From positions 1 through 57,606 of the IMG/VR virus record IMGVR_UViG_3300037842_000445: a DNA stretch of 57,606 nt; one strand, written 5' to 3'. Each line of letters begins with the position of its first letter. Positions within the stretch are counted from its first letter, which is position 1. Source of the stretch: a virus. Positions 1-57,606 of this stretch are shown piece by piece. The position numbers and the translations under genes are program-made. The notes below the pieces were generated by a model, which was given only the letters and a program-made list of their open reading frames with translations, was not told the DNA's origin and ran no database searches.

Positions 1-181
1 AGATATTTGCGTACTTAATGTCATCACAGATTAATCTGTATAATCTCTTAGGGAAGATCCTGAACCCGTCACGGTCAAAGATCTTCGTTGAATACTCCCA
101 GCTTTTCTCTCCGTAGGACACCCGTATTTTACAGGCATTCTTTAAGAGGGTTACCGTGTATTCCTCTATATTACTCTTCAT
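1..181 (-). CDS. hypothetical protein, 3' end outside window
   Basis: An open frame runs leftward from an ATG at 179-181 to the window edge with no stop, giving 60 codons. It begins MKSNIEEYTVTLLKNACKIR and is rich in Lys, Arg and Tyr. Its start overlaps the last 11 bases of the upstream peptidyl-tRNA hydrolase gene, which suggests translational coupling. No family is recognised. Confidence 0.6.
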   Translation of the reverse strand, partial: MKSNIEEYTVTLLKNACKIRVSYGEKSWEYSTKIFDRDGFRIFPKRLYRLICDDIKYANI

Positions 182-428
182 AGAAAATTCCCAAAACCGT
201 TTCAGTATTAGGGTCCACCTCGGTATACCCAAGATCAACCTGAACGTGATCCGCCGACTCCTTCATCATTTCAAAATTACTGTTACTAGACTTGAGCACA
301 ATAATTTTGTCGGGAAGATCGAAGTTCTCATACTTCATAGCCATATTAGCTACACAATGGCCCACCTGAGCGGCCAGTTTGCCCTCAGACATTTTCAGGT
401 TTCTACGATAATATACTTTGATGTTCAT
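171..428 (-). CDS. PTH2-type peptidyl-tRNA hydrolase-like protein
   Basis: The 85-residue protein matches the PTH2 (Bit1/Pth2) pattern. An early RRNLKMSEGKLAAQVGH segment corresponds to the family motif R-x-DLKMxxGKxAAQxxHA, and the end has an LGYTEVDPNTETVLGIF segment like the family's D-x-G-x-T-x-V-x-P-G-T-x-T-V-L strand. PTH2 enzymes cleave peptidyl-tRNA and recycle tRNA. Family members are usually about 115-120 residues, so this is a compact version missing much of the middle. Its place at the end of a large tRNA array fits a tRNA-recycling role (inference); activity of the shortened form is uncertain. Confidence 0.8.
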   Translation of the reverse strand: MNIKVYYRRNLKMSEGKLAAQVGHCVANMAMKYENFDLPDKIIVLKSSNSNFEMMKESADHVQVDLGYTEVDPNTETVLGIFYEE

Positions 429-477
429 TAAAGATCATCCCCTTTCCTCTTTGGTGAAAATCCTAAATTATTCTCAA

Positions 478-551
478 CGACTCCAGCGGGACTCGAACCC
501 GCAATCACCGGATCGACAGTCCGGGGCATTAACCAATTATGCTATGAAGCC
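478..551 (-). tRNA. tRNA-Asp(GTC)
   Basis: Cloverleaf read from the minus strand: acceptor GGCTTCA/TGGAGTC, anticodon arm CCGGA-CTGTCGA-TCCGG with anticodon GTC, T arm with loop TTCGAGT, discriminator G. CCA is not encoded. Confidence 0.9.
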
Positions 552-552
552 C

Positions 553-628
553 TGGGGCGACTAGAGGGAATCGAACCCATCATTTGCGGGATCACAACCC
601 GCCGCTTTAACCATTAAGCTATAATCGC
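553..628 (-). tRNA. tRNA-His(GTG)
   Basis: Acceptor GCGATTA/TAGTCGC, anticodon arm GCGGG-TTGTGAT-CCCGC with anticodon GTG, T loop TTCGATT. The discriminator is C, as expected for His. Unlike its neighbour, CCA follows the discriminator in the DNA. The base before position 1 is T rather than the G usual for tRNA-His. Confidence 0.9.
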
Positions 629-630
629 AG

Positions 631-702
631 TGCGACTGCCGAGCCACGATCTCGGACGATCAGCTTGGAAGGCTGACATGCTGCCAATTACATCACAGAC
701 GC
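631..702 (-). tRNA. tRNA-Gly(TCC)
   Basis: Anticodon arm TCAGC-CTTCCAA-GCTGA gives anticodon TCC. Acceptor GCGTCTG/CAGTCGC has one T-T mismatch. The T arm CCGAG/CTCGG is intact, but its loop reads ATCGTGG instead of the usual TTCRANN. Confidence 0.8.
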
Positions 703-746
703 AAACGATGCAATTTATATCCCCCGGCATCTCGGGGTTCTAGATA

Positions 747-821
747 TAGTGCCGGTGGGAGTCGAACCCACACCTGTAGGACGCTTAAAATCCTCGCCTC
801 TGCCAGTTGGGCTACGACACC
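747..821 (-). tRNA. tRNA-Leu(TAA) with short variable loop
   Basis: Acceptor GGTGTCG/CGGCACT, anticodon arm AGGAT-TTTAAGC-GTCCT with anticodon TAA, T arm GTGGG-TTCGACT-CCCAC, discriminator A. The variable region is only six bases (ACAGGT), a class I body, whereas bacterial tRNA-Leu has a long variable arm. Its 5' end holds the stop codon of the 55-residue gene upstream. Confidence 0.88.
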
Positions 822-979
822 TCAACGTGTTTCTTTAGCACGTTCATGAGTGCTTCCTGTCTGTCTCTGGAACTCTCTGGATCTTCCATACACTGTTCAA
901 CGTATGTATCCTTGTAGAGATCATAGTCGATCTCCTCCAGAAGTTCCTTCAGCAAACTTGTAGCTTGATCTTCATTCAT
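812..979 (-). CDS. hypothetical acidic 55-residue protein
   Basis: ATG at 977-979 overlaps the TGA of the preceding membrane-protein gene as ATGA, the coupling used throughout this strand. The frame encodes 55 residues beginning MNEDQATSLLKELLEEIDYD, acidic and helical in appearance. Its TAG stop lies inside the 5' end of tRNA-Leu(TAA), so mRNA and tRNA share bases. No family recognised. Confidence 0.65.
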   Translation of the reverse strand: MNEDQATSLLKELLEEIDYDLYKDTYVEQCMEDPESSRDRQEALMNVLKKHVEVS

Positions 980-1191
980 TTAAAGTATCTTCTTGTTAAG
1001 TTGGCGAGGGTCAAAACCGCGAAAAAAGCCGATAGTATACATGTCAACACAGCCATGACCGCGTTGTGATGATAAGCACTGAGAAAGAAGAGGAACAAGT
1101 ATACCACTAGGCACACTATGCTCATGATTAATTCTACTACATTGGATGTATCTGGACCCTGTTCGTACTTAGGAGGGTCATAGGGACTCAT
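976..1191 (-). CDS. small two-helix membrane protein
   Basis: This 71-residue protein has a hydrophilic Pro-rich N-terminus and two predicted membrane helices at about residues 19-40 and 44-63, ending in a basic RRYFK tail. The start overlaps the stop of the secreted protease gene upstream (ATGA). Function unknown; it could be an envelope-associated partner of that protease (inference from position). Confidence 0.7.
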   Translation of the reverse strand: MSPYDPPKYEQGPDTSNVVELIMSIVCLVVYLFLFFLSAYHHNAVMAVLTCILSAFFAVLTLANLTRRYFK

Positions 1192-1769
1192 TCCAGAAAC
1201 TTCTTAATTGTACTGAGGCCAGCCCCATTAATCATTTGAGGTGTTCCACCCGATTGAACGGCAATTATGGAACCCTTGTATTGAACCGACGCTCCAGACA
1301 AACCGTTAATAGCCTTCCCATGTGCCGTCCATAGACGCTCACCATCCGTTGTCGTCCACCCCTTATCGTAAGTGGTGTAGTCGTGTTTTTGTTTGTCTAA
1401 GTAATGATAACCCGTAACATTTACCGTAGTGTATTTTTGTGGTTCTTTATCTGCGAGGGTGACCGTCTTCACCTCTATTTTACCCTTAACTTCTACTAAG
1501 GCTAAATCCCACACCCTATGCTGCGACAGTACTTTGGCGGGAAATGAATACTCACCCTCTTTGTTGTAGAAAGAGACACTTGTCTTTTGACGTGGGAGCA
1601 AAAAAAATCCGTGACCGCATGTTAAAACTAATGTTTTTTCATCATTAGATTCTATGACGGTCCCAGAAAAGGAAGCACCCTTTTCACGATGAACCCTAAC
1701 TACAGAGTCAAAATCTTCAGCCGAGATAGGCGTAAGAAGTAAGAAAAACGTGATTAGACTCTTAAACAT
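1188..1769 (-). CDS. secreted trypsin-like serine protease
   Basis: The start at 1769 is chosen because it follows an AAGGAAA ribosome site and opens with a signal peptide (MFKSLITFFLLLTPISA). Longer frames run back through tRNA-Leu(TAG). The 193-residue protein has a chymotrypsin-fold triad pattern: His53 in TCGHGF, Asp88 in WDLALVEV and Ser158 in GLSGAS. An exported protease between tRNA genes is unusual for a phage early region. It might act on envelope or periplasmic proteins (inference). The family assignment is firm; substrate and role are unknown. Confidence 0.82.
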   Translation of the reverse strand: MFKSLITFFLLLTPISAEDFDSVVRVHREKGASFSGTVIESNDEKTLVLTCGHGFFLLPRQKTSVSFYNKEGEYSFPAKVLSQHRVWDLALVEVKGKIEVKTVTLADKEPQKYTTVNVTGYHYLDKQKHDYTTYDKGWTTTDGERLWTAHGKAINGLSGASVQYKGSIIAVQSGGTPQMINGAGLSTIKKFLE

Positions 1770-1792
1770 GTTATGGTTTCCTTTTAATGTAG

Positions 1793-1877
1793 TAGCATTG
1801 ACAGGAATCGAACCTGCACGCTTTTTAGGGCAAAGGCTTCTAAAGCCTCCGTGTCTACCTTGTTCCACCACAATGCC
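1793..1877 (-). tRNA. tRNA-Leu(TAG)
   Basis: Type II tRNA of 85 nt: acceptor GGCATTG/CAATGCT, anticodon arm GAGGC-TTTAGAA-GCCTT with anticodon TAG, a long variable arm of about 16 nt, T loop TTCGATT, discriminator A. Confidence 0.9.
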
Positions 1878-1954
1878 ATGTTTTCGACACTTTTGTGTAT
1901 AAATGCTAGCCTCCACGTCACCTAGCACATGTAATTATAATCTTCCATTACCAG

Positions 1955-2398
1955 TCAATTCCAGTACGCCCCCGTTAGTTCAAAATTCTTTGATGACAGC
2001 TTTCGATCTCTTGTGCATATCATACACTGTTCTTTTTTCATATCATAGTAGTAATACGTATACATATCAGATTTATTAGTTTTAGTATACTTAACATGAT
2101 AATCCTCATGCCTCTGTAGTTCTTTATTAAAACCTTTAATAGTAGACAAAGACTTATGTTTCCAAGGTATCATTCCAATATGACTACGACCGTCTTCTTC
2201 TATTACCAACCTATCAAATGGTCTATCAAGCTCATATCTCCATCTAATAAAACCATCTTCAGGATAGCGTACCGCTCTAGAAGAACCATTAGAATTATAC
2301 ATCCTTATAGTCACTTGGTTCGATACTGCTTTAGCTCCGATAAATGGGAGTAAAATAGAAGAGAGTCCAAGTTTTACAGCATTTCTACGATTAATCAT
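1955..2398 (-). CDS. exported protein with Tat-like signal peptide
   Basis: The 147-residue protein starts MINRRNAVKLGLSSILLPFI, a twin-arginine-type leader: RR followed by a hydrophobic stretch and an AKA cleavage-like site near residue 24. The rest is rich in Tyr, Lys and Arg with a CMIC pair near the end. The start overlaps the stop of the HNH gene (ATGA). A Tat signal would send a folded protein across the membrane. The mature domain is not recognised. Confidence 0.7.
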   Translation of the reverse strand: MINRRNAVKLGLSSILLPFIGAKAVSNQVTIRMYNSNGSSRAVRYPEDGFIRWRYELDRPFDRLVIEEDGRSHIGMIPWKHKSLSTIKGFNKELQRHEDYHVKYTKTNKSDMYTYYYYDMKKEQCMICTRDRKLSSKNFELTGAYWN

Positions 2399-2703
2399 AT
2401 TCTTTCCTGATACTTCTCGTTAAAGTCTTTAAATCTCACAAGCCTCATCATATGCCTAAACATAGGCACAAACTTCTTCCAGTTCGACAAGTCGAACGTA
2501 TTGCTAGCGTGAACACTAATGATATGACAACACCTACACAGGCTCACACCGTTGTCTAAATCGTACGCCTTGTCCGGATACAAACTCTTTGGGTAAATGT
2601 GGTGTGCTTCTATTGTACCCACCCGACCGCACATTTGACATGTGTTTTTGTCTCTAATCCTTACGGCCTTAGACCATTTTCTTAGTGAGTAAGTATTTAA
2701 CAC
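2395..2703 (-). CDS. HNH endonuclease
   Basis: A GTG at 2703 preceded by AGGAACGA is the likely start. The 102-residue protein has the HNH core: CQMC zinc pair, EAHHIYP (catalytic His), an Asn in LDNGVSLC, and CRCCH completing the zinc site. Small free-standing HNH nucleases nick or cut DNA and in phages are often homing enzymes. Inserted within the tRNA array, it may be a mobile gene. Confidence 0.88.
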   Translation of the reverse strand: MLNTYSLRKWSKAVRIRDKNTCQMCGRVGTIEAHHIYPKSLYPDKAYDLDNGVSLCRCCHIISVHASNTFDLSNWKKFVPMFRHMMRLVRFKDFNEKYQERI

Positions 2704-2721
2704 TCGTTCCTCGTAATAAAA

Positions 2722-2795
2722 GTACGAACCTCAGGAATCGAACCCAAGCAGGCCGCTAAACCTATGTCAATTAAGTCGCTCCACACCGCGTCCCG
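2722..2795 (-). other. degenerate tRNA-like sequence
   Basis: A T-arm-like segment (loop TTCGATT) and the first half GTGGAGC resemble tRNA. However, the D stem and anticodon stem do not close and the acceptor pairing is poor. I could not assign an anticodon. Probably a decayed tRNA gene; boundaries are approximate. Confidence 0.3.
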
Positions 2796-2844
2796 GCAAG
2801 CTATGTACACTTACTTACCTTATTCGGCAGACAATCCGCATAAG

Positions 2845-2915
2845 TGCGAGTGACAGGGATCGAACCTGCTTTTCATCATTGGCAATGATAGGTAATACCA
2901 TTATACTACACTCGC
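2845..2915 (-). tRNA. tRNA-Gly(GCC)
   Basis: Perfect acceptor GCGAGTG/CACTCGC, anticodon arm TATCA-TTGCCAA-TGATG with anticodon GCC, T loop TTCGATC, discriminator A. Confidence 0.92.
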
Positions 2916-2920
2916 CTCAT

Positions 2921-2990
2921 TTCCCCACGAGGACTTGAACCTCGAATAAGGGAATCAAAATCCCTTGTGTTACCCATTACACTATGGGGA
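2921..2990 (-). tRNA. tRNA-Gln(TTG)
   Basis: Acceptor TCCCCAT/GTGGGGA, anticodon arm AGGGA-TTTTGAT-TCCCT with anticodon TTG, T loop TTCAAGT, discriminator A. Confidence 0.92.
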
Positions 2991-3006
2991 AGTAGTGCCT
3001 GTTTAG

Positions 3007-3079
3007 TACCCAATAGGGGAATTGAACCCCTGTTTTTGGCGTGAAAAGCCAATGTCCTAGTCCACTAGACGAATCGGGC
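3007..3079 (-). tRNA. tRNA-Glu(TTC)
   Basis: Acceptor GCCCGAT/ATTGGGT, anticodon arm TTGGC-TTTTCAC-GCCAA with anticodon TTC, T loop TTCAATT, discriminator A. Confidence 0.92.
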
Positions 3080-3084
3080 TTAAA

Positions 3085-3158
3085 TAGGTAAGGAAGGAGT
3101 CGAACCTACGGTCTCCCACTTATCAGGCGGGTGCTTTATACCACTTAGCTACACTTCA
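3085..3158 (-). tRNA. tRNA-Ile(GAT)
   Basis: The D arm, anticodon arm CCCGC-CTGATAA-GTGGG (anticodon GAT) and T loop TTCGACT are clear. The acceptor strands TGAAGTG and CTTACCT pair poorly, so this tRNA may be decaying or need correction. Confidence 0.65.
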
Positions 3159-3161
3159 ATG

Positions 3162-3258
3162 TCCACCGGACGGGATTCTAACCCGCGAGTCTAGTCTTGT
3201 CGATCTGTCTAATGCCCATCCCAAGGGTATGTGCCTTGGTAGCTCCGACTTCCGGTAG
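3162..3258 (-). other. oversized tRNA-like RNA, 97 nt
   Basis: Acceptor strands CTACCGG/CCGGTGG pair along all seven positions and the T arm GCGGG-TTAGAAT-CCCGT is intact. The interior is too long for a tRNA. The best anticodon-like arm is TACCC-TTGGGAT-GGGCA (would be GGG, Pro), leaving about 26 nt before the T arm and a poor D arm. Either a pseudo-tRNA with an insertion or an RNA that only mimics tRNA ends. Confidence 0.4.
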
Positions 3259-3262
3259 TTTT

Positions 3263-3850
3263 TCACAATTCAATTCTGTTCAAAATGAAGTCCATTCCAA
3301 TGTCTTTGTCAGACCACCACGTTAGGTTGTAAGCGACTCTTATGCTTACATTATAGTATCTGACCTTCGGTTTGTCAAGGGTTACTTCTTTGTATTTCCA
3401 AGAAAAGCCACATTGGTGACTTCTGTACCTCATGAGGGTTTTCTTACCGTTGGCGTCTTTATCCCATTGCCAGCGATATACGTAGTCAGCAGACTGATAG
3501 TCCTTAACTCTCTCTGTCCGAATAACCTGTTTGCGTTTTTGACGCTCACAAATGTCTTCAATCCGAAAGGGAATATTGTGTTCAGTGAGATATTCCTTAA
3601 CAGCATACATGTTCCGCCAGTTATTATCTGACAAAACTATCTCATGCTGTTTACCGCGAGGGTTTTCGCGGTGTTGTCTCTGACGTTTGCCCTTCCAGCT
3701 TTCGCCGGGCCAGTTACCGTGACCGTCGTAAAGCACGTATTTCAAGTCGTTGACCCTACTACGGCGACTATATGGACAGTCCTGAGTCTCCCGAAGTTCT
3801 TGACGTACTCTAGGACCGTTGTACCAGTAGGGGTTTCTTCGTTTACGCAT
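3263..3850 (-). CDS. hypothetical basic protein
   Basis: A 195-residue, strongly basic protein beginning MRKRRNPYWYNGPRVRQELR, with many Trp and Tyr and no membrane segment. An ACAGGAG ribosome site precedes the ATG. It lies between two tRNA groups. The composition suggests nucleic-acid binding, but no domain is recognised. Confidence 0.72.
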   Translation of the reverse strand: MRKRRNPYWYNGPRVRQELRETQDCPYSRRSRVNDLKYVLYDGHGNWPGESWKGKRQRQHRENPRGKQHEIVLSDNNWRNMYAVKEYLTEHNIPFRIEDICERQKRKQVIRTERVKDYQSADYVYRWQWDKDANGKKTLMRYRSHQCGFSWKYKEVTLDKPKVRYYNVSIRVAYNLTWWSDKDIGMDFILNRIEL

Positions 3851-3933
3851 CTGATTTCTCCTGTTGTTAATGTTAATTACATCATCAGAGAAATCTCCTT
3901 GTTAAAAAGTTAGTCATATCAAACTCCTGTAAG

Positions 3934-4008
3934 TCGGGATGACAGGATTCGAACCTGCGGCTTCTTAGTTCCAAACCAAGCACTCTAGCCAAACTGAGCT
4001 ACACCCCA
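3934..4008 (-). tRNA. tRNA-Pro(TGG)
   Basis: Acceptor TGGGGTG/CATCCCG, anticodon arm CTTGG-TTTGGAA-CTAAG with anticodon TGG, T loop TTCGAAT, discriminator A. Confidence 0.9.
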
Positions 4009-4040
4009 GCGTAGTGTTTTAAAGAGACACAAAACTCTAG

Positions 4041-4113
4041 TAGCCGTATCGGGTAACGCTCCCGAATTTTCCTGCTTATGAGGCAGGCAAGGTCACTATC
4101 CCTCCCTACGGCG
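4041..4113 (-). tRNA. tRNA-Met(CAT)
   Basis: Anticodon arm CCTGC-CTCATAA-GCAGG gives CAT. Acceptor CGCCGTA/TACGGCT has an unpaired first position, which recalls initiator tRNA. The T stem TCGGG/CCCGA is good but its loop is AGCGTTA. It could also be tRNA-Ile with a modified CAT anticodon. Confidence 0.75.
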
Positions 4114-4134
4114 TCATTATCACATTTAGTTAAG

Positions 4135-4224
4135 CGGAAGACAAGGGATTTGAACCCTCACGCCCCCTTTCGGAGACGCACGGTTTAGCAAACCGGCCCA
4201 GCAAACCGTATCTGGCTACCTTCC
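4135..4224 (-). tRNA. tRNA-Ser(GCT)
   Basis: Type II tRNA of 90 nt: acceptor GGAAGGT/GTCTTCC, loop TTGCTAA with anticodon GCT, a long GC-rich variable arm, T loop TTCAAAT, discriminator G as usual for Ser. Confidence 0.88.
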
Positions 4225-4225
4225 G

Positions 4226-4411
4226 TTACGTATTCTGAATGGTTACTTCGCCACGAAATACGTCTTGAAATAACACTTCAAATTCTTCTCCCTCGTCATT
4301 AACGAGCCAGTATCCCGGCTCGTCTTGCGACTCGATGTATCTATCTAGTATGCCGGTTTCACATTCTTTGTAGTAATTCCAGCAAACCTTGACCCTATCT
4401 CCAATATCCAC
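4226..4411 (-). CDS. hypothetical 61-residue protein
   Basis: Starts MDIGDRVKVCWNYYKECETG and is acidic overall. The opening beta-rich pattern (DRVKV..., then EFEVLFQDVF) resembles a small SH3-like barrel, but this is only an impression. It lies tightly between tRNA-Ser(GCT) and the next tRNA. Confidence 0.65.
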   Translation of the reverse strand: MDIGDRVKVCWNYYKECETGILDRYIESQDEPGYWLVNDEGEEFEVLFQDVFRGEVTIQNT

Positions 4412-4439
4412 TGTTCGTTCCTCACAGGTGAAGAAAAAG

Positions 4440-4529
4440 TGCTCCCGGTAGGATTCGAACCTACGTGTGTTGTTTCCAACATGTCCGTTTAAAAGACGGA
4501 TGATTTCAGCCAGACTTATCTACGAGAGC
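4440..4529 (-). tRNA. type II tRNA with anticodon TTT (Lys codons)
   Basis: Acceptor GCTCTCG/CGGGAGC pairs fully, anticodon arm TCCGT-CTTTTAA-ACGGA gives TTT, T arm GTAGG-TTCGAAT-CCTAC, discriminator A. Between anticodon and T arms is a long variable arm with stem GTTG-GAAA-CAAC. Lysine tRNAs normally have a short variable loop; long arms belong to Leu, Ser and Tyr. The charged amino acid is therefore uncertain. Confidence 0.82.
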
Positions 4530-4574
4530 ATAGTGTTCAGGACACACGCTCCACGTAATGCGGGCTATGTGTCG

Positions 4575-4769
4575 TTACTGTTTATGTTTGTCGTGTTTAG
4601 TCATTGTTTCAGTCTTTGATTTTTCAAAGTGTTCTTTAAAAATGCTATGTGCTCTCTGAACACATTCCCATCTTGCGTCTGTAGCGTGTTTAACTAGGAA
4701 GTCAATAGCATCTGGAGCATCTTTTAAGATTCTTTTTGCTTCTTCAAATGGATGTTCTTCTGGACACAT
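4575..4769 (-). CDS. hypothetical helical 64-residue protein
   Basis: MCPEEHPFEEAKRILKDAPD opens a charged, helix-rich protein with a His/Lys-rich tail (KHDKHKQ). Its ATG directly follows the TAA of a very short upstream frame. No family recognised. Confidence 0.6.
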   Translation of the reverse strand: MCPEEHPFEEAKRILKDAPDAIDFLVKHATDARWECVQRAHSIFKEHFEKSKTETMTKHDKHKQ

Positions 4770-4853
4770 TTACGCGAAATACTTTCTAATAAAAACGTCG
4801 GTGTATACTGTGCGTCTCGGACTATGATCCTCGAAAACTACGATTTTACTCAT
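4770..4853 (-). CDS. possible 27-residue peptide
   Basis: The frame MSKIVVFEDHSPRRTVYTDV... ends in TAA immediately before the ATG of the next gene, as expected for translational coupling. There is no good ribosome site, so it is only a candidate. Confidence 0.35.
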   Translation of the reverse strand: MSKIVVFEDHSPRRTVYTDVFIRKYFA

Positions 4854-4904
4854 AAAACCAGCCAACCATCAGATTGCTCTTATGATCCACACTCTCAACG
4901 TTAG

Positions 4905-4987
4905 TGACAGAAGAAGGAATCGAACCTAAAATGCCGAAAGGCGAGAGATTTACAGTCTCCGGGGCACACCACCTGCCCAATTCTGCC
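4905..4987 (-). tRNA. tRNA-Tyr(GTA)
   Basis: Type II tRNA: acceptor GGCAGAA/TTCTGTC, anticodon arm GGAGA-CTGTAAA-TCTCT with anticodon GTA, long variable arm, T loop TTCGATT with a weak T stem, discriminator A. Confidence 0.87.
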
Positions 4988-5023
4988 ATGTGTAAGTGTT
5001 TTTAAGGAACACTCAAACCTTAG

Positions 5024-5095
5024 CTGGACAGACAGGGGTTGAACCTGTAATCATTCCGTTAACAGCGGAAGGCATTACCATTATGCTACTGTCCA
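5024..5095 (-). tRNA. tRNA-Asn(GTT)
   Basis: Perfect acceptor TGGACAG/CTGTCCA, anticodon arm TTCCG-CTGTTAA-CGGAA with anticodon GTT, T loop TTCAACC, discriminator G. Confidence 0.92.
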
Positions 5096-5125
5096 ATGTA
5101 TCGACCTCTTCAGGTCGTGTACTCT

Positions 5126-5153
5126 ATTATAGCTTATAAACCCCGAATGTCAA
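5126..5153 (-). promoter_or_regulatory. sigma70 promoter for the tRNA array
   Basis: TTGACA, 16-bp spacer, TATAAT on the minus strand. It points at tRNA-Asn and the genes beyond it. The TGA stop of the upstream gene lies within the -35 box. Confidence 0.85.
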
Positions 5154-5407
5154 GGTCTTATTGTAGGATTTTCTTCACTTTGTAGAGATTCACACGTTTT
5201 GTAGTCTAATTGTCCTTGAACGTCCATGCGTGCCTTCAGTTCTTCCAGCAGTTCGCCGTTAGTGGCGTTACCCAGCCACGGTTGAGACCAGATCTCATCT
5301 AGGATATCAGCAAATGCTTCAGCTAGATCTGGGTCCATCGGGGTCATTCTGTTTGCGTCCGTACACCATGCCTGTGCGGCCTTCTGTAGTGATAGTTCCG
5401 ATGCCAT
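5150..5407 (-). CDS. hypothetical 85-residue protein
   Basis: MASELSLQKAAQAWCTDANR followed by an acidic helical segment and PWLGNATNGELLEELKARM. I recall this kind of small phage protein from other tailed phages, with no assigned role. It ends inside the -35 box of the tRNA promoter. Confidence 0.7.
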   Translation of the reverse strand: MASELSLQKAAQAWCTDANRMTPMDPDLAEAFADILDEIWSQPWLGNATNGELLEELKARMDVQGQLDYKTCESLQSEENPTIRP

Positions 5408-5411
5408 TTTG

Positions 5412-5753
5412 TTAGTCCTTTTTTCTGTATTCCGCTAATTCTTTACAAGCGTACATCAGCTTACCCTGAAAAACCTCCTCGTAGTGCTCTAGATCTGACC
5501 GTGGGATGTACCCAATCTCCGTAAACTCAATAGACCCTGAGTGTGTTATGCCCCAATGTTCAGTGCCTAGTCGAGCGTAGAATGAGTAAGTGTGTTCCCT
5601 CAAAAGTTGAGCGTCGTAATAAGCAAAACAAAAATTAGGGTCTGGACTATCCCAATCTTCATTGTTGTCTAGTAGCGTTTTTGCTCTTTCGCTCATCTCA
5701 GCCGCTAGGGTGTTCACCATCGACTGAAGTCTATTACAAATCATCATTTCCAT
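5412..5753 (-). CDS. hypothetical 113-residue protein
   Basis: Starts MEMMICNRLQSMVNTLAAEM after an AGGAGAG ribosome site. Mixed helix and strand composition, acidic, with an aromatic centre (YSFYARLGTEHWGI). It stands directly downstream of the structured RNA at 5779-5866, so that RNA forms part of its leader or a terminator before it. Confidence 0.7.
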   Translation of the reverse strand: MEMMICNRLQSMVNTLAAEMSERAKTLLDNNEDWDSPDPNFCFAYYDAQLLREHTYSFYARLGTEHWGITHSGSIEFTEIGYIPRSDLEHYEEVFQGKLMYACKELAEYRKKD

Positions 5754-5778
5754 TACTCTCTCCTAATAAAAAATTAAA

Positions 5779-5866
5779 AGGGGGTACGTCGTCTGCTGGC
5801 GGGACACCACCACAGTTAGCCCTCACAGGTGCTGTGGAGTACTTCGACGACGCATCCCTCCCCCTT
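5779..5866 (-). ncRNA. stacked-helix structured RNA or complex terminator
   Basis: Three nested helices: GGGGG/CCCCC (5780-5784 with 5860-5864), a 7-bp CGTCGTC/GACGACG (5787-5793 with 5846-5852) and CCACAG/CTGTGG (5810-5815 with 5832-5837). On the minus strand the closing stem is followed by CCCCCTTTTAATTTTTT, a U-tract. It lies between tRNA-Ser(TGA) and a protein gene. It could end tRNA transcription or be a separate small RNA. Confidence 0.55.
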
Positions 5867-5874
5867 AGTTTGAG

Positions 5875-5960
5875 CGGAAGATGAGGGAATCGAACCCCCT
5901 ACGTATTATTTCACCGCGATACGGTTTTCAAGACCGTTTGTTCCCATGAACCTATCTTCC
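5875..5960 (-). tRNA. tRNA-Ser(TGA)
   Basis: Perfect acceptor GGAAGAT/ATCTTCC, anticodon arm ACGGT-CTTGAAA-ACCGT with anticodon TGA, long variable arm, T loop TTCGATT, discriminator G. Confidence 0.92.
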
Positions 5961-5962
5961 AG

Positions 5963-6035
5963 AGCCACCAGTAGGGGTCGAACCCACGACCGTCAATTTA
6001 CAAGATTGCTGCTCTACCAACTGAGCTATGGTGGC
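5963..6035 (-). tRNA. tRNA-Thr(TGT)
   Basis: Perfect acceptor GCCACCA/TGGTGGC, loop CTTGTAA with anticodon TGT, T loop TTCGACC, discriminator T. First gene of the array in transcription order. Confidence 0.9.
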
Positions 6036-6074
6036 GTAATATACAAGTTAATTAGAGAAAAATAGAGATTCTTC

Positions 6075-6482
6075 TCAAAGGTCACAATTCTTCTTCTCGT
6101 CGAGGAACTTCTGGATTAGTTGTCCAGCGACCCCCTTCATCGTGGTCTTTCCCCTATCAGTTAACTCGTAGTGGAATTTACCTTCCGGCCCAATCAACTG
6201 ATCAATTAAACCCTTCTTCATTAGACCCTGAATAGTCTCATCCACCTTGTTAGAGACACTGTCGTGTATTAAGGTCATCTGCTTCAAACTAATAGGGTCC
6301 GCGTCAACTTCATACTCAAGGGCATCAAAAATTATTTCGTCTGGATTCACGTTAAGATCCTCCAGCTTTTCAATCCACTCCATAGCCAACTCGGCATCCT
6401 CGTAAACCCCAAGAGGGTCAACACTGATAGTGAGACCGTTGTCTTCGATTTTTACCAGAACGTAGACTATTTCTTCTGACAT
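6075..6482 (-). CDS. hypothetical protein with winged-helix-like C-terminus
   Basis: The 135-residue protein has an acidic N-terminal half and a C-terminal part reading as helix-helix-wing (VDETIQGLMKKGLIDQL..., then FHYELTDRGKTTM), a pattern seen in winged-helix DNA-binding proteins. It lies between thyX and the tRNA array. A regulatory role is inferred from the pattern only. Confidence 0.68.
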   Translation of the reverse strand: MSEEIVYVLVKIEDNGLTISVDPLGVYEDAELAMEWIEKLEDLNVNPDEIIFDALEYEVDADPISLKQMTLIHDSVSNKVDETIQGLMKKGLIDQLIGPEGKFHYELTDRGKTTMKGVAGQLIQKFLDEKKNCDL

Positions 6483-6570
6483 TACCGTAATCTCCTAAGA
6501 AATTTGTACCAGCCGTATATCATACACAAAAAACAACTCAGAACCGTTAATTTACCCAAAAATGGACAAA

Positions 6571-7242
6571 CTACTTTTTAGCAGCCTTGTTTTCCCAAGC
6601 ATCAAGTGTGTGTTTAAACGGCTCACCGGGGATATCTCGGACTAATTGTAGCATTTCTTGAGCTATCTCTCTTATCTCTAACTGTGCGTGCTCAGAATTC
6701 CGAAGTCTTTGGAAATTAGCAAAGCTACGCATGTTAAACGACACGTCGGCTTGAATTTGGCTGTTGTATGCCTTAAAAAACCGTGCTGACTCTTTAGCTC
6801 TCTTTCGCCCTATCGTCTCCGTTAGTTCTTTCAGACACTGGTGGTATAGTTGATTGCCTGCGTCTGTGTAGTCTGTGAGCGTGTCCTTCCACTTCTGAGG
6901 CCAATCCTCTGGAATAAAGAACTTATCCTCGCGTAGCTCCTTATAGCGTGCTGACTCGGCGTTCAGGGAGCTAATACGGTGCTTCAGTAGATGAATATGG
7001 CTGGCGATCTCAGTATTAACCAAGAAATGTACCATACCCTTCTCAAAGGGCGTCTCGTGACCAGCATCCCAAAGAGAATTAATGAGAGTGCCGACCCTCG
7101 CTTGCTTCTCTGGACTAAGATCCCGACTTGTGCTTGTCCACGCACTACAAGCTATTACGGTATCTGATCCGTAATGACCCAGTAATTCTACTTTGTTTCC
7201 CACAATTTTTTCTCCAGAAGGTGAATTCGACGCCGTTGCCAT
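6571..7242 (-). CDS. thyX: flavin-dependent thymidylate synthase ThyX
   Basis: The 223-residue protein carries the ThyX signature at residues 87-99 (KHRISSLNAESAR, family motif RHRxxSxNxxSxR) and the early VELLGHYGSD strand. ThyX makes dTMP from dUMP using FAD, NADPH and methylene-tetrahydrofolate, supplying dTTP for phage replication. A small upstream frame overlaps its first 55 bases. Length and motif fit an intact enzyme. Confidence 0.95.
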   Translation of the reverse strand: MATASNSPSGEKIVGNKVELLGHYGSDTVIACSAWTSTSRDLSPEKQARVGTLINSLWDAGHETPFEKGMVHFLVNTEIASHIHLLKHRISSLNAESARYKELREDKFFIPEDWPQKWKDTLTDYTDAGNQLYHQCLKELTETIGRKRAKESARFFKAYNSQIQADVSFNMRSFANFQRLRNSEHAQLEIREIAQEMLQLVRDIPGEPFKHTLDAWENKAAKK

Positions 7243-7346
7243 TTAATGATTACTTTTTGTTCTTGGATCAGCTTTTCGTTTTCCTTCATTTTCCAAAGAG
7301 CCACGTTCCCCAATCTCCAGTTGTAGAGTTGTTCATCTTCGTTCAT
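7188..7346 (-). CDS. hypothetical basic 52-residue protein overlapping thyX
   Basis: The ATG overlaps the TGA of the upstream gene (ATGA). The peptide MNEDEQLYNWRLGNVALWKM continues into a basic helical stretch (IIKWQRRRIHLLEKKLW) and ends within thyX in another frame. Coupled start and sensible composition support it, but the overlap is longer than usual here. Confidence 0.5.
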   Translation of the reverse strand: MNEDEQLYNWRLGNVALWKMKENEKLIQEQKVIIKWQRRRIHLLEKKLWETK

Positions 7347-7699
7347 AACATGACCCTAAGCTGTTCTTTCCACTTTTCCTTCATATTTGCCGCGTCTTTG
7401 GGATATTGGTCTGGAAGGTTGCTTAGAAATCCAGCCTTTATAAGGTCATCCCACATAGCACTCACCATAGCGATGGCTTCATCATCTTTGTAGTCGCCCA
7501 TATCATCATTTATCTCCTTGGCGTGTACGTACTGATCATCTACGTCTTCTTCAAGAAGATCAAGGATTTTGGTAACATTATCGTCACAACAGCAGTATTG
7601 AAAGAATGTCTGAAGGGCTTCATAACCGTCTGCCTGCTCGCAACCCTCATAATCAATCAACCATTGAATTTTATCTGCCGTACTCAAATCTTCAGACAT
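7343..7699 (-). CDS. hypothetical acidic protein
   Basis: Start at 7699 chosen for its AGGAGA ribosome site (MSEDLSTADKIQWLIDYEGC); upstream codons in frame overlap the previous gene. 118 residues, acidic, with a FFQYCCCDD cysteine cluster. No family recognised. Confidence 0.7.
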   Translation of the reverse strand: MSEDLSTADKIQWLIDYEGCEQADGYEALQTFFQYCCCDDNVTKILDLLEEDVDDQYVHAKEINDDMGDYKDDEAIAMVSAMWDDLIKAGFLSNLPDQYPKDAANMKEKWKEQLRVML

Positions 7700-8291
7700 T
7701 CCACATCTCCTGTTTAAACCAAGTGTCAAACTCATTCTGAACCATTACAACGCCCGGCTTGTTACCCATATAGTATATCGGCTTGATCAAGTCGTTATCT
7801 TTAGCGTGTTTGTAGAATTCCTCTACTTTTGAGGGAAACATTAATCCCCAGTCTATTTCTCCAGCTTTCAACTTACCCTCAATTCTCACCAGATGTTTGT
7901 CTAGGTCGTGATCCTTGGGTTTTCTCAGGTCTAATCCACAACGCACAGAGTTGTAGATGAACAGAATAGCCGCACCCTCTCGGATGTACGCCTTCAAGTC
8001 GTTTTCTTTGAGGGTGAACTTTCCAGCCGTTGGAACCCACTTCATTTCGATTGGCAGGTCTGATCGCTTGCGGAAGTCATATTTAACGTCCGCCATAAAA
8101 TCGGCTCCCGAGGTATTGCCGCTCGCGATAAACTCACCGTCGTTCCCACATCCATTATCCCTTGGGTTCTCCACGACGCCGTCGTCAAGTTGATCCAACC
8201 AAGCGTTCCACCAATAGTTCTCCAGCAGTGTTCCGAATTTGATATCACGTTTGAAGGTATCCTTTGTTCTGTTGTCAAACCTACTATTCAT
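7692..8291 (-). CDS. possible PD-(D/E)xK-type nuclease
   Basis: Start MNSRFDNRTKDTFKRDIKFG at 8291, coupled to the preceding gene. The 199-residue protein has ADFMADVKYDF followed by LPIEMKWVP and a Lys-rich KENDLKAYI. The D...ExK arrangement resembles the restriction-endonuclease-like core, and the early GTLLENYWWNAWLDQL helix fits a family N-terminus. This is motif-level evidence only; it may instead be an inactive relative. Confidence 0.6.
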   Translation of the reverse strand: MNSRFDNRTKDTFKRDIKFGTLLENYWWNAWLDQLDDGVVENPRDNGCGNDGEFIASGNTSGADFMADVKYDFRKRSDLPIEMKWVPTAGKFTLKENDLKAYIREGAAILFIYNSVRCGLDLRKPKDHDLDKHLVRIEGKLKAGEIDWGLMFPSKVEEFYKHAKDNDLIKPIYYMGNKPGVVMVQNEFDTWFKQEMWNV

Positions 8292-8502
8292 CCCATTCCT
8301 CCGGGTCCATACATTCTTCGTAGCCATCCTGCCACTTCTGGAACATAATATCGTCTTCTTCTTCGATGAAGCAGACCCTAAACTCCTGCTCAAATGCTGA
8401 GAATAGTTCTTCAGGGAATGTTATGTGTACTCCATTATCATCGACAACGTGTGTACACTTCTTTAACATTTCTTGGTACGCTTCTTTGAGATCATGAAAC
8501 AT
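8284..8502 (-). CDS. hypothetical acidic 72-residue protein
   Basis: MFHDLKEAYQEMLKKCTHVV with a strongly acidic second half. Its ATG overlaps the stop of the preceding short gene (ATGA-type), and its end overlaps the next start by 8 bases. No family recognised. Confidence 0.65.
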   Translation of the reverse strand: MFHDLKEAYQEMLKKCTHVVDDNGVHITFPEELFSAFEQEFRVCFIEEEDDIMFQKWQDGYEECMDPEEWDE

Positions 8503-8653
8503 TTTTAGTTTCCTCTTCTAATGTATCGCGAATGGAACATTGATATAGAATACCCTGCTCCCAACCCTTCCAGTGGCGACGGTTTCGCGTACCATTTAGT
8601 ATGCAGTCCACCGCTCGTTTGTTTAAGACCGTTTGTTTTGGTATGTTAGACAT
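8492..8653 (-). CDS. hypothetical 53-residue protein
   Basis: MSNIPKQTVLNKRAVDCILN, then a Trp-rich RRHWKGWEQGILYQC segment. Coupled to the following gene by overlap. Basic; function unknown. Confidence 0.6.
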   Translation of the reverse strand: MSNIPKQTVLNKRAVDCILNGTRNRRHWKGWEQGILYQCSIRDTLEEETKNVS

Positions 8654-8660
8654 TAGATTT

Positions 8661-8837
8661 TCACCATTCAATAGATTTCAAAACATAAACATGTTCAATT
8701 CCGGGTTCCTTATCCTTTGCTCTCGCTATTGCAATAGCTTCTTCTTTGGTTTTACCTATCACTCCACCTTCTTCCCAGTCGCCACCCAAATGTTCGTCTA
8801 TGAACTCCCACCATACAACCCTATAATTCTTTTTCAC
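8661..8837 (-). CDS. hypothetical 58-residue protein, GTG start
   Basis: A GTG at 8835-8837 after GGAGATGAAATAAC starts KKNYRVVWWEFIDEHLGGDW; the protein ends HVYVLKSIEW. The segment TKEEAIAIARAK between two strands suggests a small alpha/beta fold. No family recognised. Confidence 0.65.
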   Translation of the reverse strand: MKKNYRVVWWEFIDEHLGGDWEEGGVIGKTKEEAIAIARAKDKEPGIEHVYVLKSIEW

Positions 8838-8888
8838 GTTATTTCATCTCCAAACCACACCAATACAATACTAAGTGTTAGTGCTGAC

Positions 8889-9188
8889 TTAATAATTGCA
8901 GTCATACCAATCCTCCTCTGAAGTTCCCTCTATCTCATAGAGATCAGGAAAACCCGACATGGCGTCTTTGATGGCAATACACGCTTGGTTTAGATGATAC
9001 GAACGCTCATCTGAGTCAAAGATGCCGTCGCCCTTAGTGGTAGACTCGTAAACGGTCTGACCCATATGTTCCGCCCGGAAATAACCGTGACGGAGACGCA
9101 GGTAGCCGACCATTTCGGTGGGGTCGTCTTTCAGGTACACGTCATACTGCTCAGGGCACGCACTACAAGTTTGAACTAACTTAAACAT
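8889..9188 (-). CDS. hypothetical 99-residue protein
   Basis: ATG at 9186-9188 shares one base with the upstream stop. MFKLVQTCSACPEQYDVYLK opens with a CxxC and strand-like segments giving YLRLRHGYFRAE. Probably a small beta-rich protein; function unknown. Confidence 0.68.
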   Translation of the reverse strand: MFKLVQTCSACPEQYDVYLKDDPTEMVGYLRLRHGYFRAEHMGQTVYESTTKGDGIFDSDERSYHLNQACIAIKDAMSGFPDLYEIEGTSEEDWYDCNY

Positions 9189-9400
9189 CACCAACCTCTT
9201 TTCTTTCCAGTTACTTCTTTTAGTGCGTTGATAGCATCTGCGAAGTATTTGAACTGAGTTTTTGTTAGGGCGACCTGTTCACCCAGCTTCTCCAGATCCT
9301 GCATAGCCTTGTCAACCAAGACCAGCCCAGTAGAGAGACCCGCTCTCCACTCTTGTATCTCTGCTTCTTCCAGTGCTTGTGCTTTTCTACCGCAACCCAT
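9188..9400 (-). CDS. hypothetical helical 70-residue protein
   Basis: MGCGRKAQALEEAEIQEWRA; almost entirely helical with heptad-like spacing, ending in a basic KKRGW. GAGGTGAATA ribosome site. Driven by the promoter inside the upstream gene. Confidence 0.68.
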   Translation of the reverse strand: MGCGRKAQALEEAEIQEWRAGLSTGLVLVDKAMQDLEKLGEQVALTKTQFKYFADAINALKEVTGKKRGW

Positions 9401-9602
9401 TATTCACCTCAATTCGTTTACAGTCTTCGGGACACTCACTAGAGTATAACACCCATATCGGCTTTGTCAAGAAGTTAAATCCACAAAACTTGGCAAAATG
9501 CAAAGTATTATCAGGACTTATCGGACCCATCCACAGTTGACCCTCACTATCTACCCACATTGCCGGGTCTTCGTATGTTGTGTTGTCCTTAAACTTCCTC
9601 AC
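9387..9602 (-). CDS. hypothetical 71-residue protein, GTG start
   Basis: GTG at 9600-9602 overlaps the end of the upstream gene. MRKFKDNTTYEDPAMWVDSE, then strand-like segments and CPEDCKRIE near the end. A promoter lies inside the coding sequence. Confidence 0.65.
   Translation of the reverse strand: MRKFKDNTTYEDPAMWVDSEGQLWMGPISPDNTLHFAKFCGFNFLTKPIWVLYSSECPEDCKRIEVNNGLR
9443..9470 (-). promoter_or_regulatory. intragenic sigma70 promoter
   Basis: TTGACA, 16-bp spacer with CCGATA, TATACT, all inside the coding region of the 71-residue gene and pointing at 9188-9400. Confidence 0.65.
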
Positions 9603-9807
9603 TTGGCGGCTCCCTATCTCTTAGACCCACCATACTAAATCGTATTTCCTCAAATAGACGCTGGACAATCACACACATATCAGAGCGGTCAACGTTTGCG
9701 TGTTCCATCGAGTCTATCATTTCACGTCCCCACCTAAGGGATTCATGGTAGTGCTCGGGTTCATTGATAATGTAACCGTCAATGTCTACTAAACGCTTAG
9801 GCTTCAT
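9589..9807 (-). CDS. hypothetical 72-residue protein
   Basis: The ATG at 9805-9807 overlaps the stop of the upstream gene (ATGA) and follows AGGAGAATTGAA. MKPKRLVDIDGYIINEPEHY; acidic helical tail. No family recognised. Confidence 0.66.
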   Translation of the reverse strand: MKPKRLVDIDGYIINEPEHYHESLRWGREMIDSMEHANVDRSDMCVIVQRLFEEIRFSMVGLRDREPPSEEV

Positions 9808-10259
9808 TTCAATTCTCCTGCCATCCATTGTTTTCGTGTAACCTTGACGGCTACCTTGTTTCTGTAATTACCCCAGTCGTAATCGTCTGTTGGAGTCTCA
9901 ATGAAGTACAACTCGTCACCTATAAACATATAGTCATTGGGTTTGATCATCGCGGTTTCTGTTAGTGTAACAGTACACATACGAACATGACCCCATAGAC
10001 TGACGTATCTTTGACCCTCAAACACTTGCGGACCTCCTTCTGTTACTCTGCCGTCGTGAAAAACTTTACCGCTAGGGTCAACATGAACGACGCCTGCGTT
10101 TACGCCCCAACCATCTATAAGCACAGTACGAGGCCCAACTACGTGAGCACCGTGAGCAACAATATAAGCGTCGATTGCTGTCGCCACCTCGTCAGCACTT
10201 AGATGGATATCAACTCCGGGACCATATGCTGACACCCCTTTACCTTGTTCAATTTTCAT
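9804..10259 (-). CDS. hypothetical 151-residue beta-rich protein
   Basis: MKIEQGKGVSAYGPGVDIHL with many Gly and Val residues, then a Lys/Arg-rich end (RNKVAVKVTRKQWM). The centre has repeated short strands (VFHDGRV, YVSLWGHVRM). First gene after the promoter at 10266. No family recognised. Confidence 0.7.
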   Translation of the reverse strand: MKIEQGKGVSAYGPGVDIHLSADEVATAIDAYIVAHGAHVVGPRTVLIDGWGVNAGVVHVDPSGKVFHDGRVTEGGPQVFEGQRYVSLWGHVRMCTVTLTETAMIKPNDYMFIGDELYFIETPTDDYDWGNYRNKVAVKVTRKQWMAGELK

Positions 10260-10265
10260 ATCCCT

Positions 10266-10293
10266 ATTATACCTTTCGTTTAGTGAATGTCAA
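10266..10293 (-). promoter_or_regulatory. sigma70 promoter
   Basis: TTGACA, 16 bp, TATAAT. The TGA stop of the preceding gene (10290) is part of the -35 box. Confidence 0.85.
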
Positions 10294-10550
10294 CAGCAAA
10301 CTTCCATACTTAGTTCTCGATCAAGCTGATAAATACAGACATGCTGAAAACCGACCCTCTGGTTTTTGTAATTGAGGAAGTCAACCTCGTGACTCCCTTG
10401 CCAATAGCCGTTTTCTTTTTCTACCAACTCTTTAAACTTCTCAATGTCACAACTGTAGTAGACCGTGAAGTACCTCAATTGAAATCTCGGCATATCTTCC
10501 TTCTTCACTTCGGGTAGCCACAACTTATCCTGCTTTTTGAATTCGCTCAT
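10290..10550 (-). CDS. hypothetical 86-residue protein
   Basis: Start at ATG 10550 after TAGGAATACG; the in-frame upstream codon is TTG. MSEFKKQDKLWLPEVKKEDM, then an alternating aromatic strand (RYFTVYYSCDIEKF). Ends in VCC with the stop inside the next promoter. Confidence 0.66.
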   Translation of the reverse strand: MSEFKKQDKLWLPEVKKEDMPRFQLRYFTVYYSCDIEKFKELVEKENGYWQGSHEVDFLNYKNQRVGFQHVCIYQLDRELSMEVCC

Positions 10551-10598
10551 CGTATTCCTATTAAACTCCAAATATTTTTAAACGTAGGCACTGTAGTA

Positions 10599-10820
10599 TC
10601 ATGGTTTCACCGTTGCTGGTTTCATTTCAATTCGCCACTCTTTGTTGTTGAGAAAACGAATAGATGGATAATATGGAGCGTCATTGTAGATAGCAGGAAT
10701 CCCAGACTGAAGTAGAACAGGAACGTCTTCTGGATCGTGGCGACCCATCTTCCTCTGAAACTGATTAAATGTCAACCCCGACTCTTTATGGATCAACTTC
10801 CACCTGTTCCACTTGCTCAT
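10599..10820 (-). CDS. hypothetical basic 73-residue protein
   Basis: MSKWNRWKLIHKESGLTFNQ; basic and Trp-rich N-terminus, coupled to the upstream gene by ATGA. Resembles small phage proteins of unknown role. Confidence 0.66.
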   Translation of the reverse strand: MSKWNRWKLIHKESGLTFNQFQRKMGRHDPEDVPVLLQSGIPAIYNDAPYYPSIRFLNNKEWRIEMKPATVKP

Positions 10821-11056
10821 TTCTTAATACCAATCTTTGATAGGATACTGTTCTTAAATGAAGCCGTCAAATGTCTCTGGTCATCAACTACATAACCAAT
10901 CACACAACCATAGTAGAAGTCGCACTTGTTCTTCTCGTTGTAGATCTTTTCAGCCTCCCGTGGGTCTTCAGCATCAATCAGTTGACCGTGACTGTACTCA
11001 ATCCTCGGATGCTCCATCACGCCGCCCGTCTGTAGTGCTACGATATACTTAGTCAC
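10817..11056 (-). CDS. hypothetical 79-residue protein, GTG start
   Basis: GTG at 11054-11056 overlaps the upstream stop. After the initiator, TKYIVALQTGGVMEHPRIEY, then a helix (DPREAEKIYNEKN) and strand; a small alpha/beta protein. Function unknown. Confidence 0.66.
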   Translation of the reverse strand: MTKYIVALQTGGVMEHPRIEYSHGQLIDAEDPREAEKIYNEKNKCDFYYGCVIGYVVDDQRHLTASFKNSILSKIGIKK

Positions 11057-11540
11057 TCGTCACCCCCAAAATCGTCTCAGACCAATTAGTACAGAATTGA
11101 CCCCAGTACTCCCGACTCTCGGTATCAATCAGTTGTGGGTCAAACGGGTTAACATCTGGAAGAGGGTATTCCTCATACAGAGACTCACAGTAATCAACCT
11201 CTTCAACAAGATGGCACATGATGTTCTCCATGAAGAACTCAATCTCGTTCTCATAGTTTTTTAGTGAGCAGGAGAATGTCCACCACTCACCGTCAAACAT
11301 AGAGCCGCCCTCCTTGGGTCCGTACTCGTCCTTAGAAGACTCGAAGGGGTCACCGAAGTCGTCTGGCATGTAAGCCAAAACCCCAAAGGGAATGAACCCA
11401 CAACGACCGTGCATGATCCAGTCGATGACATTAGGGACCGTCACTGCTGTCCAATCACCGTCTTCGTGTAGCTTAGTGATAGCAGCACGATGCTCTGCTT
11501 TGATCTTGACCCTCGCTCTTACGCCTGTATACATTCCCAT
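11049..11540 (-). CDS. hypothetical acidic 163-residue protein
   Basis: AGGAGGAAGAATAAGT precedes the ATG. MGMYTGVRARVKIKAEHRAA, then alternating aromatic and acidic segments with many Trp, Tyr and Cys. No membrane segment. Family not recognised. Confidence 0.7.
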   Translation of the reverse strand: MGMYTGVRARVKIKAEHRAAITKLHEDGDWTAVTVPNVIDWIMHGRCGFIPFGVLAYMPDDFGDPFESSKDEYGPKEGGSMFDGEWWTFSCSLKNYENEIEFFMENIMCHLVEEVDYCESLYEEYPLPDVNPFDPQLIDTESREYWGQFCTNWSETILGVTSD

Positions 11541-11542
11541 AC

Positions 11543-11731
11543 TTATTCTTCCTCCTGTGCATAAAAATGAACCGTCGTCCCGGAGTAATCGGTAGAGATT
11601 GTGACACCGTGCATATCACCCCAGTCTTCCGTAATTTGATTCAGCTTTATCTTATTAAGACCGTTGACGAACGCCATGAAGCGGTCTTTGTCGGTTTCTT
11701 CTTTGAAGTATACATCCGCAAATTTTACCAT
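11543..11731 (-). CDS. hypothetical 62-residue protein
   Basis: MVKFADVYFKEETDKDRFMA, a compact alpha/beta sequence (helix DRFMAFVNGLNKI, strands HGVTISTDY and TTVHFYA) like a ferredoxin-type fold. Unknown function. Confidence 0.65.
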   Translation of the reverse strand: MVKFADVYFKEETDKDRFMAFVNGLNKIKLNQITEDWGDMHGVTISTDYSGTTVHFYAQEEE

Positions 11732-11735
11732 TTAC

Positions 11736-11951
11736 TTAAATCCCTTCGTGAACGATTTTAACACCAAAAAGAGTTATCCACAAAGGTTGATCGAACCTTT
11801 TCTGATAAGTATGAGACCCTCCATCGTCGTGATAACGCTGTAGATGATCTTCTAGGTCGCACCACTCCTTATAGGGGAGAGATACTTCTTTTACCCCTAA
11901 CCTACTCAAAACCATGAAGGTCTCTTTGATCTTGATTACATCCATTTTCAT
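11736..11951 (-). CDS. hypothetical 71-residue protein
   Basis: MKMDVIKIKETFMVLSRLGV; starts by overlap with the preceding stop (ATGA). Ends with a strand LWITLFGVKIVHEGI. Unknown function. Confidence 0.65.
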   Translation of the reverse strand: MKMDVIKIKETFMVLSRLGVKEVSLPYKEWCDLEDHLQRYHDDGGSHTYQKRFDQPLWITLFGVKIVHEGI

Positions 11952-12301
11952 CCCGACACCTTAGTACTAATCTTCATGCGGTCAAACGTCTCGGGTGAAA
12001 CCCCTGAGCAACTGAAGTTGGGAGACCGATAAGGGTCGTGTTTCTTAGCGTTTGTCTCGCTGTTGCCAGCAGACCCTACGTGTGTACCAACCACAAGCCT
12101 AACGCTCTCCAGTTGGTTCTTGACGGCTACTTCAACGTCAGCGTACAACATTTTCTTCTTGTCGTTTTCACTGATCATGAAGGAGAGGACACCTATCTGA
12201 TGTTCAAGCGACTTACACCACGCTCTACATAGTAGAGCATAGATGATAGCTACTATAGAAAACCCACAAGCACCCAGAATACACACGTTTGTAACGTCCA
12301 T
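11948..12301 (-). CDS. single-span membrane protein
   Basis: ATG at 12299-12301 preferred over an upstream GTG. MDVTNVCILGACGFSIVAII leads into one membrane helix (about residues 5-27), then a hydrophilic region with HDPYRSPNFSCSG. N-terminal anchoring suggests a membrane-tethered cytoplasmic or periplasmic domain. Unknown role. Confidence 0.68.
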   Translation of the reverse strand: MDVTNVCILGACGFSIVAIIYALLCRAWCKSLEHQIGVLSFMISENDKKKMLYADVEVAVKNQLESVRLVVGTHVGSAGNSETNAKKHDPYRSPNFSCSGVSPETFDRMKISTKVSG

Positions 12302-12302
12302 A

Positions 12303-12752
12303 CTAACCCCCACTTATCAGAGGTTTTACGTGAACTTTTAGAAAACCGTCTTTGTCTTGGTGAGTGATTGCATACCCAAATCGCGGCCCAACCTTTCTCC
12401 ACGTTGGCTTCCCTTTGTGAGATACATATAATGGCTGGCCCATTGGAATTTTTCTGGGTTTCATCCTGAATAGCAGGTCGCCCTCAATCATGATAGCTAT
12501 CTTACTTCCTAATTGTACGCTGTTTTCTTTGAAAAAATCGATGAGGCTCGTCGAAACAATTTCAGAGGTATGATAAAGAGACACACCCATCAGCTTATCG
12601 TCTATGGTCCTCTTTGTAAACGGTCTTGCTAGGGAATCTCCGGGGCGACGTGGTCTGAAAGTTCCATACATAAAGTCTCCGATGGAGACTATCTCGTTAC
12701 AAAAATGTGATATGTCCGAACTGGTCGTCTTGAGTACTATTAAGTCTTTCAT
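12303..12752 (-). CDS. capsid-decoration-like protein in the early region
   Basis: 149 residues. The second half lines up by eye with the late decoration protein at 52005-52493: MGVSLYHTSE with VGILLNDVVN, SKIAIMIEGDL with GKVTILKRGWV, and AITHQDKDGFLKVHV with SAKDADGYAKVYV. Both look like the small beta-barrel of capsid cement proteins. Being first in an early operon under its own promoter argues against a plain structural role; it may be a repurposed paralogue. The similarity is read by eye and needs a profile comparison. Confidence 0.62.
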   Translation of the reverse strand: MKDLIVLKTTSSDISHFCNEIVSIGDFMYGTFRPRRPGDSLARPFTKRTIDDKLMGVSLYHTSEIVSTSLIDFFKENSVQLGSKIAIMIEGDLLFRMKPRKIPMGQPLYVSHKGKPTWRKVGPRFGYAITHQDKDGFLKVHVKPLISGG

Positions 12753-12774
12753 GTTCTTTCCTTTCTCTCTTCCT

Positions 12775-12802
12775 ATTATAGTCTAGTTATCGGCATTGTC
12801 AA
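12775..12802 (-). promoter_or_regulatory. sigma70 promoter
   Basis: TTGACA, 16 bp with CCGATAA, TATAAT; drives the decoration-like gene and those following it. Confidence 0.88.
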
Positions 12803-12845
12803 GGACAAACTTTAAACTTTCTGTCAGATTACACCGACGGCGTTT

Positions 12846-13100
12846 GTACCTGTGAAGAACTGGGTAGCTCATACAGGAACAATAGTGTTGTTAGTAAGCA
12901 GTGTGGACTTTAAATGCTAGTGGAATTACGATGCTAACAGCGAAACTATGCTTTTCTTCACAGGTCTAGGTTGCACGCCTGCATTGCCTAGATTTGGGTT
13001 TTGCCACACCTTGGAGCGGTCGTTCGCTCTCCGATAACTTACTCTCTCACAATGGGTAAGAACGATAACTTCACCCGATTACGTTTTTGGTACTAATTCT
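12846..13100. ncRNA. structured RNA element, copy A
   Basis: No convincing coding frame. Plus-strand helices: H1 ACCTGTGAAGAA/TTCTTCACAGGT (12848-12859 with 12954-12965), H2 CTAGG/CCTAG (12966-12970 with 12987-12991), H3 GAGCG/CGCTC (13014-13018 with 13025-13029), H4 GGGT+AAG/CTT+ACCC (13054-13060 with 13069-13076), and pseudoknot GTGTGG/CCACAC (12901-12906 with 13004-13009) linking the H1 loop to the H2-H3 junction. Copy B (40719-40975) has every helix with compensated changes. Shared unpaired blocks include GGACTTTA and GATTACGTTTTT. Strand is unresolved: a U-run and possible G-U pairs favour plus, while promoter-like boxes to the right favour minus. Confidence 0.75.
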
Positions 13101-13269
13101 TATGAGCCGCCGGGCCTTTAACACCATGCCCGTCTATAAAAATACCGCTTGAGGATTATAGTGCTTGAACACCAATTCCCCAAACGGCACTTATTACTTT
13201 TACACAACTGTGACAAAGTATGCCCTGAAGACATGTCTGTGACACAACTTTGACATTACTTTGACAGAA

Positions 13270-13941
13270 CTATATCTCTAATATGTTGCCATTGCTACTT
13301 AGTTCCCCAATTTTACCATCGGTAACACAACTAGCGTTGCTAAAGGTAGTTATTAATTGAGGTAACTTCATAGTTCCAGCATTGTTTATCAGCTTCGCGT
13401 TGTGAACGTGACCGAAGCAGTGAAGCCTCGGCTCGACCTCCCAGATTCGCCTCAGGAGGCTCTTACAGCCAACCTGTACCAAACCACCCTCAATCGCTTC
13501 CGTGAGGTCTAAGACCGTCTGAGGAGGCCCGTGAGTGATCACAACATCCGCGTCAAGAGGCATTGTATCCCAAACCCTCCCAATTTTGTGACGAGACATC
13601 ATAAAGTGCCATTCACCAAACGTGGGAGTGTAAGGACTACCCCAGAACTTGAGACCCTCAATGGTAGTATACTTATTTTCAAGATAAGTAATTCCCATCT
13701 TAGCCAGATCTTCAGCGTAGACCATGCGGTGGGCGACTGCCGCGTCATGGTTACCACCTACAAGAATTTTGTGCTTGATAGGGAGCATCTGAAACCATTC
13801 CAAGAAGGGCCACAGTTCAACGCTATTGGGGATCTTGTGCCTCGCGTTAGTGAAGTCTCCACTGTGGATGACCATATCAACGTCGGGCACACTCAGTCTT
13901 CCATGAGACCCATGCGTGTCTGATATGTGCCAGATTTTCAT
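13270..13941 (-). CDS. calcineurin-like metallophosphoesterase
   Basis: 223 residues with the full metal-binding set: DTH (8-10), GD (28-29), GNHD (63-66), TH (136-137) and GHVH (177-180). Such enzymes hydrolyse phosphodiesters or phosphomonoesters; phage members include nucleases, phosphatases and 2',3'-cyclic phosphodiesterases. The substrate cannot be told from sequence. It lies two genes downstream of the DNA ligase. Confidence 0.9.
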   Translation of the reverse strand: MKIWHISDTHGSHGRLSVPDVDMVIHSGDFTNARHKIPNSVELWPFLEWFQMLPIKHKILVGGNHDAAVAHRMVYAEDLAKMGITYLENKYTTIEGLKFWGSPYTPTFGEWHFMMSRHKIGRVWDTMPLDADVVITHGPPQTVLDLTEAIEGGLVQVGCKSLLRRIWEVEPRLHCFGHVHNAKLINNAGTMKLPQLITTFSNASCVTDGKIGELSSNGNILEI

Positions 13942-13952
13942 ACTAACTCTTT

Positions 13953-14222
13953 CTAGTTACTAACGGAAAGGGCGGTCTTAGCATAGGCATACTCACCCAG
14001 AATGTGACATGCCCACTGAAGGTCTCCATCAACCAATACCTCACGCATCGAGTCAGGAATGTCCTGAAAGCCGTTAATACAACGTGCGGCAGCAATTCTA
14101 CGACCCTTTTTCTTACTGAACTGGTCAAACTCGCTACACAGAGACATACCAACGTTGCCCTGATACTCAGCGATAGTAGCGAATGGATGACCGTCGTCGT
14201 CTCTCAGATGAGTGAACTTCAT
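13953..14222 (-). CDS. hypothetical 89-residue protein
   Basis: MKFTHLRDDDGHPFATIAEY, then strand GNVGMSLCSEFDQFSKKKGR and a helical end. AAGAAAGAG ribosome site. Between ligase and phosphoesterase, so possibly part of a DNA-metabolism operon. Family not recognised. Confidence 0.68.
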   Translation of the reverse strand: MKFTHLRDDDGHPFATIAEYQGNVGMSLCSEFDQFSKKKGRRIAAARCINGFQDIPDSMREVLVDGDLQWACHILGEYAYAKTALSVSN

Positions 14223-14245
14223 TTCAATCTCTTTCTTTAAAGTGG

Positions 14246-15358
14246 TTATTCATAATCTCTAATACAAACCCCAACGGGGAATCTTGGTACAGGGTTTTCA
14301 CTGGTTGTCCAGTCGAAAAACTTTACTGTTAACATCTTACCAGTGAGTAGTCCCGCCTGAAAGTCGGTCCAATATTGCTCACGTTGAGCCTCTGTTCCCA
14401 CTGGTTTAACTCCAAACTCTGTTCCGTCATCTGTCTTACAGATAAAAGTACACTGTTTGTGCATCTTACCCTTATTCCGGGCGGCATTCACTATCTCGAA
14501 CTCTTGATCCTTAAAAGATTTGTACTTCTGAAGATCGGGCGTTCTCCTGTTAGGCTGGTATCCACCTTTGGCGTTGCGGATCATAGTACCTTCGTAGCCA
14601 CGCTCTAAGAACTCAGCATTTCGTTCTACCACATCCTCAAAAGTGCCCACAGACACAGTCTCAACAACATGAATAACATCACAAGAGAACTGATCTAGGT
14701 GAAATAGTTCTTGGGATCTGTCATCAAAGTCTCTCGCTTCTGACACATAGTCATAACAATGAAACTGTACTAAATGAGTGCTTTCCTTAGGTTTGTCACG
14801 TTTAATAGCTGAGACCAGACTTTGAAAGTCGTCTTTGAAGTCATGGTTATATAATTCCCCATCAAGAGTAAATGACCCTACTGATGACCACTGAGATGTT
14901 AATTCTCTTACGGCATCAGCGATATGACCTAACGACTGAAACTCTTTTCCAGTACGACTTTTTAGTGTAACGCGGTCGCCATCCACATGAATGAAACAGC
15001 GAATACCATCCAGTTTAGGTTGAACGAATGCTGGATAGTTGATCTTATGACCATGTTTGTCGTAAGATTGTGCTAACATAGGCATCAAGGGTTTGTCTGT
15101 AGGTATGTCCACAGAATAACCACTACGGTCACGCTTTTTGTGCCAGAGGCTTAGAGCCTCCAACTCAGCCTGCTCTGCGTCTGACGTAGCGTTAGCACGT
15201 CCCACATTTTTACCATGACAAATGGTGCTCACCTCTTGCATTTTGCCACCATGAATACCATGAGTCTGACAGTAACCGTGTACGTCACCATCACTGAACA
15301 CGCGAATGCTCCACTCACGGATCTTGCTCTTACTATCCATCTTGTATAAACTGTCCAC
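14246..15358 (-). CDS. ATP-dependent DNA ligase with WGR-like N-terminus
   Basis: GTG at 15358 is favoured by the AGAAGGG upstream; an ATG follows six codons later. Residues about 13-82 look like a WGR domain (REWSIRVF..., GRANATSDAEQAELEAL, KKRDRSGY). The ligase core follows: motif I QPKLDGIR with the adenylated Lys115, SRTGKEF, LDGELYN, EGTMIRN and LQKYKSF, then an OB-fold end. It seals nicks during replication and repair. WGR domains bind DNA in PARPs and in some phage ligases. 370 residues; appears intact. Confidence 0.92.
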   Translation of the reverse strand: MDSLYKMDSKSKIREWSIRVFSDGDVHGYCQTHGIHGGKMQEVSTICHGKNVGRANATSDAEQAELEALSLWHKKRDRSGYSVDIPTDKPLMPMLAQSYDKHGHKINYPAFVQPKLDGIRCFIHVDGDRVTLKSRTGKEFQSLGHIADAVRELTSQWSSVGSFTLDGELYNHDFKDDFQSLVSAIKRDKPKESTHLVQFHCYDYVSEARDFDDRSQELFHLDQFSCDVIHVVETVSVGTFEDVVERNAEFLERGYEGTMIRNAKGGYQPNRRTPDLQKYKSFKDQEFEIVNAARNKGKMHKQCTFICKTDDGTEFGVKPVGTEAQREQYWTDFQAGLLTGKMLTVKFFDWTTSENPVPRFPVGVCIRDYE

Positions 15359-15394
15359 TTTTAACCCTTCTGTTTGAGTCTCGCTTACTCCCCC

Positions 15395-15422
15395 ATTATA
15401 GTCTATTATCGGTTGTTGTCAA
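15395..15422 (-). promoter_or_regulatory. sigma70 promoter for DNA ligase
   Basis: TTGACA, 16 bp with CCGATAA, TATAAT, placed about 40 bases before the ligase start. Confidence 0.88.
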
Positions 15423-15433
15423 GTGTTACTCCA

Positions 15434-15463
15434 TAAAAAAAGCCCATCTTTTTCAAGATAGGC
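15434..15463 (-). terminator. intrinsic terminator
   Basis: Minus-strand hairpin GCCTATCTT-gaaa-AAGATGGGC followed by seven T. It ends the transcript from the right just before the ligase promoter. Confidence 0.88.
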
Positions 15464-15471
15464 CAAGAAAG

Positions 15472-15510
15472 CAGGGATGGAGGGACTCGAACCCTACCCT
15501 CTATTTTGTG
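15472..15510 (-). pseudogene. tRNA 3' fragment
   Basis: The minus strand reads AGGGTTCGAGTCCCT followed by CCATCCCTG, a T arm and 3' acceptor strand. No 5' half is found. It sits directly upstream of the intrinsic terminator. Either a remnant of a deleted tRNA gene or a captured tRNA 3' end. Confidence 0.5.
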
Positions 15511-15512
15511 TA

Positions 15513-15755
15513 CTAATCACGGTTTATTTCCCAGTTCAATTCCAAAACGTCACAAAGGTCACAAATCTTACTCTTGGAGTAGTCGTTCAGAACTACCGTT
15601 CCATTGATTCTGAGCATTCTCTGGCTGCCCTCATACCACGATACAGACACTACACAGCGTTCGTTAGCAGCAACAACCCAACAATATCCCATGTTAATCC
15701 GTTGTCTAACGAAGTGTCGGTCTAACCACTCTTCTGGGTCTTCATTGTCATCCAT
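15513..15755 (-). CDS. hypothetical 80-residue protein
   Basis: Start taken as the ATG (MDDNEDPEEWLDRHFVRQRI) that overlaps the stop of the 22-residue frame before it. Includes CWVVAANERCVVSVSWYEG and a CDLC pair. Function unknown. Confidence 0.6.
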   Translation of the reverse strand: MDDNEDPEEWLDRHFVRQRINMGYCWVVAANERCVVSVSWYEGSQRMLRINGTVVLNDYSKSKICDLCDVLELNWEINRD

Positions 15756-15816
15756 TTGTTTTATTGATCCTCTTAACGACGCTTGGATCTGGACCCTCAT
15801 CAATTATTCTTACCAT
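15748..15816 (-). pseudogene. truncated N-terminus of a phage zinc-ribbon-type protein
   Basis: After a GGGAGATAATC ribosome site, the frame MVRIIDEGPDPSVVKRINKT stops after 22 residues. The opening MVRIIDEGPDPSVVK matches the start, as I recall it, of a widespread small phage protein that continues into a CxxC zinc ribbon. Here the zinc part is missing and a different gene begins in an overlapping frame. Confidence 0.55.
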
Positions 15817-15818
15817 GA

Positions 15819-15947
15819 TTATCTCCCGCAGCGACAGCACTTACCAACCCCGGTAACCACTATCTTGTTATGTTTAATATCCACATGCTGGACGGCGTAC
15901 TTACACCCAATGAGACTACATAGGGTTTTCTTCAGAAACGCTTTCAT
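15819..15947 (-). CDS. hypothetical 42-residue Cys-rich protein
   Basis: MKAFLKKTLCSLIGCKYAVQ, ending KCCRCGR; a GGGAGCCAGGG ribosome site supports the start. The cysteine cluster suggests metal binding. A longer in-frame reading has no ribosome site. Confidence 0.6.
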   Translation of the reverse strand: MKAFLKKTLCSLIGCKYAVQHVDIKHNKIVVTGVGKCCRCGR

Positions 15948-15981
15948 CCCTGGCTCCCGTGCGGTTGGCGATGTTGAAGGT

Positions 15982-16356
15982 TCAGGCAAGACAGAACTCA
16001 TAAACCCGCCTGAACATGTAAAAGAAATCCTCGCCAACGATCTTTCCGTCAGCATAGAAACTTAGGTAGAACAATAAGAAACACTGGAAAATAAACACTG
16101 GCACAATAGCGATGTAGTATTTGGAGTACACAAGCCTGACCATAATGACTGTGGCGATGAGGGTTCCCAACGCTTTCAGTGCGACCAATCCCGCCACGCC
16201 TAATTCTTTGATGATCATCAGGGCTATAGGGTTCTGTTCTTCCTCTTCCAGAGTGTCAATAGTAATACAACATAAAACGTTATCGTATGCTGAGATGACC
16301 CCAATAGAGAAGATCATGAACAGTAGTGTAAGCCTTACTGGTCTCGGTTGGAGCAT
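15982..16356 (-). CDS. three-helix membrane protein
   Basis: 124 residues with membrane helices near 8-24, 52-73 and 79-101. The segment QNPIALMIIKELGVAGLVAL resembles the NP...K pattern of DUF5658-type membrane proteins. It overlaps the upstream coiled-coil gene, suggesting a shared envelope role. Confidence 0.7.
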   Translation of the reverse strand: MLQPRPVRLTLLFMIFSIGVISAYDNVLCCITIDTLEEEEQNPIALMIIKELGVAGLVALKALGTLIATVIMVRLVYSKYYIAIVPVFIFQCFLLFYLSFYADGKIVGEDFFYMFRRVYEFCLA

Positions 16357-16520
16357 GAGTCACGCTTCCTCTCAAGGGCTTGTAGTTGGGCCTGTAGGCT
16401 CTTGATGGTCGTCATGTGAACATCCACCGTCTGCCGGAAGAATGCCCTCTCAGCCTCTCTCTCGTGATACTCAATCGCCATCGTCAACTGTTGTATTAGG
16501 TGATCTGAGTTCTTCTTCAT
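16335..16520 (-). CDS. small coiled-coil protein
   Basis: MKKNSDHLIQQLTMAIEYHE continues as one long amphipathic helix with Gln/Leu repeats and a basic end (LERKRDSCSNRD). Overlaps the downstream membrane-protein gene by 22 bases. Unknown function. Confidence 0.65.
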   Translation of the reverse strand: MKKNSDHLIQQLTMAIEYHEREAERAFFRQTVDVHMTTIKSLQAQLQALERKRDSCSNRDQ

Positions 16521-16534
16521 AATGCCCTCATTAA

Positions 16535-16573
16535 AAGAAAAAGGGGACAGGCAGCATAAGCAACCTGCCCCCT
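16535..16573 (-). terminator. intrinsic terminator after rIIB
   Basis: Minus-strand hairpin GGGGCAGG...CCTGTCCCC followed by TTTTTCTTTT, 35 bases past the rIIB stop. Confidence 0.88.
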
Positions 16574-16607
16574 AAGAGTCTAATCAACCACGATTAGGTT
16601 TCCTTGT

Positions 16608-17477
16608 TTACCACTGCCCCATTGGGATATCATCATCCTCATCTTCGTCGAAGACAATGTCGTCATAGTCGTCGTCATCCTCGTAGTACTCTTCATCCTC
16701 CTCGAAGACTTCAGACTCGATCAGTTCCTTGGCGATACCGATGACTTCATAACTGCTGACCCTGATCTTCTGACAGTTACAGTCACTAGGTACGCTGACG
16801 ATATCAGCAGGGCTGAACTTAACCAGAACTACCGCACCACCGTAACCAGCCCAACCCTCTGCGTACTCGTAAGTACCAATGTGGAGACCACCTGAGCAAC
16901 CCTGAGTATGGTCATCGCAGACCTGACGGCGAGGCATGTGGTTCACGTCACCGACTTGATTCCGAAAGGAATTGCCAGTGTACTTGTCAACCATACAGCC
17001 TTCCAGTAGTTGGCGGTTCAGCTTGTCCTGACGGGCCTCGCCACGGTAGATGGCAACACCCTTGTAGCCAACCATACAACCGTCCTCAGTGATAGGTAGA
17101 CCCTTGTGAGAGGACCACTCGTAGGATTCCTGAACCGCACGTTGAGACACGTTGGAGTACAGGTTATCAAGGTAACGCAGCATGGGCTTGTGATCCCACC
17201 CACTTTTGATCATGTCAATGATCCGCTGGGTAGGCTGGCTGGCAACCTGCTCGTTGTCACCAAACCATAGGTAACCATCACGAATGGTGAAATTACCCTC
17301 ACTCCAGTCCTCAATCACGGTTCCAACATCGAAGACCTCCAAGAAGCTATCCTCATCAGAACACTTGACACACTCTACCAACTGATCGTATTCAGGGTGA
17401 GTAGGGTCGAACTGAAAGGGTTTGCCATCGAGGATGACGGTCCAGAAATTGTTGTTGTCTTTGATGTGACTCAGCAT
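16608..17477 (-). CDS. rIIB: rIIB-like protein
   Basis: The ATG at 17475-17477 follows AAGGAAAG; the earlier in-frame ATG overlaps the -10 box and is rejected. 289 residues resembling T4 rIIB: YSNVSQRAVQESYEW, GLPITEDGCMVGYKGV, GCMVDKYTGNSF, GLHIGTYEYA and VKFSPADIVSVPSDC, then a highly acidic tail. rIIB acts with rIIA at the membrane in lysis timing and phage exclusion. Here rIIA lies just upstream, as in T4. Confidence 0.88.
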   Translation of the reverse strand: MLSHIKDNNNFWTVILDGKPFQFDPTHPEYDQLVECVKCSDEDSFLEVFDVGTVIEDWSEGNFTIRDGYLWFGDNEQVASQPTQRIIDMIKSGWDHKPMLRYLDNLYSNVSQRAVQESYEWSSHKGLPITEDGCMVGYKGVAIYRGEARQDKLNRQLLEGCMVDKYTGNSFRNQVGDVNHMPRRQVCDDHTQGCSGGLHIGTYEYAEGWAGYGGAVVLVKFSPADIVSVPSDCNCQKIRVSSYEVIGIAKELIESEVFEEDEEYYEDDDDYDDIVFDEDEDDDIPMGQW

Positions 17478-17520
17478 TTTTAACTTTCCTTGGTTGAAGA
17501 AGACTCGTATCGTTTCACCC

Positions 17521-17548
17521 ATTATAGTCTAATATCGACAGAAGTCAA
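17521..17548 (-). promoter_or_regulatory. sigma70 promoter for rIIB
   Basis: TTGACT, 16 bp with TCGATA, TATAAT, about 45 bases before the rIIB start. Confidence 0.85.
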
Positions 17549-17572
17549 TGGGTAATACACTATTTTTGTGAA

Positions 17573-17893
17573 TTAAAGGGTTTTATCCGAAAGAACAGAG
17601 AATTCGCGGTCATAACACACGAAGAAACTCTTGAGAATATAGTGACTATCACAGAAACTGTCGGCTGAACTATCTTTTGCCCACAAGTTAATGCGATAGC
17701 GTTCCACCTCACCCTTACTCCACAGGTGTCCTTTAGCTACCCGATTCACCTTCGCGGACTCTTCGGGAGTTAACTTTTCCTCAAGGAATGTTGACAACAC
17801 TTCACTTGGGATGACTGGTCCCTCATCTTCCTTGACAGGCTTCTTATCTTCACGGGTTTTTGATCTGATTTTCTCGTCATGAGCCAGCGGCAT
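17573..17893 (-). CDS. hypothetical 106-residue protein
   Basis: MPLAHDEKIRSKTREDKKPV, then a helical SEVLSTFLEEKLTPEESAKV and a VERYRINLWAKD strand. Between rIIA and rIIB; T4 has no such gene here. Basic N-terminus; function unknown. Confidence 0.68.
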   Translation of the reverse strand: MPLAHDEKIRSKTREDKKPVKEDEGPVIPSEVLSTFLEEKLTPEESAKVNRVAKGHLWSKGEVERYRINLWAKDSSADSFCDSHYILKSFFVCYDREFSVLSDKTL

Positions 17894-17920
17894 TGTATTA
17901 TCTCCTGATTAGTGGTTGAA

Positions 17921-17946
17921 AGAGACGCCCCCACTAAGGGGGCGTC
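17921..17946 (-). terminator. hairpin after rIIA
   Basis: Perfect stem GACGCCCCC/GGGGGCGTC with loop TTAGT, 13 bases past the rIIA stop, followed on the minus strand by TCTTTC. The T-run is weak, so it may be a processing or stabilising hairpin. Confidence 0.65.
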
Positions 17947-17958
17947 GTATCGAGTCGT

Positions 17959-19860
17959 CTACTTGACCGTCGCATCGATGTAGCGAGCTACCTTCTGCTT
18001 TGCGTTGGAAATATCCCAGTTACTCAGCAGTGTCAGCATCTCATACTTCACGAAGAACGCATCCATCCACGCTTGTAGGGTATGGTCTTCCTTGATATTA
18101 CCCTTGATACCCAAACGTTTACAGATCCCGGAGATCTTGTCATTCTTACTGGTATCACGCATATTGGTGAATTCATCCAGTTCATCACTGCCCATGAATT
18201 TCTCAATATGTGACAGAGTAGATGTCTGTTCCTTATCGAACTTGTAATAAGTCGTAGGCTTAATCTTCTCATACTCACGTTTAGCAAAATCACGTAGTGT
18301 GATAAACTTCCCACTCTTGAAAGCGGCAGTCTTAGTGAAAGCCGTCTTCAATCCAAGCACCTTAGGTGTGGTGATACCACATTCCTTCATAGTTTTAATA
18401 CTACTGGAGATATTACTATTACATCCTTCAACGGTACAGATGTCGTTAACAGGTTTCCATCGAGAGATCTCAACGTACACAATCTCCTGACCGTTGTCAT
18501 CCAGTTCCTCTTCCAGCCAGTAACCCTCTGGACTGTAGTAGGAATACTTATCATTGAATGCAAATACCTTACACGTAGATGTAGTCCCGTTCTTGGCTTT
18601 CTTCTCAACTTTGGGAAGATCCTCCAAGTCCAACAGAACGTCCCGGTCGAGAAGTACTTCGTCAACCTGTTCGTCTGTCAGGACAACCATTTTGGTATCC
18701 CTAGACTGATCCCTCATGTGCTGCTTAATACGACCCTGCATTCTGTCTTTATGAAGGTAGTATACTACCCCATCTCCAACAGGACACGACTTAGACGTAT
18801 TTCGCTCAGTAGTTCTCCAATATCGTCCCCAGTAGACAATCTCAGTGGTAGCTTCAGGCAGAAAATAACCGTTGAGGGTATTATTATTGATCAATCGACC
18901 AATCTGTCCCCTTCTCAGTTTATCTGCCATCACCGCACGCAAGTACGGAGTAGGCTCCGCTTCCACCTTGGCGATAGCTTCCTGACCAATCTCGTCCTTG
19001 ATCTTTTCGATCTTATCCGCAATTGCTTTACGAGTCTTGTCGTCTAGCGACAGGTTCTCACGAGCAGTATCGAAGCTAATCTCACCCAGTTCAAACCTGA
19101 TCAGACCACTACAGTTGAGGGTATCGATCTCTTCAGGAATACGGTAGGCAATGTTACCCATAAGGGCGACCATACCACCCCAAGAACTGTTTAGGGAATA
19201 AAATTCCCCCTCGAAATCATACGTGTCCCGCTGATCATTACACTTACGTATAACCTCCTGATTATTAATATCGGGAGTCTCATCCCACCACTTGAAGACG
19301 TTGACGGCTTCTTGCTCGAATGTTGAGACGCGACCCTCCACATTCACCGTAACTTCCAGACCGTCAAGGGCATCGGAATCCACCTGTGACAACATAGCCA
19401 CAACGGGTTCCCGGATCTCGTTACGGTAACATGAGTACGTACTCAGCTTACCAGCCTTCCAACTCTTTACCGTGAAACTATCACATAATGAGTATGGAGA
19501 CAGACTACCAATCCCAAAACACCCAATAGTGTCGTTGTTATCACGTTTAGTGGAGATACCTACACCCGCAAAAGTACTACGGATCTCATGCTCGTACAAT
19601 CCCAGTCCGAAGTCTCGGATGGAGAACCACGGTTCCAACTGAGTGGGGAGGTGAATCTTGAACTTCACATCCTTCCTACCAGCCATAACGTGGGAGTCGT
19701 AGGCATTACAACTCAACTCACGGATGACTGCCCGCTCTTTATAGGTGTATACCTTGTCTGCGAACATATCTACAATAAAGGCAACGTCACCCACGCTGTA
19801 CGTGGAAGTCTTAAAGTCGCCCTGAATAGATACGTCTTGCTTTGGAGTTTCGAGTTTCAT
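17959..19860 (-). CDS. rIIA: rIIA-like protein with GHKL ATPase domain
   Basis: 633 residues. The N-terminal GHKL ATP-binding motifs are visible: N box RELSCNAYDSH (48-57), G1 RDFGLGL (82-88) and G2 GCFGIGSLSPYS (113-124). The rest matches the expected length and layout of T4 rIIA. rIIA is membrane-associated and acts with rIIB in lysis inhibition and superinfection exclusion. It has its own promoter at 19913 and a hairpin after the stop. Confidence 0.88.
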   Translation of the reverse strand: MKLETPKQDVSIQGDFKTSTYSVGDVAFIVDMFADKVYTYKERAVIRELSCNAYDSHVMAGRKDVKFKIHLPTQLEPWFSIRDFGLGLYEHEIRSTFAGVGISTKRDNNDTIGCFGIGSLSPYSLCDSFTVKSWKAGKLSTYSCYRNEIREPVVAMLSQVDSDALDGLEVTVNVEGRVSTFEQEAVNVFKWWDETPDINNQEVIRKCNDQRDTYDFEGEFYSLNSSWGGMVALMGNIAYRIPEEIDTLNCSGLIRFELGEISFDTARENLSLDDKTRKAIADKIEKIKDEIGQEAIAKVEAEPTPYLRAVMADKLRRGQIGRLINNNTLNGYFLPEATTEIVYWGRYWRTTERNTSKSCPVGDGVVYYLHKDRMQGRIKQHMRDQSRDTKMVVLTDEQVDEVLLDRDVLLDLEDLPKVEKKAKNGTTSTCKVFAFNDKYSYYSPEGYWLEEELDDNGQEIVYVEISRWKPVNDICTVEGCNSNISSSIKTMKECGITTPKVLGLKTAFTKTAAFKSGKFITLRDFAKREYEKIKPTTYYKFDKEQTSTLSHIEKFMGSDELDEFTNMRDTSKNDKISGICKRLGIKGNIKEDHTLQAWMDAFFVKYEMLTLLSNWDISNAKQKVARYIDATVK

Positions 19861-19912
19861 TTTGTCGTTCCTAAATGTGGTTGATTGTTTGAGCCGCGTT
19901 GCTCATGACCCA

Positions 19913-19940
19913 ATTATACATTACTTATCGTCAATGTCAA
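19913..19940 (-). promoter_or_regulatory. sigma70 promoter for rIIA
   Basis: TTGACA, 16 bp with ACGATAA, TATAAT, about 50 bases before the start. Confidence 0.88.
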
Positions 19941-19960
19941 CAGGATTCTTTAACTAATTT

Positions 19961-20272
19961 CTAAAAGAAATCATCAATGAGTTCGCCATCCCAAGGAATT
20001 AAGCGGTCAGCGATGGTAGCCGTTGGTTCTTCTTCAATGTGAATCTTCATACCAAGAAATTCTGTCAACTTATTGATGTTGTCGCCCTTCGCTCCTATCA
20101 GGATTCCCGGTCGCCGCAGCTTGATATGAACACGCTCGTCTAACATGTATGGGACTACGTCCAACTCAGTCATGTCGAGATTGCGGATTTCCTCACAGGC
20201 GTCAGGATAACACCTGCCGTGCTTTATGAAGTAGAATGCCCAAAATTTTGAGAACAGTTCTTCCCGTGTCAT
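19961..20272 (-). CDS. KH-domain RNA-binding protein
   Basis: 103 residues. The centre VHIKLRRPGILIGAKGDNIN followed by KLTEFLGMKIHI matches the KH fold with its GxxG loop (here IGAKGD), as in ribosomal protein S3. KH domains bind single-stranded RNA or DNA. A stand-alone KH protein in a phage with many structured RNAs may act on them (inference). Confidence 0.8.
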   Translation of the reverse strand: MTREELFSKFWAFYFIKHGRCYPDACEEIRNLDMTELDVVPYMLDERVHIKLRRPGILIGAKGDNINKLTEFLGMKIHIEEEPTATIADRLIPWDGELIDDFF

Positions 20273-20439
20273 GTTACGTCCTTTACTATTCTTACAGAAT
20301 CATACATATCCTGTCTTTTGTCATACTCATGCCGTGCTTCCGACATATTAAATGGTCCCCACCAATATCTCTTTGGTATCGGAGATTCGTTGTCGTCGTA
20401 TGAATAGGCAGTCGCCGTGGCGATTACGTAGTAGTCCAT
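20269..20439 (-). CDS. hypothetical 56-residue protein
   Basis: ATG at 20437-20439; the stop overlaps the start of the KH gene (ATGA). MDYYVIATATAYSYDDNESP, then a Trp-rich RYWWGPF and a helical end. Coupled to the KH gene, so possibly a partner. Confidence 0.62.
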   Translation of the reverse strand: MDYYVIATATAYSYDDNESPIPKRYWWGPFNMSEARHEYDKRQDMYDSVRIVKDVT

Positions 20440-20451
20440 TACACTGTCGCC

Positions 20452-20646
20452 CTACTTAAAAAGAAGCCACAGAATTAAACTGCCAAAGACCATCCTAGTT
20501 AACTGCACAAACCGATACACCGGATCTGTCGGTGTTGCCCCCTGCCGAAAACCATCGGTGTCGATGATCGCTGCCAATCTGATGAGTATGCCGATCACAA
20601 TAAATATGCCAACAATGTCTGTCAAAACATTTGTCATGTCATTCAT
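20452..20646 (-). CDS. small membrane protein
   Basis: Start at 20646 (MNDMTNVLTDIVGIFIVIGI). Two hydrophobic helices (about 7-25 and 46-62) separated by a polar loop with TPTDPV. 64 residues. Might be a holin-like or other envelope protein; no specific signature. Confidence 0.65.
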   Translation of the reverse strand: MNDMTNVLTDIVGIFIVIGILIRLAAIIDTDGFRQGATPTDPVYRFVQLTRMVFGSLILWLLFK

Positions 20647-20863
20647 CGTTTCCCAACCTTTCAATCATTTCCGCTCTCATGTCAGACCTGCCACGCTGGT
20701 AGATCTTGTCGCTCTTAGAGGGTCCACGGTCGATCAGGTGAGACGCAATCTGCATCAAACCCTGTGCCGCTTCATGTTCGTCCAGCCAGACCAGATCTTG
20801 AATTTGATCTTCGACCTCTTGTAAAACCCTCTGTTTCCAGTTATCGTCTCCCCACATGCTCAT
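20639..20863 (-). CDS. hypothetical 74-residue protein
   Basis: Start MSMWGDDNWKQRVLQEVEDQ after AAGGACAACAAA. Helical and acidic first half, basic second half (KIYQRGRSDMRAEMIERLG). Overlaps the membrane protein gene. Confidence 0.64.
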   Translation of the reverse strand: MSMWGDDNWKQRVLQEVEDQIQDLVWLDEHEAAQGLMQIASHLIDRGPSKSDKIYQRGRSDMRAEMIERLGNDE

Positions 20864-20944
20864 TTTGTTGTCCTTCCAAAGAAAAAGGCGACACCACACA
20901 TAAGTGTAATCTCGCCAAACGTGTGTTGTTTGCTTGACACCCCA

Positions 20945-20972
20945 ATTATACTACAAGTATCGGCAATGTCAA
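20945..20972 (-). promoter_or_regulatory. sigma70 promoter
   Basis: TTGACA, 16 bp with CCGATA, TATAAT. Confidence 0.87.
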
Positions 20973-20988
20973 GGGTAAACTTTAGAAA

Positions 20989-21402
20989 TTAATGCCAAGT
21001 TTTCATGTTTTTGAACTTTTCCAGTAATTCCTTGTCGGCTTCCAACATTTCCATTGCACGCTGATGAGTTATCTCATTATGCCTCTGCTTTCTCAGGATG
21101 CCCGCCATACGTCTTAATGTCTCTCGGTCCACCGGTTCCTCATCTTCAGCGTCTGAGGCCGCTACAGGCGACGTGGGAGCCACTGGAGCAACCTCAGGAA
21201 CAACGACAGGCTCAGGGTCAGGTTCAGCAGCAGGCTCAGGGTCAGGCTCGCCGGATACGTCATCGCTAGACTCAGGCACAATGTCAGAGCTAGCAGCAGG
21301 TTCAGGTGATACACCATCCTCAGCCACGTTTTCACTTGGGTAAAACACGTCCAAAGGCCACTCAACTTCTTCACCCGGCAGTTTAGGTCTTTCATCAGTC
21401 AT
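20989..21402 (-). CDS. acidic Pro-rich linker protein
   Basis: Start at ATG 21402 (MTDERPKLPGEEVEWPLDVF) after AAGGAG. 137 residues with a long low-complexity middle of Glu, Pro, Asp, Ala and Val (EPDPEPAAEPDPEP then VVVPEVAPVAP) and a helical basic C-terminus. Probably a flexible linker joining two binding ends. Function unknown. Confidence 0.68.
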   Translation of the reverse strand: MTDERPKLPGEEVEWPLDVFYPSENVAEDGVSPEPAASSDIVPESSDDVSGEPDPEPAAEPDPEPVVVPEVAPVAPTSPVAASDAEDEEPVDRETLRRMAGILRKQRHNEITHQRAMEMLEADKELLEKFKNMKTWH

Positions 21403-21412
21403 CTTTAACTCC

Positions 21413-21841
21413 TTAATAGTTAATCCACTCTTGTAATAGGGCGGAATCTTGGGATAGAATTTTACCGGCATCTTTTTGGGAAATGCCGTGAGTTTTCCCA
21501 TATCGAATTTCGGCAACACGTCTCTTTTCAGCGGTCACCTCATTAAGTTCCCGTGTTACATTCTTAACCTCCGCGTTGATCTTCGCCACGGATGATGGTT
21601 CCCTCTGCTTCCAGAAGTTGTGTTCTCCGATCATTGTTATATCCTCACTAAAGTCTTCATCTTCAAATAATTGAGCAGTGTTAATCCAACTCTTGATCAG
21701 ATCCTCGTCAGTTCTGGGATCTTCAGGATAACCCTCAGTGATCTTTGACAGTGTGATTCCGCCTGATGGACCAAATGGATCTTCACCACTCAGCAGCTTC
21801 TTACGCTCGGCGTCGTCGTTGTTATTAACTATCTCAGTCAT
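21413..21841 (-). CDS. hypothetical 142-residue protein
   Basis: MTEIVNNNDDAERKKLLSGE, then DPFGPSGGITLSKITEGYPE and a helical C-terminal half with Glu/Lys repeats. Middle gene of a three-gene operon. Family not recognised. Confidence 0.67.
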   Translation of the reverse strand: MTEIVNNNDDAERKKLLSGEDPFGPSGGITLSKITEGYPEDPRTDEDLIKSWINTAQLFEDEDFSEDITMIGEHNFWKQREPSSVAKINAEVKNVTRELNEVTAEKRRVAEIRYGKTHGISQKDAGKILSQDSALLQEWINY

Positions 21842-21845
21842 TTAT

Positions 21846-22106
21846 TCACCCTTTGTTTTTGTACCAAGAAAATACGTTGTTCAACCACTTCTTACGCTCT
21901 TTACAGTTACACTCGGCCAGCTTGAAGAAAGCCTTGAATCTCTCTTCTGTCACCCCAAACTTATTAAGGGTAGCCTCTACTACATCACCCAAACCTACAA
22001 TTTCCTGCTCTGTTGAGTTATGGGTAAGACCCTGTTCTTTGAGCGAATCGATAACTGGCTGCATTTCTTTCTTGATTTGGTCATTATCGGCCTCGTTAAA
22101 AGGCAT
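21846..22106 (-). CDS. hypothetical protein with CxC motif
   Basis: 86 residues: MPFNEADNDQIKKEMQPVID and a C-terminal FFKLAECNCKERKKWLN. The CxCxxRxxWLN ending recurs in small proteins of many phages as I recall them; its role is unknown. Confidence 0.7.
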   Translation of the reverse strand: MPFNEADNDQIKKEMQPVIDSLKEQGLTHNSTEQEIVGLGDVVEATLNKFGVTEERFKAFFKLAECNCKERKKWLNNVFSWYKNKG

Positions 22107-22653
22107 TTTTCTCTCCCTAAAAGCAATTTTTTCTCTCAGGGTTCTCAGATAAGCTATCGCGACAGCGTTTTACAGAGAAAGTGAGAGACGTGTAAGTTAG
22201 TGCTTGACTTCACATTACTATACACTATTCAGGGAGTTGGTGTGCGTTTAACCAATGAATACCTTAATGTAATACAATACATAATACTAGTACTACAATA
22301 CAATGGGGAGGGTTGTGATTTTACTACTACATTTTGTAGGGTCCACATCTCTTAGCAAGTAAAAGTTAAATCATCAAAAACCCTAGTGTTTTGCCACTTT
22401 TTCGCCTCTTTTGGCCCCAAAATGAACCAAAATACCCCTTAATACACCCACTTAAAATGGACATATAGAGGCTCAAATTTGGGTTCGCTGGCCGATCTTG
22501 GCTGGCTATAGGCATCTTGGCGATTCGGCTAGTTAGGGCTGAGACTCGGGTGACTACCCCCCGGTTTGAGTGAGACATTAGGGGGTTTGGGTAGCACATT
22601 TCTAAACTCAATGTTTTGGTCTCAAAATCTGCCAAAGTAGGGTATACTCGCAC
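22107..22653. other. non-coding spacer
   Basis: 547 bases with no supportable gene. It contains an AT-rich stretch with TACAATAC-type repeats (about 22265-22305), one copy of the TTGGCTGGCTATA repeat (22491-22512), and a low-quality GTG-started frame rejected for lack of ribosome site and composition. Possible regulatory or replication-related DNA; nothing decisive is visible. Confidence 0.5.
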
Positions 22654-22860
22654 CTAGGGGCTTAGTCGGAAATGCGAGAGCTTAGTTGGGTGCTGAATTA
22701 AGATTCCACGTCGGAACAATTCAAACAGGTTGCCGCCCTTCGCTTGGATCAGTACGTTAATTTCTCCAATGGAAATGGCGTACCCCTCAGATGTGACCCT
22801 CATGTGATCTACAAAGTCCTTGTATGGCTGGTCAATTTCTTCACGGGTGAGTAGGGGCAT
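22654..22860 (-). CDS. hypothetical 68-residue protein
   Basis: MPLLTREEIDQPYKDFVDHM, then a helical segment and RRGILIQHPTKLSHF. Second gene after the promoter at 23149. No strong ribosome site, but composition is protein-like. Confidence 0.62.
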   Translation of the reverse strand: MPLLTREEIDQPYKDFVDHMRVTSEGYAISIGEINVLIQAKGGNLFELFRRGILIQHPTKLSHFRLSP

Positions 22861-22863
22861 AAT

Positions 22864-23115
22864 TTAGTCTTTCTTTTTTAATACAACTGAGTATGTAGAC
22901 CACCACCAGCGTGGACCCTTAGGATAGATAATCTTGGCAACACAAAATACCTGAGTAACAGTGACCCATTTTAACCACACCTTGCGTACATACCTAACAT
23001 CGCCTCTCTCAATTTTCTCAGTTAATCTAGTAGGGAAAAGGGCAAATCTATTGAATGTACGTAGATCCCCTTCGAGCCAGAGACGCTTCTCCCACTGGCG
23101 TTTAAATTTAAACAT
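22864..23115 (-). CDS. hypothetical basic 83-residue protein
   Basis: MFKFKRQWEKRLWLEGDLRT; basic, Trp-rich (PRWWWSTYSVV) with hydrophobic strands in the middle. AGAAAGGG ribosome site. Unknown role. Confidence 0.66.
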   Translation of the reverse strand: MFKFKRQWEKRLWLEGDLRTFNRFALFPTRLTEKIERGDVRYVRKVWLKWVTVTQVFCVAKIIYPKGPRWWWSTYSVVLKKKD

Positions 23116-23148
23116 GTCTAATTAACCCTTTCTGTTGAGTGTACATCT

Positions 23149-23176
23149 ATTATAGTATACTATCGACCATTGTCAA
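23149..23176 (-). promoter_or_regulatory. sigma70 promoter
   Basis: TTGACA, 16 bp with TCGATA, TATAAT. Confidence 0.87.
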
Positions 23177-23277
23177 CACATACTTTAGCCGATTTTGGCT
23201 GGCTATACGTTATGGTGCGATCTTAGTGGGTTGGGGGAGACACTCCAACCCAAGGTGTACAGTCAAACGGAGGGGGT

Positions 23278-23469
23278 TTAGGACAGTTCGTCCCGGTCAG
23301 GATTCAGAAAGTCTCGCACCAGTTTCCATTCGGGCGTGCGTGTCTTGATGACCCTTATATATTCCACATGATGGGCTTCTACTATTTTCTTAAGGGCCGC
23401 GACCTGTGCTTTCAACATCATGATCTCTTCATCATGCTTACTTAGGGTTTTATTAAAGAAACTCAACAT
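23278..23469 (-). CDS. hypothetical coiled-coil 63-residue protein
   Basis: AAGGAGAATATT precedes MLSFFNKTLSKHDEEIMMLK, a helix with heptads (QVAALKKIVEAHHVEY) and an acidic end. Flanked by the TTGGCTGGCTATA repeats. Confidence 0.66.
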   Translation of the reverse strand: MLSFFNKTLSKHDEEIMMLKAQVAALKKIVEAHHVEYIRVIKTRTPEWKLVRDFLNPDRDELS

Positions 23470-23613
23470 AATATTCTCCTTGGCTGGATTTTGGCTGGCT
23501 ATACGTTATGGTGCGACTTGTTTGTATTGAGTGAGACAGTGACGATAAGGGTCATTTTTCGCTGGCTATTAGTTAACGTGCGATGGGCGTGGATCGCCCA
23601 AGACAATCTATAC

Positions 23614-23641
23614 ATTATACCATACATATGATGGATGTAAA
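23614..23641 (-). promoter_or_regulatory. sigma70 promoter
   Basis: TTTACA, 16 bp, TATAAT; drives 23278-23469. Lacks the CGATA core. Confidence 0.75.
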
Positions 23642-23648
23642 GAGGAAA

Positions 23649-23737
23649 TTGACGTAAAGTGTTTGGTAATAAGTACTTATGGAAAGATGGCCCGGCCCCC
23701 GCCGCCGTAAACCCTTTGATAGTAAGGACTTACGACG
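23649..23737. repeat. double-hairpin element, copy 1
   Basis: Left arm GACGTAAAGT...ACTTAT and right arm CCGTAAACCCTTTGATAGTA with complementary GGACTTACG, separated by a C/G-rich core. Twelve copies share this plan between 23.6 and 37.4 kb. This copy is diverged on the left and is read through by a plus-strand frame. Confidence 0.8.
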
Positions 23738-23855
23738 ATGGGCCGTTCTATTGAAAGTCGTCTGTGAAACTATGGATAATTACGAAAAGGAAGGCAAGCA
23801 CGAAAAACTGGGTCAAGTATCGCTCCTTGCTGGTGTGGAAGCCAACCCCCACTAA
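23679..23855 (+). CDS. possible 58-residue plus-strand protein
   Basis: ATG at 23679 opens MERWPGPRRRKPFDSKDLRR, where the first 20 residues come from the double-hairpin repeat, and continues WAVLLKVVCETMDNYEKEGK to a TAA. The C-terminal half looks protein-like. No ribosome site, and it opposes all neighbours. Doubtful. Confidence 0.3.
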   Translation: MERWPGPRRRKPFDSKDLRRWAVLLKVVCETMDNYEKEGKHEKLGQVSLLAGVEANPH

Positions 23856-23886
23856 GGGGGAAGGCGAAGAAACCCTAAGGCTCACA

Positions 23887-24819
23887 CTACGCAGAGAGGG
23901 CGATTGACTCAGCACGACGAACGTGCTTATCTTCACCCGCTCGTAGAATCCGAGCAAACTCAGACTTGAAGCCAGTCTTCGACTGGGCAGCGTGCTGAAC
24001 GTAGCCCTGAACCGCGTTGAAGGCTTCCCAAGCAGAAACGACCTTCGACTCACCCGAGACAAAAGCGTCACGCTGAGTGCGAGCACGTTCGTCTATGACA
24101 CGCTCCATGATAGTATCGACCATCTTAGCGAACACGGTCACCGCACGCACCTTCGTGCCGGATTCGGCCAGAAGGATTTCCGTATCAGATGGGATACGGT
24201 CAGCGTACACTTCACGCACGAACGCACTGAGGTCCACGCTTCGCGTCTGCATACGCTCTGCAGCGGCAACCACATTTTCCCAGCCGTCCTTCAGGACCGC
24301 GAAGGTTTCGATCAGTTCATCCATCTTAGCACGCAGGCCAGACGTGTGACGGATCGAGACCGTGGTGCTGTTCACCTTCCGCAACATCACGAGATTGTCG
24401 CACGCATCACGGTGATACGCCATCGTTCCCTGAAAACCCTTGCCATCGAAGCCACCGCGAATCATCACGCGAGGCCAGATGTTGTCATTTTCGCCAAAGA
24501 TACGACGACGCTCCGCGTTCGTGGGCTGAATGTTCACGTAGTGACCACGATTCCAGTGAGTTTTACACTCAATTTCGCCATCCCACGCCTCAGAAGCGGC
24601 TTCGACCAATGCACACACGTCGTCAGTGGTGTGTGGCACGTAGCGGGAAGAGATCGACTTGACGCCTTCGATGTAGCCATCGGTAGAGCGAAACAGACCG
24701 TATTGGTCCGTTTTCATATTATCAGGGCCGAACAGCGGAAATTTATCAACCGTGAAATCGAAGTCAGAGCGGACAGAGGCAGAGGCAGCGGAAGCAGCAA
24801 CGGTGATAATTTTGTTCAT
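23887..24819 (-). CDS. DUF932-like protein
   Basis: Start MNKIITVAASAASASVRSDF at 24819 after GAAGGG. 310 residues. The layout and the end segment SAWEAFNAVQGYVQHAAQ match the DUF932 family found in phages and plasmids (function unknown, often near DNA metabolism genes). It looks richer in G and C than its neighbours, which produces a long spurious frame on the other strand. Possibly acquired separately. Confidence 0.8.
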   Translation of the reverse strand: MNKIITVAASAASASVRSDFDFTVDKFPLFGPDNMKTDQYGLFRSTDGYIEGVKSISSRYVPHTTDDVCALVEAASEAWDGEIECKTHWNRGHYVNIQPTNAERRRIFGENDNIWPRVMIRGGFDGKGFQGTMAYHRDACDNLVMLRKVNSTTVSIRHTSGLRAKMDELIETFAVLKDGWENVVAAAERMQTRSVDLSAFVREVYADRIPSDTEILLAESGTKVRAVTVFAKMVDTIMERVIDERARTQRDAFVSGESKVVSAWEAFNAVQGYVQHAAQSKTGFKSEFARILRAGEDKHVRRAESIALSA

Positions 24820-24853
24820 GAGAGAACCCTTCAAAGTGAGAAACAGAAAATAC

Positions 24854-24881
24854 ATTGTACAGTACAAAGACTGGAAGTCAA
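24854..24881 (-). promoter_or_regulatory. sigma70 promoter for DUF932 gene
   Basis: TTGACT, 16 bp, TACAAT. Confidence 0.75.
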
Positions 24882-24962
24882 GGGCGACATTAGCAATTGA
24901 GTGATTTCGGCAGAGCTTGCTAAAACTCCAAACCCCTTATTAAGGGCGACGGTTGCAGACCC

Positions 24963-25175
24963 TTACTCCTCGTCGTCGAAAGAGAACTGTTCATCCCAGC
25001 ACGTTGAACACGTACCAGAGATCAGCAATTCGCGATCATCGGCAGAGAGATCAGGTAGAGCGTTCTGGACGAGTTCGCCAGACTGCCACGCCTTGTATCC
25101 CTGCAAAGGAACATCCAGTTCGGCCAGATTCTGGCAGAACGGGCAAGGGACTGAAACGGTGATCGTTTCTGTCAT
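24963..25175 (-). CDS. zinc-ribbon protein, leaderless start
   Basis: 70 residues with CPFC (11-14) and CSTC (56-59), a four-cysteine zinc ribbon, and an acidic end (CWDEQFSFDDEE). The ATG lies six bases after the TATAAT box, so the predicted transcript begins at or next to the ATG. Small zinc ribbons in phages often bind nucleic acid; the specific role is unknown. Confidence 0.75.
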   Translation of the reverse strand: MTETITVSVPCPFCQNLAELDVPLQGYKAWQSGELVQNALPDLSADDRELLISGTCSTCWDEQFSFDDEE

Positions 25176-25181
25176 AGTGTT

Positions 25182-25209
25182 ATTATACTATAATTATCGG
25201 CATTGTCAA
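25182..25209 (-). promoter_or_regulatory. sigma70 promoter, ATG at +1
   Basis: TTGACA, 16 bp with CCGATAA, TATAAT, then six bases to the ATG. Confidence 0.9.
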
Positions 25210-25250
25210 GTTGGATCTTTAATCTTTTAGGGTTTTTTCTTGTGGATTTA

Positions 25251-25267
25251 TTGGCACGGTATTTGCT
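25251..25267 (+). promoter_or_regulatory. sigma54-type promoter motif
   Basis: TTGGCACGGTATTTGCT matches the -24/-12 consensus TTGGCACG-N4-TTGCT exactly, pointing into double-hairpin copy 2. The same 17 bases occur at 28144. No enhancer-binding protein was seen. Confidence 0.4.
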
Positions 25268-25278
25268 CAGGGGGGAAT

Positions 25279-25364
25279 CGACGTAAGTCCTTTGGTACCA
25301 ACGACTTACGTCGCGGCGGGGGGCGGGCTTTCGCCCTAAGTCCTTGCGGGGTAAGGGGTTAGCG
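25279..25364. repeat. double-hairpin element, copy 2
   Basis: Left hairpin GACGTAAGTC...GACTTACGTC (10 bp), core with GGGC-gaaa-GCCC on the minus strand, right hairpin CTAAGTCCTT...AAGGGGTTAG. The TAA of the upstream gene lies in the right arm. Confidence 0.88.
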
Positions 25365-25529
25365 TTTACACTCTCCACAAATTCTAACCATGCTATCGTC
25401 ACCAACTTTCTTGAATCGGTATCCGAATCGACTTGCACCATAAGACGCTAAGTCAGCATAAGTACAATTTGTCGGAATCTTAACCGGCAGATCGTATTTC
25501 ATAAATTGCACAAGATCATGAACCGTCAT
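25359..25529 (-). CDS. hypothetical 56-residue protein
   Basis: AAAGGGGAAAATA ribosome site, then MTVHDLVQFMKYDLPVKIPT and a C-terminal RICGECKR. Its stop is formed by the repeat. Function unknown. Confidence 0.66.
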   Translation of the reverse strand: MTVHDLVQFMKYDLPVKIPTNCTYADLASYGASRFGYRFKKVGDDSMVRICGECKR

Positions 25530-25540
25530 TATTTTCCCCT

Positions 25541-25771
25541 TTAGGGTGTGTCATCTTCAAAAACATCAATATGTTCGTAGTCCCCATCGTCACAATCTCG
25601 CTGTGCCGTAATTACATCTTCAAGAATATAATCACTTTGAGCATCTTCGTCAAGAGCAAGCCACTGTTCACCGTTGATATCTGGCTTGTCAGAGCCAATA
25701 TACACAAAAGAAACTTTCTTAGGCGTCATGCGAACCCAACCACTAAATTCTACAATAATGTCTTTCATCAT
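25541..25771 (-). CDS. hypothetical acidic 76-residue protein
   Basis: AAAGGGGGAAA before MMKDIIVEFSGWVRMTPKKV; the second half is very acidic (QRDCDDGDYEHIDVFEDD). Beta-rich start. Unknown role. Confidence 0.68.
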   Translation of the reverse strand: MMKDIIVEFSGWVRMTPKKVSFVYIGSDKPDINGEQWLALDEDAQSDYILEDVITAQRDCDDGDYEHIDVFEDDTP

Positions 25772-25807
25772 TTTCCCCCTTTGGCGACATCTTCTGAAGA
25801 AGCAAAA

Positions 25808-26251
25808 TTAAACATAAACCTCTTTCTTGTACATGATATTGTGAGCAACAATGCTTGAACCGTGCATGTCAACCCACAGGTCAACCCATTCCGCACGATC
25901 AACGTATCTATCGTTATCCACACACTTGAAGAAATCACAGGTGTATGGGTTATAGGTAATCTCAGGCCAGCGATAGTCCAACTGATTGAGAGACTGAATA
26001 GGGTTTACAACGGTTCCCTTGATGAATGCGTGTACATTCTTCTGCTTTTCATCTCTCACACGCTCGCGACCCTTCTCACCAACAACAAAGGTGGCATTTT
26101 CCAAAACCACGTTCTGAGCATGGCAAACGACCAAAGCACCCTGCTTGACGCTGATGCAGTTCTTGTGCAAGTTGCGGTAAACGGTTACCGGCTTTGATGT
26201 GTCGATCAGTTCCAGAACTTCTTTGCTTGAGTGGCAGAATGGCTTTTGCAT
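25808..26251 (-). CDS. conserved phage protein of unknown function
   Basis: 147 residues. The opening VLELIDTSKPVTVYRNLHKN, the CISVKQGALVVCH strand and the EKGRERVRDEKQKNVHAFIKG segment match, as I recall, a common small phage protein family with pattern YRNLHK...S.KQ...V..H...K.RNVHA. Role unknown. First gene of its operon. Confidence 0.74.
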   Translation of the reverse strand: MQKPFCHSSKEVLELIDTSKPVTVYRNLHKNCISVKQGALVVCHAQNVVLENATFVVGEKGRERVRDEKQKNVHAFIKGTVVNPIQSLNQLDYRWPEITYNPYTCDFFKCVDNDRYVDRAEWVDLWVDMHGSSIVAHNIMYKKEVYV

Positions 26252-26281
26252 GGGTTTCCTTTGTGTGGTTGAGATATAAGT

Positions 26282-26309
26282 ATTGTACAGTATTTGTTAC
26301 CGTTGTCAA
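26282..26309 (-). promoter_or_regulatory. sigma70 promoter
   Basis: TTGACA, 16 bp, TACAAT; no CGATA core. Confidence 0.8.
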
Positions 26310-26319
26310 CCCTCAGACC

Positions 26320-26568
26320 CTAAATCATATCCATTTTATCCACAACGTGAAGAACTGATAAATGATTGGTAATTCTCAGTCTACTCAACTCTGCCGATTC
26401 TTGATCAGGATACGCACCGTTGCCGGTACTTTTGACCCAAGAGGCGTAAATGTGCTTTTTCTCTTTGAGGGTTCGCTCATTGCCATCTGCGTCGTACAGG
26501 GCCAAATACGTTACCCAAGTTGGCGTCTGCCATAGGTCAAGTTGTGGGCTGTGTAGGTTCATGCTCAT
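26320..26568 (-). CDS. hypothetical 82-residue protein
   Basis: Start MSMNLHSPQLDLWQTPTWVT after GGAGGTTGGAC. Central YLALYDADGNERTLKEKKHI resembles a short strand-turn-strand unit. Ends KMDMI. Coupled to the upstream gene by overlap. Confidence 0.66.
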   Translation of the reverse strand: MSMNLHSPQLDLWQTPTWVTYLALYDADGNERTLKEKKHIYASWVKSTGNGAYPDQESAELSRLRITNHLSVLHVVDKMDMI

Positions 26569-26764
26569 GTCCAACCTCCGGTTGTTCCATATTAAAAGAA
26601 AAGTACTCATTACCAGCTAGTGGCATATCCATCACGTTGATGGGGTCGCCGTCTTCCGTTTCGTAGCTAACCATGTCACCAGCAACAAACTCTTGCCCAA
26701 TACATTCCCCCACATCATTAAATTCTTGACAAACGAAACCATGTGTGATCTTGACTGTGTTCAT
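26537..26764 (-). CDS. hypothetical 75-residue protein
   Basis: MNTVKITHGFVCQEFNDVGE, beta-rich, ending in a Pro/Thr tail (EHEPTQPTT). Resembles a small phage protein seen elsewhere; function unknown. Confidence 0.68.
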   Translation of the reverse strand: MNTVKITHGFVCQEFNDVGECIGQEFVAGDMVSYETEDGDPINVMDMPLAGNEYFSFNMEQPEVGHEHEPTQPTT

Positions 26765-26813
26765 TTTCTCTCCATTATGACTGATTCAAACTGTTATGTT
26801 CCCCTTTTCTACC

Positions 26814-26841
26814 ATTATACAGTTATTATCGTCAATGTCAA
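26814..26841 (-). promoter_or_regulatory. sigma70 promoter
   Basis: TTGACA, 16 bp with ACGATAA, TATAAT. Confidence 0.88.
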
Positions 26842-26888
26842 CCCCATACTTGACTTAATGTGGCGGCTTTATGGGTTTTGTTTGGGAA

Positions 26889-26976
26889 AGACATAACCTG
26901 TTGGTATGAAAGGACTTAGGACGAACGCGGCCCGCCGCCGCAGCCGCAAGTCCTTTGGTGGCAAGGACTTACGTCG
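26889..26976. repeat. double-hairpin element, copy 3
   Basis: Left arm ACATAACCTGTTGG...AAGGACTTAGG, GC core, right hairpin AAGTCCTT-tggtggc-AAGGACTT. It starts 13 bases past the stop of 26989-27270. Confidence 0.88.
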
Positions 26977-26988
26977 AGCGGGCGATTG

Positions 26989-27270
26989 TTACGCTTGAGG
27001 CAGAAACTTAGCCACTAGGGAGCCAACGAATGGCACCCTTACAGACCAGCGTTGACGCTCATGATAGAACGCCTTCGGCCCCTTAGTGGTGAGTACCGTA
27101 TCAAGAGTACGACTGCGATCAAACGCAATGTCATCCCAGCGATATGGACCACTTAGGGTGGACTCAGCAAGCGGCTGTTTCTCGGTGTCACGTTGACCAG
27201 CCAGAACACCCCAGCGAAACTTAGAACCCTCAACAGGTTGTCGATAAGAAAACAACACTAAACTTTTCAT
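26989..27270 (-). CDS. hypothetical basic 93-residue protein
   Basis: Start MKSLVLFSYRQPVEGSKFRW after GAAAGGTTAC. Basic with RWDDIAFDRSRTLDTVLTTK. Last gene before repeat copy 3. Unknown function. Confidence 0.68.
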   Translation of the reverse strand: MKSLVLFSYRQPVEGSKFRWGVLAGQRDTEKQPLAESTLSGPYRWDDIAFDRSRTLDTVLTTKGPKAFYHERQRWSVRVPFVGSLVAKFLPQA

Positions 27271-27271
27271 C

Positions 27272-27349
27272 TTAGTAACCTTTCGTTTGATTGTCAGAAA
27301 ATGTGTGAATTGCGACAAACAGTATTGACAGAACAAAAAACTGTGTCAT
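27272..27349 (-). CDS. 25-residue hydrophobic peptide
   Basis: ATG overlaps the TGA of the upstream gene (ATGA); MTQFFVLSILFVAIHTFSDN forms one membrane helix, and the stop sits at the ribosome site of the next gene. A small membrane peptide or a coupling leader. Confidence 0.5.
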   Translation of the reverse strand: MTQFFVLSILFVAIHTFSDNQTKGY

Positions 27350-28041
27350 GCTTGTGCCATCTCTCCAGCCAGTTTGGTGGACAGTCTTTTACTTGCCGTC
27401 CCGTGAGCAAGAAACCCAACGATAGATTTACGGTCACGGACTTGACACAACCGGCATTCGTCACAACTCATATTCTCATTCGTTTGAGCGGGACACGTTA
27501 CAATCGGCAGTCCTTTAGGTGTTTTGTTTCCCATTGTTGGAGAATCTTTGGGAAGTATAACGCAAACTGGCCCAATGTCAAGAGCGGCGTAGTTATCAGC
27601 TTCATCAAGAGAATCAGCAGACAGATTGACAGTCATTCCACCGGCACGATTCATGGAATCAATCACGACCGCGTTGTCCTCATCTGTTGGGTCATAGTGG
27701 GTATATGTCCAGCCTTTGGTATGTTCAGACGCTTTGGACAACTGCCCACATTTGACGGCGTCGATTTTGCCGTCTTCAGTTTGGGGCAAATCGCCAGCCT
27801 GATTGTGTCGCCACAATTGACCGGGAAGGAATTTTGAGATAGCACGACAGAAGAAATCCCACTGAGTACCGCGACCGTCTGGCCCGATTTTACGCCAGTG
27901 CATACCCAACGGCCCGAAACGTGCGTAGCAATCAGTACCCTTTAACGGGCATTCGTTCGGACAAGAATCTGCCTCAGTAGTGGATACTGGAATAGGACCG
28001 ACTTTACGATTGCCAGAACGAAGGTTTAAGGTGACGTGCAT
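27346..28041 (-). CDS. conserved Cys-rich phage protein
   Basis: Start MHVTLNLRSGNRKVGPIPVS after GGAGTTTGAA. 231 residues. The pattern GNRKVGPIPVSTT...CPNECPLKG.DCYA..GPL..HW and a C-terminal CPAQ...CDECRLCQ cluster match a family I recall from many phages (DUF7227-like). The cysteines suggest bound metal. Function unknown. Confidence 0.75.
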   Translation of the reverse strand: MHVTLNLRSGNRKVGPIPVSTTEADSCPNECPLKGTDCYARFGPLGMHWRKIGPDGRGTQWDFFCRAISKFLPGQLWRHNQAGDLPQTEDGKIDAVKCGQLSKASEHTKGWTYTHYDPTDEDNAVVIDSMNRAGGMTVNLSADSLDEADNYAALDIGPVCVILPKDSPTMGNKTPKGLPIVTCPAQTNENMSCDECRLCQVRDRKSIVGFLAHGTASKRLSTKLAGEMAQA

Positions 28042-28074
28042 TTCAAACTCCAAAGTGTGGTTGATTATCTCCCC

Positions 28075-28102
28075 ATTATATAGTATATCGTCCATATGTC
28101 AA
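28075..28102 (-). promoter_or_regulatory. sigma70 promoter
   Basis: TTGACA, 16 bp with ACGATA, TATAAT. Confidence 0.86.
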
Positions 28103-28143
28103 CCCCATCTTTAGGGTTTTTATGATCTTTTTTTATTCCCATG

Positions 28144-28160
28144 TTGGCACGGTATTTGCT
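28144..28160 (+). promoter_or_regulatory. sigma54-type promoter motif, second copy
   Basis: TTGGCACGGTATTTGCT again, identical to 25251-25267 and again just upstream of a double-hairpin element on the plus strand. Confidence 0.4.
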
Positions 28161-28167
28161 GAGGAAT

Positions 28168-28254
28168 CGACGTAACCTGTTGGTATCAAAGGACTTACGT
28201 CGCGGCGGGGGGCGGGCCGTTGCTGCAACCCTTTGGTATCAAAGGACTTACGTA
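28168..28254. repeat. double-hairpin element, copy 4
   Basis: Left arm GACGTAACCTGTTGG...GGACTTACGTC, GC core GCGGCGGGGGGCGGGC as in copy 2, right arm ending AAAGGACTTACGT. Confidence 0.87.
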
Positions 28255-28309
28255 AAAAAGGAAGCGGGCACAACGTCCCGCTTCCCCTCTCAACACAACG
28301 AAAGGTCAC

Positions 28310-28513
28310 CTACAACGAAGCAACGCACTTGGAAAGCGAGAGTGAGCGGACAGTACCGTCAGTCAGACGCACCTTAATACCGCGACCACTTGGGCCAGTG
28401 AACGACGCCAGCTTGACACCTACGACCTTACGCAGTACGTTGCGTGAGCCATGAACCGGGTAAAGAACGTTTATTTTTCGTTCGTTACGCTTGAGATAAA
28501 GATCGTTCGTCAT
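28310..28513 (-). CDS. conserved small basic phage protein
   Basis: Start MTNDLYLKRNERKINVLYPV after GAAGG. 67 residues with INVLYPVHGSRNVLRKVVG and VRLTDGTVRSLSLSK. I recall this pattern from other phage small proteins; it looks like a small beta barrel. Function unknown. Confidence 0.7.
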   Translation of the reverse strand: MTNDLYLKRNERKINVLYPVHGSRNVLRKVVGVKLASFTGPSGRGIKVRLTDGTVRSLSLSKCVASL

Positions 28514-28628
28514 TGACAAAACCTTCAACTTGAGAGAATGTGAAACGTTTGACACCCTGTGGTGTCTCAATAGATACGTAGTCATTAAAGATGGCTGCGA
28601 CTACGCCAGCCTTGAACTTGGTTCCCAC
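28485..28628 (-). CDS. hypothetical 47-residue protein, GTG start
   Basis: A GTG at 28626-28628 opens MGTKFKAGVVAAIFNDYVSI and the frame ends within the next gene. Beta-rich, like the gene after it. The start is uncertain because no good ribosome site is visible. Confidence 0.5.
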   Translation of the reverse strand: MGTKFKAGVVAAIFNDYVSIETPQGVKRFTFSQVEGFVNDERSLSQA

Positions 28629-28650
28629 ACGTACGCATGGGGCGACTGTG

Positions 28651-28875
28651 TCAGATGATGTCTTCAACTTTACTCTCCAGTTCGAGACGAGCCTGCTCTG
28701 CGGCCTCATCTCTGAGTTCTTTGGACTTGTCAGCGAAACGCTTCGCCAACTGATGTACCATCTCGTCTGTTACTCGAATGTTGACTTCATTGCCCGCAGA
28801 ATCCTCAAACTGAAGATTACCACCCCAAAAACTGTACTCTGTGGCAGTGAGTTCAACAACTTGCTTGACTTTCAT
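28651..28875 (-). CDS. hypothetical 74-residue protein
   Basis: MKVKQVVELTATEYSFWGGN, strands then a long helix (MVHQLAKRFADKSKELRDEA). GAAAGAAGAAG ribosome site. Unknown function. Confidence 0.7.
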   Translation of the reverse strand: MKVKQVVELTATEYSFWGGNLQFEDSAGNEVNIRVTDEMVHQLAKRFADKSKELRDEAAEQARLELESKVEDII

Positions 28876-28916
28876 TCTTCTTCTTTCGCTGTGTGTTACG
28901 TTACCTGTGAGACCCT

Positions 28917-28944
28917 ATTATACTATATAGATCGGCATTGTCAA
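28917..28944 (-). promoter_or_regulatory. sigma70 promoter
   Basis: TTGACA, 16 bp with CCGATC, TATAAT. Confidence 0.86.
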
Positions 28945-28954
28945 GGGCAGATCT

Positions 28955-29119
28955 TTAATCTTTCTGATCTTTTCTCCAAACATCCTTCTGTGCTTGGCGT
29001 GTACGCTGACGGTGTGGACGTGCGTCGTGAGCACCGCTGCCTGTGGTGTGTGGTAAGTGACCAAGGGCAACTTTGCCGGGTTTGATCGTCAGGGTGATTG
29101 TTTTTTGTTTACGTCTCAT
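28955..29119 (-). CDS. conserved small basic protein, leaderless start
   Basis: 54 residues: MRRKQKTITLTIKPGKVALG, then HTTGSGAHDARPHRQRTR. Similar Lys/Arg-rich proteins with an LTIKPGK..GH motif recur in phages. ATG is six bases past the TATAAT box. Likely nucleic-acid binding (inference from charge). Confidence 0.7.
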   Translation of the reverse strand: MRRKQKTITLTIKPGKVALGHLPHTTGSGAHDARPHRQRTRQAQKDVWRKDQKD

Positions 29120-29125
29120 GGCTCT

Positions 29126-29153
29126 ATTATATCAGTTTTCGTATGGAATGCAA
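29126..29153 (-). promoter_or_regulatory. sigma70 promoter, ATG at +1
   Basis: TTGCAT, 16 bp, TATAAT inside the end of the upstream gene; six bases to the ATG of 28955-29119. Confidence 0.68.
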
Positions 29154-29452
29154 TTCAAAAGTCTGAACATTTTGGAAAAAAACGTGTTTAGTTCAACAAC
29201 GGTATCCCAGCGATGGAGGGTTACGTCGAAGTATCGACCGTCTTCATTCTTAAACTGAGCCTTCGCATTGAAACGGTTGGCGGGTGGCGGTGTGAAACCC
29301 TCGATTGGACCGTACTCATAAACCGTAATAAAGAACAGCTTCCCACGGTCGCCACCCCTGAAACACCGCTGATAATTAGCTATGGCGTATTTGTCCAGCG
29401 TTTTGCTGAGGGGAAATTCTTTGTAAGCGTTGTTGAGTAGCTGAGTTCTCAT
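29132..29452 (-). CDS. hypothetical 106-residue protein
   Basis: ATG at 29452 (MRTQLLNNAYKEFPLSKTLD) preferred; an in-frame ATG 14 codons earlier is possible. Beta-rich centre (KLFFITVYEYGPIEGF), Pro-rich loop and a hydrophobic end. Contains the next promoter. Unknown function. Confidence 0.66.
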   Translation of the reverse strand: MRTQLLNNAYKEFPLSKTLDKYAIANYQRCFRGGDRGKLFFITVYEYGPIEGFTPPPANRFNAKAQFKNEDGRYFDVTLHRWDTVVELNTFFSKMFRLLNCIPYEN

Positions 29453-29588
29453 GGGGTTTTTCCGTTGTGGTGAAAAGTTATGACGAGGGGACATACTTGA
29501 CCAACTTTCATACCCCGAATAGTCGCTGATGCTCTACCGGATTACTTGTCAGCCGAAGGGTCGGTTCTCATCCCGTCGTCATGTATGT

Positions 29589-29616
29589 ATTATACTATAT
29601 TTATCGTCATTGTCAA
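29589..29616 (-). promoter_or_regulatory. sigma70 promoter with long leader
   Basis: TTGACA, 16 bp with ACGATAA, TATAAT. An ATG stands at +1 but its frame stops after four codons; the gene begins about 130 bases later. Confidence 0.85.
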
Positions 29617-29650
29617 GGGGTAAACTTAACTTTCTTTTAGGGTTTTTTCG

Positions 29651-29690
29651 CTGGCGGTGGCTGGCGGTGGCTGGCGGTGGCTGGCGGAGG
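29651..29690. repeat. 10-bp tandem repeat
   Basis: CTGGCGGTGG repeated three times and then CTGGCGGAGG, in the spacer upstream of a promoter. Confidence 0.9.
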
Positions 29691-29701
29691 AAGAGGCGAG
29701 C

Positions 29702-29730
29702 CTACCGGCTTAGGTAAGACAAGCCGGTAG
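29702..29730. terminator. 10-bp hairpin next to repeat copy 5
   Basis: CTACCGGCTT/AAGCCGGTAG with a nine-base loop; TCTTT follows on the plus strand. Terminator-like but no long U-run. Confidence 0.5.
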
Positions 29731-29758
29731 TCTTTAGGGTTTGGGGTTTGCTTGTGTT

Positions 29759-29844
29759 GACGTAAGTCGTTTGATAGCAAGGGGTTACGACGCTCGCGGC
29801 CCGCCCCCGGCGACCTAAGTCCTTTGGTCGCAAGGGGTTACGTC
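29759..29844. repeat. double-hairpin element, copy 5
   Basis: GACGTAAGTCGTTTGATAGC with complementary GGGGTTACGAC, core CGCGGCCCGCCCCCGGCG, right hairpin CTAAGTCCTTTGG...AAGGGGTTACG. Adjoins the stop of 29844-30134. Confidence 0.88.
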
Positions 29845-30134
29845 TATTCAGGCAGTTTACCCGATTTGATGCCGCCGTGAAGGGCAAGCTCACGCTCAAA
29901 CACTTCGCGGGAAACGTAGGGGTATACCGTGTTGCACGGATCTCCGTGATCTGCGTAGCTATTTTCGCGAGCCTCCAGCAACTCGGGATCAAGCGGTGGC
30001 GAAGACGGGAAACCGCCTTCCATGTGCGTATGTGGCCCTTCGTCGGTTCGCGGTGTGCAGTAACTGAATTCTCTCGCCTGCACGCTGATTGTGAAGCCGT
30101 CCATACAGTGAATGGTTGGGTTGAGTGGTTTCAT
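29844..30134 (-). CDS. conserved phage protein of unknown function
   Basis: 96 residues: MKPLNPTIHCMDGFTISVQA, REFSYCTPRTDEGPHTHMEG, then NTVYPYVSREVFERELALHG. I recall this arrangement (KPLNP...GF.LSVQA...YC.PR...GP) from many phage genomes; function unknown. It starts by overlap with the HAD gene. Confidence 0.74.
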   Translation of the reverse strand: MKPLNPTIHCMDGFTISVQAREFSYCTPRTDEGPHTHMEGGFPSSPPLDPELLEARENSYADHGDPCNTVYPYVSREVFERELALHGGIKSGKLPE

Positions 30135-30625
30135 ACTAAAAAGCTCCTGATTTTCTCGTGCCTAAAAATGTTGATGTTCTCTTCTGAGTCATCGTAGAAG
30201 TATATTTTATCAAATCTTGACACCATGTCAAACAAAACCCTCTTTTTACTGATTGGAATATTACCATCAGCCCCAACGCAGTGAATTTCAGTGGCTTTGA
30301 CGCCGTTCTTCATCAACCAAGTATGAATGGCAGCGGCTACGGTATCCTGACGAGCGGTAAGAATGAATACCTCGTGACCCTCCATGTATACCTCACGGGC
30401 CAAATTCATCAATAACGTAGGGTCTGCGTTTTTTACGAATATGTCATCACGAAATTCTGAGAAGTCAAAACTCTCACCATTCCCAAGTTTGTAGCCGGGA
30501 AATTCCAGAGAAGAAACTGACTTGTAAGATACATTCATCGAATTACGAATGACCACACGAGCGGTGGTGATTGCCAACGTGTCATCGAAATCGAAAACGA
30601 ATGCTTTTTTTGTTTTATTTGTCAT
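30131..30625 (-). CDS. HAD-superfamily phosphatase
   Basis: 164 residues. Motif I DFDDTLA (12-18), motif II TAR in VFILTARQD, a Lys near KKRVLFD, and motif III acidic pair FYDDSEEN. Small HAD enzymes remove phosphate from nucleotides or polynucleotide ends; the substrate is not evident. The ATG lies at +1 of its promoter and the protein begins MTNK, like other leaderless genes here. Confidence 0.85.
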   Translation of the reverse strand: MTNKTKKAFVFDFDDTLAITTARVVIRNSMNVSYKSVSSLEFPGYKLGNGESFDFSEFRDDIFVKNADPTLLMNLAREVYMEGHEVFILTARQDTVAAAIHTWLMKNGVKATEIHCVGADGNIPISKKRVLFDMVSRFDKIYFYDDSEENINIFRHEKIRSFLV

Positions 30626-30631
30626 GGGTGT

Positions 30632-30660
30632 ATTATACCATTATTATCGGCTGTTGTCAA
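30632..30660 (-). promoter_or_regulatory. sigma70 promoter, ATG at +1
   Basis: TTGACA, 17 bp with CCGATAA, TATAAT, six bases to the HAD-gene ATG. The upstream gene's TAA is part of CGATAA. Confidence 0.9.
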
Positions 30661-30763
30661 GGCTCAACTTGATATTTTTTCGAAGTTTTTTTGCCACGAC
30701 TCGCTTGCCGTATGGCCGCTTGTGTTTCCACCAGCTTGTGTAAGTTTTTGCTCGTTCTTTCAT
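30644..30763 (-). CDS. 39-residue basic protein, leaderless start
   Basis: MKERAKTYTSWWKHKRPYGK, then RVVAKKLRKNIK; highly basic. Its stop codon is the TAA of the CGATAA core in the next promoter. ATG six bases after a TATAAT box. Confidence 0.6.
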   Translation of the reverse strand: MKERAKTYTSWWKHKRPYGKRVVAKKLRKNIKLSLDNSR

Positions 30764-30769
30764 GTGTGT

Positions 30770-30798
30770 ATTATACTTATATTATCGGCATTTTGCAA
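30770..30798 (-). promoter_or_regulatory. sigma70 promoter, ATG at +1
   Basis: TTGCAA, 17 bp with CCGATAA, TATAAT, six bases to the ATG. Confidence 0.8.
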
Positions 30799-30844
30799 CC
30801 CCGAACACTACTAATTCTGGAAAGAATATCAAAGTTTTAAGTAT

Positions 30845-30931
30845 TGACGTAAGTCGTTACCACCAAAAGACTTAGGGTTTTCGCGGCCCGCCCCCCGCGA
30901 CCCTAAGTCGTTACGGGGTAAGGGTTTAGGC
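30845..30931. repeat. double-hairpin element, copy 6
   Basis: GACGTAAGTCGTTACCACC...AAGACTTAGG, core CGCGGCCCGCCCCCCGCG, right hairpin CCTAAGTCGTTAC...TAAGGGTTTAGG. It supplies the TAA of 30926-31081. Confidence 0.88.
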
Positions 30932-31081
30932 GTTTTTCCTGTTGTTCAACATTGCAGCCCATCGCTCTGGACTGATACCCTTAGGTGGTGCCTTGATTAC
31001 ATCCTCAAGGGCAATCTTTCCCTGATTAATTACACGCCACGCCTGAGCAACGGACGCAAATTGCATTTCAGATTTTCTCAT
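30926..31081 (-). CDS. hypothetical 51-residue protein
   Basis: AAAGGAATAAACG ribosome site, MRKSEMQFASVAQAWRVINQ, helical, ending MLNNRKNA inside the repeat. Unknown function. Confidence 0.64.
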   Translation of the reverse strand: MRKSEMQFASVAQAWRVINQGKIALEDVIKAPPKGISPERWAAMLNNRKNA

Positions 31082-31109
31082 GTTTCGTTTATTCCTTTAT
31101 CTTTTAATT

Positions 31110-31301
31110 TTAATTGTAGTCTTCTTCATTATCTATTTCAAACGACGTTGGTATGAATTGCCAATCGAATTGTTCACCAATCCACTGAGTCGCTAAAGTT
31201 ACATCTTTGGCAATTTCAACAGACTGAACAATATCCCAAGGTATTTCGATTTCGATTGTTGAGCCTGTAGAGGGTCTAATAGCTTTACACAAAATGCTCA
31301 T
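31110..31301 (-). CDS. hypothetical 63-residue protein
   Basis: MSILCKAIRPSTGSTIEIEI, then a helix and acidic end (SFEIDNEEDYN). Coupled to the upstream gene by a one-base gap. Unknown function. Confidence 0.66.
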   Translation of the reverse strand: MSILCKAIRPSTGSTIEIEIPWDIVQSVEIAKDVTLATQWIGEQFDWQFIPTSFEIDNEEDYN

Positions 31302-31302
31302 T

Positions 31303-31731
31303 CTAGTCTTCCAAAAGATCGTCAGCGGTCAAAAGTCCACCGTTGACCATGCCATTCACCAAAGCACACTCAGCACGATGCTGGGCGATTTCATCCACTT
31401 CATTCTGAGACCAGTCCAGCGGTTCCGTGATATCAGTGCCGTTGACCTGTGCCGCCATACGCTCAATGTTGCGAGCCTTGACAGCCTTCTGCTTGACATG
31501 TGCCGTGATACCATCGCGTTTTTCGCACAATTCCTCCAGACGTTTGAGAGAACGACCACCGCGAACATAATCCCGAAAACCCTCAGGAAGGCAGGAATTC
31601 AGAATCTCAATGGCTTCCATCAACGCTTCCCGCAAGTATTCCTCTACTGCGTGAATGTCGCGAAGACCGCCGTAGGGTAGTGATGGATCAAAGCTCATGT
31701 TTTTACCTCGAAGAGTTGTGTTGTTTGTCAT
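31303..31731 (-). CDS. hypothetical 142-residue protein, dual start
   Basis: The ATG at 31731 is at +1 of the promoter (MTNNTTLRGKN), and a second in-frame ATG at 31698 follows GAGGTAAAAAC. The body is helical (AVEEYLREALMEAIEILNSC), with a basic middle and acidic end. Either start may be used. Function unknown. Confidence 0.68.
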   Translation of the reverse strand: MTNNTTLRGKNMSFDPSLPYGGLRDIHAVEEYLREALMEAIEILNSCLPEGFRDYVRGGRSLKRLEELCEKRDGITAHVKQKAVKARNIERMAAQVNGTDITEPLDWSQNEVDEIAQHRAECALVNGMVNGGLLTADDLLED

Positions 31732-31737
31732 AGTGTA

Positions 31738-31765
31738 ATTTTACCATAATGCGGCTGAATGTCAA
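31738..31765 (-). promoter_or_regulatory. sigma70 promoter, ATG at +1
   Basis: TTGACA, 16 bp, TAAAAT, six bases to the ATG. Confidence 0.8.
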
Positions 31766-31768
31766 CCC

Positions 31769-31930
31769 CTATTTACCATCTTTCCAGAGATTAAATGCGG
31801 TTTCACACTCATTTACTGAGGTAAAGCACCACAGCACCTTGAAGTGATTGGGCTTGGTTGGCGTCCATATTACACACTGACAGGTTTCTGCCTTAGGGTC
31901 GAACGGCCCTATTTTCTCTGTCCACGTCAT
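31769..31930 (-). CDS. hypothetical 53-residue protein
   Basis: AGGAGCTTATTA ribosome site, MTWTEKIGPFDPKAETCQCV, then a strand FKVLWCFTSV and helix. Follows a CCCCAG-CCG-CTGGGG hairpin at 31943-31958. Confidence 0.65.
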   Translation of the reverse strand: MTWTEKIGPFDPKAETCQCVIWTPTKPNHFKVLWCFTSVNECETAFNLWKDGK

Positions 31931-31987
31931 TAATAAGCTCCTGTACCCCAGCCGCTGGGGGCTGAGGCGTTTAGTTGGGAAAGGACA

Positions 31988-32308
31988 CTACGGGTGTGTA
32001 ACGGTGGTGCCGTCTTTGTAAACAACAGCAGCAGTAGGATGACCGTCAGCACCATACCGGGATCTGTAATCAGCGACAGGTGTGTTGTGGATCGATGGTG
32101 AGTCATCGCCGTCAGAGTCGTCGCAAGCATACCAACGGTCGCCGCAACAATCACAATCCCAACCCTTGGAACAACCGTTAAAGTATACGCCGTTGTCCTG
32201 TGCGATATCGTTGGCGTCGTCAGTGTCGTCAGCCTGAACAACAACATACTGAGCGGGACCAGTGAACCGACCACCCGAGTTGTTTTGTGAGAATGTGAAG
32301 AATTTCAT
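31988..32308 (-). CDS. DUF7296-like phage protein
   Basis: 106 residues. MKFFTFSQNNSGGRFTGPAQ, then a WDCDCCGDRWYACDDSDGDD metal-site-like cluster. The KFFTFSQNNSGG start and CDCCGDRW motif match a widespread phage family of unknown function (DUF7296, from memory). First gene after the promoter at 32347. Confidence 0.76.
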   Translation of the reverse strand: MKFFTFSQNNSGGRFTGPAQYVVVQADDTDDANDIAQDNGVYFNGCSKGWDCDCCGDRWYACDDSDGDDSPSIHNTPVADYRSRYGADGHPTAAVVYKDGTTVTHP

Positions 32309-32346
32309 GTTTCATCTTTCGTGTGTTGTGAACTTGTTATGTCTGT

Positions 32347-32374
32347 ATTATACTATATCGGCACTATTTGTCAA
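32347..32374 (-). promoter_or_regulatory. sigma70 promoter
   Basis: TTGACA, 16 bp with CCGATA, TATAAT; leader rich in AC. Confidence 0.88.
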
Positions 32375-32408
32375 CCCTCTTTAAGAAAAAGGGAAAGAAT
32401 AATAGAGA

Positions 32409-32497
32409 TTGACGTAAGTCGTTGGTATGAAAGGACTTACGTCGCTCGCGGCCCGGCCCCCTTGACCTAAGGTGTTGAAGCCAAAGGGTTTATGTCG
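32409..32497. repeat. double-hairpin element, copy 7
   Basis: GACGTAAGTCGTTGG...AAGGACTTACGTC, core CTCGCGGCCCGGCCCCC, right arm CCTAAGGTGTTG...AAAGGGTTTATG. Encodes the last residues and stop of 32467-32712. Confidence 0.87.
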
Positions 32498-32712
32498 TTT
32501 GCCTTAGAGCAGGTGTGACAGCAAGTGCCGTGCCCTTCGGACTCAAAGCACAGGGAAATGTCCCCGCAGTAGTCACAATCCGTGACGAACAGCGTGGGCT
32601 GTGGAGTAGGGGTGTCGTGCTCCCTCGCCCACTCGTGGTACTCATCCCAATCCGCTTGGGTAGGACCATCGAACTCGTCACTGTGAAGCTGACACGCGAA
32701 TGAATCTGACAT
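32467..32712 (-). CDS. zinc-binding-like 81-residue protein
   Basis: MSDSFACQLHSDEFDGPTQA, with CDYC (46-49) and CCHTC near 64, a likely zinc ribbon, then a tail encoded by the repeat (DINPLASTP). Acidic. Unknown role. Confidence 0.68.
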   Translation of the reverse strand: MSDSFACQLHSDEFDGPTQADWDEYHEWAREHDTPTPQPTLFVTDCDYCGDISLCFESEGHGTCCHTCSKANDINPLASTP

Positions 32713-32750
32713 CTGAAAACCTTAAAGAGTGTTGAAAACCGTATGGCTGT

Positions 32751-32778
32751 ATTATATCTTATCGACATAATTTGTCAA
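32751..32778 (-). promoter_or_regulatory. sigma70 promoter
   Basis: TTGACA, 16 bp with TCGATAA, TATAAT. Confidence 0.87.
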
Positions 32779-32794
32779 TAGCTTTATTGAAATT

Positions 32795-32920
32795 TTAAGA
32801 ATCAATTCCAAATTCTGCTTCTAACTCATAGGCCACGGCGAGCAGCCTCTCAACTAGGCTGTCGTCTTCAATCTTCATACAGACAGCATAGATACCCTCA
32901 AGCAACTGTTCAACACTCAT
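32795..32920 (-). CDS. 41-residue acidic helical peptide
   Basis: AAGGGAGAG, then MSVEQLLEGIYAVCMKIEDD and a second helix. Preceded by its own promoter. Unknown function. Confidence 0.6.
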   Translation of the reverse strand: MSVEQLLEGIYAVCMKIEDDSLVERLLAVAYELEAEFGIDS

Positions 32921-32955
32921 CTCATCTCTCCCTTGTAATTGGTCTTAACTTCCCC

Positions 32956-32984
32956 ATTATATAGTTATCGACATGATATTACAA
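32956..32984 (-). promoter_or_regulatory. sigma70 promoter
   Basis: TTGTAA, 17 bp with TCGATAA, TATAAT. Confidence 0.78.
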
Positions 32985-33019
32985 CCCACATTAGGAAAAA
33001 ATGACATAAAAATAGCAAT

Positions 33020-33106
33020 CGACGTAAGTCGTTGGTATCAAAGGGTTTACGGCTCACGCCGCCCGCCCCCGCCGACGTAAGTCCTTACGTCACAAGGGTT
33101 TATGTC
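33020..33106. repeat. double-hairpin element, copy 8
   Basis: GACGTAAGTCGTTGG...AAGGGTTTACG, core GCCGCCCGCCCCCGCCG, right hairpin GACGTAAGTCCTTACG...CAAGGGTTTATGTC. Confidence 0.87.
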
Positions 33107-33191
33107 TACTGCCCATGGTTTTCGGGCCTGAACCGGCAACAGCCGCACCATGTAGATCTCAAGGCATATTGTTTTCTTCCACTAAGGGTGA

Positions 33192-33383
33192 CTACGCAAA
33201 CAGGTTATCGTAGTACTCATCATCAAAGTCGTCGGGTGACTCGAAGCTGTCAACTTCAACGTCGCCGTCTTCGCCACTCATGTCGTCCTGACCAAGGAAC
33301 GCGGACATTTCATCCGTGTAATCCTCAGGGAACTGCTGACGGTAATCGTCCTCAGGCTCAAAATCGTCGTAATCGTCAAACAT
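33192..33383 (-). CDS. very acidic 63-residue protein
   Basis: MFDDYDDFEPEDDYRQQFPE; more than a third Asp or Glu. Related in style to the next gene. DNA-mimic behaviour is possible but unproven. Confidence 0.66.
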   Translation of the reverse strand: MFDDYDDFEPEDDYRQQFPEDYTDEMSAFLGQDDMSGEDGDVEVDSFESPDDFDDEYYDNLFA

Positions 33384-33399
33384 AACAAACCCTCATTGA

Positions 33400-33427
33400 G
33401 AAAAAGAAAAACCAACTGCCTCAGTTG
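33400..33427 (-). terminator. intrinsic terminator or attenuator
   Basis: Hairpin CCAACTG-AGG-CAGTTGG followed by TTTTTCTTTTT on the minus strand, between two acidic-protein genes; the stop codon of 33421-33588 is in the stem. Confidence 0.85.
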
Positions 33428-33588
33428 GGCAGATCACCGCCCCAAGGCTGGAAACCGTAATGCTCGTCAGCATCATACGAGTCAACGTCGTCGTCGCCGT
33501 CATCGTAGCCGATGGAATCAAGATAGTCCATTCTATCCTGCTGATCGATTGCTGATTCACCACCGTGCTCGTCTTCGTCTTCAAACAT
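33421..33588 (-). CDS. acidic 55-residue protein
   Basis: CAGGAG ribosome site, MFEDEDEHGGESAIDQQDRM, then DSIGYDDGDDDVDSYD and a Trp-containing end. Similar in composition to the gene downstream. Unknown function. Confidence 0.66.
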   Translation of the reverse strand: MFEDEDEHGGESAIDQQDRMDYLDSIGYDDGDDDVDSYDADEHYGFQPWGGDLPN

Positions 33589-33629
33589 CTAAAAACTCCT
33601 GAAAGAAACTTGATTACCTCAATGACTGT

Positions 33630-33657
33630 ATTATACAGTATTTGGCCTGAATGTCAA
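33630..33657 (-). promoter_or_regulatory. sigma70 promoter
   Basis: TTGACA, 16 bp, TATAAT. The TGA of the upstream gene is within the -35 box. Confidence 0.87.
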
Positions 33658-33800
33658 CTCAATTCCTGAAACTTTCTTCGACAATTGTCGTTTTCCGCTT
33701 CTTCCCTTGTATCAAAGAAAGAGGGTTTTTCGCTACCGTAGGCAGCGACCCACATATCTCTGCCGTCGCCTGTCACAATGTGAATTGGTTGTTTGTTCAT
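33654..33800 (-). CDS. hypothetical 48-residue protein
   Basis: MNKQPIHIVTGDGRDMWVAA, then YGSEKPSFFDTREEAENDNC; a small strand-turn-helix protein. Starts by overlap with the upstream stop (ATGA) and ends in a -35 box. Confidence 0.64.
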   Translation of the reverse strand: MNKQPIHIVTGDGRDMWVAAYGSEKPSFFDTREEAENDNCRRKFQELS

Positions 33801-33940
33801 CGTTGACCCTTTTTGAAGTCTGAGATTTCAGCAGCAGCTTCACGCTTAAGAATGGCACGCATCGGCGTACCATCTTTTTTGTGGTAAGTGCTGCTGTTGT
33901 GCTGTCGGTCGTTGTGTTTTCTGTAGTTTGCGTTTTTCAT
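33797..33940 (-). CDS. 47-residue basic protein, leaderless start
   Basis: MKNANYRKHNDRQHNSSTYH, then a helix MRAILKREAAAEISDF. ATG exactly six bases after TATAAT. Confidence 0.64.
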   Translation of the reverse strand: MKNANYRKHNDRQHNSSTYHKKDGTPMRAILKREAAAEISDFKKGQR

Positions 33941-33946
33941 ATAAGT

Positions 33947-33974
33947 ATTATACCTCATTTTTTAGATATGTCAA
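33947..33974 (-). promoter_or_regulatory. sigma70 promoter, ATG at +1
   Basis: TTGACA, 16 bp, TATAAT, six bases to the ATG; overlaps the end of the upstream membrane peptide gene. Confidence 0.87.
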
Positions 33975-34059
33975 CCAGAATATCCGCTCCAAGGCAGATT
34001 AATCCCAAAATAACCAAAGCAATAACCAGATCCCAAGATACATTCATCAGTTCTAACAT
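33955..34059 (-). CDS. 34-residue membrane peptide
   Basis: GAAGGGTTTACC ribosome site, MLELMNVSWDLVIALVILGL continuing as a single membrane helix, ending VDISKK. Its stop is within the next promoter. Confidence 0.6.
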   Translation of the reverse strand: MLELMNVSWDLVIALVILGLICLGADILVDISKK

Positions 34060-34150
34060 GGTAAACCCTTCGTTGATTGTTGCCCCTCTACTATATATTA
34101 TCGACATTTTAGCAATACCACTTTACCACTTTTTATGGAGAATGTGAAAA

Positions 34151-34239
34151 TTGACGTAAGTCGTTACTACCAAAGGGTTTAGGACTCGGCGGGCCGGGCC
34201 TCGGTGCCCTAAGTCGTTTGAGGGTTAGGACTTATGTCG
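34151..34239. repeat. double-hairpin element, copy 9
   Basis: GACGTAAGTCGTTACTACC...GGGTTTAGGAC, core CGGCGGGCCGGGCCTCGG, right arm CCTAAGTCGTTTG...TTAGGACTTATG. Confidence 0.86.
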
Positions 34240-34241
34240 AA

Positions 34242-34373
34242 TCAGCCATTAGTTTGTCCCCATGATAAAATCAAAGCACTTCCCACCGCAACTGATACAT
34301 AGACAACATACCAAAAGCAAAAAACAATAACAACACACAGATCTTGCAAATTCATCTTTTTTGTTCTTTTCAT
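34242..34373 (-). CDS. 43-residue membrane peptide
   Basis: MKRTKKMNLQDLCVVIVFCF, then one or two membrane helices. It follows the gene 34378-34626 by four bases. Confidence 0.58.
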   Translation of the reverse strand: MKRTKKMNLQDLCVVIVFCFWYVVYVSVAVGSALILSWGQTNG

Positions 34374-34377
34374 ACAT

Positions 34378-34626
34378 TTATTCACACCCCCAACGGTCGC
34401 ACTCAATTTGCTTTGCCGCACTGTAACGAGCGATAACACCAGCGAACTCAGGAACACGCCACACATTAAAGGCGTAGTCAAACTCAATAACAACATCCCC
34501 ATATTGTTCAATATAGCTACGAAGCTGAAAATCGTTGCTGATGATAGCAATGGCGTCTGTCTGTGTTTCAACCCTGTGAGTTCGGCACATAGGGTGATCG
34601 GTAAGGTAAACGTCTGAAACTCTCAT
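34378..34626 (-). CDS. hypothetical 82-residue protein (paralogue 1)
   Basis: Start MRVSDVYLTDHPMCRTHRVE. Shares most of its length with 35954-36199: DAIAIISNDFQ with DAIQVISNDFQ, YGDVVIEFD with FGDVVIEFD, and NVWRVPEFAGVIAR in both. Preceded by a structured leader at 34627-34751. Unknown function. Confidence 0.7.
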   Translation of the reverse strand: MRVSDVYLTDHPMCRTHRVETQTDAIAIISNDFQLRSYIEQYGDVVIEFDYAFNVWRVPEFAGVIARYSAAKQIECDRWGCE

Positions 34627-34751
34627 TTTTTCTCTTTTTCTAAAACTCAAAACTAATGTGTAAAGAACAGCAGGTCGTGGGCTTGCATATTCGGGGACTC
34701 TCAACCCTCTTGTGCTTGTCACCACCTAGGCGGCTAATTCCCTGCTGTCAT
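34627..34751 (-). promoter_or_regulatory. structured 5' leader
   Basis: 125 bases between the +1 and the gene. Ends of the fold pair as ACAGCAGG/CCTGCTGT; inside are CCGCC/GGTGG and GGG...CCC hairpins, one shaped like a tRNA T arm (GGGTTGAGAGTCCC). The paralogue's leader is short and lacks this. Possible riboregulator. Confidence 0.45.
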
Positions 34752-34757
34752 GTGTGT

Positions 34758-34786
34758 ATTGTATCAGATTTCGGTCAGTTTGTCAA
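34758..34786 (-). promoter_or_regulatory. sigma70 promoter with structured leader
   Basis: TTGACA, 17 bp, TACAAT; an ATG at +1 is followed by a stop after five codons. Confidence 0.82.
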
Positions 34787-34791
34787 TAGGG

Positions 34792-34959
34792 TTACCGAAT
34801 AATTCCCTGAAATTTGTCTAATTGTTCTCGTTTTTCTTGCTCGCTTTTTGCCAGCCCTACAACCAACTCAATAAGTTGTTCCCGCGACATGTGCTGGACA
34901 GTTTCGCGGATTTTGGTTGCGGTCATTGTCTGTGTTCCGTTTGTGTTGTTGTTTGTCAT
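34792..34959 (-). CDS. hypothetical 55-residue protein, dual start
   Basis: The +1 ATG gives MTNNNTNGTQT in frame with an internal ATG at 34926 (MTATKIRETVQHMSREQLIE). Helical body ending in a coiled coil. Unknown role. Confidence 0.62.
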   Translation of the reverse strand: MTNNNTNGTQTMTATKIRETVQHMSREQLIELVVGLAKSEQEKREQLDKFQGIIR

Positions 34960-34965
34960 AGAGGT

Positions 34966-34994
34966 ATTATACTAATATTATCGACATTTTACAA
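34966..34994 (-). promoter_or_regulatory. sigma70 promoter, ATG at +1
   Basis: TTGTAA, 17 bp with TCGATAA, TATAAT, six bases to ATGACAAACAACAACACA. Confidence 0.82.
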
Positions 34995-35040
34995 CCCTAA
35001 ACGTCACATTATCTAGAAAGAAAAAAGAAATAACTAGATA

Positions 35041-35128
35041 TTGCCCTAAGTTGTTGCTACCAAAGGACTTACAGCCCTGCGGGCCGGGCTTCCGCTACGT
35101 AAACCCTTATACAGCAAGGAGTTACGTA
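35041..35128. repeat. double-hairpin element, copy 10
   Basis: CCTAAGTTGTTGCTACC...AAAGGACTTAC, core CCTGCGGGCCGGGC, right arm ACGTAAACCCTTATAC...AAGGAGTTACGT. Confidence 0.85.
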
Positions 35129-35154
35129 CATTGCCTCGTGCTGCCTTAAGCGGG

Positions 35155-35182
35155 TGGACTAGCTAAGACACACGCTAGTCCA
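35155..35182. terminator. 9-bp hairpin at gene end
   Basis: TGGACTAGC/GCTAGTCCA with a ten-base loop; the stop codon of 35175-35318 lies in the stem. No U-run; followed on the minus strand by repeat copy 10. Confidence 0.5.
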
Positions 35183-35318
35183 AATACACAACAACAACGC
35201 CGAAGCTGTCCATTGAACAAAACACAGCGTCTGGATTTTCCATATCCACCATGAGCGAATCGCAAGCCATGTGCAAACCGTCCCACTTATCGTAAAACGT
35301 GTTAAAAAGTGCTACCAT
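35175..35318 (-). CDS. hypothetical 47-residue protein
   Basis: Starts in TAATG overlap with the upstream gene. MVALFNTFYDKWDGLHMACD, helix then strand (VVVVYLD). Unknown function. Confidence 0.63.
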   Translation of the reverse strand: MVALFNTFYDKWDGLHMACDSLMVDMENPDAVFCSMDSFGVVVVYLD

Positions 35319-35533
35319 TATTCAGAAACCCCTACAATTGAAACCATTGAGATTGAAGTGTGAAAACCCCAGAGAACGTGAGACTTGACGCCAGTCTCGA
35401 CATTTTGGAGAAGAATTGAAGCCTTCTTCTGTCCATGTTGCCGAGCGGCAAAAGGAACATTGAGAACACGACGATTGCCGTGGAAACCTGCGACCACGTC
35501 TCCGGGAACTAGTTGATTTGCTTTTTTCTTCAT
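35318..35533 (-). CDS. small beta-rich protein (paralogue 1)
   Basis: 71 residues: MKKKANQLVPGDVVAGFHGN. Nearly identical to 36510-36725, differing at only a handful of positions, which indicates recent duplication. The LVPGDVV...V pattern suggests a small SH3-like or Hint-like barrel. Unknown function. Confidence 0.72.
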   Translation of the reverse strand: MKKKANQLVPGDVVAGFHGNRRVLNVPFAARQHGQKKASILLQNVETGVKSHVLWGFHTSISMVSIVGVSE

Positions 35534-35587
35534 TTTACTTACTTTCGAGTTGTTTACTGTGAGAGTGTATTGTAGCAGAAACGTCTA

Positions 35588-35782
35588 CTAATTGGAAGCC
35601 ATATCGAACATAATTCCTCTAATTTTGTCGATGTTTTTCTGAGTTACTGAAACGCCGTCGAATTTCAGTTGATTGATAATGGTGAGTTCAATCACGAATT
35701 CTGAATCAATGCCGTCTACTCGTTCTGCTACTATTACTGCGATTTCGTTCATTGTTTTGCCTTGTGTGTTGTTGTTTGTCAT
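35588..35782 (-). CDS. hypothetical 64-residue protein, dual start (paralogue 1)
   Basis: The +1 ATG gives MTNNNTQGKT in frame with an internal ATG after AAGGCAAAACA (MNEIAVIVAERVDGIDSEFV). Body related to 38310-38501: FVIELTIINQL with FVIQLTIVNEL, and NIDKI in both. Helical; unknown role. Confidence 0.68.
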   Translation of the reverse strand: MTNNNTQGKTMNEIAVIVAERVDGIDSEFVIELTIINQLKFDGVSVTQKNIDKIRGIMFDMASN

Positions 35783-35788
35783 ATCAGT

Positions 35789-35817
35789 ATTATATACATA
35801 TTATCGTCAATTTACAA
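35789..35817 (-). promoter_or_regulatory. sigma70 promoter, ATG at +1
   Basis: TTGTAA, 17 bp with ACGATAA, TATAAT, six bases to ATGACAAACAACAACACA. Confidence 0.82.
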
Positions 35818-35863
35818 CCCCAAAGGCCACTATATCTGGAAAGAATTCCAAAGTTGCTAAAAG

Positions 35864-35953
35864 TCGCTGTAAGTCCTTTGGTGGCAAGGGTTTAAGTTGC
35901 CGGGGGCCGGGCCTCAGCGACCTAAGTCGTTTGAGGACAAGGGTTTATGTCGA
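35864..35953. repeat. double-hairpin element, copy 11
   Basis: CGCTGTAAGTCCTTTGGTGG with CAAGGGTTTAAG, core CCGGGGGCCGGGCC, right arm CCTAAGTCGTTTG...CAAGGGTTTATG. Confidence 0.86.
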
Positions 35954-36199
35954 TTATTCACTTCCCCATCTTTGACAATCTCGCGTCTTTGCTTCGTTGT
36001 GCCTTGCGATGACCCCAGCGAACTCAGGAACACGCCACACATTAGCGTTTTCATCGAATTCGATAACAACATCCCCAAACTGTTCAATAAAGCTGTTTAC
36101 CTGAAAATCGTTGCTGATGACCTGAATGGCGTCTGATCGCGTTTCGACCCTGTGTGGATTCATCATTCCAACCGCAACAACCAAATCTGAAACTCTCAT
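35954..36199 (-). CDS. hypothetical 81-residue protein (paralogue 2)
   Basis: MRVSDLVVAVGMMNPHRVET, then the segments shared with 34378-34626 (NVWRVPEFAGVIAR). Ends at repeat copy 11. Unknown function. Confidence 0.7.
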   Translation of the reverse strand: MRVSDLVVAVGMMNPHRVETRSDAIQVISNDFQVNSFIEQFGDVVIEFDENANVWRVPEFAGVIARHNEAKTRDCQRWGSE

Positions 36200-36235
36200 T
36201 TTCTCTCTCCAAAACTCAAAAACTTGTAAGTGTGT

Positions 36236-36264
36236 ATTGTACCAGAATGTGAAATCTACGTCAA
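36236..36264 (-). promoter_or_regulatory. sigma70 promoter
   Basis: TTGACG, 17 bp, TACAAT; inside the end of the upstream gene. Confidence 0.72.
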
Positions 36265-36513
36265 GTCGTAGGGTGCGGTATTATCTGGGAAAGTCACATC
36301 CAAATTGGCTTTTGTTCGTTCGCCATCCACATATCTGGAAGGACTGTAAAAATTCACTTCTTCTTTTTGAGTCCGTGGATTTTCGGCAATGTGGATCGCC
36401 GCACCGTACTTTTCCAGTAGAATCCGTAAGTCGTTGGTAAATTCCACCCCTAGTGCCTTATCGGCTTTTTCGTTTGCGTCTTCCACGCTTGTGTCTCGCC
36501 ACGATTCAGTCAT
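36256..36513 (-). CDS. hypothetical 85-residue protein
   Basis: MTESWRDTSVEDANEKADKA, helix then AIHIAENPRTQKEEVNFY and a strand-rich end. Coupled to the upstream MKKK-type gene (ATGA). Unknown function. Confidence 0.67.
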   Translation of the reverse strand: MTESWRDTSVEDANEKADKALGVEFTNDLRILLEKYGAAIHIAENPRTQKEEVNFYSPSRYVDGERTKANLDVTFPDNTAPYDLT

Positions 36514-36725
36514 ACTTCAACTCCTACAATTGAAACCATTGAGATGGTTGTGTGGAAACCCCAAAGAACATGAGACTTAACGCCAGTCTCTACATTTTGA
36601 AGAAGGATAGAAGCCTTCTTCTGTCCATGCTGCCGAGCAGCGAAAGGAACATTGAGAACGCGGCGGTTGCCGTGGAAACCTGCGACTACGTCGCCGGGAA
36701 CTAGTTGACTTGCTTTTTTCTTCAT
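36510..36725 (-). CDS. small beta-rich protein (paralogue 2)
   Basis: 71 residues: MKKKASQLVPGDVVAGFHGN, almost the same as 35318-35533. ATG preferred over an in-frame TTG upstream. Unknown function. Confidence 0.72.
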   Translation of the reverse strand: MKKKASQLVPGDVVAGFHGNRRVLNVPFAARQHGQKKASILLQNVETGVKSHVLWGFHTTISMVSIVGVEV

Positions 36726-36761
36726 CTTACTTACTTTCAAAAACTTAACTTGTGAGTGTGT

Positions 36762-36790
36762 ATTATAGCAGAAATCTGCCCAAAAGTCAA
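36762..36790 (-). promoter_or_regulatory. sigma70 promoter
   Basis: TTGACT, 17 bp, TATAAT; the upstream gene's TGA is in the -35 box. Confidence 0.82.
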
Positions 36791-36939
36791 CCCCTGTTCA
36801 GGGTTTTAAACTGAGAAAAGTCAAATTCCTCATTGTTCTGCAGTTTGTAGTTTTGGAACTCAACGACCGTAAGACGTTTTACGATGCGGCGAGTAGCTCC
36901 GCCAATTCCACCCAAACCCAGAACCAGAACCATTCTCAT
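36787..36939 (-). CDS. hypothetical 50-residue protein
   Basis: AAGGGAAAACA, then MRMVLVLGLGGIGGATRRIV. The glycine-rich start recalls a nucleotide-binding loop but the protein is too short to judge. Its upstream ATGACAACCAACAACACA leader is out of frame and lacks a -10 box. Confidence 0.6.
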   Translation of the reverse strand: MRMVLVLGLGGIGGATRRIVKRLTVVEFQNYKLQNNEEFDFSQFKTLNRG

Positions 36940-36988
36940 TGTTTTCCCTTTGTGTTGTTGGTTGTCATTTGACCACAGTTGTCAACAG

Positions 36989-37210
36989 TTATTCTGCAGA
37001 ATATCCATCCCATTCTCCATTTACTGCAATGTATTCTTCCAATGCCATCCACAGTGCCGTTTCAAACTCGCCTTCGGCATAGTTCAGAATATCTTCTTCG
37101 ACATAGTACATGTTCAACTCCATCTCAGCAAACTCACGGATAATTGTTCTTGCGGCCAATCGCATGTTGCTCATGTCGTTTCTTTCGTTGTTTGTGTTTG
37201 TGTTTGTCAT
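36989..37210 (-). CDS. hypothetical 73-residue protein, dual start
   Basis: The +1 ATG gives MTNTNTNNERND in frame with MSNMRLAARTIIREFAEMEL. Acidic helical body. Unknown function. Confidence 0.67.
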   Translation of the reverse strand: MTNTNTNNERNDMSNMRLAARTIIREFAEMELNMYYVEEDILNYAEGEFETALWMALEEYIAVNGEWDGYSAE

Positions 37211-37216
37211 GTAAGT

Positions 37217-37245
37217 ATTATATACATATTATCGACAAATTACAA
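37217..37245 (-). promoter_or_regulatory. sigma70 promoter, ATG at +1
   Basis: TTGTAA, 17 bp with TCGATAA, TATAAT, six bases to the ATG. Confidence 0.82.
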
Positions 37246-37290
37246 CCCCAAAGGCCACACTATCTAGAAAGTTTTAAAAGATAATCGGAT

Positions 37291-37378
37291 ATTGCCCTAA
37301 GTCGTTACTACCAAAGGGGTTAGGCCGCTCGCGGCCCCCGCCGCTAGACGTAAACCCTTACTGTGCAAGGGCTTACAT
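37291..37378. repeat. double-hairpin element, copy 12
   Basis: CCCTAAGTCGTTACTACC with AAAGGGGTTAGG, core CGCTCGCGGCCCCCGCCG, right arm GACGTAAACCCTTAC...CAAGGGCTTAC. Last copy seen. Confidence 0.86.
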
Positions 37379-37423
37379 CATCTGGCGTACTTGCCCCTGT
37401 GCGGGCGTAGGCGATTGCATGGG

Positions 37424-37774
37424 CTAGGACAGCACGTCATAGCCTGCATCAGCTAGAGCCTGAGCGTGATCAAGCCCACCTCTGAATGAACCCTCAAGCT
37501 CAGACCAATCAGTAATGTCACCATTGGCATTGGCCCTGAAGATGTATGTCTCAGGTCCACTGTAGGGTACATCGCACGCACTCACTAGTACATACCCACA
37601 AGCCTCACCGTTGTAGTTCATCATTGGCTCACTCAGCCTATACAAGCGAGCATCTCCCCTGTAATCCTGATTACTCTTGATTGGTATTTGTGTTGCTATC
37701 ATCTTACCATCACCCTTCAACCGATTAAGTTTGCGAAACAGAAAGTTATCAATAAACGATTTGATCTTTGTCAT
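37424..37774 (-). CDS. conserved phage protein of unknown function
   Basis: AAGGGATACC, then MTKIKSFIDNFLFRKLNRLK. 116 residues; the C-terminal YVLVSACDVPYSGPETYIFR and DHAQALADAGYDVL segments match, as I recall, a common phage protein that contains SAVDVPFSGPETYIF. Function unknown. Confidence 0.74.
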   Translation of the reverse strand: MTKIKSFIDNFLFRKLNRLKGDGKMIATQIPIKSNQDYRGDARLYRLSEPMMNYNGEACGYVLVSACDVPYSGPETYIFRANANGDITDWSELEGSFRGGLDHAQALADAGYDVLS

Positions 37775-37892
37775 GGTATCCCTTAGTTGGTTAGTTAATA
37801 CCCCACTACAATCTCCACCCTTGCGGGCTTGTAGGCGTTGAGGATTTGAGTAGACGCCTCGTTATTCAGGCACGTTGCCCTACGTTGTATGC

Positions 37893-38035
37893 TGGGGATG
37901 GTGGGAGTCGCACCCACATTCATCATTGTCTAAGATGATCAATCTCAGATAGGGCTTTCACTTCTAGAAAGTTAGGCCCAAAGATAAAGCCGGAATTCCT
38001 TCCGGTGCAACATGACTACTAGTTGCCACATCCCC
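37893..38035 (-). ncRNA. 143-nt tRNA-like RNA
   Basis: Perfect seven-base acceptor GGGGATG/CATCCCC and T arm GTGGG-TGCGACT-CCCAC at the ends. Inside: hairpins GCAAC/GTTGC, CCGGAA-GGAA-TTCCGG (GNRA loop), GGG..CTTTC/GAAAG..CCC, and an anticodon-like arm ATCAT-CTTAGACA-ATGAT with an eight-base loop. Far too long for a tRNA. It could be a tRNA with an insertion or a tRNA mimic. It lies between two small genes. Confidence 0.6.
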
Positions 38036-38048
38036 ATAGTGTATCTAT

Positions 38049-38243
38049 TCAACATCCCCACTTGGTGGTTCCCAAGATGGTTCGGGTTGATATGTTGATT
38101 TCGATTTCCAATCCGTCCCAATCTTCAACAACCCAGCATCCTCCATAACACTCAAACATTGCTGCGAGTTCAGCGGATACGGTGCGTCCTGCAATTGATC
38201 CGTCGTAAGCTGCGTCGAACATTTCGGTGAGAGTAGTAAACAT
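38049..38243 (-). CDS. hypothetical 64-residue protein
   Basis: MFTTLTEMFDAAYDGSIAGR, then CYGGCWVVEDWDGLEIEI; helix followed by strands. CAA-rich leader from the promoter at 38280. Unknown function. Confidence 0.65.
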   Translation of the reverse strand: MFTTLTEMFDAAYDGSIAGRTVSAELAAMFECYGGCWVVEDWDGLEIEINISTRTILGTTKWGC

Positions 38244-38279
38244 TGTTTTGCTTTCGTGTGTTGTTTGTTGTGAGAGTGT

Positions 38280-38307
38280 ATTATAACAAGTTATCGACAG
38301 GATACAA
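38280..38307 (-). promoter_or_regulatory. sigma70 promoter
   Basis: TTGTAT, 16 bp with TCGATAA, TATAAT; transcript would begin ACAACAAACAACACACG. Confidence 0.78.
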
Positions 38308-38309
38308 GG

Positions 38310-38501
38310 CTAGATGTTAATCATTTCCTGAATTTTGTCGATGTTTTCCTGAGATACTGCAAACCCTGCTGCTGACAACTCGTTGACGATGGTCAACTGA
38401 ATAACGAATCCAGAGGAGATGAATTTGGTGTCAATGATGTTCTGGACTGCTGCGGCTACTTCGTTCATCGTGCTTTCCTGTGCTGTGTTGTTGTTTGTCA
38501 T
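38310..38501 (-). CDS. hypothetical 63-residue protein, dual start (paralogue 2)
   Basis: The +1 ATG gives MTNNNTAQEST in frame with MNEVAAAVQNIIDTKFISSG. Related to 35588-35782. First gene of the whole leftward block. Confidence 0.68.
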   Translation of the reverse strand: MTNNNTAQESTMNEVAAAVQNIIDTKFISSGFVIQLTIVNELSAAGFAVSQENIDKIQEMINI

Positions 38502-38507
38502 ACGGGT

Positions 38508-38536
38508 ATTATAATACTTATCGTCTAGAATGTCAA
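38508..38536 (-). promoter_or_regulatory. sigma70 promoter, ATG at +1
   Basis: TTGACA, 17 bp with ACGATAA, TATAAT, six bases to ATGACAAACAACAACACA. Confidence 0.87.
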
Positions 38537-38691
38537 CAGTACTTTAACTCTTTTTTACAAGTTTTTGAGAAAGGGGTGCCAGTTATAGTACCGATTGAAA
38601 AAGGTGGTCGGACTGCCAAAAAGGCAGGGGTCGTTCAGTCGCAACGCCCCGCACTTTTCTGGATGTATTACCCAATCCATAAGTATAAACC

Positions 38692-39531
38692 CTAGTCATT
38701 CTCCTCGTCGTAGCTATCCGATTTTCTCAGATTTTCCTCGGCCCACAAAGGTTGTAAATTGGTATAGTTAAAACAAGCCATCTGCTCGGATTCCTGACTC
38801 AGATCGAAGCTATTAAGTGGTTTGATATGATCTATCTGCCACGCTAGTTTCCAGTTCTCTTCATTTACCCCGTAATTGTCCCAATTCATACCATCTTGAA
38901 ACTGACCCTCAAGATGTTTAATCAATTCGACAGCAGTACAACCTAAATACTTCAAAACAGAGTATTTTTTTCTACACCCTATGGATTTAAGGGCTTCTGA
39001 AACCCTCTTACTCTGTTGTCTTCTGATTCTCTCATTTATTTTTTGACGGTACTTTCTCTTATGCTCCCTACGTTTCTCAGGATTGTCTTTCTTCCACTGG
39101 GCGGAATACCTAATGGCTTCCTCTCGGTTATTGAGATACCTCTGACGGTGGTATTCTCTCACCTTAGGGTTTTCCTTATACCTATTCTTGCCCCTCTCTC
39201 TTGAGCAGGGTTTACAAATTGACGTTTTTAGCCCCTTTTGACTAGGGGAGAGTTCGTCCTGAGGAATGACTATATCACACACACGACACACTGAGGTTTC
39301 GTAACCATTCGGACCCCTTTTAACCCTAGGTTTTATACCCACGCTTCTACGATACCTCTCATTTTCCTTAGCAACGGCCTCCTTATTTTTTTCATACCAC
39401 TCTTTCTTTTGCTTCTTTTTTACTACCTTATAACACGGCATACAACGAGTCCTCGTACACCCCCTGTAATCCTTACCGAAATTCTCAATAGGTAGGGTTT
39501 CTTCGCATTCTTTACATTTCCTCGTATCCAT
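38692..39531 (-). CDS. HNH homing endonuclease 1
   Basis: 279 residues. Two N-terminal Cys pairs (CKEC/CMPC and CRVC/CKPC) look like zinc fingers. A basic, Tyr-rich spacer follows, then the nuclease end: LGCTAVELIKHLEGQFQDGM, WQIDHIKPLNSF and FNYTNLQPLWAEENLRKSD with catalytic His in DHIKPL. A paralogue lies at 39892-40671. Such enzymes spread by cutting alleles that lack them. Confidence 0.9.
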   Translation of the reverse strand: MDTRKCKECEETLPIENFGKDYRGCTRTRCMPCYKVVKKKQKKEWYEKNKEAVAKENERYRRSVGIKPRVKRGPNGYETSVCRVCDIVIPQDELSPSQKGLKTSICKPCSRERGKNRYKENPKVREYHRQRYLNNREEAIRYSAQWKKDNPEKRREHKRKYRQKINERIRRQQSKRVSEALKSIGCRKKYSVLKYLGCTAVELIKHLEGQFQDGMNWDNYGVNEENWKLAWQIDHIKPLNSFDLSQESEQMACFNYTNLQPLWAEENLRKSDSYDEEND

Positions 39532-39917
39532 TACACAGCCCCCAGAATCGTCTTGTCCCTATAAATCCCCATAACCAACTGTTTTTTAGGCAGCATCCCG
39601 GAGTGCTTAACTGGCATAGACATTCCATACTCCTTAATAAGACCCTGAACATTTTCAAGATCAAGCCTGCGATCTCTTATATACTCAATGCCCAAATATG
39701 CCCCTGTAGTCTTACCATATCTAGTCTCTCCCCAAATATCAAACTCCGGATAAAGATCCGTCGGTATAAGGATAGTCTCCAGACGGTCCCTAGAATGTCC
39801 CCACATGAGATATATCAGCTTCTTGGATATATTATCGCTCTCCTTATCGTAGAACAGCGTGTTAGCGTCTACGGCTTGTTTCATTCTCTCTTCAAATTCG
39901 AAATTCATCAAATCCAC
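39531..39917 (-). CDS. hypothetical protein between two HNH genes
   Basis: Up to 128 residues (GTG at 39917; ATG three codons later gives MNFEFEERMKQAVDANTLFY). Alpha/beta composition with YGKTTGAYLGIEYIRDRRLD. It overlaps both flanking HNH genes, so it travels with them. Family not recognised. Confidence 0.65.
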   Translation of the reverse strand: MDLMNFEFEERMKQAVDANTLFYDKESDNISKKLIYLMWGHSRDRLETILIPTDLYPEFDIWGETRYGKTTGAYLGIEYIRDRRLDLENVQGLIKEYGMSMPVKHSGMLPKKQLVMGIYRDKTILGAV

Positions 39918-40671
39918 TTTCTACTTCCTCCCAAGTGTCATTTTTGGACAAATTCTCTGCGGCCCACAGCGGCTGCAAGTTGGTATAATGAAAACAGGCC
40001 CTCTGTTCTTCCTCGTTCGTCATGTCGAACGCTGCACATGGCTTTATGTGATCTATATGCCAGCCGTAAAAGCCGTAGTTGTCCCAAGTCATGCCCTCCT
40101 GAAACTGGCCCTCAAGATGTTGTTTCAATTTACTTAGAGTACAACCAGCCAGTCCCATCGTTGATCCGACCTTCTTAGTCTCAGCATTTTTTACAGCATG
40201 CGAAAGACGGCTTCGTAGGCTTTTCGCTATTCGTACCTGTACGTGTTCACGGGCATATTTGGTTGTGTAGGCATGAACTTTCTGCTTGTTATTCAAGTAG
40301 TACCTTCTGCTAATTTCGTACATCTTTTCCTTGTTTTCTTCTCTCCAGCGTTTACATTGTGCCCGTGCCTTTTCTGGATTTTCTTTTCGCCACCTCTTTT
40401 GGTATTCTAGACTTTCTTCTCTATTCTCTTTATACCATTGCTTTCTACGCTCTAATGATCTCTCTCTGTTTTCTTTGTACCAACGTTTCATTGCTACCTT
40501 ACACTGTTCTGAATTTTCTTTGTAGTAAGATCTCGTCCCTGCGGAATGACACTCTCTACATATACCACGGCGATAAGGATTGCCATATTTATCCCTACGT
40601 TTTTTTGACACAATACCAAATTCATCTAGGGGTTTCATTTGGTTACAATCCTTACAAGTTTTTGTTTCCAT
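39892..40671 (-). CDS. HNH homing endonuclease 2
   Basis: 259 residues: CKDC and CREC zinc pairs near the start, a long basic repeat of KENREESLEYQKRWRKE type, then LAGCTLSKLKQHLEGQFQEG, WHIDHIKPCAAFD and FHYTNLQPLWAAENLSKND. It begins about 50 bases from non-coding element B. Confidence 0.9.
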   Translation of the reverse strand: METKTCKDCNQMKPLDEFGIVSKKRRDKYGNPYRRGICRECHSAGTRSYYKENSEQCKVAMKRWYKENRERSLERRKQWYKENREESLEYQKRWRKENPEKARAQCKRWREENKEKMYEISRRYYLNNKQKVHAYTTKYAREHVQVRIAKSLRSRLSHAVKNAETKKVGSTMGLAGCTLSKLKQHLEGQFQEGMTWDNYGFYGWHIDHIKPCAAFDMTNEEEQRACFHYTNLQPLWAAENLSKNDTWEEVESGFDEFRI

Positions 40672-40718
40672 CTTTTCTTCCTGTTAATTATCGCCCGTCA
40701 GGGCGTACCAAGACCATT

Positions 40719-40975
40719 TGTACCTGTAAAGGTACTTGGAGCTGTGTTAGAGGACAGTGAGGACTTTAGTGCTAGTTGGTGTTACTGTTACTAAATCTCT
40801 TTGGGCTTCAGCCTAAGCTGCTTTACAGGTCTGGGTCGGTTGGTCACACGTTGCCCAGAATTTTGTAGTTGCCTCACCTTGGGGTGCTTGTTCACCCACC
40901 GATAATCCTCTGATTTGCATGTGGGTCAGAACGCTAAACTGTACCCAATTACGTTTTTTTACCAATTTCATGCAA
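40719..40975. ncRNA. structured RNA element, copy B
   Basis: Same helix plan as copy A with compensated pairs: H1 ACCTGTAAAG/CTTTACAGGT (40722-40731 with 40821-40830), H2 CTGGG/CCCAG (40831-40835 with 40854-40858), H3 GGGTG/CACCC (40882-40886 with 40893-40897), H4 GGGT+CAG/CTG+ACCC (40923-40929 with 40939-40946), pseudoknot GTGAGG/CCTCAC (40757-40762 with 40872-40877). It lies between the leftward early genes and the rightward late genes. Confidence 0.75.
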
Positions 40976-41044
40976 ATTTGTGACACTTTACAGCCATTGC
41001 CACACTCTATTCTAGTCAAAATTGACGGTTTTAACAAAACCTTT

Positions 41045-41073
41045 TTGTCAAAGTTGTCTAATTTGAGTATAAT
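41045..41073 (+). promoter_or_regulatory. promoter at the head of the late block
   Basis: TTGTCA, 17 bp, TATAAT on the plus strand, 39 bases before the first rightward gene. First plus-strand promoter of this type in the window. Confidence 0.8.
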
Positions 41074-41111
41074 AGAGTAGAGAACAGACAACTTTAACGC
41101 ATGGGGCAAGA

Positions 41112-41279
41112 ATGAACAGTAAAAAAGAACCACAAGATTGTGAGGTAGAACTTTGTTGCAAGGCTACCGCAGAATTGAAGCTGGAAATCTCCAAAGAACT
41201 AGAACAAGACGATAAGGCCCTAGGGGTCTTGTTAAAACCCAAGGAAAAGGAACCGGATGAAAATCAAGATACCGCATGA
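41112..41279 (+). CDS. hypothetical acidic 55-residue protein
   Basis: MNSKKEPQDCEVELCCKATA, helical, ending KEKEPDENQDTA. Overlaps the next gene by 23 bases. First gene of the late block; unknown function. Confidence 0.65.
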   Translation: MNSKKEPQDCEVELCCKATAELKLEISKELEQDDKALGVLLKPKEKEPDENQDTA

Positions 41280-41910
41280 TTCGTTTTGCTTTGGCACTTG
41301 GAACTCAGATTATTTTACCATAGGGGATTGTTGTGCTGAAGACTGTGAAATAAATGATCATCTTAAAATTTCCATAGAAAGTGCGAACCTGCCATGTCTT
41401 ACCAAATCTGTAGGAGAGGGCGAACCCTTCTTCTTTGGTGTAAGTGTCTACTCTATAGGAAATATTGCTAATACTTCCCATTATATTGGTCAGTTTGAGA
41501 CCCTAGACGGTATCCTGACCCTACAAACCAAGCAACTTATAGAGGGTCAGAATTATAAGTACGGTCATGACCAAAAGGTACTTATATTTGCTTACCAACC
41601 AAGTGATTTATCTCTTCTCCCAAGTTATACGTGTAGCGTCCTGACATCGGATGCTCTGATTTGCCTCGAAGAAGACTCTTACATCGGCTATAAAGACGGT
41701 CACGTAGATGAACTGTCCGCTTCAGAACTGCTTGAGCAGTTAAGCCGCCACGATGCCGAGCGATCACCGCACTACGAACGTGTGGAACTCTCCCCGCTCA
41801 CTAGGCGACCCAAAAGACCAAGACAGGGTACGCTTATTTTTAACAAAGTTTCCAAAAAGTTGGAATTATTCAACGGAACGTCTTGGCAAACAGTAAAAAC
41901 AGAGGATTAG
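41257..41910 (+). CDS. probable virion protein, 217 residues
   Basis: MKIKIPHDSFCFGTWNSDYF, a beta-rich body, and a C-terminal GTLIFNKVSKKLELFNGTSW that resembles the ends of tail-fibre and tail-tip proteins. Likely structural, though it is placed before the sigma factor rather than with the fibres. Confidence 0.62.
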   Translation: MKIKIPHDSFCFGTWNSDYFTIGDCCAEDCEINDHLKISIESANLPCLTKSVGEGEPFFFGVSVYSIGNIANTSHYIGQFETLDGILTLQTKQLIEGQNYKYGHDQKVLIFAYQPSDLSLLPSYTCSVLTSDALICLEEDSYIGYKDGHVDELSASELLEQLSRHDAERSPHYERVELSPLTRRPKRPRQGTLIFNKVSKKLELFNGTSWQTVKTED

Positions 41911-41913
41911 GAC

Positions 41914-42429
41914 ATGAACGTACCGGAAGGAATGACAGAGACCGAGGTAGTTGATCAGATCAATACCGTGGTAGACAGGATAGCTCCCAAGTATACTTTC
42001 TACGGGTATACAACTGATGATATTAAACAAGAAGCGTTTATTATCTGTATCGAAGCCCTAAATAGGTATGACCCCAGCAAACCCCTTGAGAACTTCCTAA
42101 GTGTGAATCTATCGAATCGCCTTAAGACCTTTGTAAGGGACAACTATTTTACGGGTGCTACAAGTGAGGCTAGAAAAAAACTAGTTCAACCAGCACAACT
42201 CGACTATGAAAACAGTATTATTGACGAAGAGGGTAAATTCTCCAATTCTTATGAACAACTGGATATGGACTCCATGACTGGTATTGTTGATCAGTATATG
42301 CCAGCCAACGTAAGGATGGATTACCTTAAACTCATTAATGATGTCTACATCAGTAAACAGAGGCGTGAGGAAGTTGTTGAAATAGTAAAACAACTCCTAG
42401 AGGAACACGGTTATTATGAAGAAGGGTAG
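41914..42429 (+). CDS. gp55-like sigma factor for late transcription
   Basis: 171 residues. The segment YTTDDIKQEAFIICIEALNR followed by YDPSKPLENFLSVNLSNRLK matches sigma region 2 (DDxxQE...al.rYDp...F..fl...l.nR...), as in T4 gp55. No region 4 is visible, also like gp55. Such proteins direct host polymerase to late promoters of extended -10 type. Sparse TTTGTGTATA boxes in the late region are candidate targets. Confidence 0.78.
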   Translation: MNVPEGMTETEVVDQINTVVDRIAPKYTFYGYTTDDIKQEAFIICIEALNRYDPSKPLENFLSVNLSNRLKTFVRDNYFTGATSEARKKLVQPAQLDYENSIIDEEGKFSNSYEQLDMDSMTGIVDQYMPANVRMDYLKLINDVYISKQRREEVVEIVKQLLEEHGYYEEG

Positions 42430-43225
42430 AATATCCAAAAAAGAAGAGAATTACATTAAATCTCATCTACACGACGCTCCCGAGTTGATTGGTGAGCAGC
42501 TAGATCGCGACCCATCCAGCGTTATTGAGTTTATCAAGCGGAAGGTGGCGAGTGGAGATTTCAATGCTCCCTCGTGGTTAAAATCAGACGACGAAGAGAC
42601 TGCACACTATAATCTACTTTCAAGACCCTACTGGTCTGAGATTCAGCAACAGTTTACAGACGATGAACTGAAAATGTTCAAATTCCACTGGGTACGTATT
42701 ATCTCTCAATTCAAAGACGAGGTACTGCCCACTGAAGAGTTGCAGGTTATTGACCTTATCAAGATGGATATCCTGATGAACAGGGCACTCAAGGGCAACA
42801 AGGAGAACTTGGAGCAGATCAGTGTCCTAGAGGAGCTTGTGAGGGTCGAGAGGTCGCGTGATGCCGATCAGATAGACAGAGATGAGCTATTTAACATGGA
42901 GAGACAGATAGCGTCTCTACGGGCCTCTCAAGAATCTCTGAATAAGGACTACCGCGAGCTTCAGGCTAAGAAGAACTCAATGATGAAAGATATGAAGGCT
43001 ACTCGTGAACAGAGGGTCAAACGTCTTGAAGACAGCAAGCAAAACTGGACTAGCTGGTTAGCACACTTGGTTTCGAACCCTGATATAGCTAAGGGTTACG
43101 GAATAGAGATGGAGAAAATGCGTCTAGCTATGGAGAAAGAGAAAGACCGCCTTTCTGAATTTCACAAATACACTGATGAAATGGTAGATCAACCATTCTT
43201 AACACCGGAAACTGTAAAGGACTAA
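42416..43225 (+). CDS. possible small terminase subunit
   Basis: 269 residues: a helix-turn-helix-like N-terminus (KKGRISKKEENYIKSHLHDA, then IGEQLDRDPSSVIEFI) and a long central coiled coil (about 130-230). HTH plus coiled coil upstream of terL is the usual shape of small terminase, which recognises the packaging site. No direct family motif, so the call rests on layout. Confidence 0.55.
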   Translation: MKKGRISKKEENYIKSHLHDAPELIGEQLDRDPSSVIEFIKRKVASGDFNAPSWLKSDDEETAHYNLLSRPYWSEIQQQFTDDELKMFKFHWVRIISQFKDEVLPTEELQVIDLIKMDILMNRALKGNKENLEQISVLEELVRVERSRDADQIDRDELFNMERQIASLRASQESLNKDYRELQAKKNSMMKDMKATREQRVKRLEDSKQNWTSWLAHLVSNPDIAKGYGIEMEKMRLAMEKEKDRLSEFHKYTDEMVDQPFLTPETVKD

Positions 43226-43230
43226 TACAT

Positions 43231-43488
43231 ATGACACCTAAGGACTTCACTTATTGGTTACAGGGGTTTTTTGAGCTATCTAATGAGGATGTGACCCTAA
43301 GCCATAGGCAATTAAAAATCATCAAAGATCACCTGAATCTCGTGTTTGACAAGGAAACACCTGATCGTTCTACCGAGGAGGGCGGCGACGAAGAACTACC
43401 TACTGATATATTCTCCCCACCCAACAGATGGAAAGAAATAACCTTTGCCGTAGGCGGAGCAGGTTTGGGCGAAAGGGGGAGTTGCTGA
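43231..43488 (+). CDS. conserved small phage protein
   Basis: 85 residues: MTPKDFTYWLQGFFELSNED, then LSHRQLKIIKDHLNLVFDK. The KDF.YWLQGFFEL...IKDHL.LVF pattern recurs in phages as I recall it; role unknown. Overlaps the gmd start by one base. Confidence 0.75.
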   Translation: MTPKDFTYWLQGFFELSNEDVTLSHRQLKIIKDHLNLVFDKETPDRSTEEGGDEELPTDIFSPPNRWKEITFAVGGAGLGERGSC

Positions 43489-44642
43489 TGAAAACCGCAA
43501 TCATTTTCGGCGTTACGGGTCAGGATGGGAGTCACCTCTCTGATTTACTATTACTTAAGGGTTATACTGTAGTTGGGGTAGCACGGCGAGCCAGTACGGA
43601 CAATACACAAAGAATCAAACATATCCTTACGAATCCAAGGTTCGAGTTGGTTCAGGGCGACATCACGGACACTCATAGTGTTTTATCTATACTTAAGAAA
43701 TACGAAGATGTAGATGAAATCTACAATTTAGCCGCTCAGAGTCACGTAGCTATCTCGTTTAAACAGCCAGCTTTGACTTGGGATATCACCGGTAAGGGTT
43801 GTCTTAATATTCTACAGTCGATGGTAGACGTTAGGATTCAGGCTAGGTTCTATCAGGCTAGTTCGAGTGAGATGTATGGTAAAAGCTATGATATTACATA
43901 TGAGGGTGAGGATTACCTTCCACCAATTACCTCAGGCATAATGTACGACGCAATGTCTCCAGAAGAACATGAGGCACGTAGAAACCCTCCTCCTCCAATA
44001 GAGGTAAAATATCAAGATGAAGATACCAAATTCATGCCGCAAAGCCCCTATGCCATCGCCAAGTGTGCGGCACACCACATGACTAGGCTATTTAGGGAGG
44101 CTTATGGTATGCACGCCAGTGCGGGTATATTATTCAATCATGAGGGACCACGTAGGGGTGAGGACTTTGTCACTCGTAAGATCACCAAGTGGATAGGAGA
44201 ATATGCAAAATGGAAAAACGAAGTAAATCCAGAAGACGATCCTATGGTTCAGGGGTTACCCGAATCGGACTACATTTATGGTCCGAACAATAGCCGTTTT
44301 CCTAAGCTGCGTCTAGGTAACTTGGAAGCATTTCGAGATTGGGGGTACGCAGGAGATTACGTGGAAGCGATGTGGATGATGCTGCAAAAGGACAGTCCAC
44401 AGGACTATGTTGTCTGCACCGGCGAGACTCATACGATTCGCGAGTTCCTAGACGTGGCCTTTTCATCCGTGGGAATTGATGACTGGAGTAACCTAGTTGT
44501 ACAAGACCCTGAGTTTTACAGGCCAGCAGAAGTGGATTACCTAAAGGGTAAAAACGACAAGGCTAAGAAAGAACTTGGTTGGACCCCTAAACATTCCTTC
44601 GAAGACCTTATAATAATGATGGTGAATAGTGATCTAAAATGA
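43488..44642 (+). CDS. gmd: GDP-mannose 4,6-dehydratase
   Basis: Start MKTAIIFGVTGQDGSHLSDL after GGGGGAG. 384 residues of the short-chain dehydrogenase type: GVTGQDG NADP loop (8-14), SSSEMYG (125-131) and YxxxK at Tyr188/Lys192. It makes GDP-4-keto-6-deoxymannose, the precursor of fucose and related sugars. About 38 extra residues lie between SSSE and YxxxK compared with Escherichia coli Gmd. The gene sits between head genes, so the sugar may modify virions or the host surface (inference). Confidence 0.93.
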   Translation: MKTAIIFGVTGQDGSHLSDLLLLKGYTVVGVARRASTDNTQRIKHILTNPRFELVQGDITDTHSVLSILKKYEDVDEIYNLAAQSHVAISFKQPALTWDITGKGCLNILQSMVDVRIQARFYQASSSEMYGKSYDITYEGEDYLPPITSGIMYDAMSPEEHEARRNPPPPIEVKYQDEDTKFMPQSPYAIAKCAAHHMTRLFREAYGMHASAGILFNHEGPRRGEDFVTRKITKWIGEYAKWKNEVNPEDDPMVQGLPESDYIYGPNNSRFPKLRLGNLEAFRDWGYAGDYVEAMWMMLQKDSPQDYVVCTGETHTIREFLDVAFSSVGIDDWSNLVVQDPEFYRPAEVDYLKGKNDKAKKELGWTPKHSFEDLIIMMVNSDLK

Positions 44643-44902
44643 AGATCTACACCGTCAAACTAGATATGACAACCGCTTTAGGGCAACTCAAGCGGTTTCG
44701 TCTTAGGGAGTTTAACTGTCTATATCCTATTATCTTCATAGAGGCTGACAATCCGGACGATGCTTGCTATTTCATGTTTTGTAAGTTCTCTGAGATGTTA
44801 TTAAGACAAGAAGAATCGTTAGAAACGGCACAGTTGCTCAAAAGAGTTCAACACGACATCAAGATTACAAAGGTATTTTGCAAAGGTGAAAAGGAATTAT
44901 GA
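44639..44902 (+). CDS. hypothetical 87-residue protein
   Basis: MKIYTVKLDMTTALGQLKRF; overlaps gmd by four bases (ATGA) and the HNH gene by 17. Alpha/beta, with LRQEESLETAQLLKRVQHDI. Unknown function. Confidence 0.68.
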   Translation: MKIYTVKLDMTTALGQLKRFRLREFNCLYPIIFIEADNPDDACYFMFCKFSEMLLRQEESLETAQLLKRVQHDIKITKVFCKGEKEL

Positions 44903-45164
44903 AGACCCTGTATACAAAGAGTGGCGTATGCGAGTCTATAAACGGGACAAATTCAGATGTCAAATGCCCAAAGGTAAGAAAAAGTGTGGTCGTAAGAGAA
45001 GTATTCAAGCTCACCATATAAAGAAGTGGTCTACCGCCTCAGCGTTGAGATATGACACCTACAATGGGATTACCCTATGTTGGGATTGTCATGCGGAGAT
45101 CAAGGACTGTGAACACATGTACGAACCATTATTCATGGAGATAGTAAGGAAAAATGCCAAGTAA
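44886..45164 (+). CDS. HNH endonuclease of the late block
   Basis: A GTG start gives 92 residues: RMRVYKRDKFRCQMPKGKKK, IQAHHIKKWSTA (catalytic His pair), YNGITLCWDCHAEI. HNH nucleases beside terminase genes take part in packaging in phages such as HK97; position supports that or a homing enzyme. Confidence 0.86.
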   Translation: MKRNYEDPVYKEWRMRVYKRDKFRCQMPKGKKKCGRKRSIQAHHIKKWSTASALRYDTYNGITLCWDCHAEIKDCEHMYEPLFMEIVRKNAK

Positions 45165-45663
45165 AGCACCCCCATATACGGTCATTAAGGACACGCGGGA
45201 ACAAGAGGGTTATACCTTCGAGAAATTCAATGGACGCTATACCTCATGTGAGGGTATGGTTGTTCGTAAACTAGACACTGGTGACTATTCCCTAGTAGGG
45301 CTTGAGGACAAATTATGTATAGAGCGTAAGGGTAGTATCTCTGAGTTGGCTATTAACTTAGGGAAAGATAAGCATAGGTTCATGGATGAGATCAAAAGGA
45401 TAAAGGAGTTTCCTTTTAGATTTATCATTCTGGAGTTTACCTTGGAAGACGTTATGGACTTTCCAGAAAGCTCTGATATTCCCAAGAAAAAGTGGGATTC
45501 AATTGTTATCACGAACAAATACATGCTCAAGATGTTAATAGAGTTTCAGATGTACGATAATATCCACGTTATCTTTTGTGGAAACCGTAAAAACGCGAAG
45601 CTCACCATCAATAGTATCCTAAAGCGTGTGAACGAATACTATTCAGTAGGGAGAAAAAAGTGA
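45154..45663 (+). CDS. ERCC4-type nuclease
   Basis: 169 residues with VIKDTREQEGYTFE, LDTGDYSLVGLEDKLCIERK and a following helix with HRFMDEIKRI. The GDY...(I/V)ERK pattern is the ERCC4/XPF nuclease core (GDxnERKxxxD). XPF-like enzymes cut branched or flap DNA. In phage it could resolve structures before packaging (inference). Confidence 0.82.
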   Translation: MPSKAPPYTVIKDTREQEGYTFEKFNGRYTSCEGMVVRKLDTGDYSLVGLEDKLCIERKGSISELAINLGKDKHRFMDEIKRIKEFPFRFIILEFTLEDVMDFPESSDIPKKKWDSIVITNKYMLKMLIEFQMYDNIHVIFCGNRKNAKLTINSILKRVNEYYSVGRKK

Positions 45664-46316
45664 GTCTAAATGTAGATCCAATATCTGACATCAATTCATA
45701 CGGTATTGATTTTCGTAATAGGGAGATATATCTACACAGCTACGTCGGAAACACGGATGAAGATCCGGGGGTAGACTATAGAATGGCAAGTACCTTCTAT
45801 AAGAATATCCGTCTGTTAGATAGTCAGAACAAAAAACCCATTCTCATACATATGCACAGTATTGGTGGTGAATGGGCTGATGGTATGGCTATCTTTGATG
45901 CTATATCTATATGTCAGTCATTTGTTACTATTCTCGTTTATGGGCAAGCAGAGTCCATGAGTAGTATTATTTTACAGGCAGCAGATAGGCGTGTTATGAT
46001 GCCCAACTCCTACTTTATGTGCCACTATGGCAGTAGCGGTTATGACGGTACTTATCAAAACGTACAAAAGGCAGCTAGCTTTGAAAAAAGAGAGGCGGAG
46101 TACATGATGGACATCTACGCAGACCATATGTTGGAAAGTCCATATATCAAAGCAAAATACACAGAGCCAACACATGAGAAGGTTAAAAACTTACTCAAAA
46201 GGAAATTCAAAGACGGCGATTGGTACCTCAACTCAGAAGAGACGGTGTATCACGGATTCGCAGACCATGTAATAAATTCCGACCTATATCCAACGATAGA
46301 CAGTCTCAAACAGTAG
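45660..46316 (+). CDS. ClpP-like serine protease
   Basis: GTG start overlapping the previous TGA. 218 residues with the ClpP fold signature: IHMHSIGGEWADGMAIFDAI, then GQAESMSSIILQAADRRVMM with nucleophile Ser99, and His122 in FMCHYGS. ClpP-type proteases serve as head-maturation enzymes in several phages. Here a separate T4-type prohead protease is also present, so its role is open. Confidence 0.87.
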   Translation: MSLNVDPISDINSYGIDFRNREIYLHSYVGNTDEDPGVDYRMASTFYKNIRLLDSQNKKPILIHMHSIGGEWADGMAIFDAISICQSFVTILVYGQAESMSSIILQAADRRVMMPNSYFMCHYGSSGYDGTYQNVQKAASFEKREAEYMMDIYADHMLESPYIKAKYTEPTHEKVKNLLKRKFKDGDWYLNSEETVYHGFADHVINSDLYPTIDSLKQ

Positions 46317-46323
46317 GTTACAG

Positions 46324-48324
46324 ATGAGTAATGTAAAGTTAAAAAACATAAACGATGCTTGGTTGAACTTAGATGATATCTCCACAGAGAATCTCTTCAA
46401 CCCAATGGATCTCATAAATTTTAGAGATGATGATTGTAATTACAAGCTAATCTGGTTAATGTCTAGACCAGAGTATTTTTCATTCATATGTAAGCATATT
46501 TTCAATATTGATATTCTCCCCTCTCAAGCGTTGTTTTTGTGTGAGATGTGGAATAGGCGATTTCCAATGTTGATCGCTAGTCGTGGATTTGGTAAATCTT
46601 TCATACTATCTCTTTATGTTATGATGAGGGCATTATTGATGCCAAGCCGTAAGGTTGTCGTTGTGGGTGCTGCCTTCCGACAGTCTAAGGTTTTGTTTGA
46701 GTATATGGAAACTATCTGGAGTAACGCCCCCGTACTGAGAAGTATGTGCGATTCCAATAGTGGGCCGAGACGTGATGTAGACCGTTGTGTTATGCGTATC
46801 AACCAATCTCGTATTACTTGTTTACCACTTGGTGATGGTACTAAAATTCGTGGTCAGCGTGCTAACGATATCGTTTCTGATGAATTTGCTTCCATACCCA
46901 GAGAAATTTTTGAAACGGTTGTGGCAGGGTTTGCTGCGGTTGTTGCTAATCCCGTGGAAAATGTTCGTAGAATTGCTATGAGGAAGAGGGCTATAGAGTT
47001 AGGCATGGATGTGGGGGATGAAGAAGAGAATGCACTGGGAAACAAAAATAACCAGATTATCCTCTCTGGTACGGCCTATTATGACTTTAACCATTTTGCT
47101 GAATACTGGAAGAAGTGGAAGACTATCATAAAGAGTAAGGGTCGAAAGGACAAGCTACGCGATGTCTTTGGAGGGGAAGATCCTCCTAAAGACTTTGAGT
47201 GGGAAGATTATTCTATTATGAGGGTGCCCTATGAGCTACTCCCAGAGGGCTTCATGGACGCCTCACAGGTCGCTAGGTCGAAGGCTACGGTCCACGCTGG
47301 AATATATCAGATGGAGTTCGGAGCGTGCTTTACACGCGATTCTCAGGGCTTCTTCAAGCGTACCCTGATCGAGTCATGTGTGGTTACAGACGACTATCAT
47401 GATAGACCCCCTATTCTTGACCAAAAACAGGAACCCATCTGTTTTCAGGCTAAGTTGATGGGAGACCCTATGTGTAGGTATGTGTATGGGGTAGACCCCG
47501 CTTCTGAGGTTGACAACTTTAGCATTGTGGTTATTGAGATAAACGGTAGTCAACGTAGGATTGTTCACTGTTGGACCACTAATAGGGAGCAACATAGGGA
47601 GCGTCTTAAGAGCGGATACTCCAGCGAAACTGATTTCTACTCCTACTGTGCCAGAAGAATAAGAGATCTAATGACAATCTTCCCATGTGTTCATATAGCC
47701 CTAGATGCACAGGGTGGGGGTATAGCCGTAATGGAAGCCCTACATGATAAGGATAAGGTCAAATCTGGAGAGATTCCTATCTGGGAAGTTATAGATGAAG
47801 ACAAAGAGAAGGATACTGACGGTGAGAGAGGACTACACATTCTAGAGATGTGCCAGTTTGCTAACTATGATTGGTTGTCAGAAGCTAATCACGGTCTCCG
47901 AAAAGACATGGAAGACAAAATTATATTATTCCCAATGTTTGACGCCGTAAGCCTCGGCCTCTCCAGTATAGAGGACAATATGAAGGAGCGTCACTACGAC
48001 ACCCTAGAGCAGTGTGTTCTCGAAATTGAGGATCTCAAAGATGAGTTGACTATGATTAAGATGACAGAGACCCCATCTGGGCGTGGTAAGTGGGATACTC
48101 CTGAGACGGTCATAGATACTGGCAAGAAGGGTAAGCTGAGGAAAGACCGTTATTCTTCACTCATAATGGCTAACATGGCCGCTCGTATTATAGCCCGAAC
48201 CCCAGACCAAGAGGCTTATGAGTTCTACGGCGGTTTTGCCACTGTAGACCAAGATAAGAACGCTAAGGGTAAGTTATTTACCGGACCTTCATGGTTTACT
48301 GATAATATGTCGGACATTTATTAA
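46324..48324 (+). CDS. terL: terminase large subunit
   Basis: 666 residues. ATPase: Walker A SRGFGKS (86-92) and Walker B IVSDEF (183-188), then SGT coupling motif near 248-250. Nuclease: YGVDPASEVDNF with Asp391 and HIALDAQGGG with Asp461. It powers DNA packaging and cuts the concatemer at the portal. Follows the ClpP gene by seven bases. Confidence 0.95.
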   Translation: MSNVKLKNINDAWLNLDDISTENLFNPMDLINFRDDDCNYKLIWLMSRPEYFSFICKHIFNIDILPSQALFLCEMWNRRFPMLIASRGFGKSFILSLYVMMRALLMPSRKVVVVGAAFRQSKVLFEYMETIWSNAPVLRSMCDSNSGPRRDVDRCVMRINQSRITCLPLGDGTKIRGQRANDIVSDEFASIPREIFETVVAGFAAVVANPVENVRRIAMRKRAIELGMDVGDEEENALGNKNNQIILSGTAYYDFNHFAEYWKKWKTIIKSKGRKDKLRDVFGGEDPPKDFEWEDYSIMRVPYELLPEGFMDASQVARSKATVHAGIYQMEFGACFTRDSQGFFKRTLIESCVVTDDYHDRPPILDQKQEPICFQAKLMGDPMCRYVYGVDPASEVDNFSIVVIEINGSQRRIVHCWTTNREQHRERLKSGYSSETDFYSYCARRIRDLMTIFPCVHIALDAQGGGIAVMEALHDKDKVKSGEIPIWEVIDEDKEKDTDGERGLHILEMCQFANYDWLSEANHGLRKDMEDKIILFPMFDAVSLGLSSIEDNMKERHYDTLEQCVLEIEDLKDELTMIKMTETPSGRGKWDTPETVIDTGKKGKLRKDRYSSLIMANMAARIIARTPDQEAYEFYGGFATVDQDKNAKGKLFTGPSWFTDNMSDIY

Positions 48325-48325
48325 T

Positions 48326-48342
48326 CTTTTGTGTATAGTTAG
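48326..48342 (+). promoter_or_regulatory. late promoter candidate before portal
   Basis: CTTTTGTGTATAGTTAG, an extended -10 type box with no -35 box; same motif as 50458 and 53575. Confidence 0.6.
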
Positions 48343-48384
48343 ATAGTAATTCAATTACAGTCTGACTACAACAGGGGATGATAG

Positions 48385-50412
48385 ATGGCTAACTATGTAT
48401 CAACGTGGAGTGACGGTGACGCTACCGGCAAAGCTAAAGCATTCGAAGAATTTGCGGGCGTACACGAAGCCTACGATGGTGTTTCCAGAGCTTATCATAG
48501 GGATTTTCTTGACGTAGAGCCAAACCGCTCCGTTAAACCCAGTTTTACCAGTAGTGATTATTACTCCTTCAGGCCAGAGGAGCAGATTCCCAGAAAGCAG
48601 AAACGCATTATCAAGATGTGTATGGATGCCTACGATAAGGTGGGTATAGTCCGTAACGTTATTGATTTGATGGGGGATTTCGGTTGTCAGGGCATAAGTC
48701 TTGTACACGAAAACAAAAGCGTAGAGAAGTTCTATCAACAGTGGTTTAAGAGGATTGATGGTAAAGAGCGTTCAGAACGCTACCTCAACAATCTATACCG
48801 AACTGGTAATGTGTTTGTCTACAAGTCCTACGCAGACATCACCCCAAAGGTACAGAAATACCTTAAAACGCTAGCCGCCGACATCGCTGTCGAGACACCC
48901 AAGGTTCAGAAGAATAGCCTGCCTTGGCGTTATAATTTCCTCAATCCACTCGCTTTGGATATGAAAGACGGTAATATCAACCTCTTTCTAGGAAAAAGAA
49001 ACTACCAACTCTCCGCCGATGCTTTCCTTGATAATTTCAAGAAGAATAACTCTTTACCAATGAATGTTCTGGAATCTCTACCTCCAGAAGTAAAAAGAGC
49101 TATTAACGAGAATCAGCAAAAGATTGAGCTAGACCCTGAGAAGCTGTGTGTCGGCTACTACAAAAAGGATGACTGGCAAGACTGGGCACATCCAATGGTC
49201 TACGCTATTCTCGATGACATCGTCATGCTTGAGAAAATGAAGCTGGCCGACCTTGCTGCTTTGGATGGTGCAATCTCCAATATTAGGGTTTGGACGCTTG
49301 GAAACTTTGAACATAAGGTTTTACCAACAAAAGCTGGTATTAACAAGCTCAGAAATATCCTTGCCTCAAACACTGGAGGAGGGACTATGGAGCTAGTTTG
49401 GGGTCCAGAACTTTCTTTCACGGAAAGTAACTCTCAAGTATACAAATTCCTAGGGTCTGAGAAGTACCAAGCGGTTTTGAATAGTATATTTGCTGGTCTA
49501 GGTGTTCCCCCAACATTAACTGGTCTAGCTGGCAATGGTGGCGGATTCACTAATAACTTCATATCTCTAAAAACTCTGACAGAACGTCTACAGTATGGTA
49601 GAGATCATTTAACAGGGTTTTGGGAGAAGGAAGTAGAATACGTCCGTAAGGCTATGGGTTTCCGTAAGCCAGCTACTATTGTATATGACCAGATGAGTTT
49701 ATCTGACGAAGCGGCGGAGAAAAACCTTCTTATTCAACTAGCAGACCGAGATATTATCTCCAATGAAACGGTTCTTGAGAGATTCAAAGAAGTACCCGGA
49801 GTTGAAAAGGTACGTCTACAACGTGAAGACAAAGCTAGAGATAAGGACAAAATGCCACCAAAAGCTGGCCCATTCCATCAGCCTGAATCTGACGATCTTC
49901 ACGAAAAAGATATGGAGAAGATTGACCGTCAGGGTGAGATTACTGAGAAAGTTGCCGTGGAGAAAGAAAAGAATAAACCTAAACCAGCGGCACCTCAGGG
50001 TGGTAGGCCACAGAATAAGATGGATACTAACAAACGTAAGAAACGTGTAGACACGCCAAAAAGCAAGCCGGGGGTTGCAGAGTTGTCAGCATGGGCTTTC
50101 AACACCTACCATTCATTAGACGATATTGCTAATGGGTATTTGGCCTACGTAGGAAAGAAAAATAAGAGACAGTTAACTAAGGCACAAGTGCAAGAGATTG
50201 CGGATATCAAACTACGTGTACTCTCGAATATCCCCATAATGACCAAGGTGAACAACCAAGTAATACAAAAGGTCTTAGCTGCTAACGCTCCAGCACCACA
50301 GGTTCTTCTTACACAGGTAGAAAATGCTGGTATTTCACTGGAAAATAACTCTATGCAGGAATATGATAGCTCTATTGTTGGGCTGTATATTGGTTACTGC
50401 CTAAAGTCTTAG
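48385..50412 (+). CDS. portal protein
   Basis: 675 residues, placed between terL and the prohead protease. Contains portal-like segments KMCMDAYDKVGIVRNVIDLM, NNLYRTGNVFVYKSY, KLCVGYYKKDDWQDWAHPMV and GLGVPPTLTGLAGNGGGF, then a charged Lys/Glu-rich stretch (about 490-570). Twelve copies form the DNA gate and bind terminase. Identified from position and these patterns. Confidence 0.88.
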   Translation: MANYVSTWSDGDATGKAKAFEEFAGVHEAYDGVSRAYHRDFLDVEPNRSVKPSFTSSDYYSFRPEEQIPRKQKRIIKMCMDAYDKVGIVRNVIDLMGDFGCQGISLVHENKSVEKFYQQWFKRIDGKERSERYLNNLYRTGNVFVYKSYADITPKVQKYLKTLAADIAVETPKVQKNSLPWRYNFLNPLALDMKDGNINLFLGKRNYQLSADAFLDNFKKNNSLPMNVLESLPPEVKRAINENQQKIELDPEKLCVGYYKKDDWQDWAHPMVYAILDDIVMLEKMKLADLAALDGAISNIRVWTLGNFEHKVLPTKAGINKLRNILASNTGGGTMELVWGPELSFTESNSQVYKFLGSEKYQAVLNSIFAGLGVPPTLTGLAGNGGGFTNNFISLKTLTERLQYGRDHLTGFWEKEVEYVRKAMGFRKPATIVYDQMSLSDEAAEKNLLIQLADRDIISNETVLERFKEVPGVEKVRLQREDKARDKDKMPPKAGPFHQPESDDLHEKDMEKIDRQGEITEKVAVEKEKNKPKPAAPQGGRPQNKMDTNKRKKRVDTPKSKPGVAELSAWAFNTYHSLDDIANGYLAYVGKKNKRQLTKAQVQEIADIKLRVLSNIPIMTKVNNQVIQKVLAANAPAPQVLLTQVENAGISLENNSMQEYDSSIVGLYIGYCLKS

Positions 50413-50457
50413 CCATGTTAATTCAGTGAAAATTGACCTTTTTCGTAAAAATTTTTC

Positions 50458-50478
50458 TCTTTTGTGTATAATGTGATG
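50458..50478 (+). promoter_or_regulatory. late promoter candidate before protease/scaffold
   Basis: CTCTTTTGTGTATAATGTGAT; TGn-TATAAT extended -10, no -35 at proper spacing. Confidence 0.68.
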
Positions 50479-50490
50479 AGGTAAAAACAT

Positions 50491-51987
50491 ATGAAGATAT
50501 TTCAACGGGAAATTGCTGACGGTATTGGCGAACTGGTCAAGAGTACGGCTAGTGTAGCCTATTGTTCGCCCGTATCTCTCCATTCAGATACTATGGAGAA
50601 TACGAAATCTATTATTTCCAACCCGGAAGTGCTTACTAAGGTCATAGCTGAGAACAAAGATCAGCGTGACCTTTTTTATCTTGAAGCGGTTCTTGTTTCC
50701 ACGGGATGGAATAAGAACGATGATATTTTTACTCCCGAAAACACTTGGGCAGCTAGAAATACACCTGAAGACAAACAATTCAACTTTATGCACAATGAGA
50801 ATGATATCATTGGGCACATAACTGGCAGCTACATTTTAACCAAAGATGGACAAGCTGTTTCAAGTGACGAAGACGAAGCTAATAGGCCGCAAGAGTTTGA
50901 TATTATCACTCAAGCGGTCCTTTATAATAGTTGGGCCGAGGAAGAAAATCGCGAGCGTATGGATAAGATTCTCATTGAGATCCCAGGGGGCAAGTGGTAC
51001 GTCTCTATGGAGTGCCTCTTCGCTGGATTTGATTACGCTTTGATCGATCCCAACGGTGTTAAGAAAATCCTCACACGAGATGAGGCTTCTGCATTCTTAA
51101 CCAAACATCTTAGGGCTTACGGTGGAACTGGTGAATATGAGGGATACAAAATAGGTCGTGCTTTGTCTAATATTGCGTTCTCTGGAAAAGGATTGGTATC
51201 TAAGCCCGCTAATCCCAGAAGTGTAATACTAAACAGTAAGAGTACGGCATCTTTTCACGTGAAGAATACTGATTCAAAACTTTCAATAGGAGAAGTTAAT
51301 ATGTCAGATCAGACGTTACTGGAAGATCAGCTTTCTGAAACTAAGGCGGAGCTTGCAAAAGCTAAGTCTCAGATCGAAGTTGTGAAAGCCAAAATTGAAG
51401 AAGCGAAAGACACGGAATTTGCTACGAAAGTTGAAGCGTATGAAGCTGCTGCAAAGCAGGCTCAGGCGTCTATTGACGAACTAAGCGAAACGATTAAGTC
51501 AACACAAGCTCGTGTTGCTGAACTGGAAGATGCTCTTGCAACTTCTAAAGAGGCTCTGACTACAGCGGAGCAACATATGACCGAAATGAAGCAAAAAGAG
51601 AAAGCAGAAAAGCGTAAAGCTGCTCTTGTTGAAGCTGGACTGAATGAAGATGAAGTCAGCGAAACTCTTGGTTCTTTCGACGCTCTTGATGATGACGCTT
51701 TTGATTCCATCGTAGCGATGGTTAAGAACAAAGCTAATTTTGACAACTTCAAAAAGAAGGGAGACGACGACAAGGACGACAAGGATGACAAGAAAAAAGA
51801 CAAGAAAAAAGACGCTAAAGCAGATGAAGACGCAGAAGCATCAGAAGAAGCGGCAACTGACGCTCTTGACGATGTGGAATCTTCAGAAGCAGAACTGAAT
51901 GTTGGCAACGATAGTGAAGATGAGGCTGTAAAGGCTCAGGCTAGCATTTCAGAATGGTTTGGTACTCACGTATTAACTTCTAAGTAA
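50491..51987 (+). CDS. prohead protease fused to scaffold
   Basis: 498 residues. N-terminal half: prohead-protease type, with FNFMHNENDIIGHITGSYIL (His101 region), WYVSMECLFAGFDYAL and ALSNIAFSGKGLVSKPANP. C-terminal half from residue 271: long coiled coil (EDQLSETKAELAKAKSQIEV) and a charged DDKDD/KKK stretch, typical of capsid scaffolds. An internal ribosome site allows the scaffold alone to be made. Confidence 0.88.
   Translation: MKIFQREIADGIGELVKSTASVAYCSPVSLHSDTMENTKSIISNPEVLTKVIAENKDQRDLFYLEAVLVSTGWNKNDDIFTPENTWAARNTPEDKQFNFMHNENDIIGHITGSYILTKDGQAVSSDEDEANRPQEFDIITQAVLYNSWAEEENRERMDKILIEIPGGKWYVSMECLFAGFDYALIDPNGVKKILTRDEASAFLTKHLRAYGGTGEYEGYKIGRALSNIAFSGKGLVSKPANPRSVILNSKSTASFHVKNTDSKLSIGEVNMSDQTLLEDQLSETKAELAKAKSQIEVVKAKIEEAKDTEFATKVEAYEAAAKQAQASIDELSETIKSTQARVAELEDALATSKEALTTAEQHMTEMKQKEKAEKRKAALVEAGLNEDEVSETLGSFDALDDDAFDSIVAMVKNKANFDNFKKKGDDDKDDKDDKKKDKKKDAKADEDAEASEEAATDALDDVESSEAELNVGNDSEDEAVKAQASISEWFGTHVLTSK
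51301..51987 (+). CDS. scaffold protein from internal start
   Basis: AATAGGAG lies eight bases before an in-frame ATG at 51301 (MSDQTLLEDQLSETKAELAK), the junction between protease and scaffold domains. A 228-residue free scaffold is expected, as with C/Nu3 in lambda. Not proven by sequence alone. Confidence 0.7.
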   Translation: MSDQTLLEDQLSETKAELAKAKSQIEVVKAKIEEAKDTEFATKVEAYEAAAKQAQASIDELSETIKSTQARVAELEDALATSKEALTTAEQHMTEMKQKEKAEKRKAALVEAGLNEDEVSETLGSFDALDDDAFDSIVAMVKNKANFDNFKKKGDDDKDDKDDKKKDKKKDAKADEDAEASEEAATDALDDVESSEAELNVGNDSEDEAVKAQASISEWFGTHVLTSK

Positions 51988-52004
51988 ATAAAGGAGAAAC
52001 TAAT

Positions 52005-52493
52005 ATGGCTCTCAAAGCAGATAGATATGAAGAATCAACTGACATCAGTTACTTCTACACAGCAGGTGTAGCCACTCGTGGTGGTGTAGCTTGTCTGGAC
52101 GTTTTAAGTGCTTCTGGTGCTGCTATGGATCAAGGTGACAACACCGTTTCATATCAGGCCGCTTCTACTACAGACGTTCCCGTAGGGATTCTTTTGAATG
52201 ACGTTGTTAACAAAGATCTTACTCGAACACACTTGAATTTCTACAAGAATGAAGTTCAGAAAGGTGGAAAGGTAACGATCCTCAAGCGTGGCTGGGTTGT
52301 AACCAGCAATGTCACCGGAAGTCCTTCTCCCGGAGATGTAGCTTTCGCATCAGAAACATCTGGCGAAATCGCCAATGTAGCTGCTGATGCAACGGCTTCT
52401 GGAAACTTGGCTATTGGCCGATTCATGTCCGCTAAGGATGCTGATGGCTATGCCAAAGTTTATGTTAACCTTCCTAACCACGGTGCTAACTAA
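52005..52493 (+). CDS. capsid decoration (cement) protein
   Basis: AAAGGAGAAACTAAT, then MALKADRYEESTDISYFYTA. 162 residues, beta-rich, with VPVGILLNDVVNKDLTRTHL and GNLAIGRFMSAKDADGYAKV. Between scaffold and major capsid, the usual place for a head-stabilising protein. A diverged relative lies at 12303-12752. Confidence 0.78.
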   Translation: MALKADRYEESTDISYFYTAGVATRGGVACLDVLSASGAAMDQGDNTVSYQAASTTDVPVGILLNDVVNKDLTRTHLNFYKNEVQKGGKVTILKRGWVVTSNVTGSPSPGDVAFASETSGEIANVAADATASGNLAIGRFMSAKDADGYAKVYVNLPNHGAN

Positions 52494-52508
52494 TAAAGGA
52501 GACTGAAT

Positions 52509-53516
52509 ATGTCGTTCACAGAAAGACCAGACGATCAGTTTATCAGTCTGTATAAAAAGACTGGCAACCAAGATCAAGACGTTGCTCAAGCTGCTCAACG
52601 TCAAATGGCAAAAGCACTCGAACTTCCTTTGCGTAAAGGTGTTCTTGTTGGTAATATTCTCGGAGATATCTTCGAGACAATCAGTGTCGAGCCGGGAGCC
52701 TCTACGGAGTATCCTCTTGACATGATTTCACCGGGTCTTGAAGGAGAGCACGTTGCTTTCACTAATCCCGGACATGGTCGCATTCCTGAGCGTTCAGTTG
52801 AAAGTGACTACGTGACGATCCCGACTTACGGTATCACGTCAAGTATTGACTACTTGCTGCGTTATGCTCGTGAAGCTCGTTGGGACGTTGCTGCTCGTGC
52901 CTCTCAGGTAATGCAAGCTGGATTTGTTAAGAAAATCAACGATGACGGTTGGCATACCCTTCTGGCTGCTGCTGTTGACCGTAACATCTTGGTTTACGAT
53001 GGCGATGCTACTGCTGGTCTGTTCAGTAAGAGACTTGTTTCTCTTATGCAGACAACTATGCGTCGTAACGCTGGTGGAAACACCGGTTCTGCAAACCGTG
53101 GTCGACTGACAGATATGTATGTTTCTCCAGAAGCACTGGAAGATGTACGTAACTGGGGTCTGGATCAGATTGACGAAGTAACTCGTCGTGAGATCTACAC
53201 CGCGAGCGAAGGTGGTGCTCCTATCACCCGTATCTACGGCGTGAACCTGCACGATCTTGATGAATTTGGTGAAGGCCAAGAATATCAGGATTTCTTCACA
53301 ACTGGTCTTGGTGGTGCTGTTCAGGCGGCTGACCTCGAACTGGTTGTTGGTCTGGATCAAGGCTCTACAGACAGCTTCATTATGCCAATGAAGCAAGAAC
53401 TGCAAGTCTTCGAAGACCCAACCCTGCACCGTAGCCAACGTGTTGGATACTACGGCTGGGCTGAACTGGGCTTTGGTGTGCTCGATAATCGACGCATTAT
53501 CCTAGGCTCATTCTAA
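52509..53516 (+). CDS. major capsid protein
   Basis: 335 residues: MSFTERPDDQFISLYKKTGN and body segments PLRKGVLVGNILGDIFETIS, ARASQVMQAGFVKKINDDGW, RLTDMYVSPEALEDVRNW and a C-terminal YYGWAELGFGVLDNRRIILG. Size, position after scaffold and decoration, and the strong terminator after it fit an HK97-fold major capsid protein. Confidence 0.88.
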   Translation: MSFTERPDDQFISLYKKTGNQDQDVAQAAQRQMAKALELPLRKGVLVGNILGDIFETISVEPGASTEYPLDMISPGLEGEHVAFTNPGHGRIPERSVESDYVTIPTYGITSSIDYLLRYAREARWDVAARASQVMQAGFVKKINDDGWHTLLAAAVDRNILVYDGDATAGLFSKRLVSLMQTTMRRNAGGNTGSANRGRLTDMYVSPEALEDVRNWGLDQIDEVTRREIYTASEGGAPITRIYGVNLHDLDEFGEGQEYQDFFTTGLGGAVQAADLELVVGLDQGSTDSFIMPMKQELQVFEDPTLHRSQRVGYYGWAELGFGVLDNRRIILGSF

Positions 53517-53540
53517 TCAGGGCGGATTAACTCCACCTAC

Positions 53541-53581
53541 GAAAGAGTCATCTCCATTTAACCGGGGGTGACTCTTTTTTT
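53541..53581 (+). terminator. intrinsic terminator after major capsid
   Basis: Stem GAGTCATCTCC/GGGGGTGACTC followed by seven T, 24 bases past the stop. Confidence 0.93.
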
Positions 53582-53594
53582 GTGTATAATAGGG
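53575..53594 (+). promoter_or_regulatory. late promoter candidate before fibre genes
   Basis: TTTTTTTGTGTATAATAGGG; shares the terminator's T-run, so termination and re-initiation are back to back. Confidence 0.68.
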
Positions 53595-53646
53595 TGTAAA
53601 CGTCTTTTATGCCCAAATAGGACTCTCTTTAAGGGGATATTACATA

Positions 53647-54111
53647 ATGACAGCTTTGTCCGATTACATGGAGTCTGGATTGCTCCACCATGTGTTTAGA
53701 GGGGGATCGTTCCCTAAACCATCAAATGTAGCTATTGCTCTATGCAGTGGGACTCCAGTTGATTCTGATACCGGCGTAACCATTCCCGAACTTCCTACAG
53801 GGATTAACGGTAGTGGTACTGGTTATTCTAGATACGACTTGGGAGATCCATCTACTCTTGGTGACGCCTTCTGGTCTTACGACATCAACGATCATAACGC
53901 CGGAAGTGGCCTGATTAAGAACTCTTCCACCTTCATTTTTGGAACCGCACTCCTTGATTGGGGTTGGGTTTCTGGTATAGCCATCGTCGACTCTGGCGAA
54001 TACGGAAGTGGTAATCTTCTAATGTATTCTGAATTAGGCAACCCTAGAGTGGTTTATCAAGGGGATGCTCCAAAGTTTGACGCTAGTCAGCTTCAAATCA
54101 AATTTAAGTAG
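53647..54111 (+). CDS. probable virion protein
   Basis: 154 residues: MTALSDYMESGLLHHVFRGG, KPSNVAIALCSGTPVDSDTG, then beta strands. The pattern LSDY.E..LL.HV....F..P....ALC...P.D.DTG is common in phage structural proteins next to head or tail genes, as I recall. Exact role unknown. Confidence 0.74.
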   Translation: MTALSDYMESGLLHHVFRGGSFPKPSNVAIALCSGTPVDSDTGVTIPELPTGINGSGTGYSRYDLGDPSTLGDAFWSYDINDHNAGSGLIKNSSTFIFGTALLDWGWVSGIAIVDSGEYGSGNLLMYSELGNPRVVYQGDAPKFDASQLQIKFK

Positions 54112-54122
54112 GGGCATAGCCC

Positions 54123-55718
54123 ATGATTCTCACAAGATCAGAATACTTGGCGTCTATAAGTATTTCACTACCTGATAATTCGACGCAAGAGATTTCGCCT
54201 TTAGATCTCAGAACCAGCTTAACAGACTTGGTAGACTCCGTACCCAATTTCATGGAAGGGACTACCCTAAGTACTGCTAATTTTGCGTCTCCAGATACTC
54301 GCACTACAAAAGGTGGAGACTTGGCTTTAAGCCAGATGTCTTTCGTTGGACGTTCTAGTGTAGACAATACCTCTTTTGGATATGCTTCTCTACGCAATAA
54401 TTACAACGGTTCTCAGAATACCGCACTAGGTAGCTACGCCCTAAGCTGTAATATTTACGGAAGCGGCAATACTGCTGCTGGATATCAAGCGTTAGTAGGC
54501 AACGTTACCGGAGATGGGAATGTAGGGGTCGGTGATCATACCTTCCACCATAATCGTTATGGTGATTACAATATTGGTATTGGTCATGGTGCTGGTTGGT
54601 ATCTTGGACCCACGGTGGATTACAAGTTTGTACTTGGGTCTTTCCCTGTATCTTCAGGGGATTTCTGTGATGCGGGTGGCGAACCTATTACTTCGGGTGA
54701 CTCACCCCTGTTATACGGAAACTTATTAGCTGGAAGCCATCAACTTGCTGTAGGTACCAGCTCTTTACACGGTTTTGGTATGCTTCAGGTTTCAGGCGAT
54801 ATTTCCCCTACTGCTAGTGGAGAGTCTCATTTAGGTAGAAGTCAAGCATCTTGGAAATCCATCAATGAATTTATTAATTTCTCCGGAGAAACCGTTGGTG
54901 TAGGTGGTGCTCCATCAGGTGCGGCACAAGGGGTCGCTGACGGGAAGATGACCGTATACGGGGATTTGGTACCTAATCGAGATTCTAGATATGCCCTAGG
55001 GCATCCTCAGCTTAAGTGGGACGGCTACTTCAACGATGTCGTTATTAGCGGTCAGTTATTTGCTAATGACGTTGAATACAATACCATTACCGAATGCATA
55101 TATGAGTGTAAAACTTTACACCTAGCCACTAGCGGTTTTTGTGATCCCACAGATGATGGATTTCATAACGACGCCCTTTGTGGGTATCTTAACGATGAAG
55201 GGTTAGACGGTGCCGGGCTTGAGGTACACTCTAGTGGGTCTATCTATCGTAGGGATTATCACTTACTGTACAGGTTTCCAGACCCTACTATAAATTGCCT
55301 TCCTGTATCCAACGCCTTTACCAAGTCTAGGTGGGAAAGTAACATATCTATCGAAGCTATCGACAATACAGCTTTCATAGGTCAAAGGCTCCTTGGACGT
55401 TACAGCACAGGTATGGCTATTGAAAGTGGCTGTATGGGGGTCTTCATAGAACCCTACGAGGCTTCTGGTCAAAGAGTGGTCGTGGGTCAAGAACCCCACT
55501 TCGTAAACCAGTACCCAACACTTGGTGATGTAAACTTCATCGCTCGTTCTGGTACAGATATCATAAACGGTAATCCATCTGGATATGACTCTACTGTGAT
55601 GCACGGAACTGTCGACTCTGGAGTCAAAGTAATTCAAAAATTTGCTAGCAGAATTAAGAATGCTAGTACCGTCCGTGGCTTTAGCGTCATATATCACGAC
55701 GAATTAGATAAATCATAA
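54123..55718 (+). CDS. tail-fibre-like protein with beta-roll repeats
   Basis: 531 residues. Between about 80 and 170 are repeats such as NTALGSYALSCNIYGSGNTA followed by AGYQALVGNVTGDGN, like the left-handed beta-roll of trimeric adhesin heads and some fibres. The C-terminal part is beta-rich with Gly and Ser. Likely a trimeric fibre or spike that touches the host. Confidence 0.77.
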   Translation: MILTRSEYLASISISLPDNSTQEISPLDLRTSLTDLVDSVPNFMEGTTLSTANFASPDTRTTKGGDLALSQMSFVGRSSVDNTSFGYASLRNNYNGSQNTALGSYALSCNIYGSGNTAAGYQALVGNVTGDGNVGVGDHTFHHNRYGDYNIGIGHGAGWYLGPTVDYKFVLGSFPVSSGDFCDAGGEPITSGDSPLLYGNLLAGSHQLAVGTSSLHGFGMLQVSGDISPTASGESHLGRSQASWKSINEFINFSGETVGVGGAPSGAAQGVADGKMTVYGDLVPNRDSRYALGHPQLKWDGYFNDVVISGQLFANDVEYNTITECIYECKTLHLATSGFCDPTDDGFHNDALCGYLNDEGLDGAGLEVHSSGSIYRRDYHLLYRFPDPTINCLPVSNAFTKSRWESNISIEAIDNTAFIGQRLLGRYSTGMAIESGCMGVFIEPYEASGQRVVVGQEPHFVNQYPTLGDVNFIARSGTDIINGNPSGYDSTVMHGTVDSGVKVIQKFASRIKNASTVRGFSVIYHDELDKS

Positions 55719-55727
55719 GGATAAATA

Positions 55728-57606
55728 ATGAAAGACAGGCTATCCTTACATATAGATAATGGTCAATCTGTAATAAGAGAATCCGTTACTGTTTTAAGAA
55801 ATGGTGGTCAGGCTAGTCAGTCTGGCCTCGTTGGAATTACTAACGCCACGTACGCTTCTGACGGAGACCCTATTTTACCAGAGACCATATTTAATGTTCA
55901 GTCTACTGGTAATTCAGATATCCGTTTCTCAAGTGGACCCTCACGTTTCGTTCGTAGTTCAGTAGAGTTACTGGGTAATGGAAATGGACGTGCTTCCGGT
56001 TTACATATCACCTACGATCCAGAGTTTGATAATGCTTTTATCGCTGGGGATGGGTATGGTGGGTATGATGAAACTTGTGTTGATCCCAACGGTACCGATA
56101 GAACCGTTGTAGACTTCTCTCTTATCCGCCCCAGTGGAACAACTGGAATGGAATTCTCCCACCTTTCAATGTCTGAACGTGGGTTTATTGGGATTGGTAT
56201 TACACGGACTCACGAGACCAGACATTTTGACCCACATGCACCCTTAACCGTAGCTTATATGTGCGAGACTGTTGCTGACAGCGGCACAATCTCCATGCAT
56301 GAGCAGGCTTCAGCACCAAGTAATAATTCTGATTTTGGTAAGATTTACGTCAAACCTTACACCGTTGGTAGCCGTAGTCAGGCTTTGTATTTTAAGGATG
56401 ATAGCGGTTTTGAGACCAATCTTGTTCTAAGTCAAGATCTGGAACCCACGGTTGCTAGTGGTGGATTGATTTACGGTAATAATGGTAATACATATGGAGG
56501 TTGGCACACCCCTAAGGTTAGACAGGCAGATGCTACCAAGTCTAACAACACATACTATGGATGGGGTGCTGGATATCTACTGTCTGAGACTGGATCTGCT
56601 GACTGTAATACTCTAGTCGGCTACCACGCTGGCAGTGGAATGGAACCCGTAAGCTCCAATAATACTGTGGTAGGCTGTGATAGTCTAGTGGGATACACCG
56701 ATGGTAACAGAAACGTCATCGTGGGCGATAGTAACTTTAACGGTGGTGGCTCAGAGTTCGGAGGGATGGATGACGCTATCCTGATTGGCCGTGAGCTATA
56801 CCAAAGCGAAATTCCTGAAGATGGAACGTTCGCCCTAGGTAAAGGTACTACACCTTTGTTGCTTGGTAAGGTTACCGGATCGAAATATCTATCAGTGGTA
56901 GGAGGTACTTTCTCCGTTCTGGAACAATCTCAAAGTGAGTTCAAAACCAGTTTTGAGTTTGATAATCCATTCGTTAGATATACAACAGTACTCAACACTA
57001 TAGACTACGCCCGTGCCGGAAGTAATCAGGGTATCAACGACTTAGTATTCAGGTTTTCAAACGGAGATGGTCTATCAGAGGATTTATTTACTCTAGACCC
57101 CAGAGGTTCCTTTGCTCACACTCCTACATATCAGGCTCCAACAGGAACGACCCCATTTGCTGAATTAAATGCTGACTTTAAACTAAAGGGTGCTATTAGG
57201 TTCCAAGATGGTACTTCACTATCTGGTATCTCTGAGTTTAACCTTATTCCCCTCAACGGGGTTTCTGGTACTAACGTTATAGTGCAAAATAATGAGAACT
57301 ATATTGTCTTAGACTATTCGGGCCTTGATTTAGCTGGAAATATCACTACAGAGATCAGAACGGACAATACGTTTATTGCCGCTCAAGTAGACGGGACTGC
57401 CTCCAATAAGGTTGGTAAGATATCTCTACAAGGTCTTGCTGATTACGTTGGTAGTGGAGCTAGTACAATAGCAGAGAATTGTAATGTCCTTATTTCCAAC
57501 CCAGAGAATGAGCTTAATGTCAATGCCGCCGGGATGAGTAGATCTGTTCTTATTGGTTGTGATGTTGCTTACGGGGCTAGTGGGTGGAAACACGCTGTTA
57601 TAATTG
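55728..57606 (+). CDS. fibre-like protein, 3' end outside window
   Basis: ATG at 55728 after AAGGATAA; 626 codons open to the window edge. Starts MKDRLSLHIDNGQSVIRESV. A later region, CNTLVGYHAGSG then NTVVGCDSLVGYTDGN, repeats the beta-roll motif of the gene before it, so the two fibre genes are related in part. Confidence 0.75.
   Translation, partial: MKDRLSLHIDNGQSVIRESVTVLRNGGQASQSGLVGITNATYASDGDPILPETIFNVQSTGNSDIRFSSGPSRFVRSSVELLGNGNGRASGLHITYDPEFDNAFIAGDGYGGYDETCVDPNGTDRTVVDFSLIRPSGTTGMEFSHLSMSERGFIGIGITRTHETRHFDPHAPLTVAYMCETVADSGTISMHEQASAPSNNSDFGKIYVKPYTVGSRSQALYFKDDSGFETNLVLSQDLEPTVASGGLIYGNNGNTYGGWHTPKVRQADATKSNNTYYGWGAGYLLSETGSADCNTLVGYHAGSGMEPVSSNNTVVGCDSLVGYTDGNRNVIVGDSNFNGGGSEFGGMDDAILIGRELYQSEIPEDGTFALGKGTTPLLLGKVTGSKYLSVVGGTFSVLEQSQSEFKTSFEFDNPFVRYTTVLNTIDYARAGSNQGINDLVFRFSNGDGLSEDLFTLDPRGSFAHTPTYQAPTGTTPFAELNADFKLKGAIRFQDGTSLSGISEFNLIPLNGVSGTNVIVQNNENYIVLDYSGLDLAGNITTEIRTDNTFIAAQVDGTASNKVGKISLQGLADYVGSGASTIAENCNVLISNPENELNVNAAGMSRSVLIGCDVAYGASGWKHAVII

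Follow-up and report, generated by a model that had tools for sequence, protein, structure and literature searches.

The window analysed here, a stretch of 57,606 bases from an IMG/VR virus record, carries fifteen tRNA genes at 478-6035 by ARAGORN, all on the minus strand, which is also the strand of the two RNA copies described below; no tmRNA was found in the window by the same program. Two of the structural genes have no relative in INPHARED, the other genes have mixed relatives, and the phage has no close named relative. The genes also include those for a ThyX-like thymidylate synthase, rIIB-like and rIIA-like proteins, a GDP-mannose 4,6-dehydratase and a ClpP-like protease (6571-7242, 16608-19860, 43428-44642 and 45660-46316). 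Between 23651 and 37381, an 88-base repeat (GACGTAAGTCGTT..., with a GC-rich centre and inverted halves) occurs eleven times, about 0.6-2.9 kb apart, together with many small ORFs, and a 220-base direct repeat of 90% identity is found at 35327-35546 and 36519-36738, 1,192 bases apart. Many similar leftward promoter-like sites of the TTGACA/TATAAT type precede small genes between 5125 and 33675, often with a TATCGGCATTGTCAA-like core, given in the plus orientation (repeat families D2 and D4).

A sequence-only reading had described the segments 12846-13100 and 40719-40975 as two related, gene-free and pseudoknotted RNA elements, hereafter copies A and B, which share four compensated helices and one pseudoknot. 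We compared the two segments with each other, then with the families of Rfam 15, with named phages and with both viral and genome contigs. The absence of genes was borne out for copy A, which is free of ORFs of at least 70 aa, but not in the strict sense for copy B, since two mechanical ORFs (40359-40760 on the plus strand and 40813-41133 on the minus strand) overlap it. The pairing pattern and the indels nevertheless argue against copy B being coding. No third copy was found in the window by an nhmmer profile search, in agreement with the original count of two.

We then assembled the RNA family. The first relative, L001, a contig with a close copy of B, was picked up by a pattern search, and related phages were fetched with the terminase gene of the window as the query. 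A nucleotide profile made from A, B and L001 afforded more RNA copies, located a few kb upstream of the terminase gene, and further copies were gathered via the sigma-like gene beside B, the rIIB-like gene near A and two conserved patterns. After removal of near-identical sequences, the family comprised 50 distinct members, all in one group of large uncultured phages. The alignment used throughout, A4, contains 48 of them (46 in addition to A and B); the divergent members L083 and L016 were held out. A blastn search of A and B against INPHARED detected no relative among the named phages. Likewise, neither the profile nor a P1-plus-loop search yielded an RNA copy in the next-nearest phage group (L178-L202), whose sigma-like protein is 52-58% identical, so that the family may be absent there or may have diverged past detection. 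The 15 matches of a conserved 22-base pattern in GTDB genomes were treated as chance, because the profile fits the pattern alone there, and the pattern matches in the viral contigs L235, L244 and L245 were also discarded as chance, as was L004 after inspection.

A mutual-information scan indicated where the helices lie (Table 1 gives the final set), including ones that are partly outside the two segments initially reported. The segments are too short, as the strongly covarying 5' hairpin P1 lies beyond their ends (13132-13111 in A and 41002-40981 in B). The conserved covarying element measures about 290-375 nt across the 48 sequences. The sequence beyond helix c is variable, and neither the 3' end nor a terminator could be defined.

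Table 1. Positions of the RNA copies, their helices and the neighbouring promoter-like sites in the window. Strands are given in the order of the minus-strand RNA where the positions descend.
Feature	Copy	Sequence	Position	Basis
Whole RNA	A		5' end near 13134, 3' end near 12830 (approximate)	A4 pair counts, strand test, nhmmer on the window (E 4.8e-57)
Whole RNA	B		5' end near 41007, 3' end near 40700	A4 pair counts, strand test, nhmmer on the window (E 8.1e-75)
P1 hairpin	A	CGGGC/GCCCG	13132-13128 with 13115-13111	A4
P1 hairpin	B	TGGCA/TGTCA	41002-40998 with 40985-40981	A4
Kissing helix a	A	GGTGTT (P1 loop)/AACACT	13125-13120 with 12889-12884	A4
Kissing helix a	B	GGCTGT (P1 loop)/ACAGCT	40995-40990 with 40745-40740	A4
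P2	A	CTCATAA/TTGTGAG	within 13046-13106	motifs located in A
P2	B	ATTTGCATG/CATGCAAAT	about 40977-40913	motifs located in B
P3	A	GGGT-g-AAG/CTT-ACCC	13076-13069 with 13060-13054	inner part covaries
P3	B		40946-40939 with 40929-40923	inner part covaries
Putative pseudoknot b	A	AACG/CGTT (P3 loop)	13085-13082 with 13064-13061	read from sequence
Putative pseudoknot b	B	AACG/CGTT	40955-40952 with 40933-40930	read from sequence
Helix e	A	AGTAAG/CTTACT	13043-13038 with 12898-12893	A4
Helix e	B	AGAGGA/TCCTCT	40911-40906 with 40754-40749	A4
P4 hairpin	A	GAGCG/CGCTC	13014-13029	A4
P4 hairpin	B	GGGTG/CACCC	40897-40882	A4
Kissing helix c	A	CGAC (P4 loop)/GTCG	13022-13019 with 12838-12835	A4
Kissing helix c	B	CAAG (P4 loop)/CTTG	40890-40887 with 40712-40709	A4
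Helix d	A	GTGTGG/CCACAC	13009-13004 with 12906-12901	A4
Helix d	B	GTGAGG/CCTCAC	40877-40872 with 40762-40757	A4
P5 hairpin	A	CTAGG/CCTAG	12966-12991	A4
P5 hairpin	B	CTGGG/CCCAG	40858-40831	A4
Kissing helix f	A	GGCG (P5 loop)/CGCC	12979-12976 with 12842-12839	A4
Kissing helix f	B	ACCA (P5 loop)/TGGT	40844-40841 with 40716-40713	A4
P6	A	CCTGTGAAG/CTTCACAGG	12964-12956 with 12857-12849	A4
P6	B	CCTGTAAAG/CTTTACAGG	40829-40821 with 40731-40723	A4
Putative promoter, weak	A	TTGGGG-17-TATAAT	13155-13183, about 23 bases before P1	below promoter-scan threshold
Strong promoter beyond the 3' end, for the next gene (12752-12303)	A	TTGACA-16-TATAAT	12802-12775	promoter scan
Putative promoter	B	TTGTTA-17-TAGAAT	41037-41009	second hexamer ends a few bases before P1

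The strand of the RNA was assigned from the exceptions to Watson-Crick pairing, since Watson-Crick pairs themselves are strand-neutral. When the listed helices are read on the minus strand, the exceptions are 123 G·U against 22 A·C, with ratios of 16:0 in P1 and 16:0 in P4, indicating that the RNA is the minus strand and is read leftward. The plus orientation in which the helices had been written before was thus replaced.

The fold comprises at least 12 helices, and the loops of four hairpins (P1, P3, P4 and P5) are each paired with a distant strand. From the 5' end, P1, whose loop forms helix a, is followed by P2, which encloses strand b and hairpin P3 with its loop pairing to b, and by the 5' strand of e. 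Next come P4, whose loop reaches the 3' tail through c, the 5' strand of d, P5, whose loop reaches the same tail through f, the 5' strand of P6 and a variable part. The 3' strands follow in the order d, e, a, P6, and the RNA closes with a tail that f and c hold in place. Of these helices, a, e and d are nested and make up a body from which the hairpins P2/P3, P4 and P5 branch off, and which P6 crosses as a pseudoknot.

In A4, the resulting 59-pair structure is formed in 93.4% of the pair cells, whereas only 33.4-47.1% of the cells are paired in slid controls with the 3' partners moved by one to three columns. Two-sided changes occur in 50 of the 59 pairs and amount to 420 cells, against 103 cells in shuffles, and none of 500 shuffles reached the observed covariation score. 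At some paired positions, four or more pair types are used. RNAalifold, unaided, also recovered a, inner P3, e, P4, d and P5.

The five pairings of the sequence-only reading all proved to be present in both copies. Its H1 is P6 (98.6% of cells paired, two-sided changes in 6 of 9 pairs), H2 is P5 (87.5%, with five strong inner pairs and only the outermost pair weak), H3 is P4 (99.2%), H4 is the inner part of P3, for which RNAalifold recovers three pairs with 22, 17 and 2 two-sided changes, and its pseudoknot is helix d (98.2%, 5 of 6 pairs with two-sided changes). To these are added P1 (99.2%, all five pairs), the kissing helices a (97.2%, 5 of 6 pairs), c (100%, 2 of 4 pairs, the other two being invariant) and f (92.7%, 4 of 4 pairs; L077 has a compensated CTA/TAG core), helix e (97.9%, 6 of 6 pairs), P2 and the putative pseudoknot b. 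P2 is paired in 71.5% of the cells with two-sided changes in all eight pairs, and its region is poorly aligned by MAFFT. Since P3 and b vary in form among the subgroups, they were assessed visually, with a simple search of each sequence and, for inner P3, with RNAalifold; the evidence for b, which was read from the letters, is weaker. A further pairing spotted by eye, AAGACC/GGTCTT, was dropped, as it is broken about as often as it is kept.

As the structure was derived from A4 itself, L083 and L016 served as a check outside the alignment. In both, P1, a, c, P5 and P6 are retained in a changed sequence: GGTAGC/GCTACC or GGTGAT/ATCACC in helix a, CGAG/CTCG in helix c and CCATAGAAG/CTTCTATGG in P6. 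Helix e is kept in L083, and also in L016 one alignment column off; L016 has one mismatch in P4; and helix d coincides with gaps there, so that it can be drawn only by eye. The fold thus passed the check proposed together with the first observation, namely more homologues and their covariation: with 46 further sequences, 50 pairs with two-sided changes and most helices kept in the two held-out members, the relatives support the reading of the two-copy element as a selected, pseudoknotted RNA fold.

Immediately upstream of the 3' strand of P6 (12849-12890 in the window, A4 columns about 362-412), many copies carry a second sequence like GUACCUGU. This could pair locally with ACAGGU in competition with P6, possibly as a switch from one fold to another, although the pattern was seen by eye and was not counted.

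We next examined the distribution of the two copies. Both occur, in the same order, in all four contigs long enough to cover the two positions, namely the window, G001, G002 and a 172,984-bp contig (L126 + L203), at a spacing of about 20-28 kb where measured, and the window, G001 and G002 have just two copies each. In the B group, the RNA is present in those contigs whose sequence upstream of the sigma-like gene is long enough to include its place. A tree separates seven of the eight A copies from the B copies and leaves the A copy L203 on a lone long branch, while the divergent L083 and L016, which occupy the B position, fall near the A group. The duplication into A and B hence appears to be old, although such a tree is weak evidence.

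The surroundings of copy B are strictly organized at its 5' end. In 40 of 42 B copies, including that of the window, a TATAAT-like hexamer precedes P1 at an invariant distance (the exceptions are L044 and L083), and 16-18 bases further upstream there are usually TTG-like letters. A strong rightward promoter-like site for the late-type genes, TTGTCA-17-TATAAT at 41045-41073, faces the sigma-like, terminase and head genes and stands back to back with the leftward site of copy B (41009-41073 together), which places copy B at a divergent switch point. On the 3' side, the ORFs that follow on the same strand belong to many unrelated groups and are often far away, in many phages by hundreds of bases, although some phages have an ORF beginning only 1-26 bases past the aligned end of B (17 bases in the window). 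In the window, the adjoining gene (39892-40671) encodes an HNH/endonuclease VII-like protein; a gene of this type also adjoins B in several further phages, though most lack it at this place, which fits a mobile nuclease gene. A constant linkage of the RNA to one downstream gene family on the same strand was thus not observed, and this variety suggests that the RNA is probably free-standing and not a riboswitch.

Copy A is situated differently. The gap between the last same-strand tRNA gene and the RNA as aligned measures 5, 11, 25 and 73 bases in L089, L277, L100 and L278, respectively, and 195 bases in L269; no adjoining tRNA gene was seen at copy A of the window or at L203. The strong promoter found beyond the 3' end of copy A (Table 1) has counterparts at the same place in the other A copies: six of seven have a TTGAC-type and a TATAAT-type box, and the seventh, L277, has the TATAAT box only.

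Taken together, we consider it likely, in the absence of transcript data, that A and B are two paralogous versions of one non-coding phage RNA, about 300 bases long, which is free-standing and works in trans. Copy B would be transcribed leftward from its own sigma-70-type promoter, with the start at or next to P1, where the leftward genes meet the rightward block of sigma-like, terminase and head genes. In most relatives, copy A would come at the end of a tRNA operon, as its final unit, whereas that of the window would probably depend on its own weak promoter. The transcript is predicted to fold into a compact body with the loops of P1, P3, P4 and P5 tied to distant strands. This reading rests on the independence from neighbouring genes, the strict position of the B promoter, the place of A in tRNA operons with a separate promoter downstream, and the elaborate conserved fold. 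The family, its strand and fold, the promoter pattern, the synteny and the exchange of neighbouring genes were observed directly; a stable RNA working in trans during infection is inferred from them, and its mode of action is unproven. The undefined 3' end, the close, leader-like ORF after B in some phages, and the lack of a tRNA gene and the weak -35 box at copy A of the window speak against a free-standing RNA.

Covariation cannot separate contacts within one molecule from contacts between molecules, and the kissing loops could therefore also form homo-oligomers. The two copies differ as sets in their tail contacts, with CGAC/GUCG against CAAG/CUUG in helix c and GGCG/CGCC against ACCA/UGGU in helix f, and oligomer contacts would thus be largely A with A and B with B. 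Without any oligomer data, we can only tentatively propose a new class of compact phage RNA in which every main hairpin loop kisses and in which the two old copies, through their different contact letters, each assemble separately in early infection, into either an RNA-only homo-oligomer or an RNA/protein particle, and we hold this version to be improbable as it stands.

The main rival to a free-standing, trans-acting RNA is a cis-acting antitermination leader whose first base would be position +1 of the early transcript that runs leftward. In phage HK022, the put RNAs are structured leaders at the start of early transcripts that modify RNA polymerase so that terminators are read through, and a leader of this kind would be indifferent to the identity of the following gene. 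Indeed, the B copies begin at the expected transcription start at the head of the leftward block, and their downstream genes vary. However, the A copies are directly followed by another promoter and its gene, where such a leader would be of little use, and several of them start just after a tRNA gene and without a promoter. The put RNAs are moreover far shorter and simpler than the new RNA, and we regard this explanation as unlikely, if still to be taken seriously.

A structural RNA that serves a DNA process, for example as a packaging RNA, a replication primer or an origin transcript, is a good deal less probable. The phi29 packaging RNA (pRNA) is a small phage RNA that likewise relies on loop-loop (kissing) contacts, and one of our copies lies about 5 kb from the terminase gene. 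Transcription nevertheless runs away from the terminase block, the two copies are 20-28 kb apart, and the relatives of the terminase bear the annotation of ordinary large subunits, from Bacillus and other phages; pRNA also differs in size, in terminase context and in the number of copies, and the RNA described here has no match to it in Rfam 15. Still less credence can be given to a riboswitch or other gene-specific 5' leader for the next leftward gene: the short distance of 1-26 bases to an ORF in some phages, 17 in the window, would suit it, but the family of the next gene differs in most phages, the first same-strand ORF is often hundreds of bases off, and a separate promoter stands between the A copies and the next gene. 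Finally, leaders of rightward transcripts on the plus strand, which Watson-Crick covariation fits equally well, are hardly tenable in view of the G·U exceptions on the minus strand and the conserved promoter at the minus-strand 5' end.

The element had not been recognized as a known family, and this remained so. At gathering scores, Rfam 15 matched only tRNAs in the window, the two RNA regions giving chance-level matches up to E 5, and its models for GOLLD, ROOL, OLE, the group I intron, RNase P and 6S RNA gave no match. The RNA represents a previously undescribed phage family, which annotation pipelines would miss throughout this phage group for want of an Rfam 15 match. Only a handful of large 'ornate' RNAs have been described from bacteria and phages. 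At about 300 nt, it is smaller than GOLLD and ROOL and hence easier to make, probe and image, and the strong covariation fixes its fold. Two old paralogues, of which B is tied to a promoter that is likely to be early and A to tRNA operons, would also make the role of tRNA-linked ornate RNAs more testable.

ROOL is found in phages and prophages, often near tRNA islands, and has a complex secondary structure including several pseudoknots and kissing loops, with a length of 659 nt in one example and no known function (PMC12286853). GOLLD is a phage RNA that also often lies near tRNA islands, in one example downstream of a tRNA gene, rises in lytic infection and forms an RNA-only cage; many of its members exceed 800 nt, and its function is likewise not known (PMC12286853). 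Both RNAs abound in kissing loops and can assemble into cages made of RNA alone (PMC12286853). The new RNA falls short of the length of these two (about 600 to over 800 nt), and it is a member of neither, as no model matches it and it has about half their length or less. ROOL in particular is about twice as long, the helix layout of the new RNA was derived independently, and copy B lies at a promoter between gene blocks and not beside tRNA genes. Like ROOL, however, it has a fold rich in pseudoknots and kissing loops, and most of its A copies directly follow tRNA genes. The phage-encoded, tRNA-linked setting of GOLLD and ROOL is thus matched only in part, as no tRNA gene was seen next to copy A of the window or L203 and the B copies start at a promoter instead. 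By analogy, a role as a scaffold or as an RNA/protein particle, as proposed for GOLLD and ROOL, is inferred to be the most likely one, and these two RNAs may be seen as its closest analogues, by likeness of style and not of sequence.
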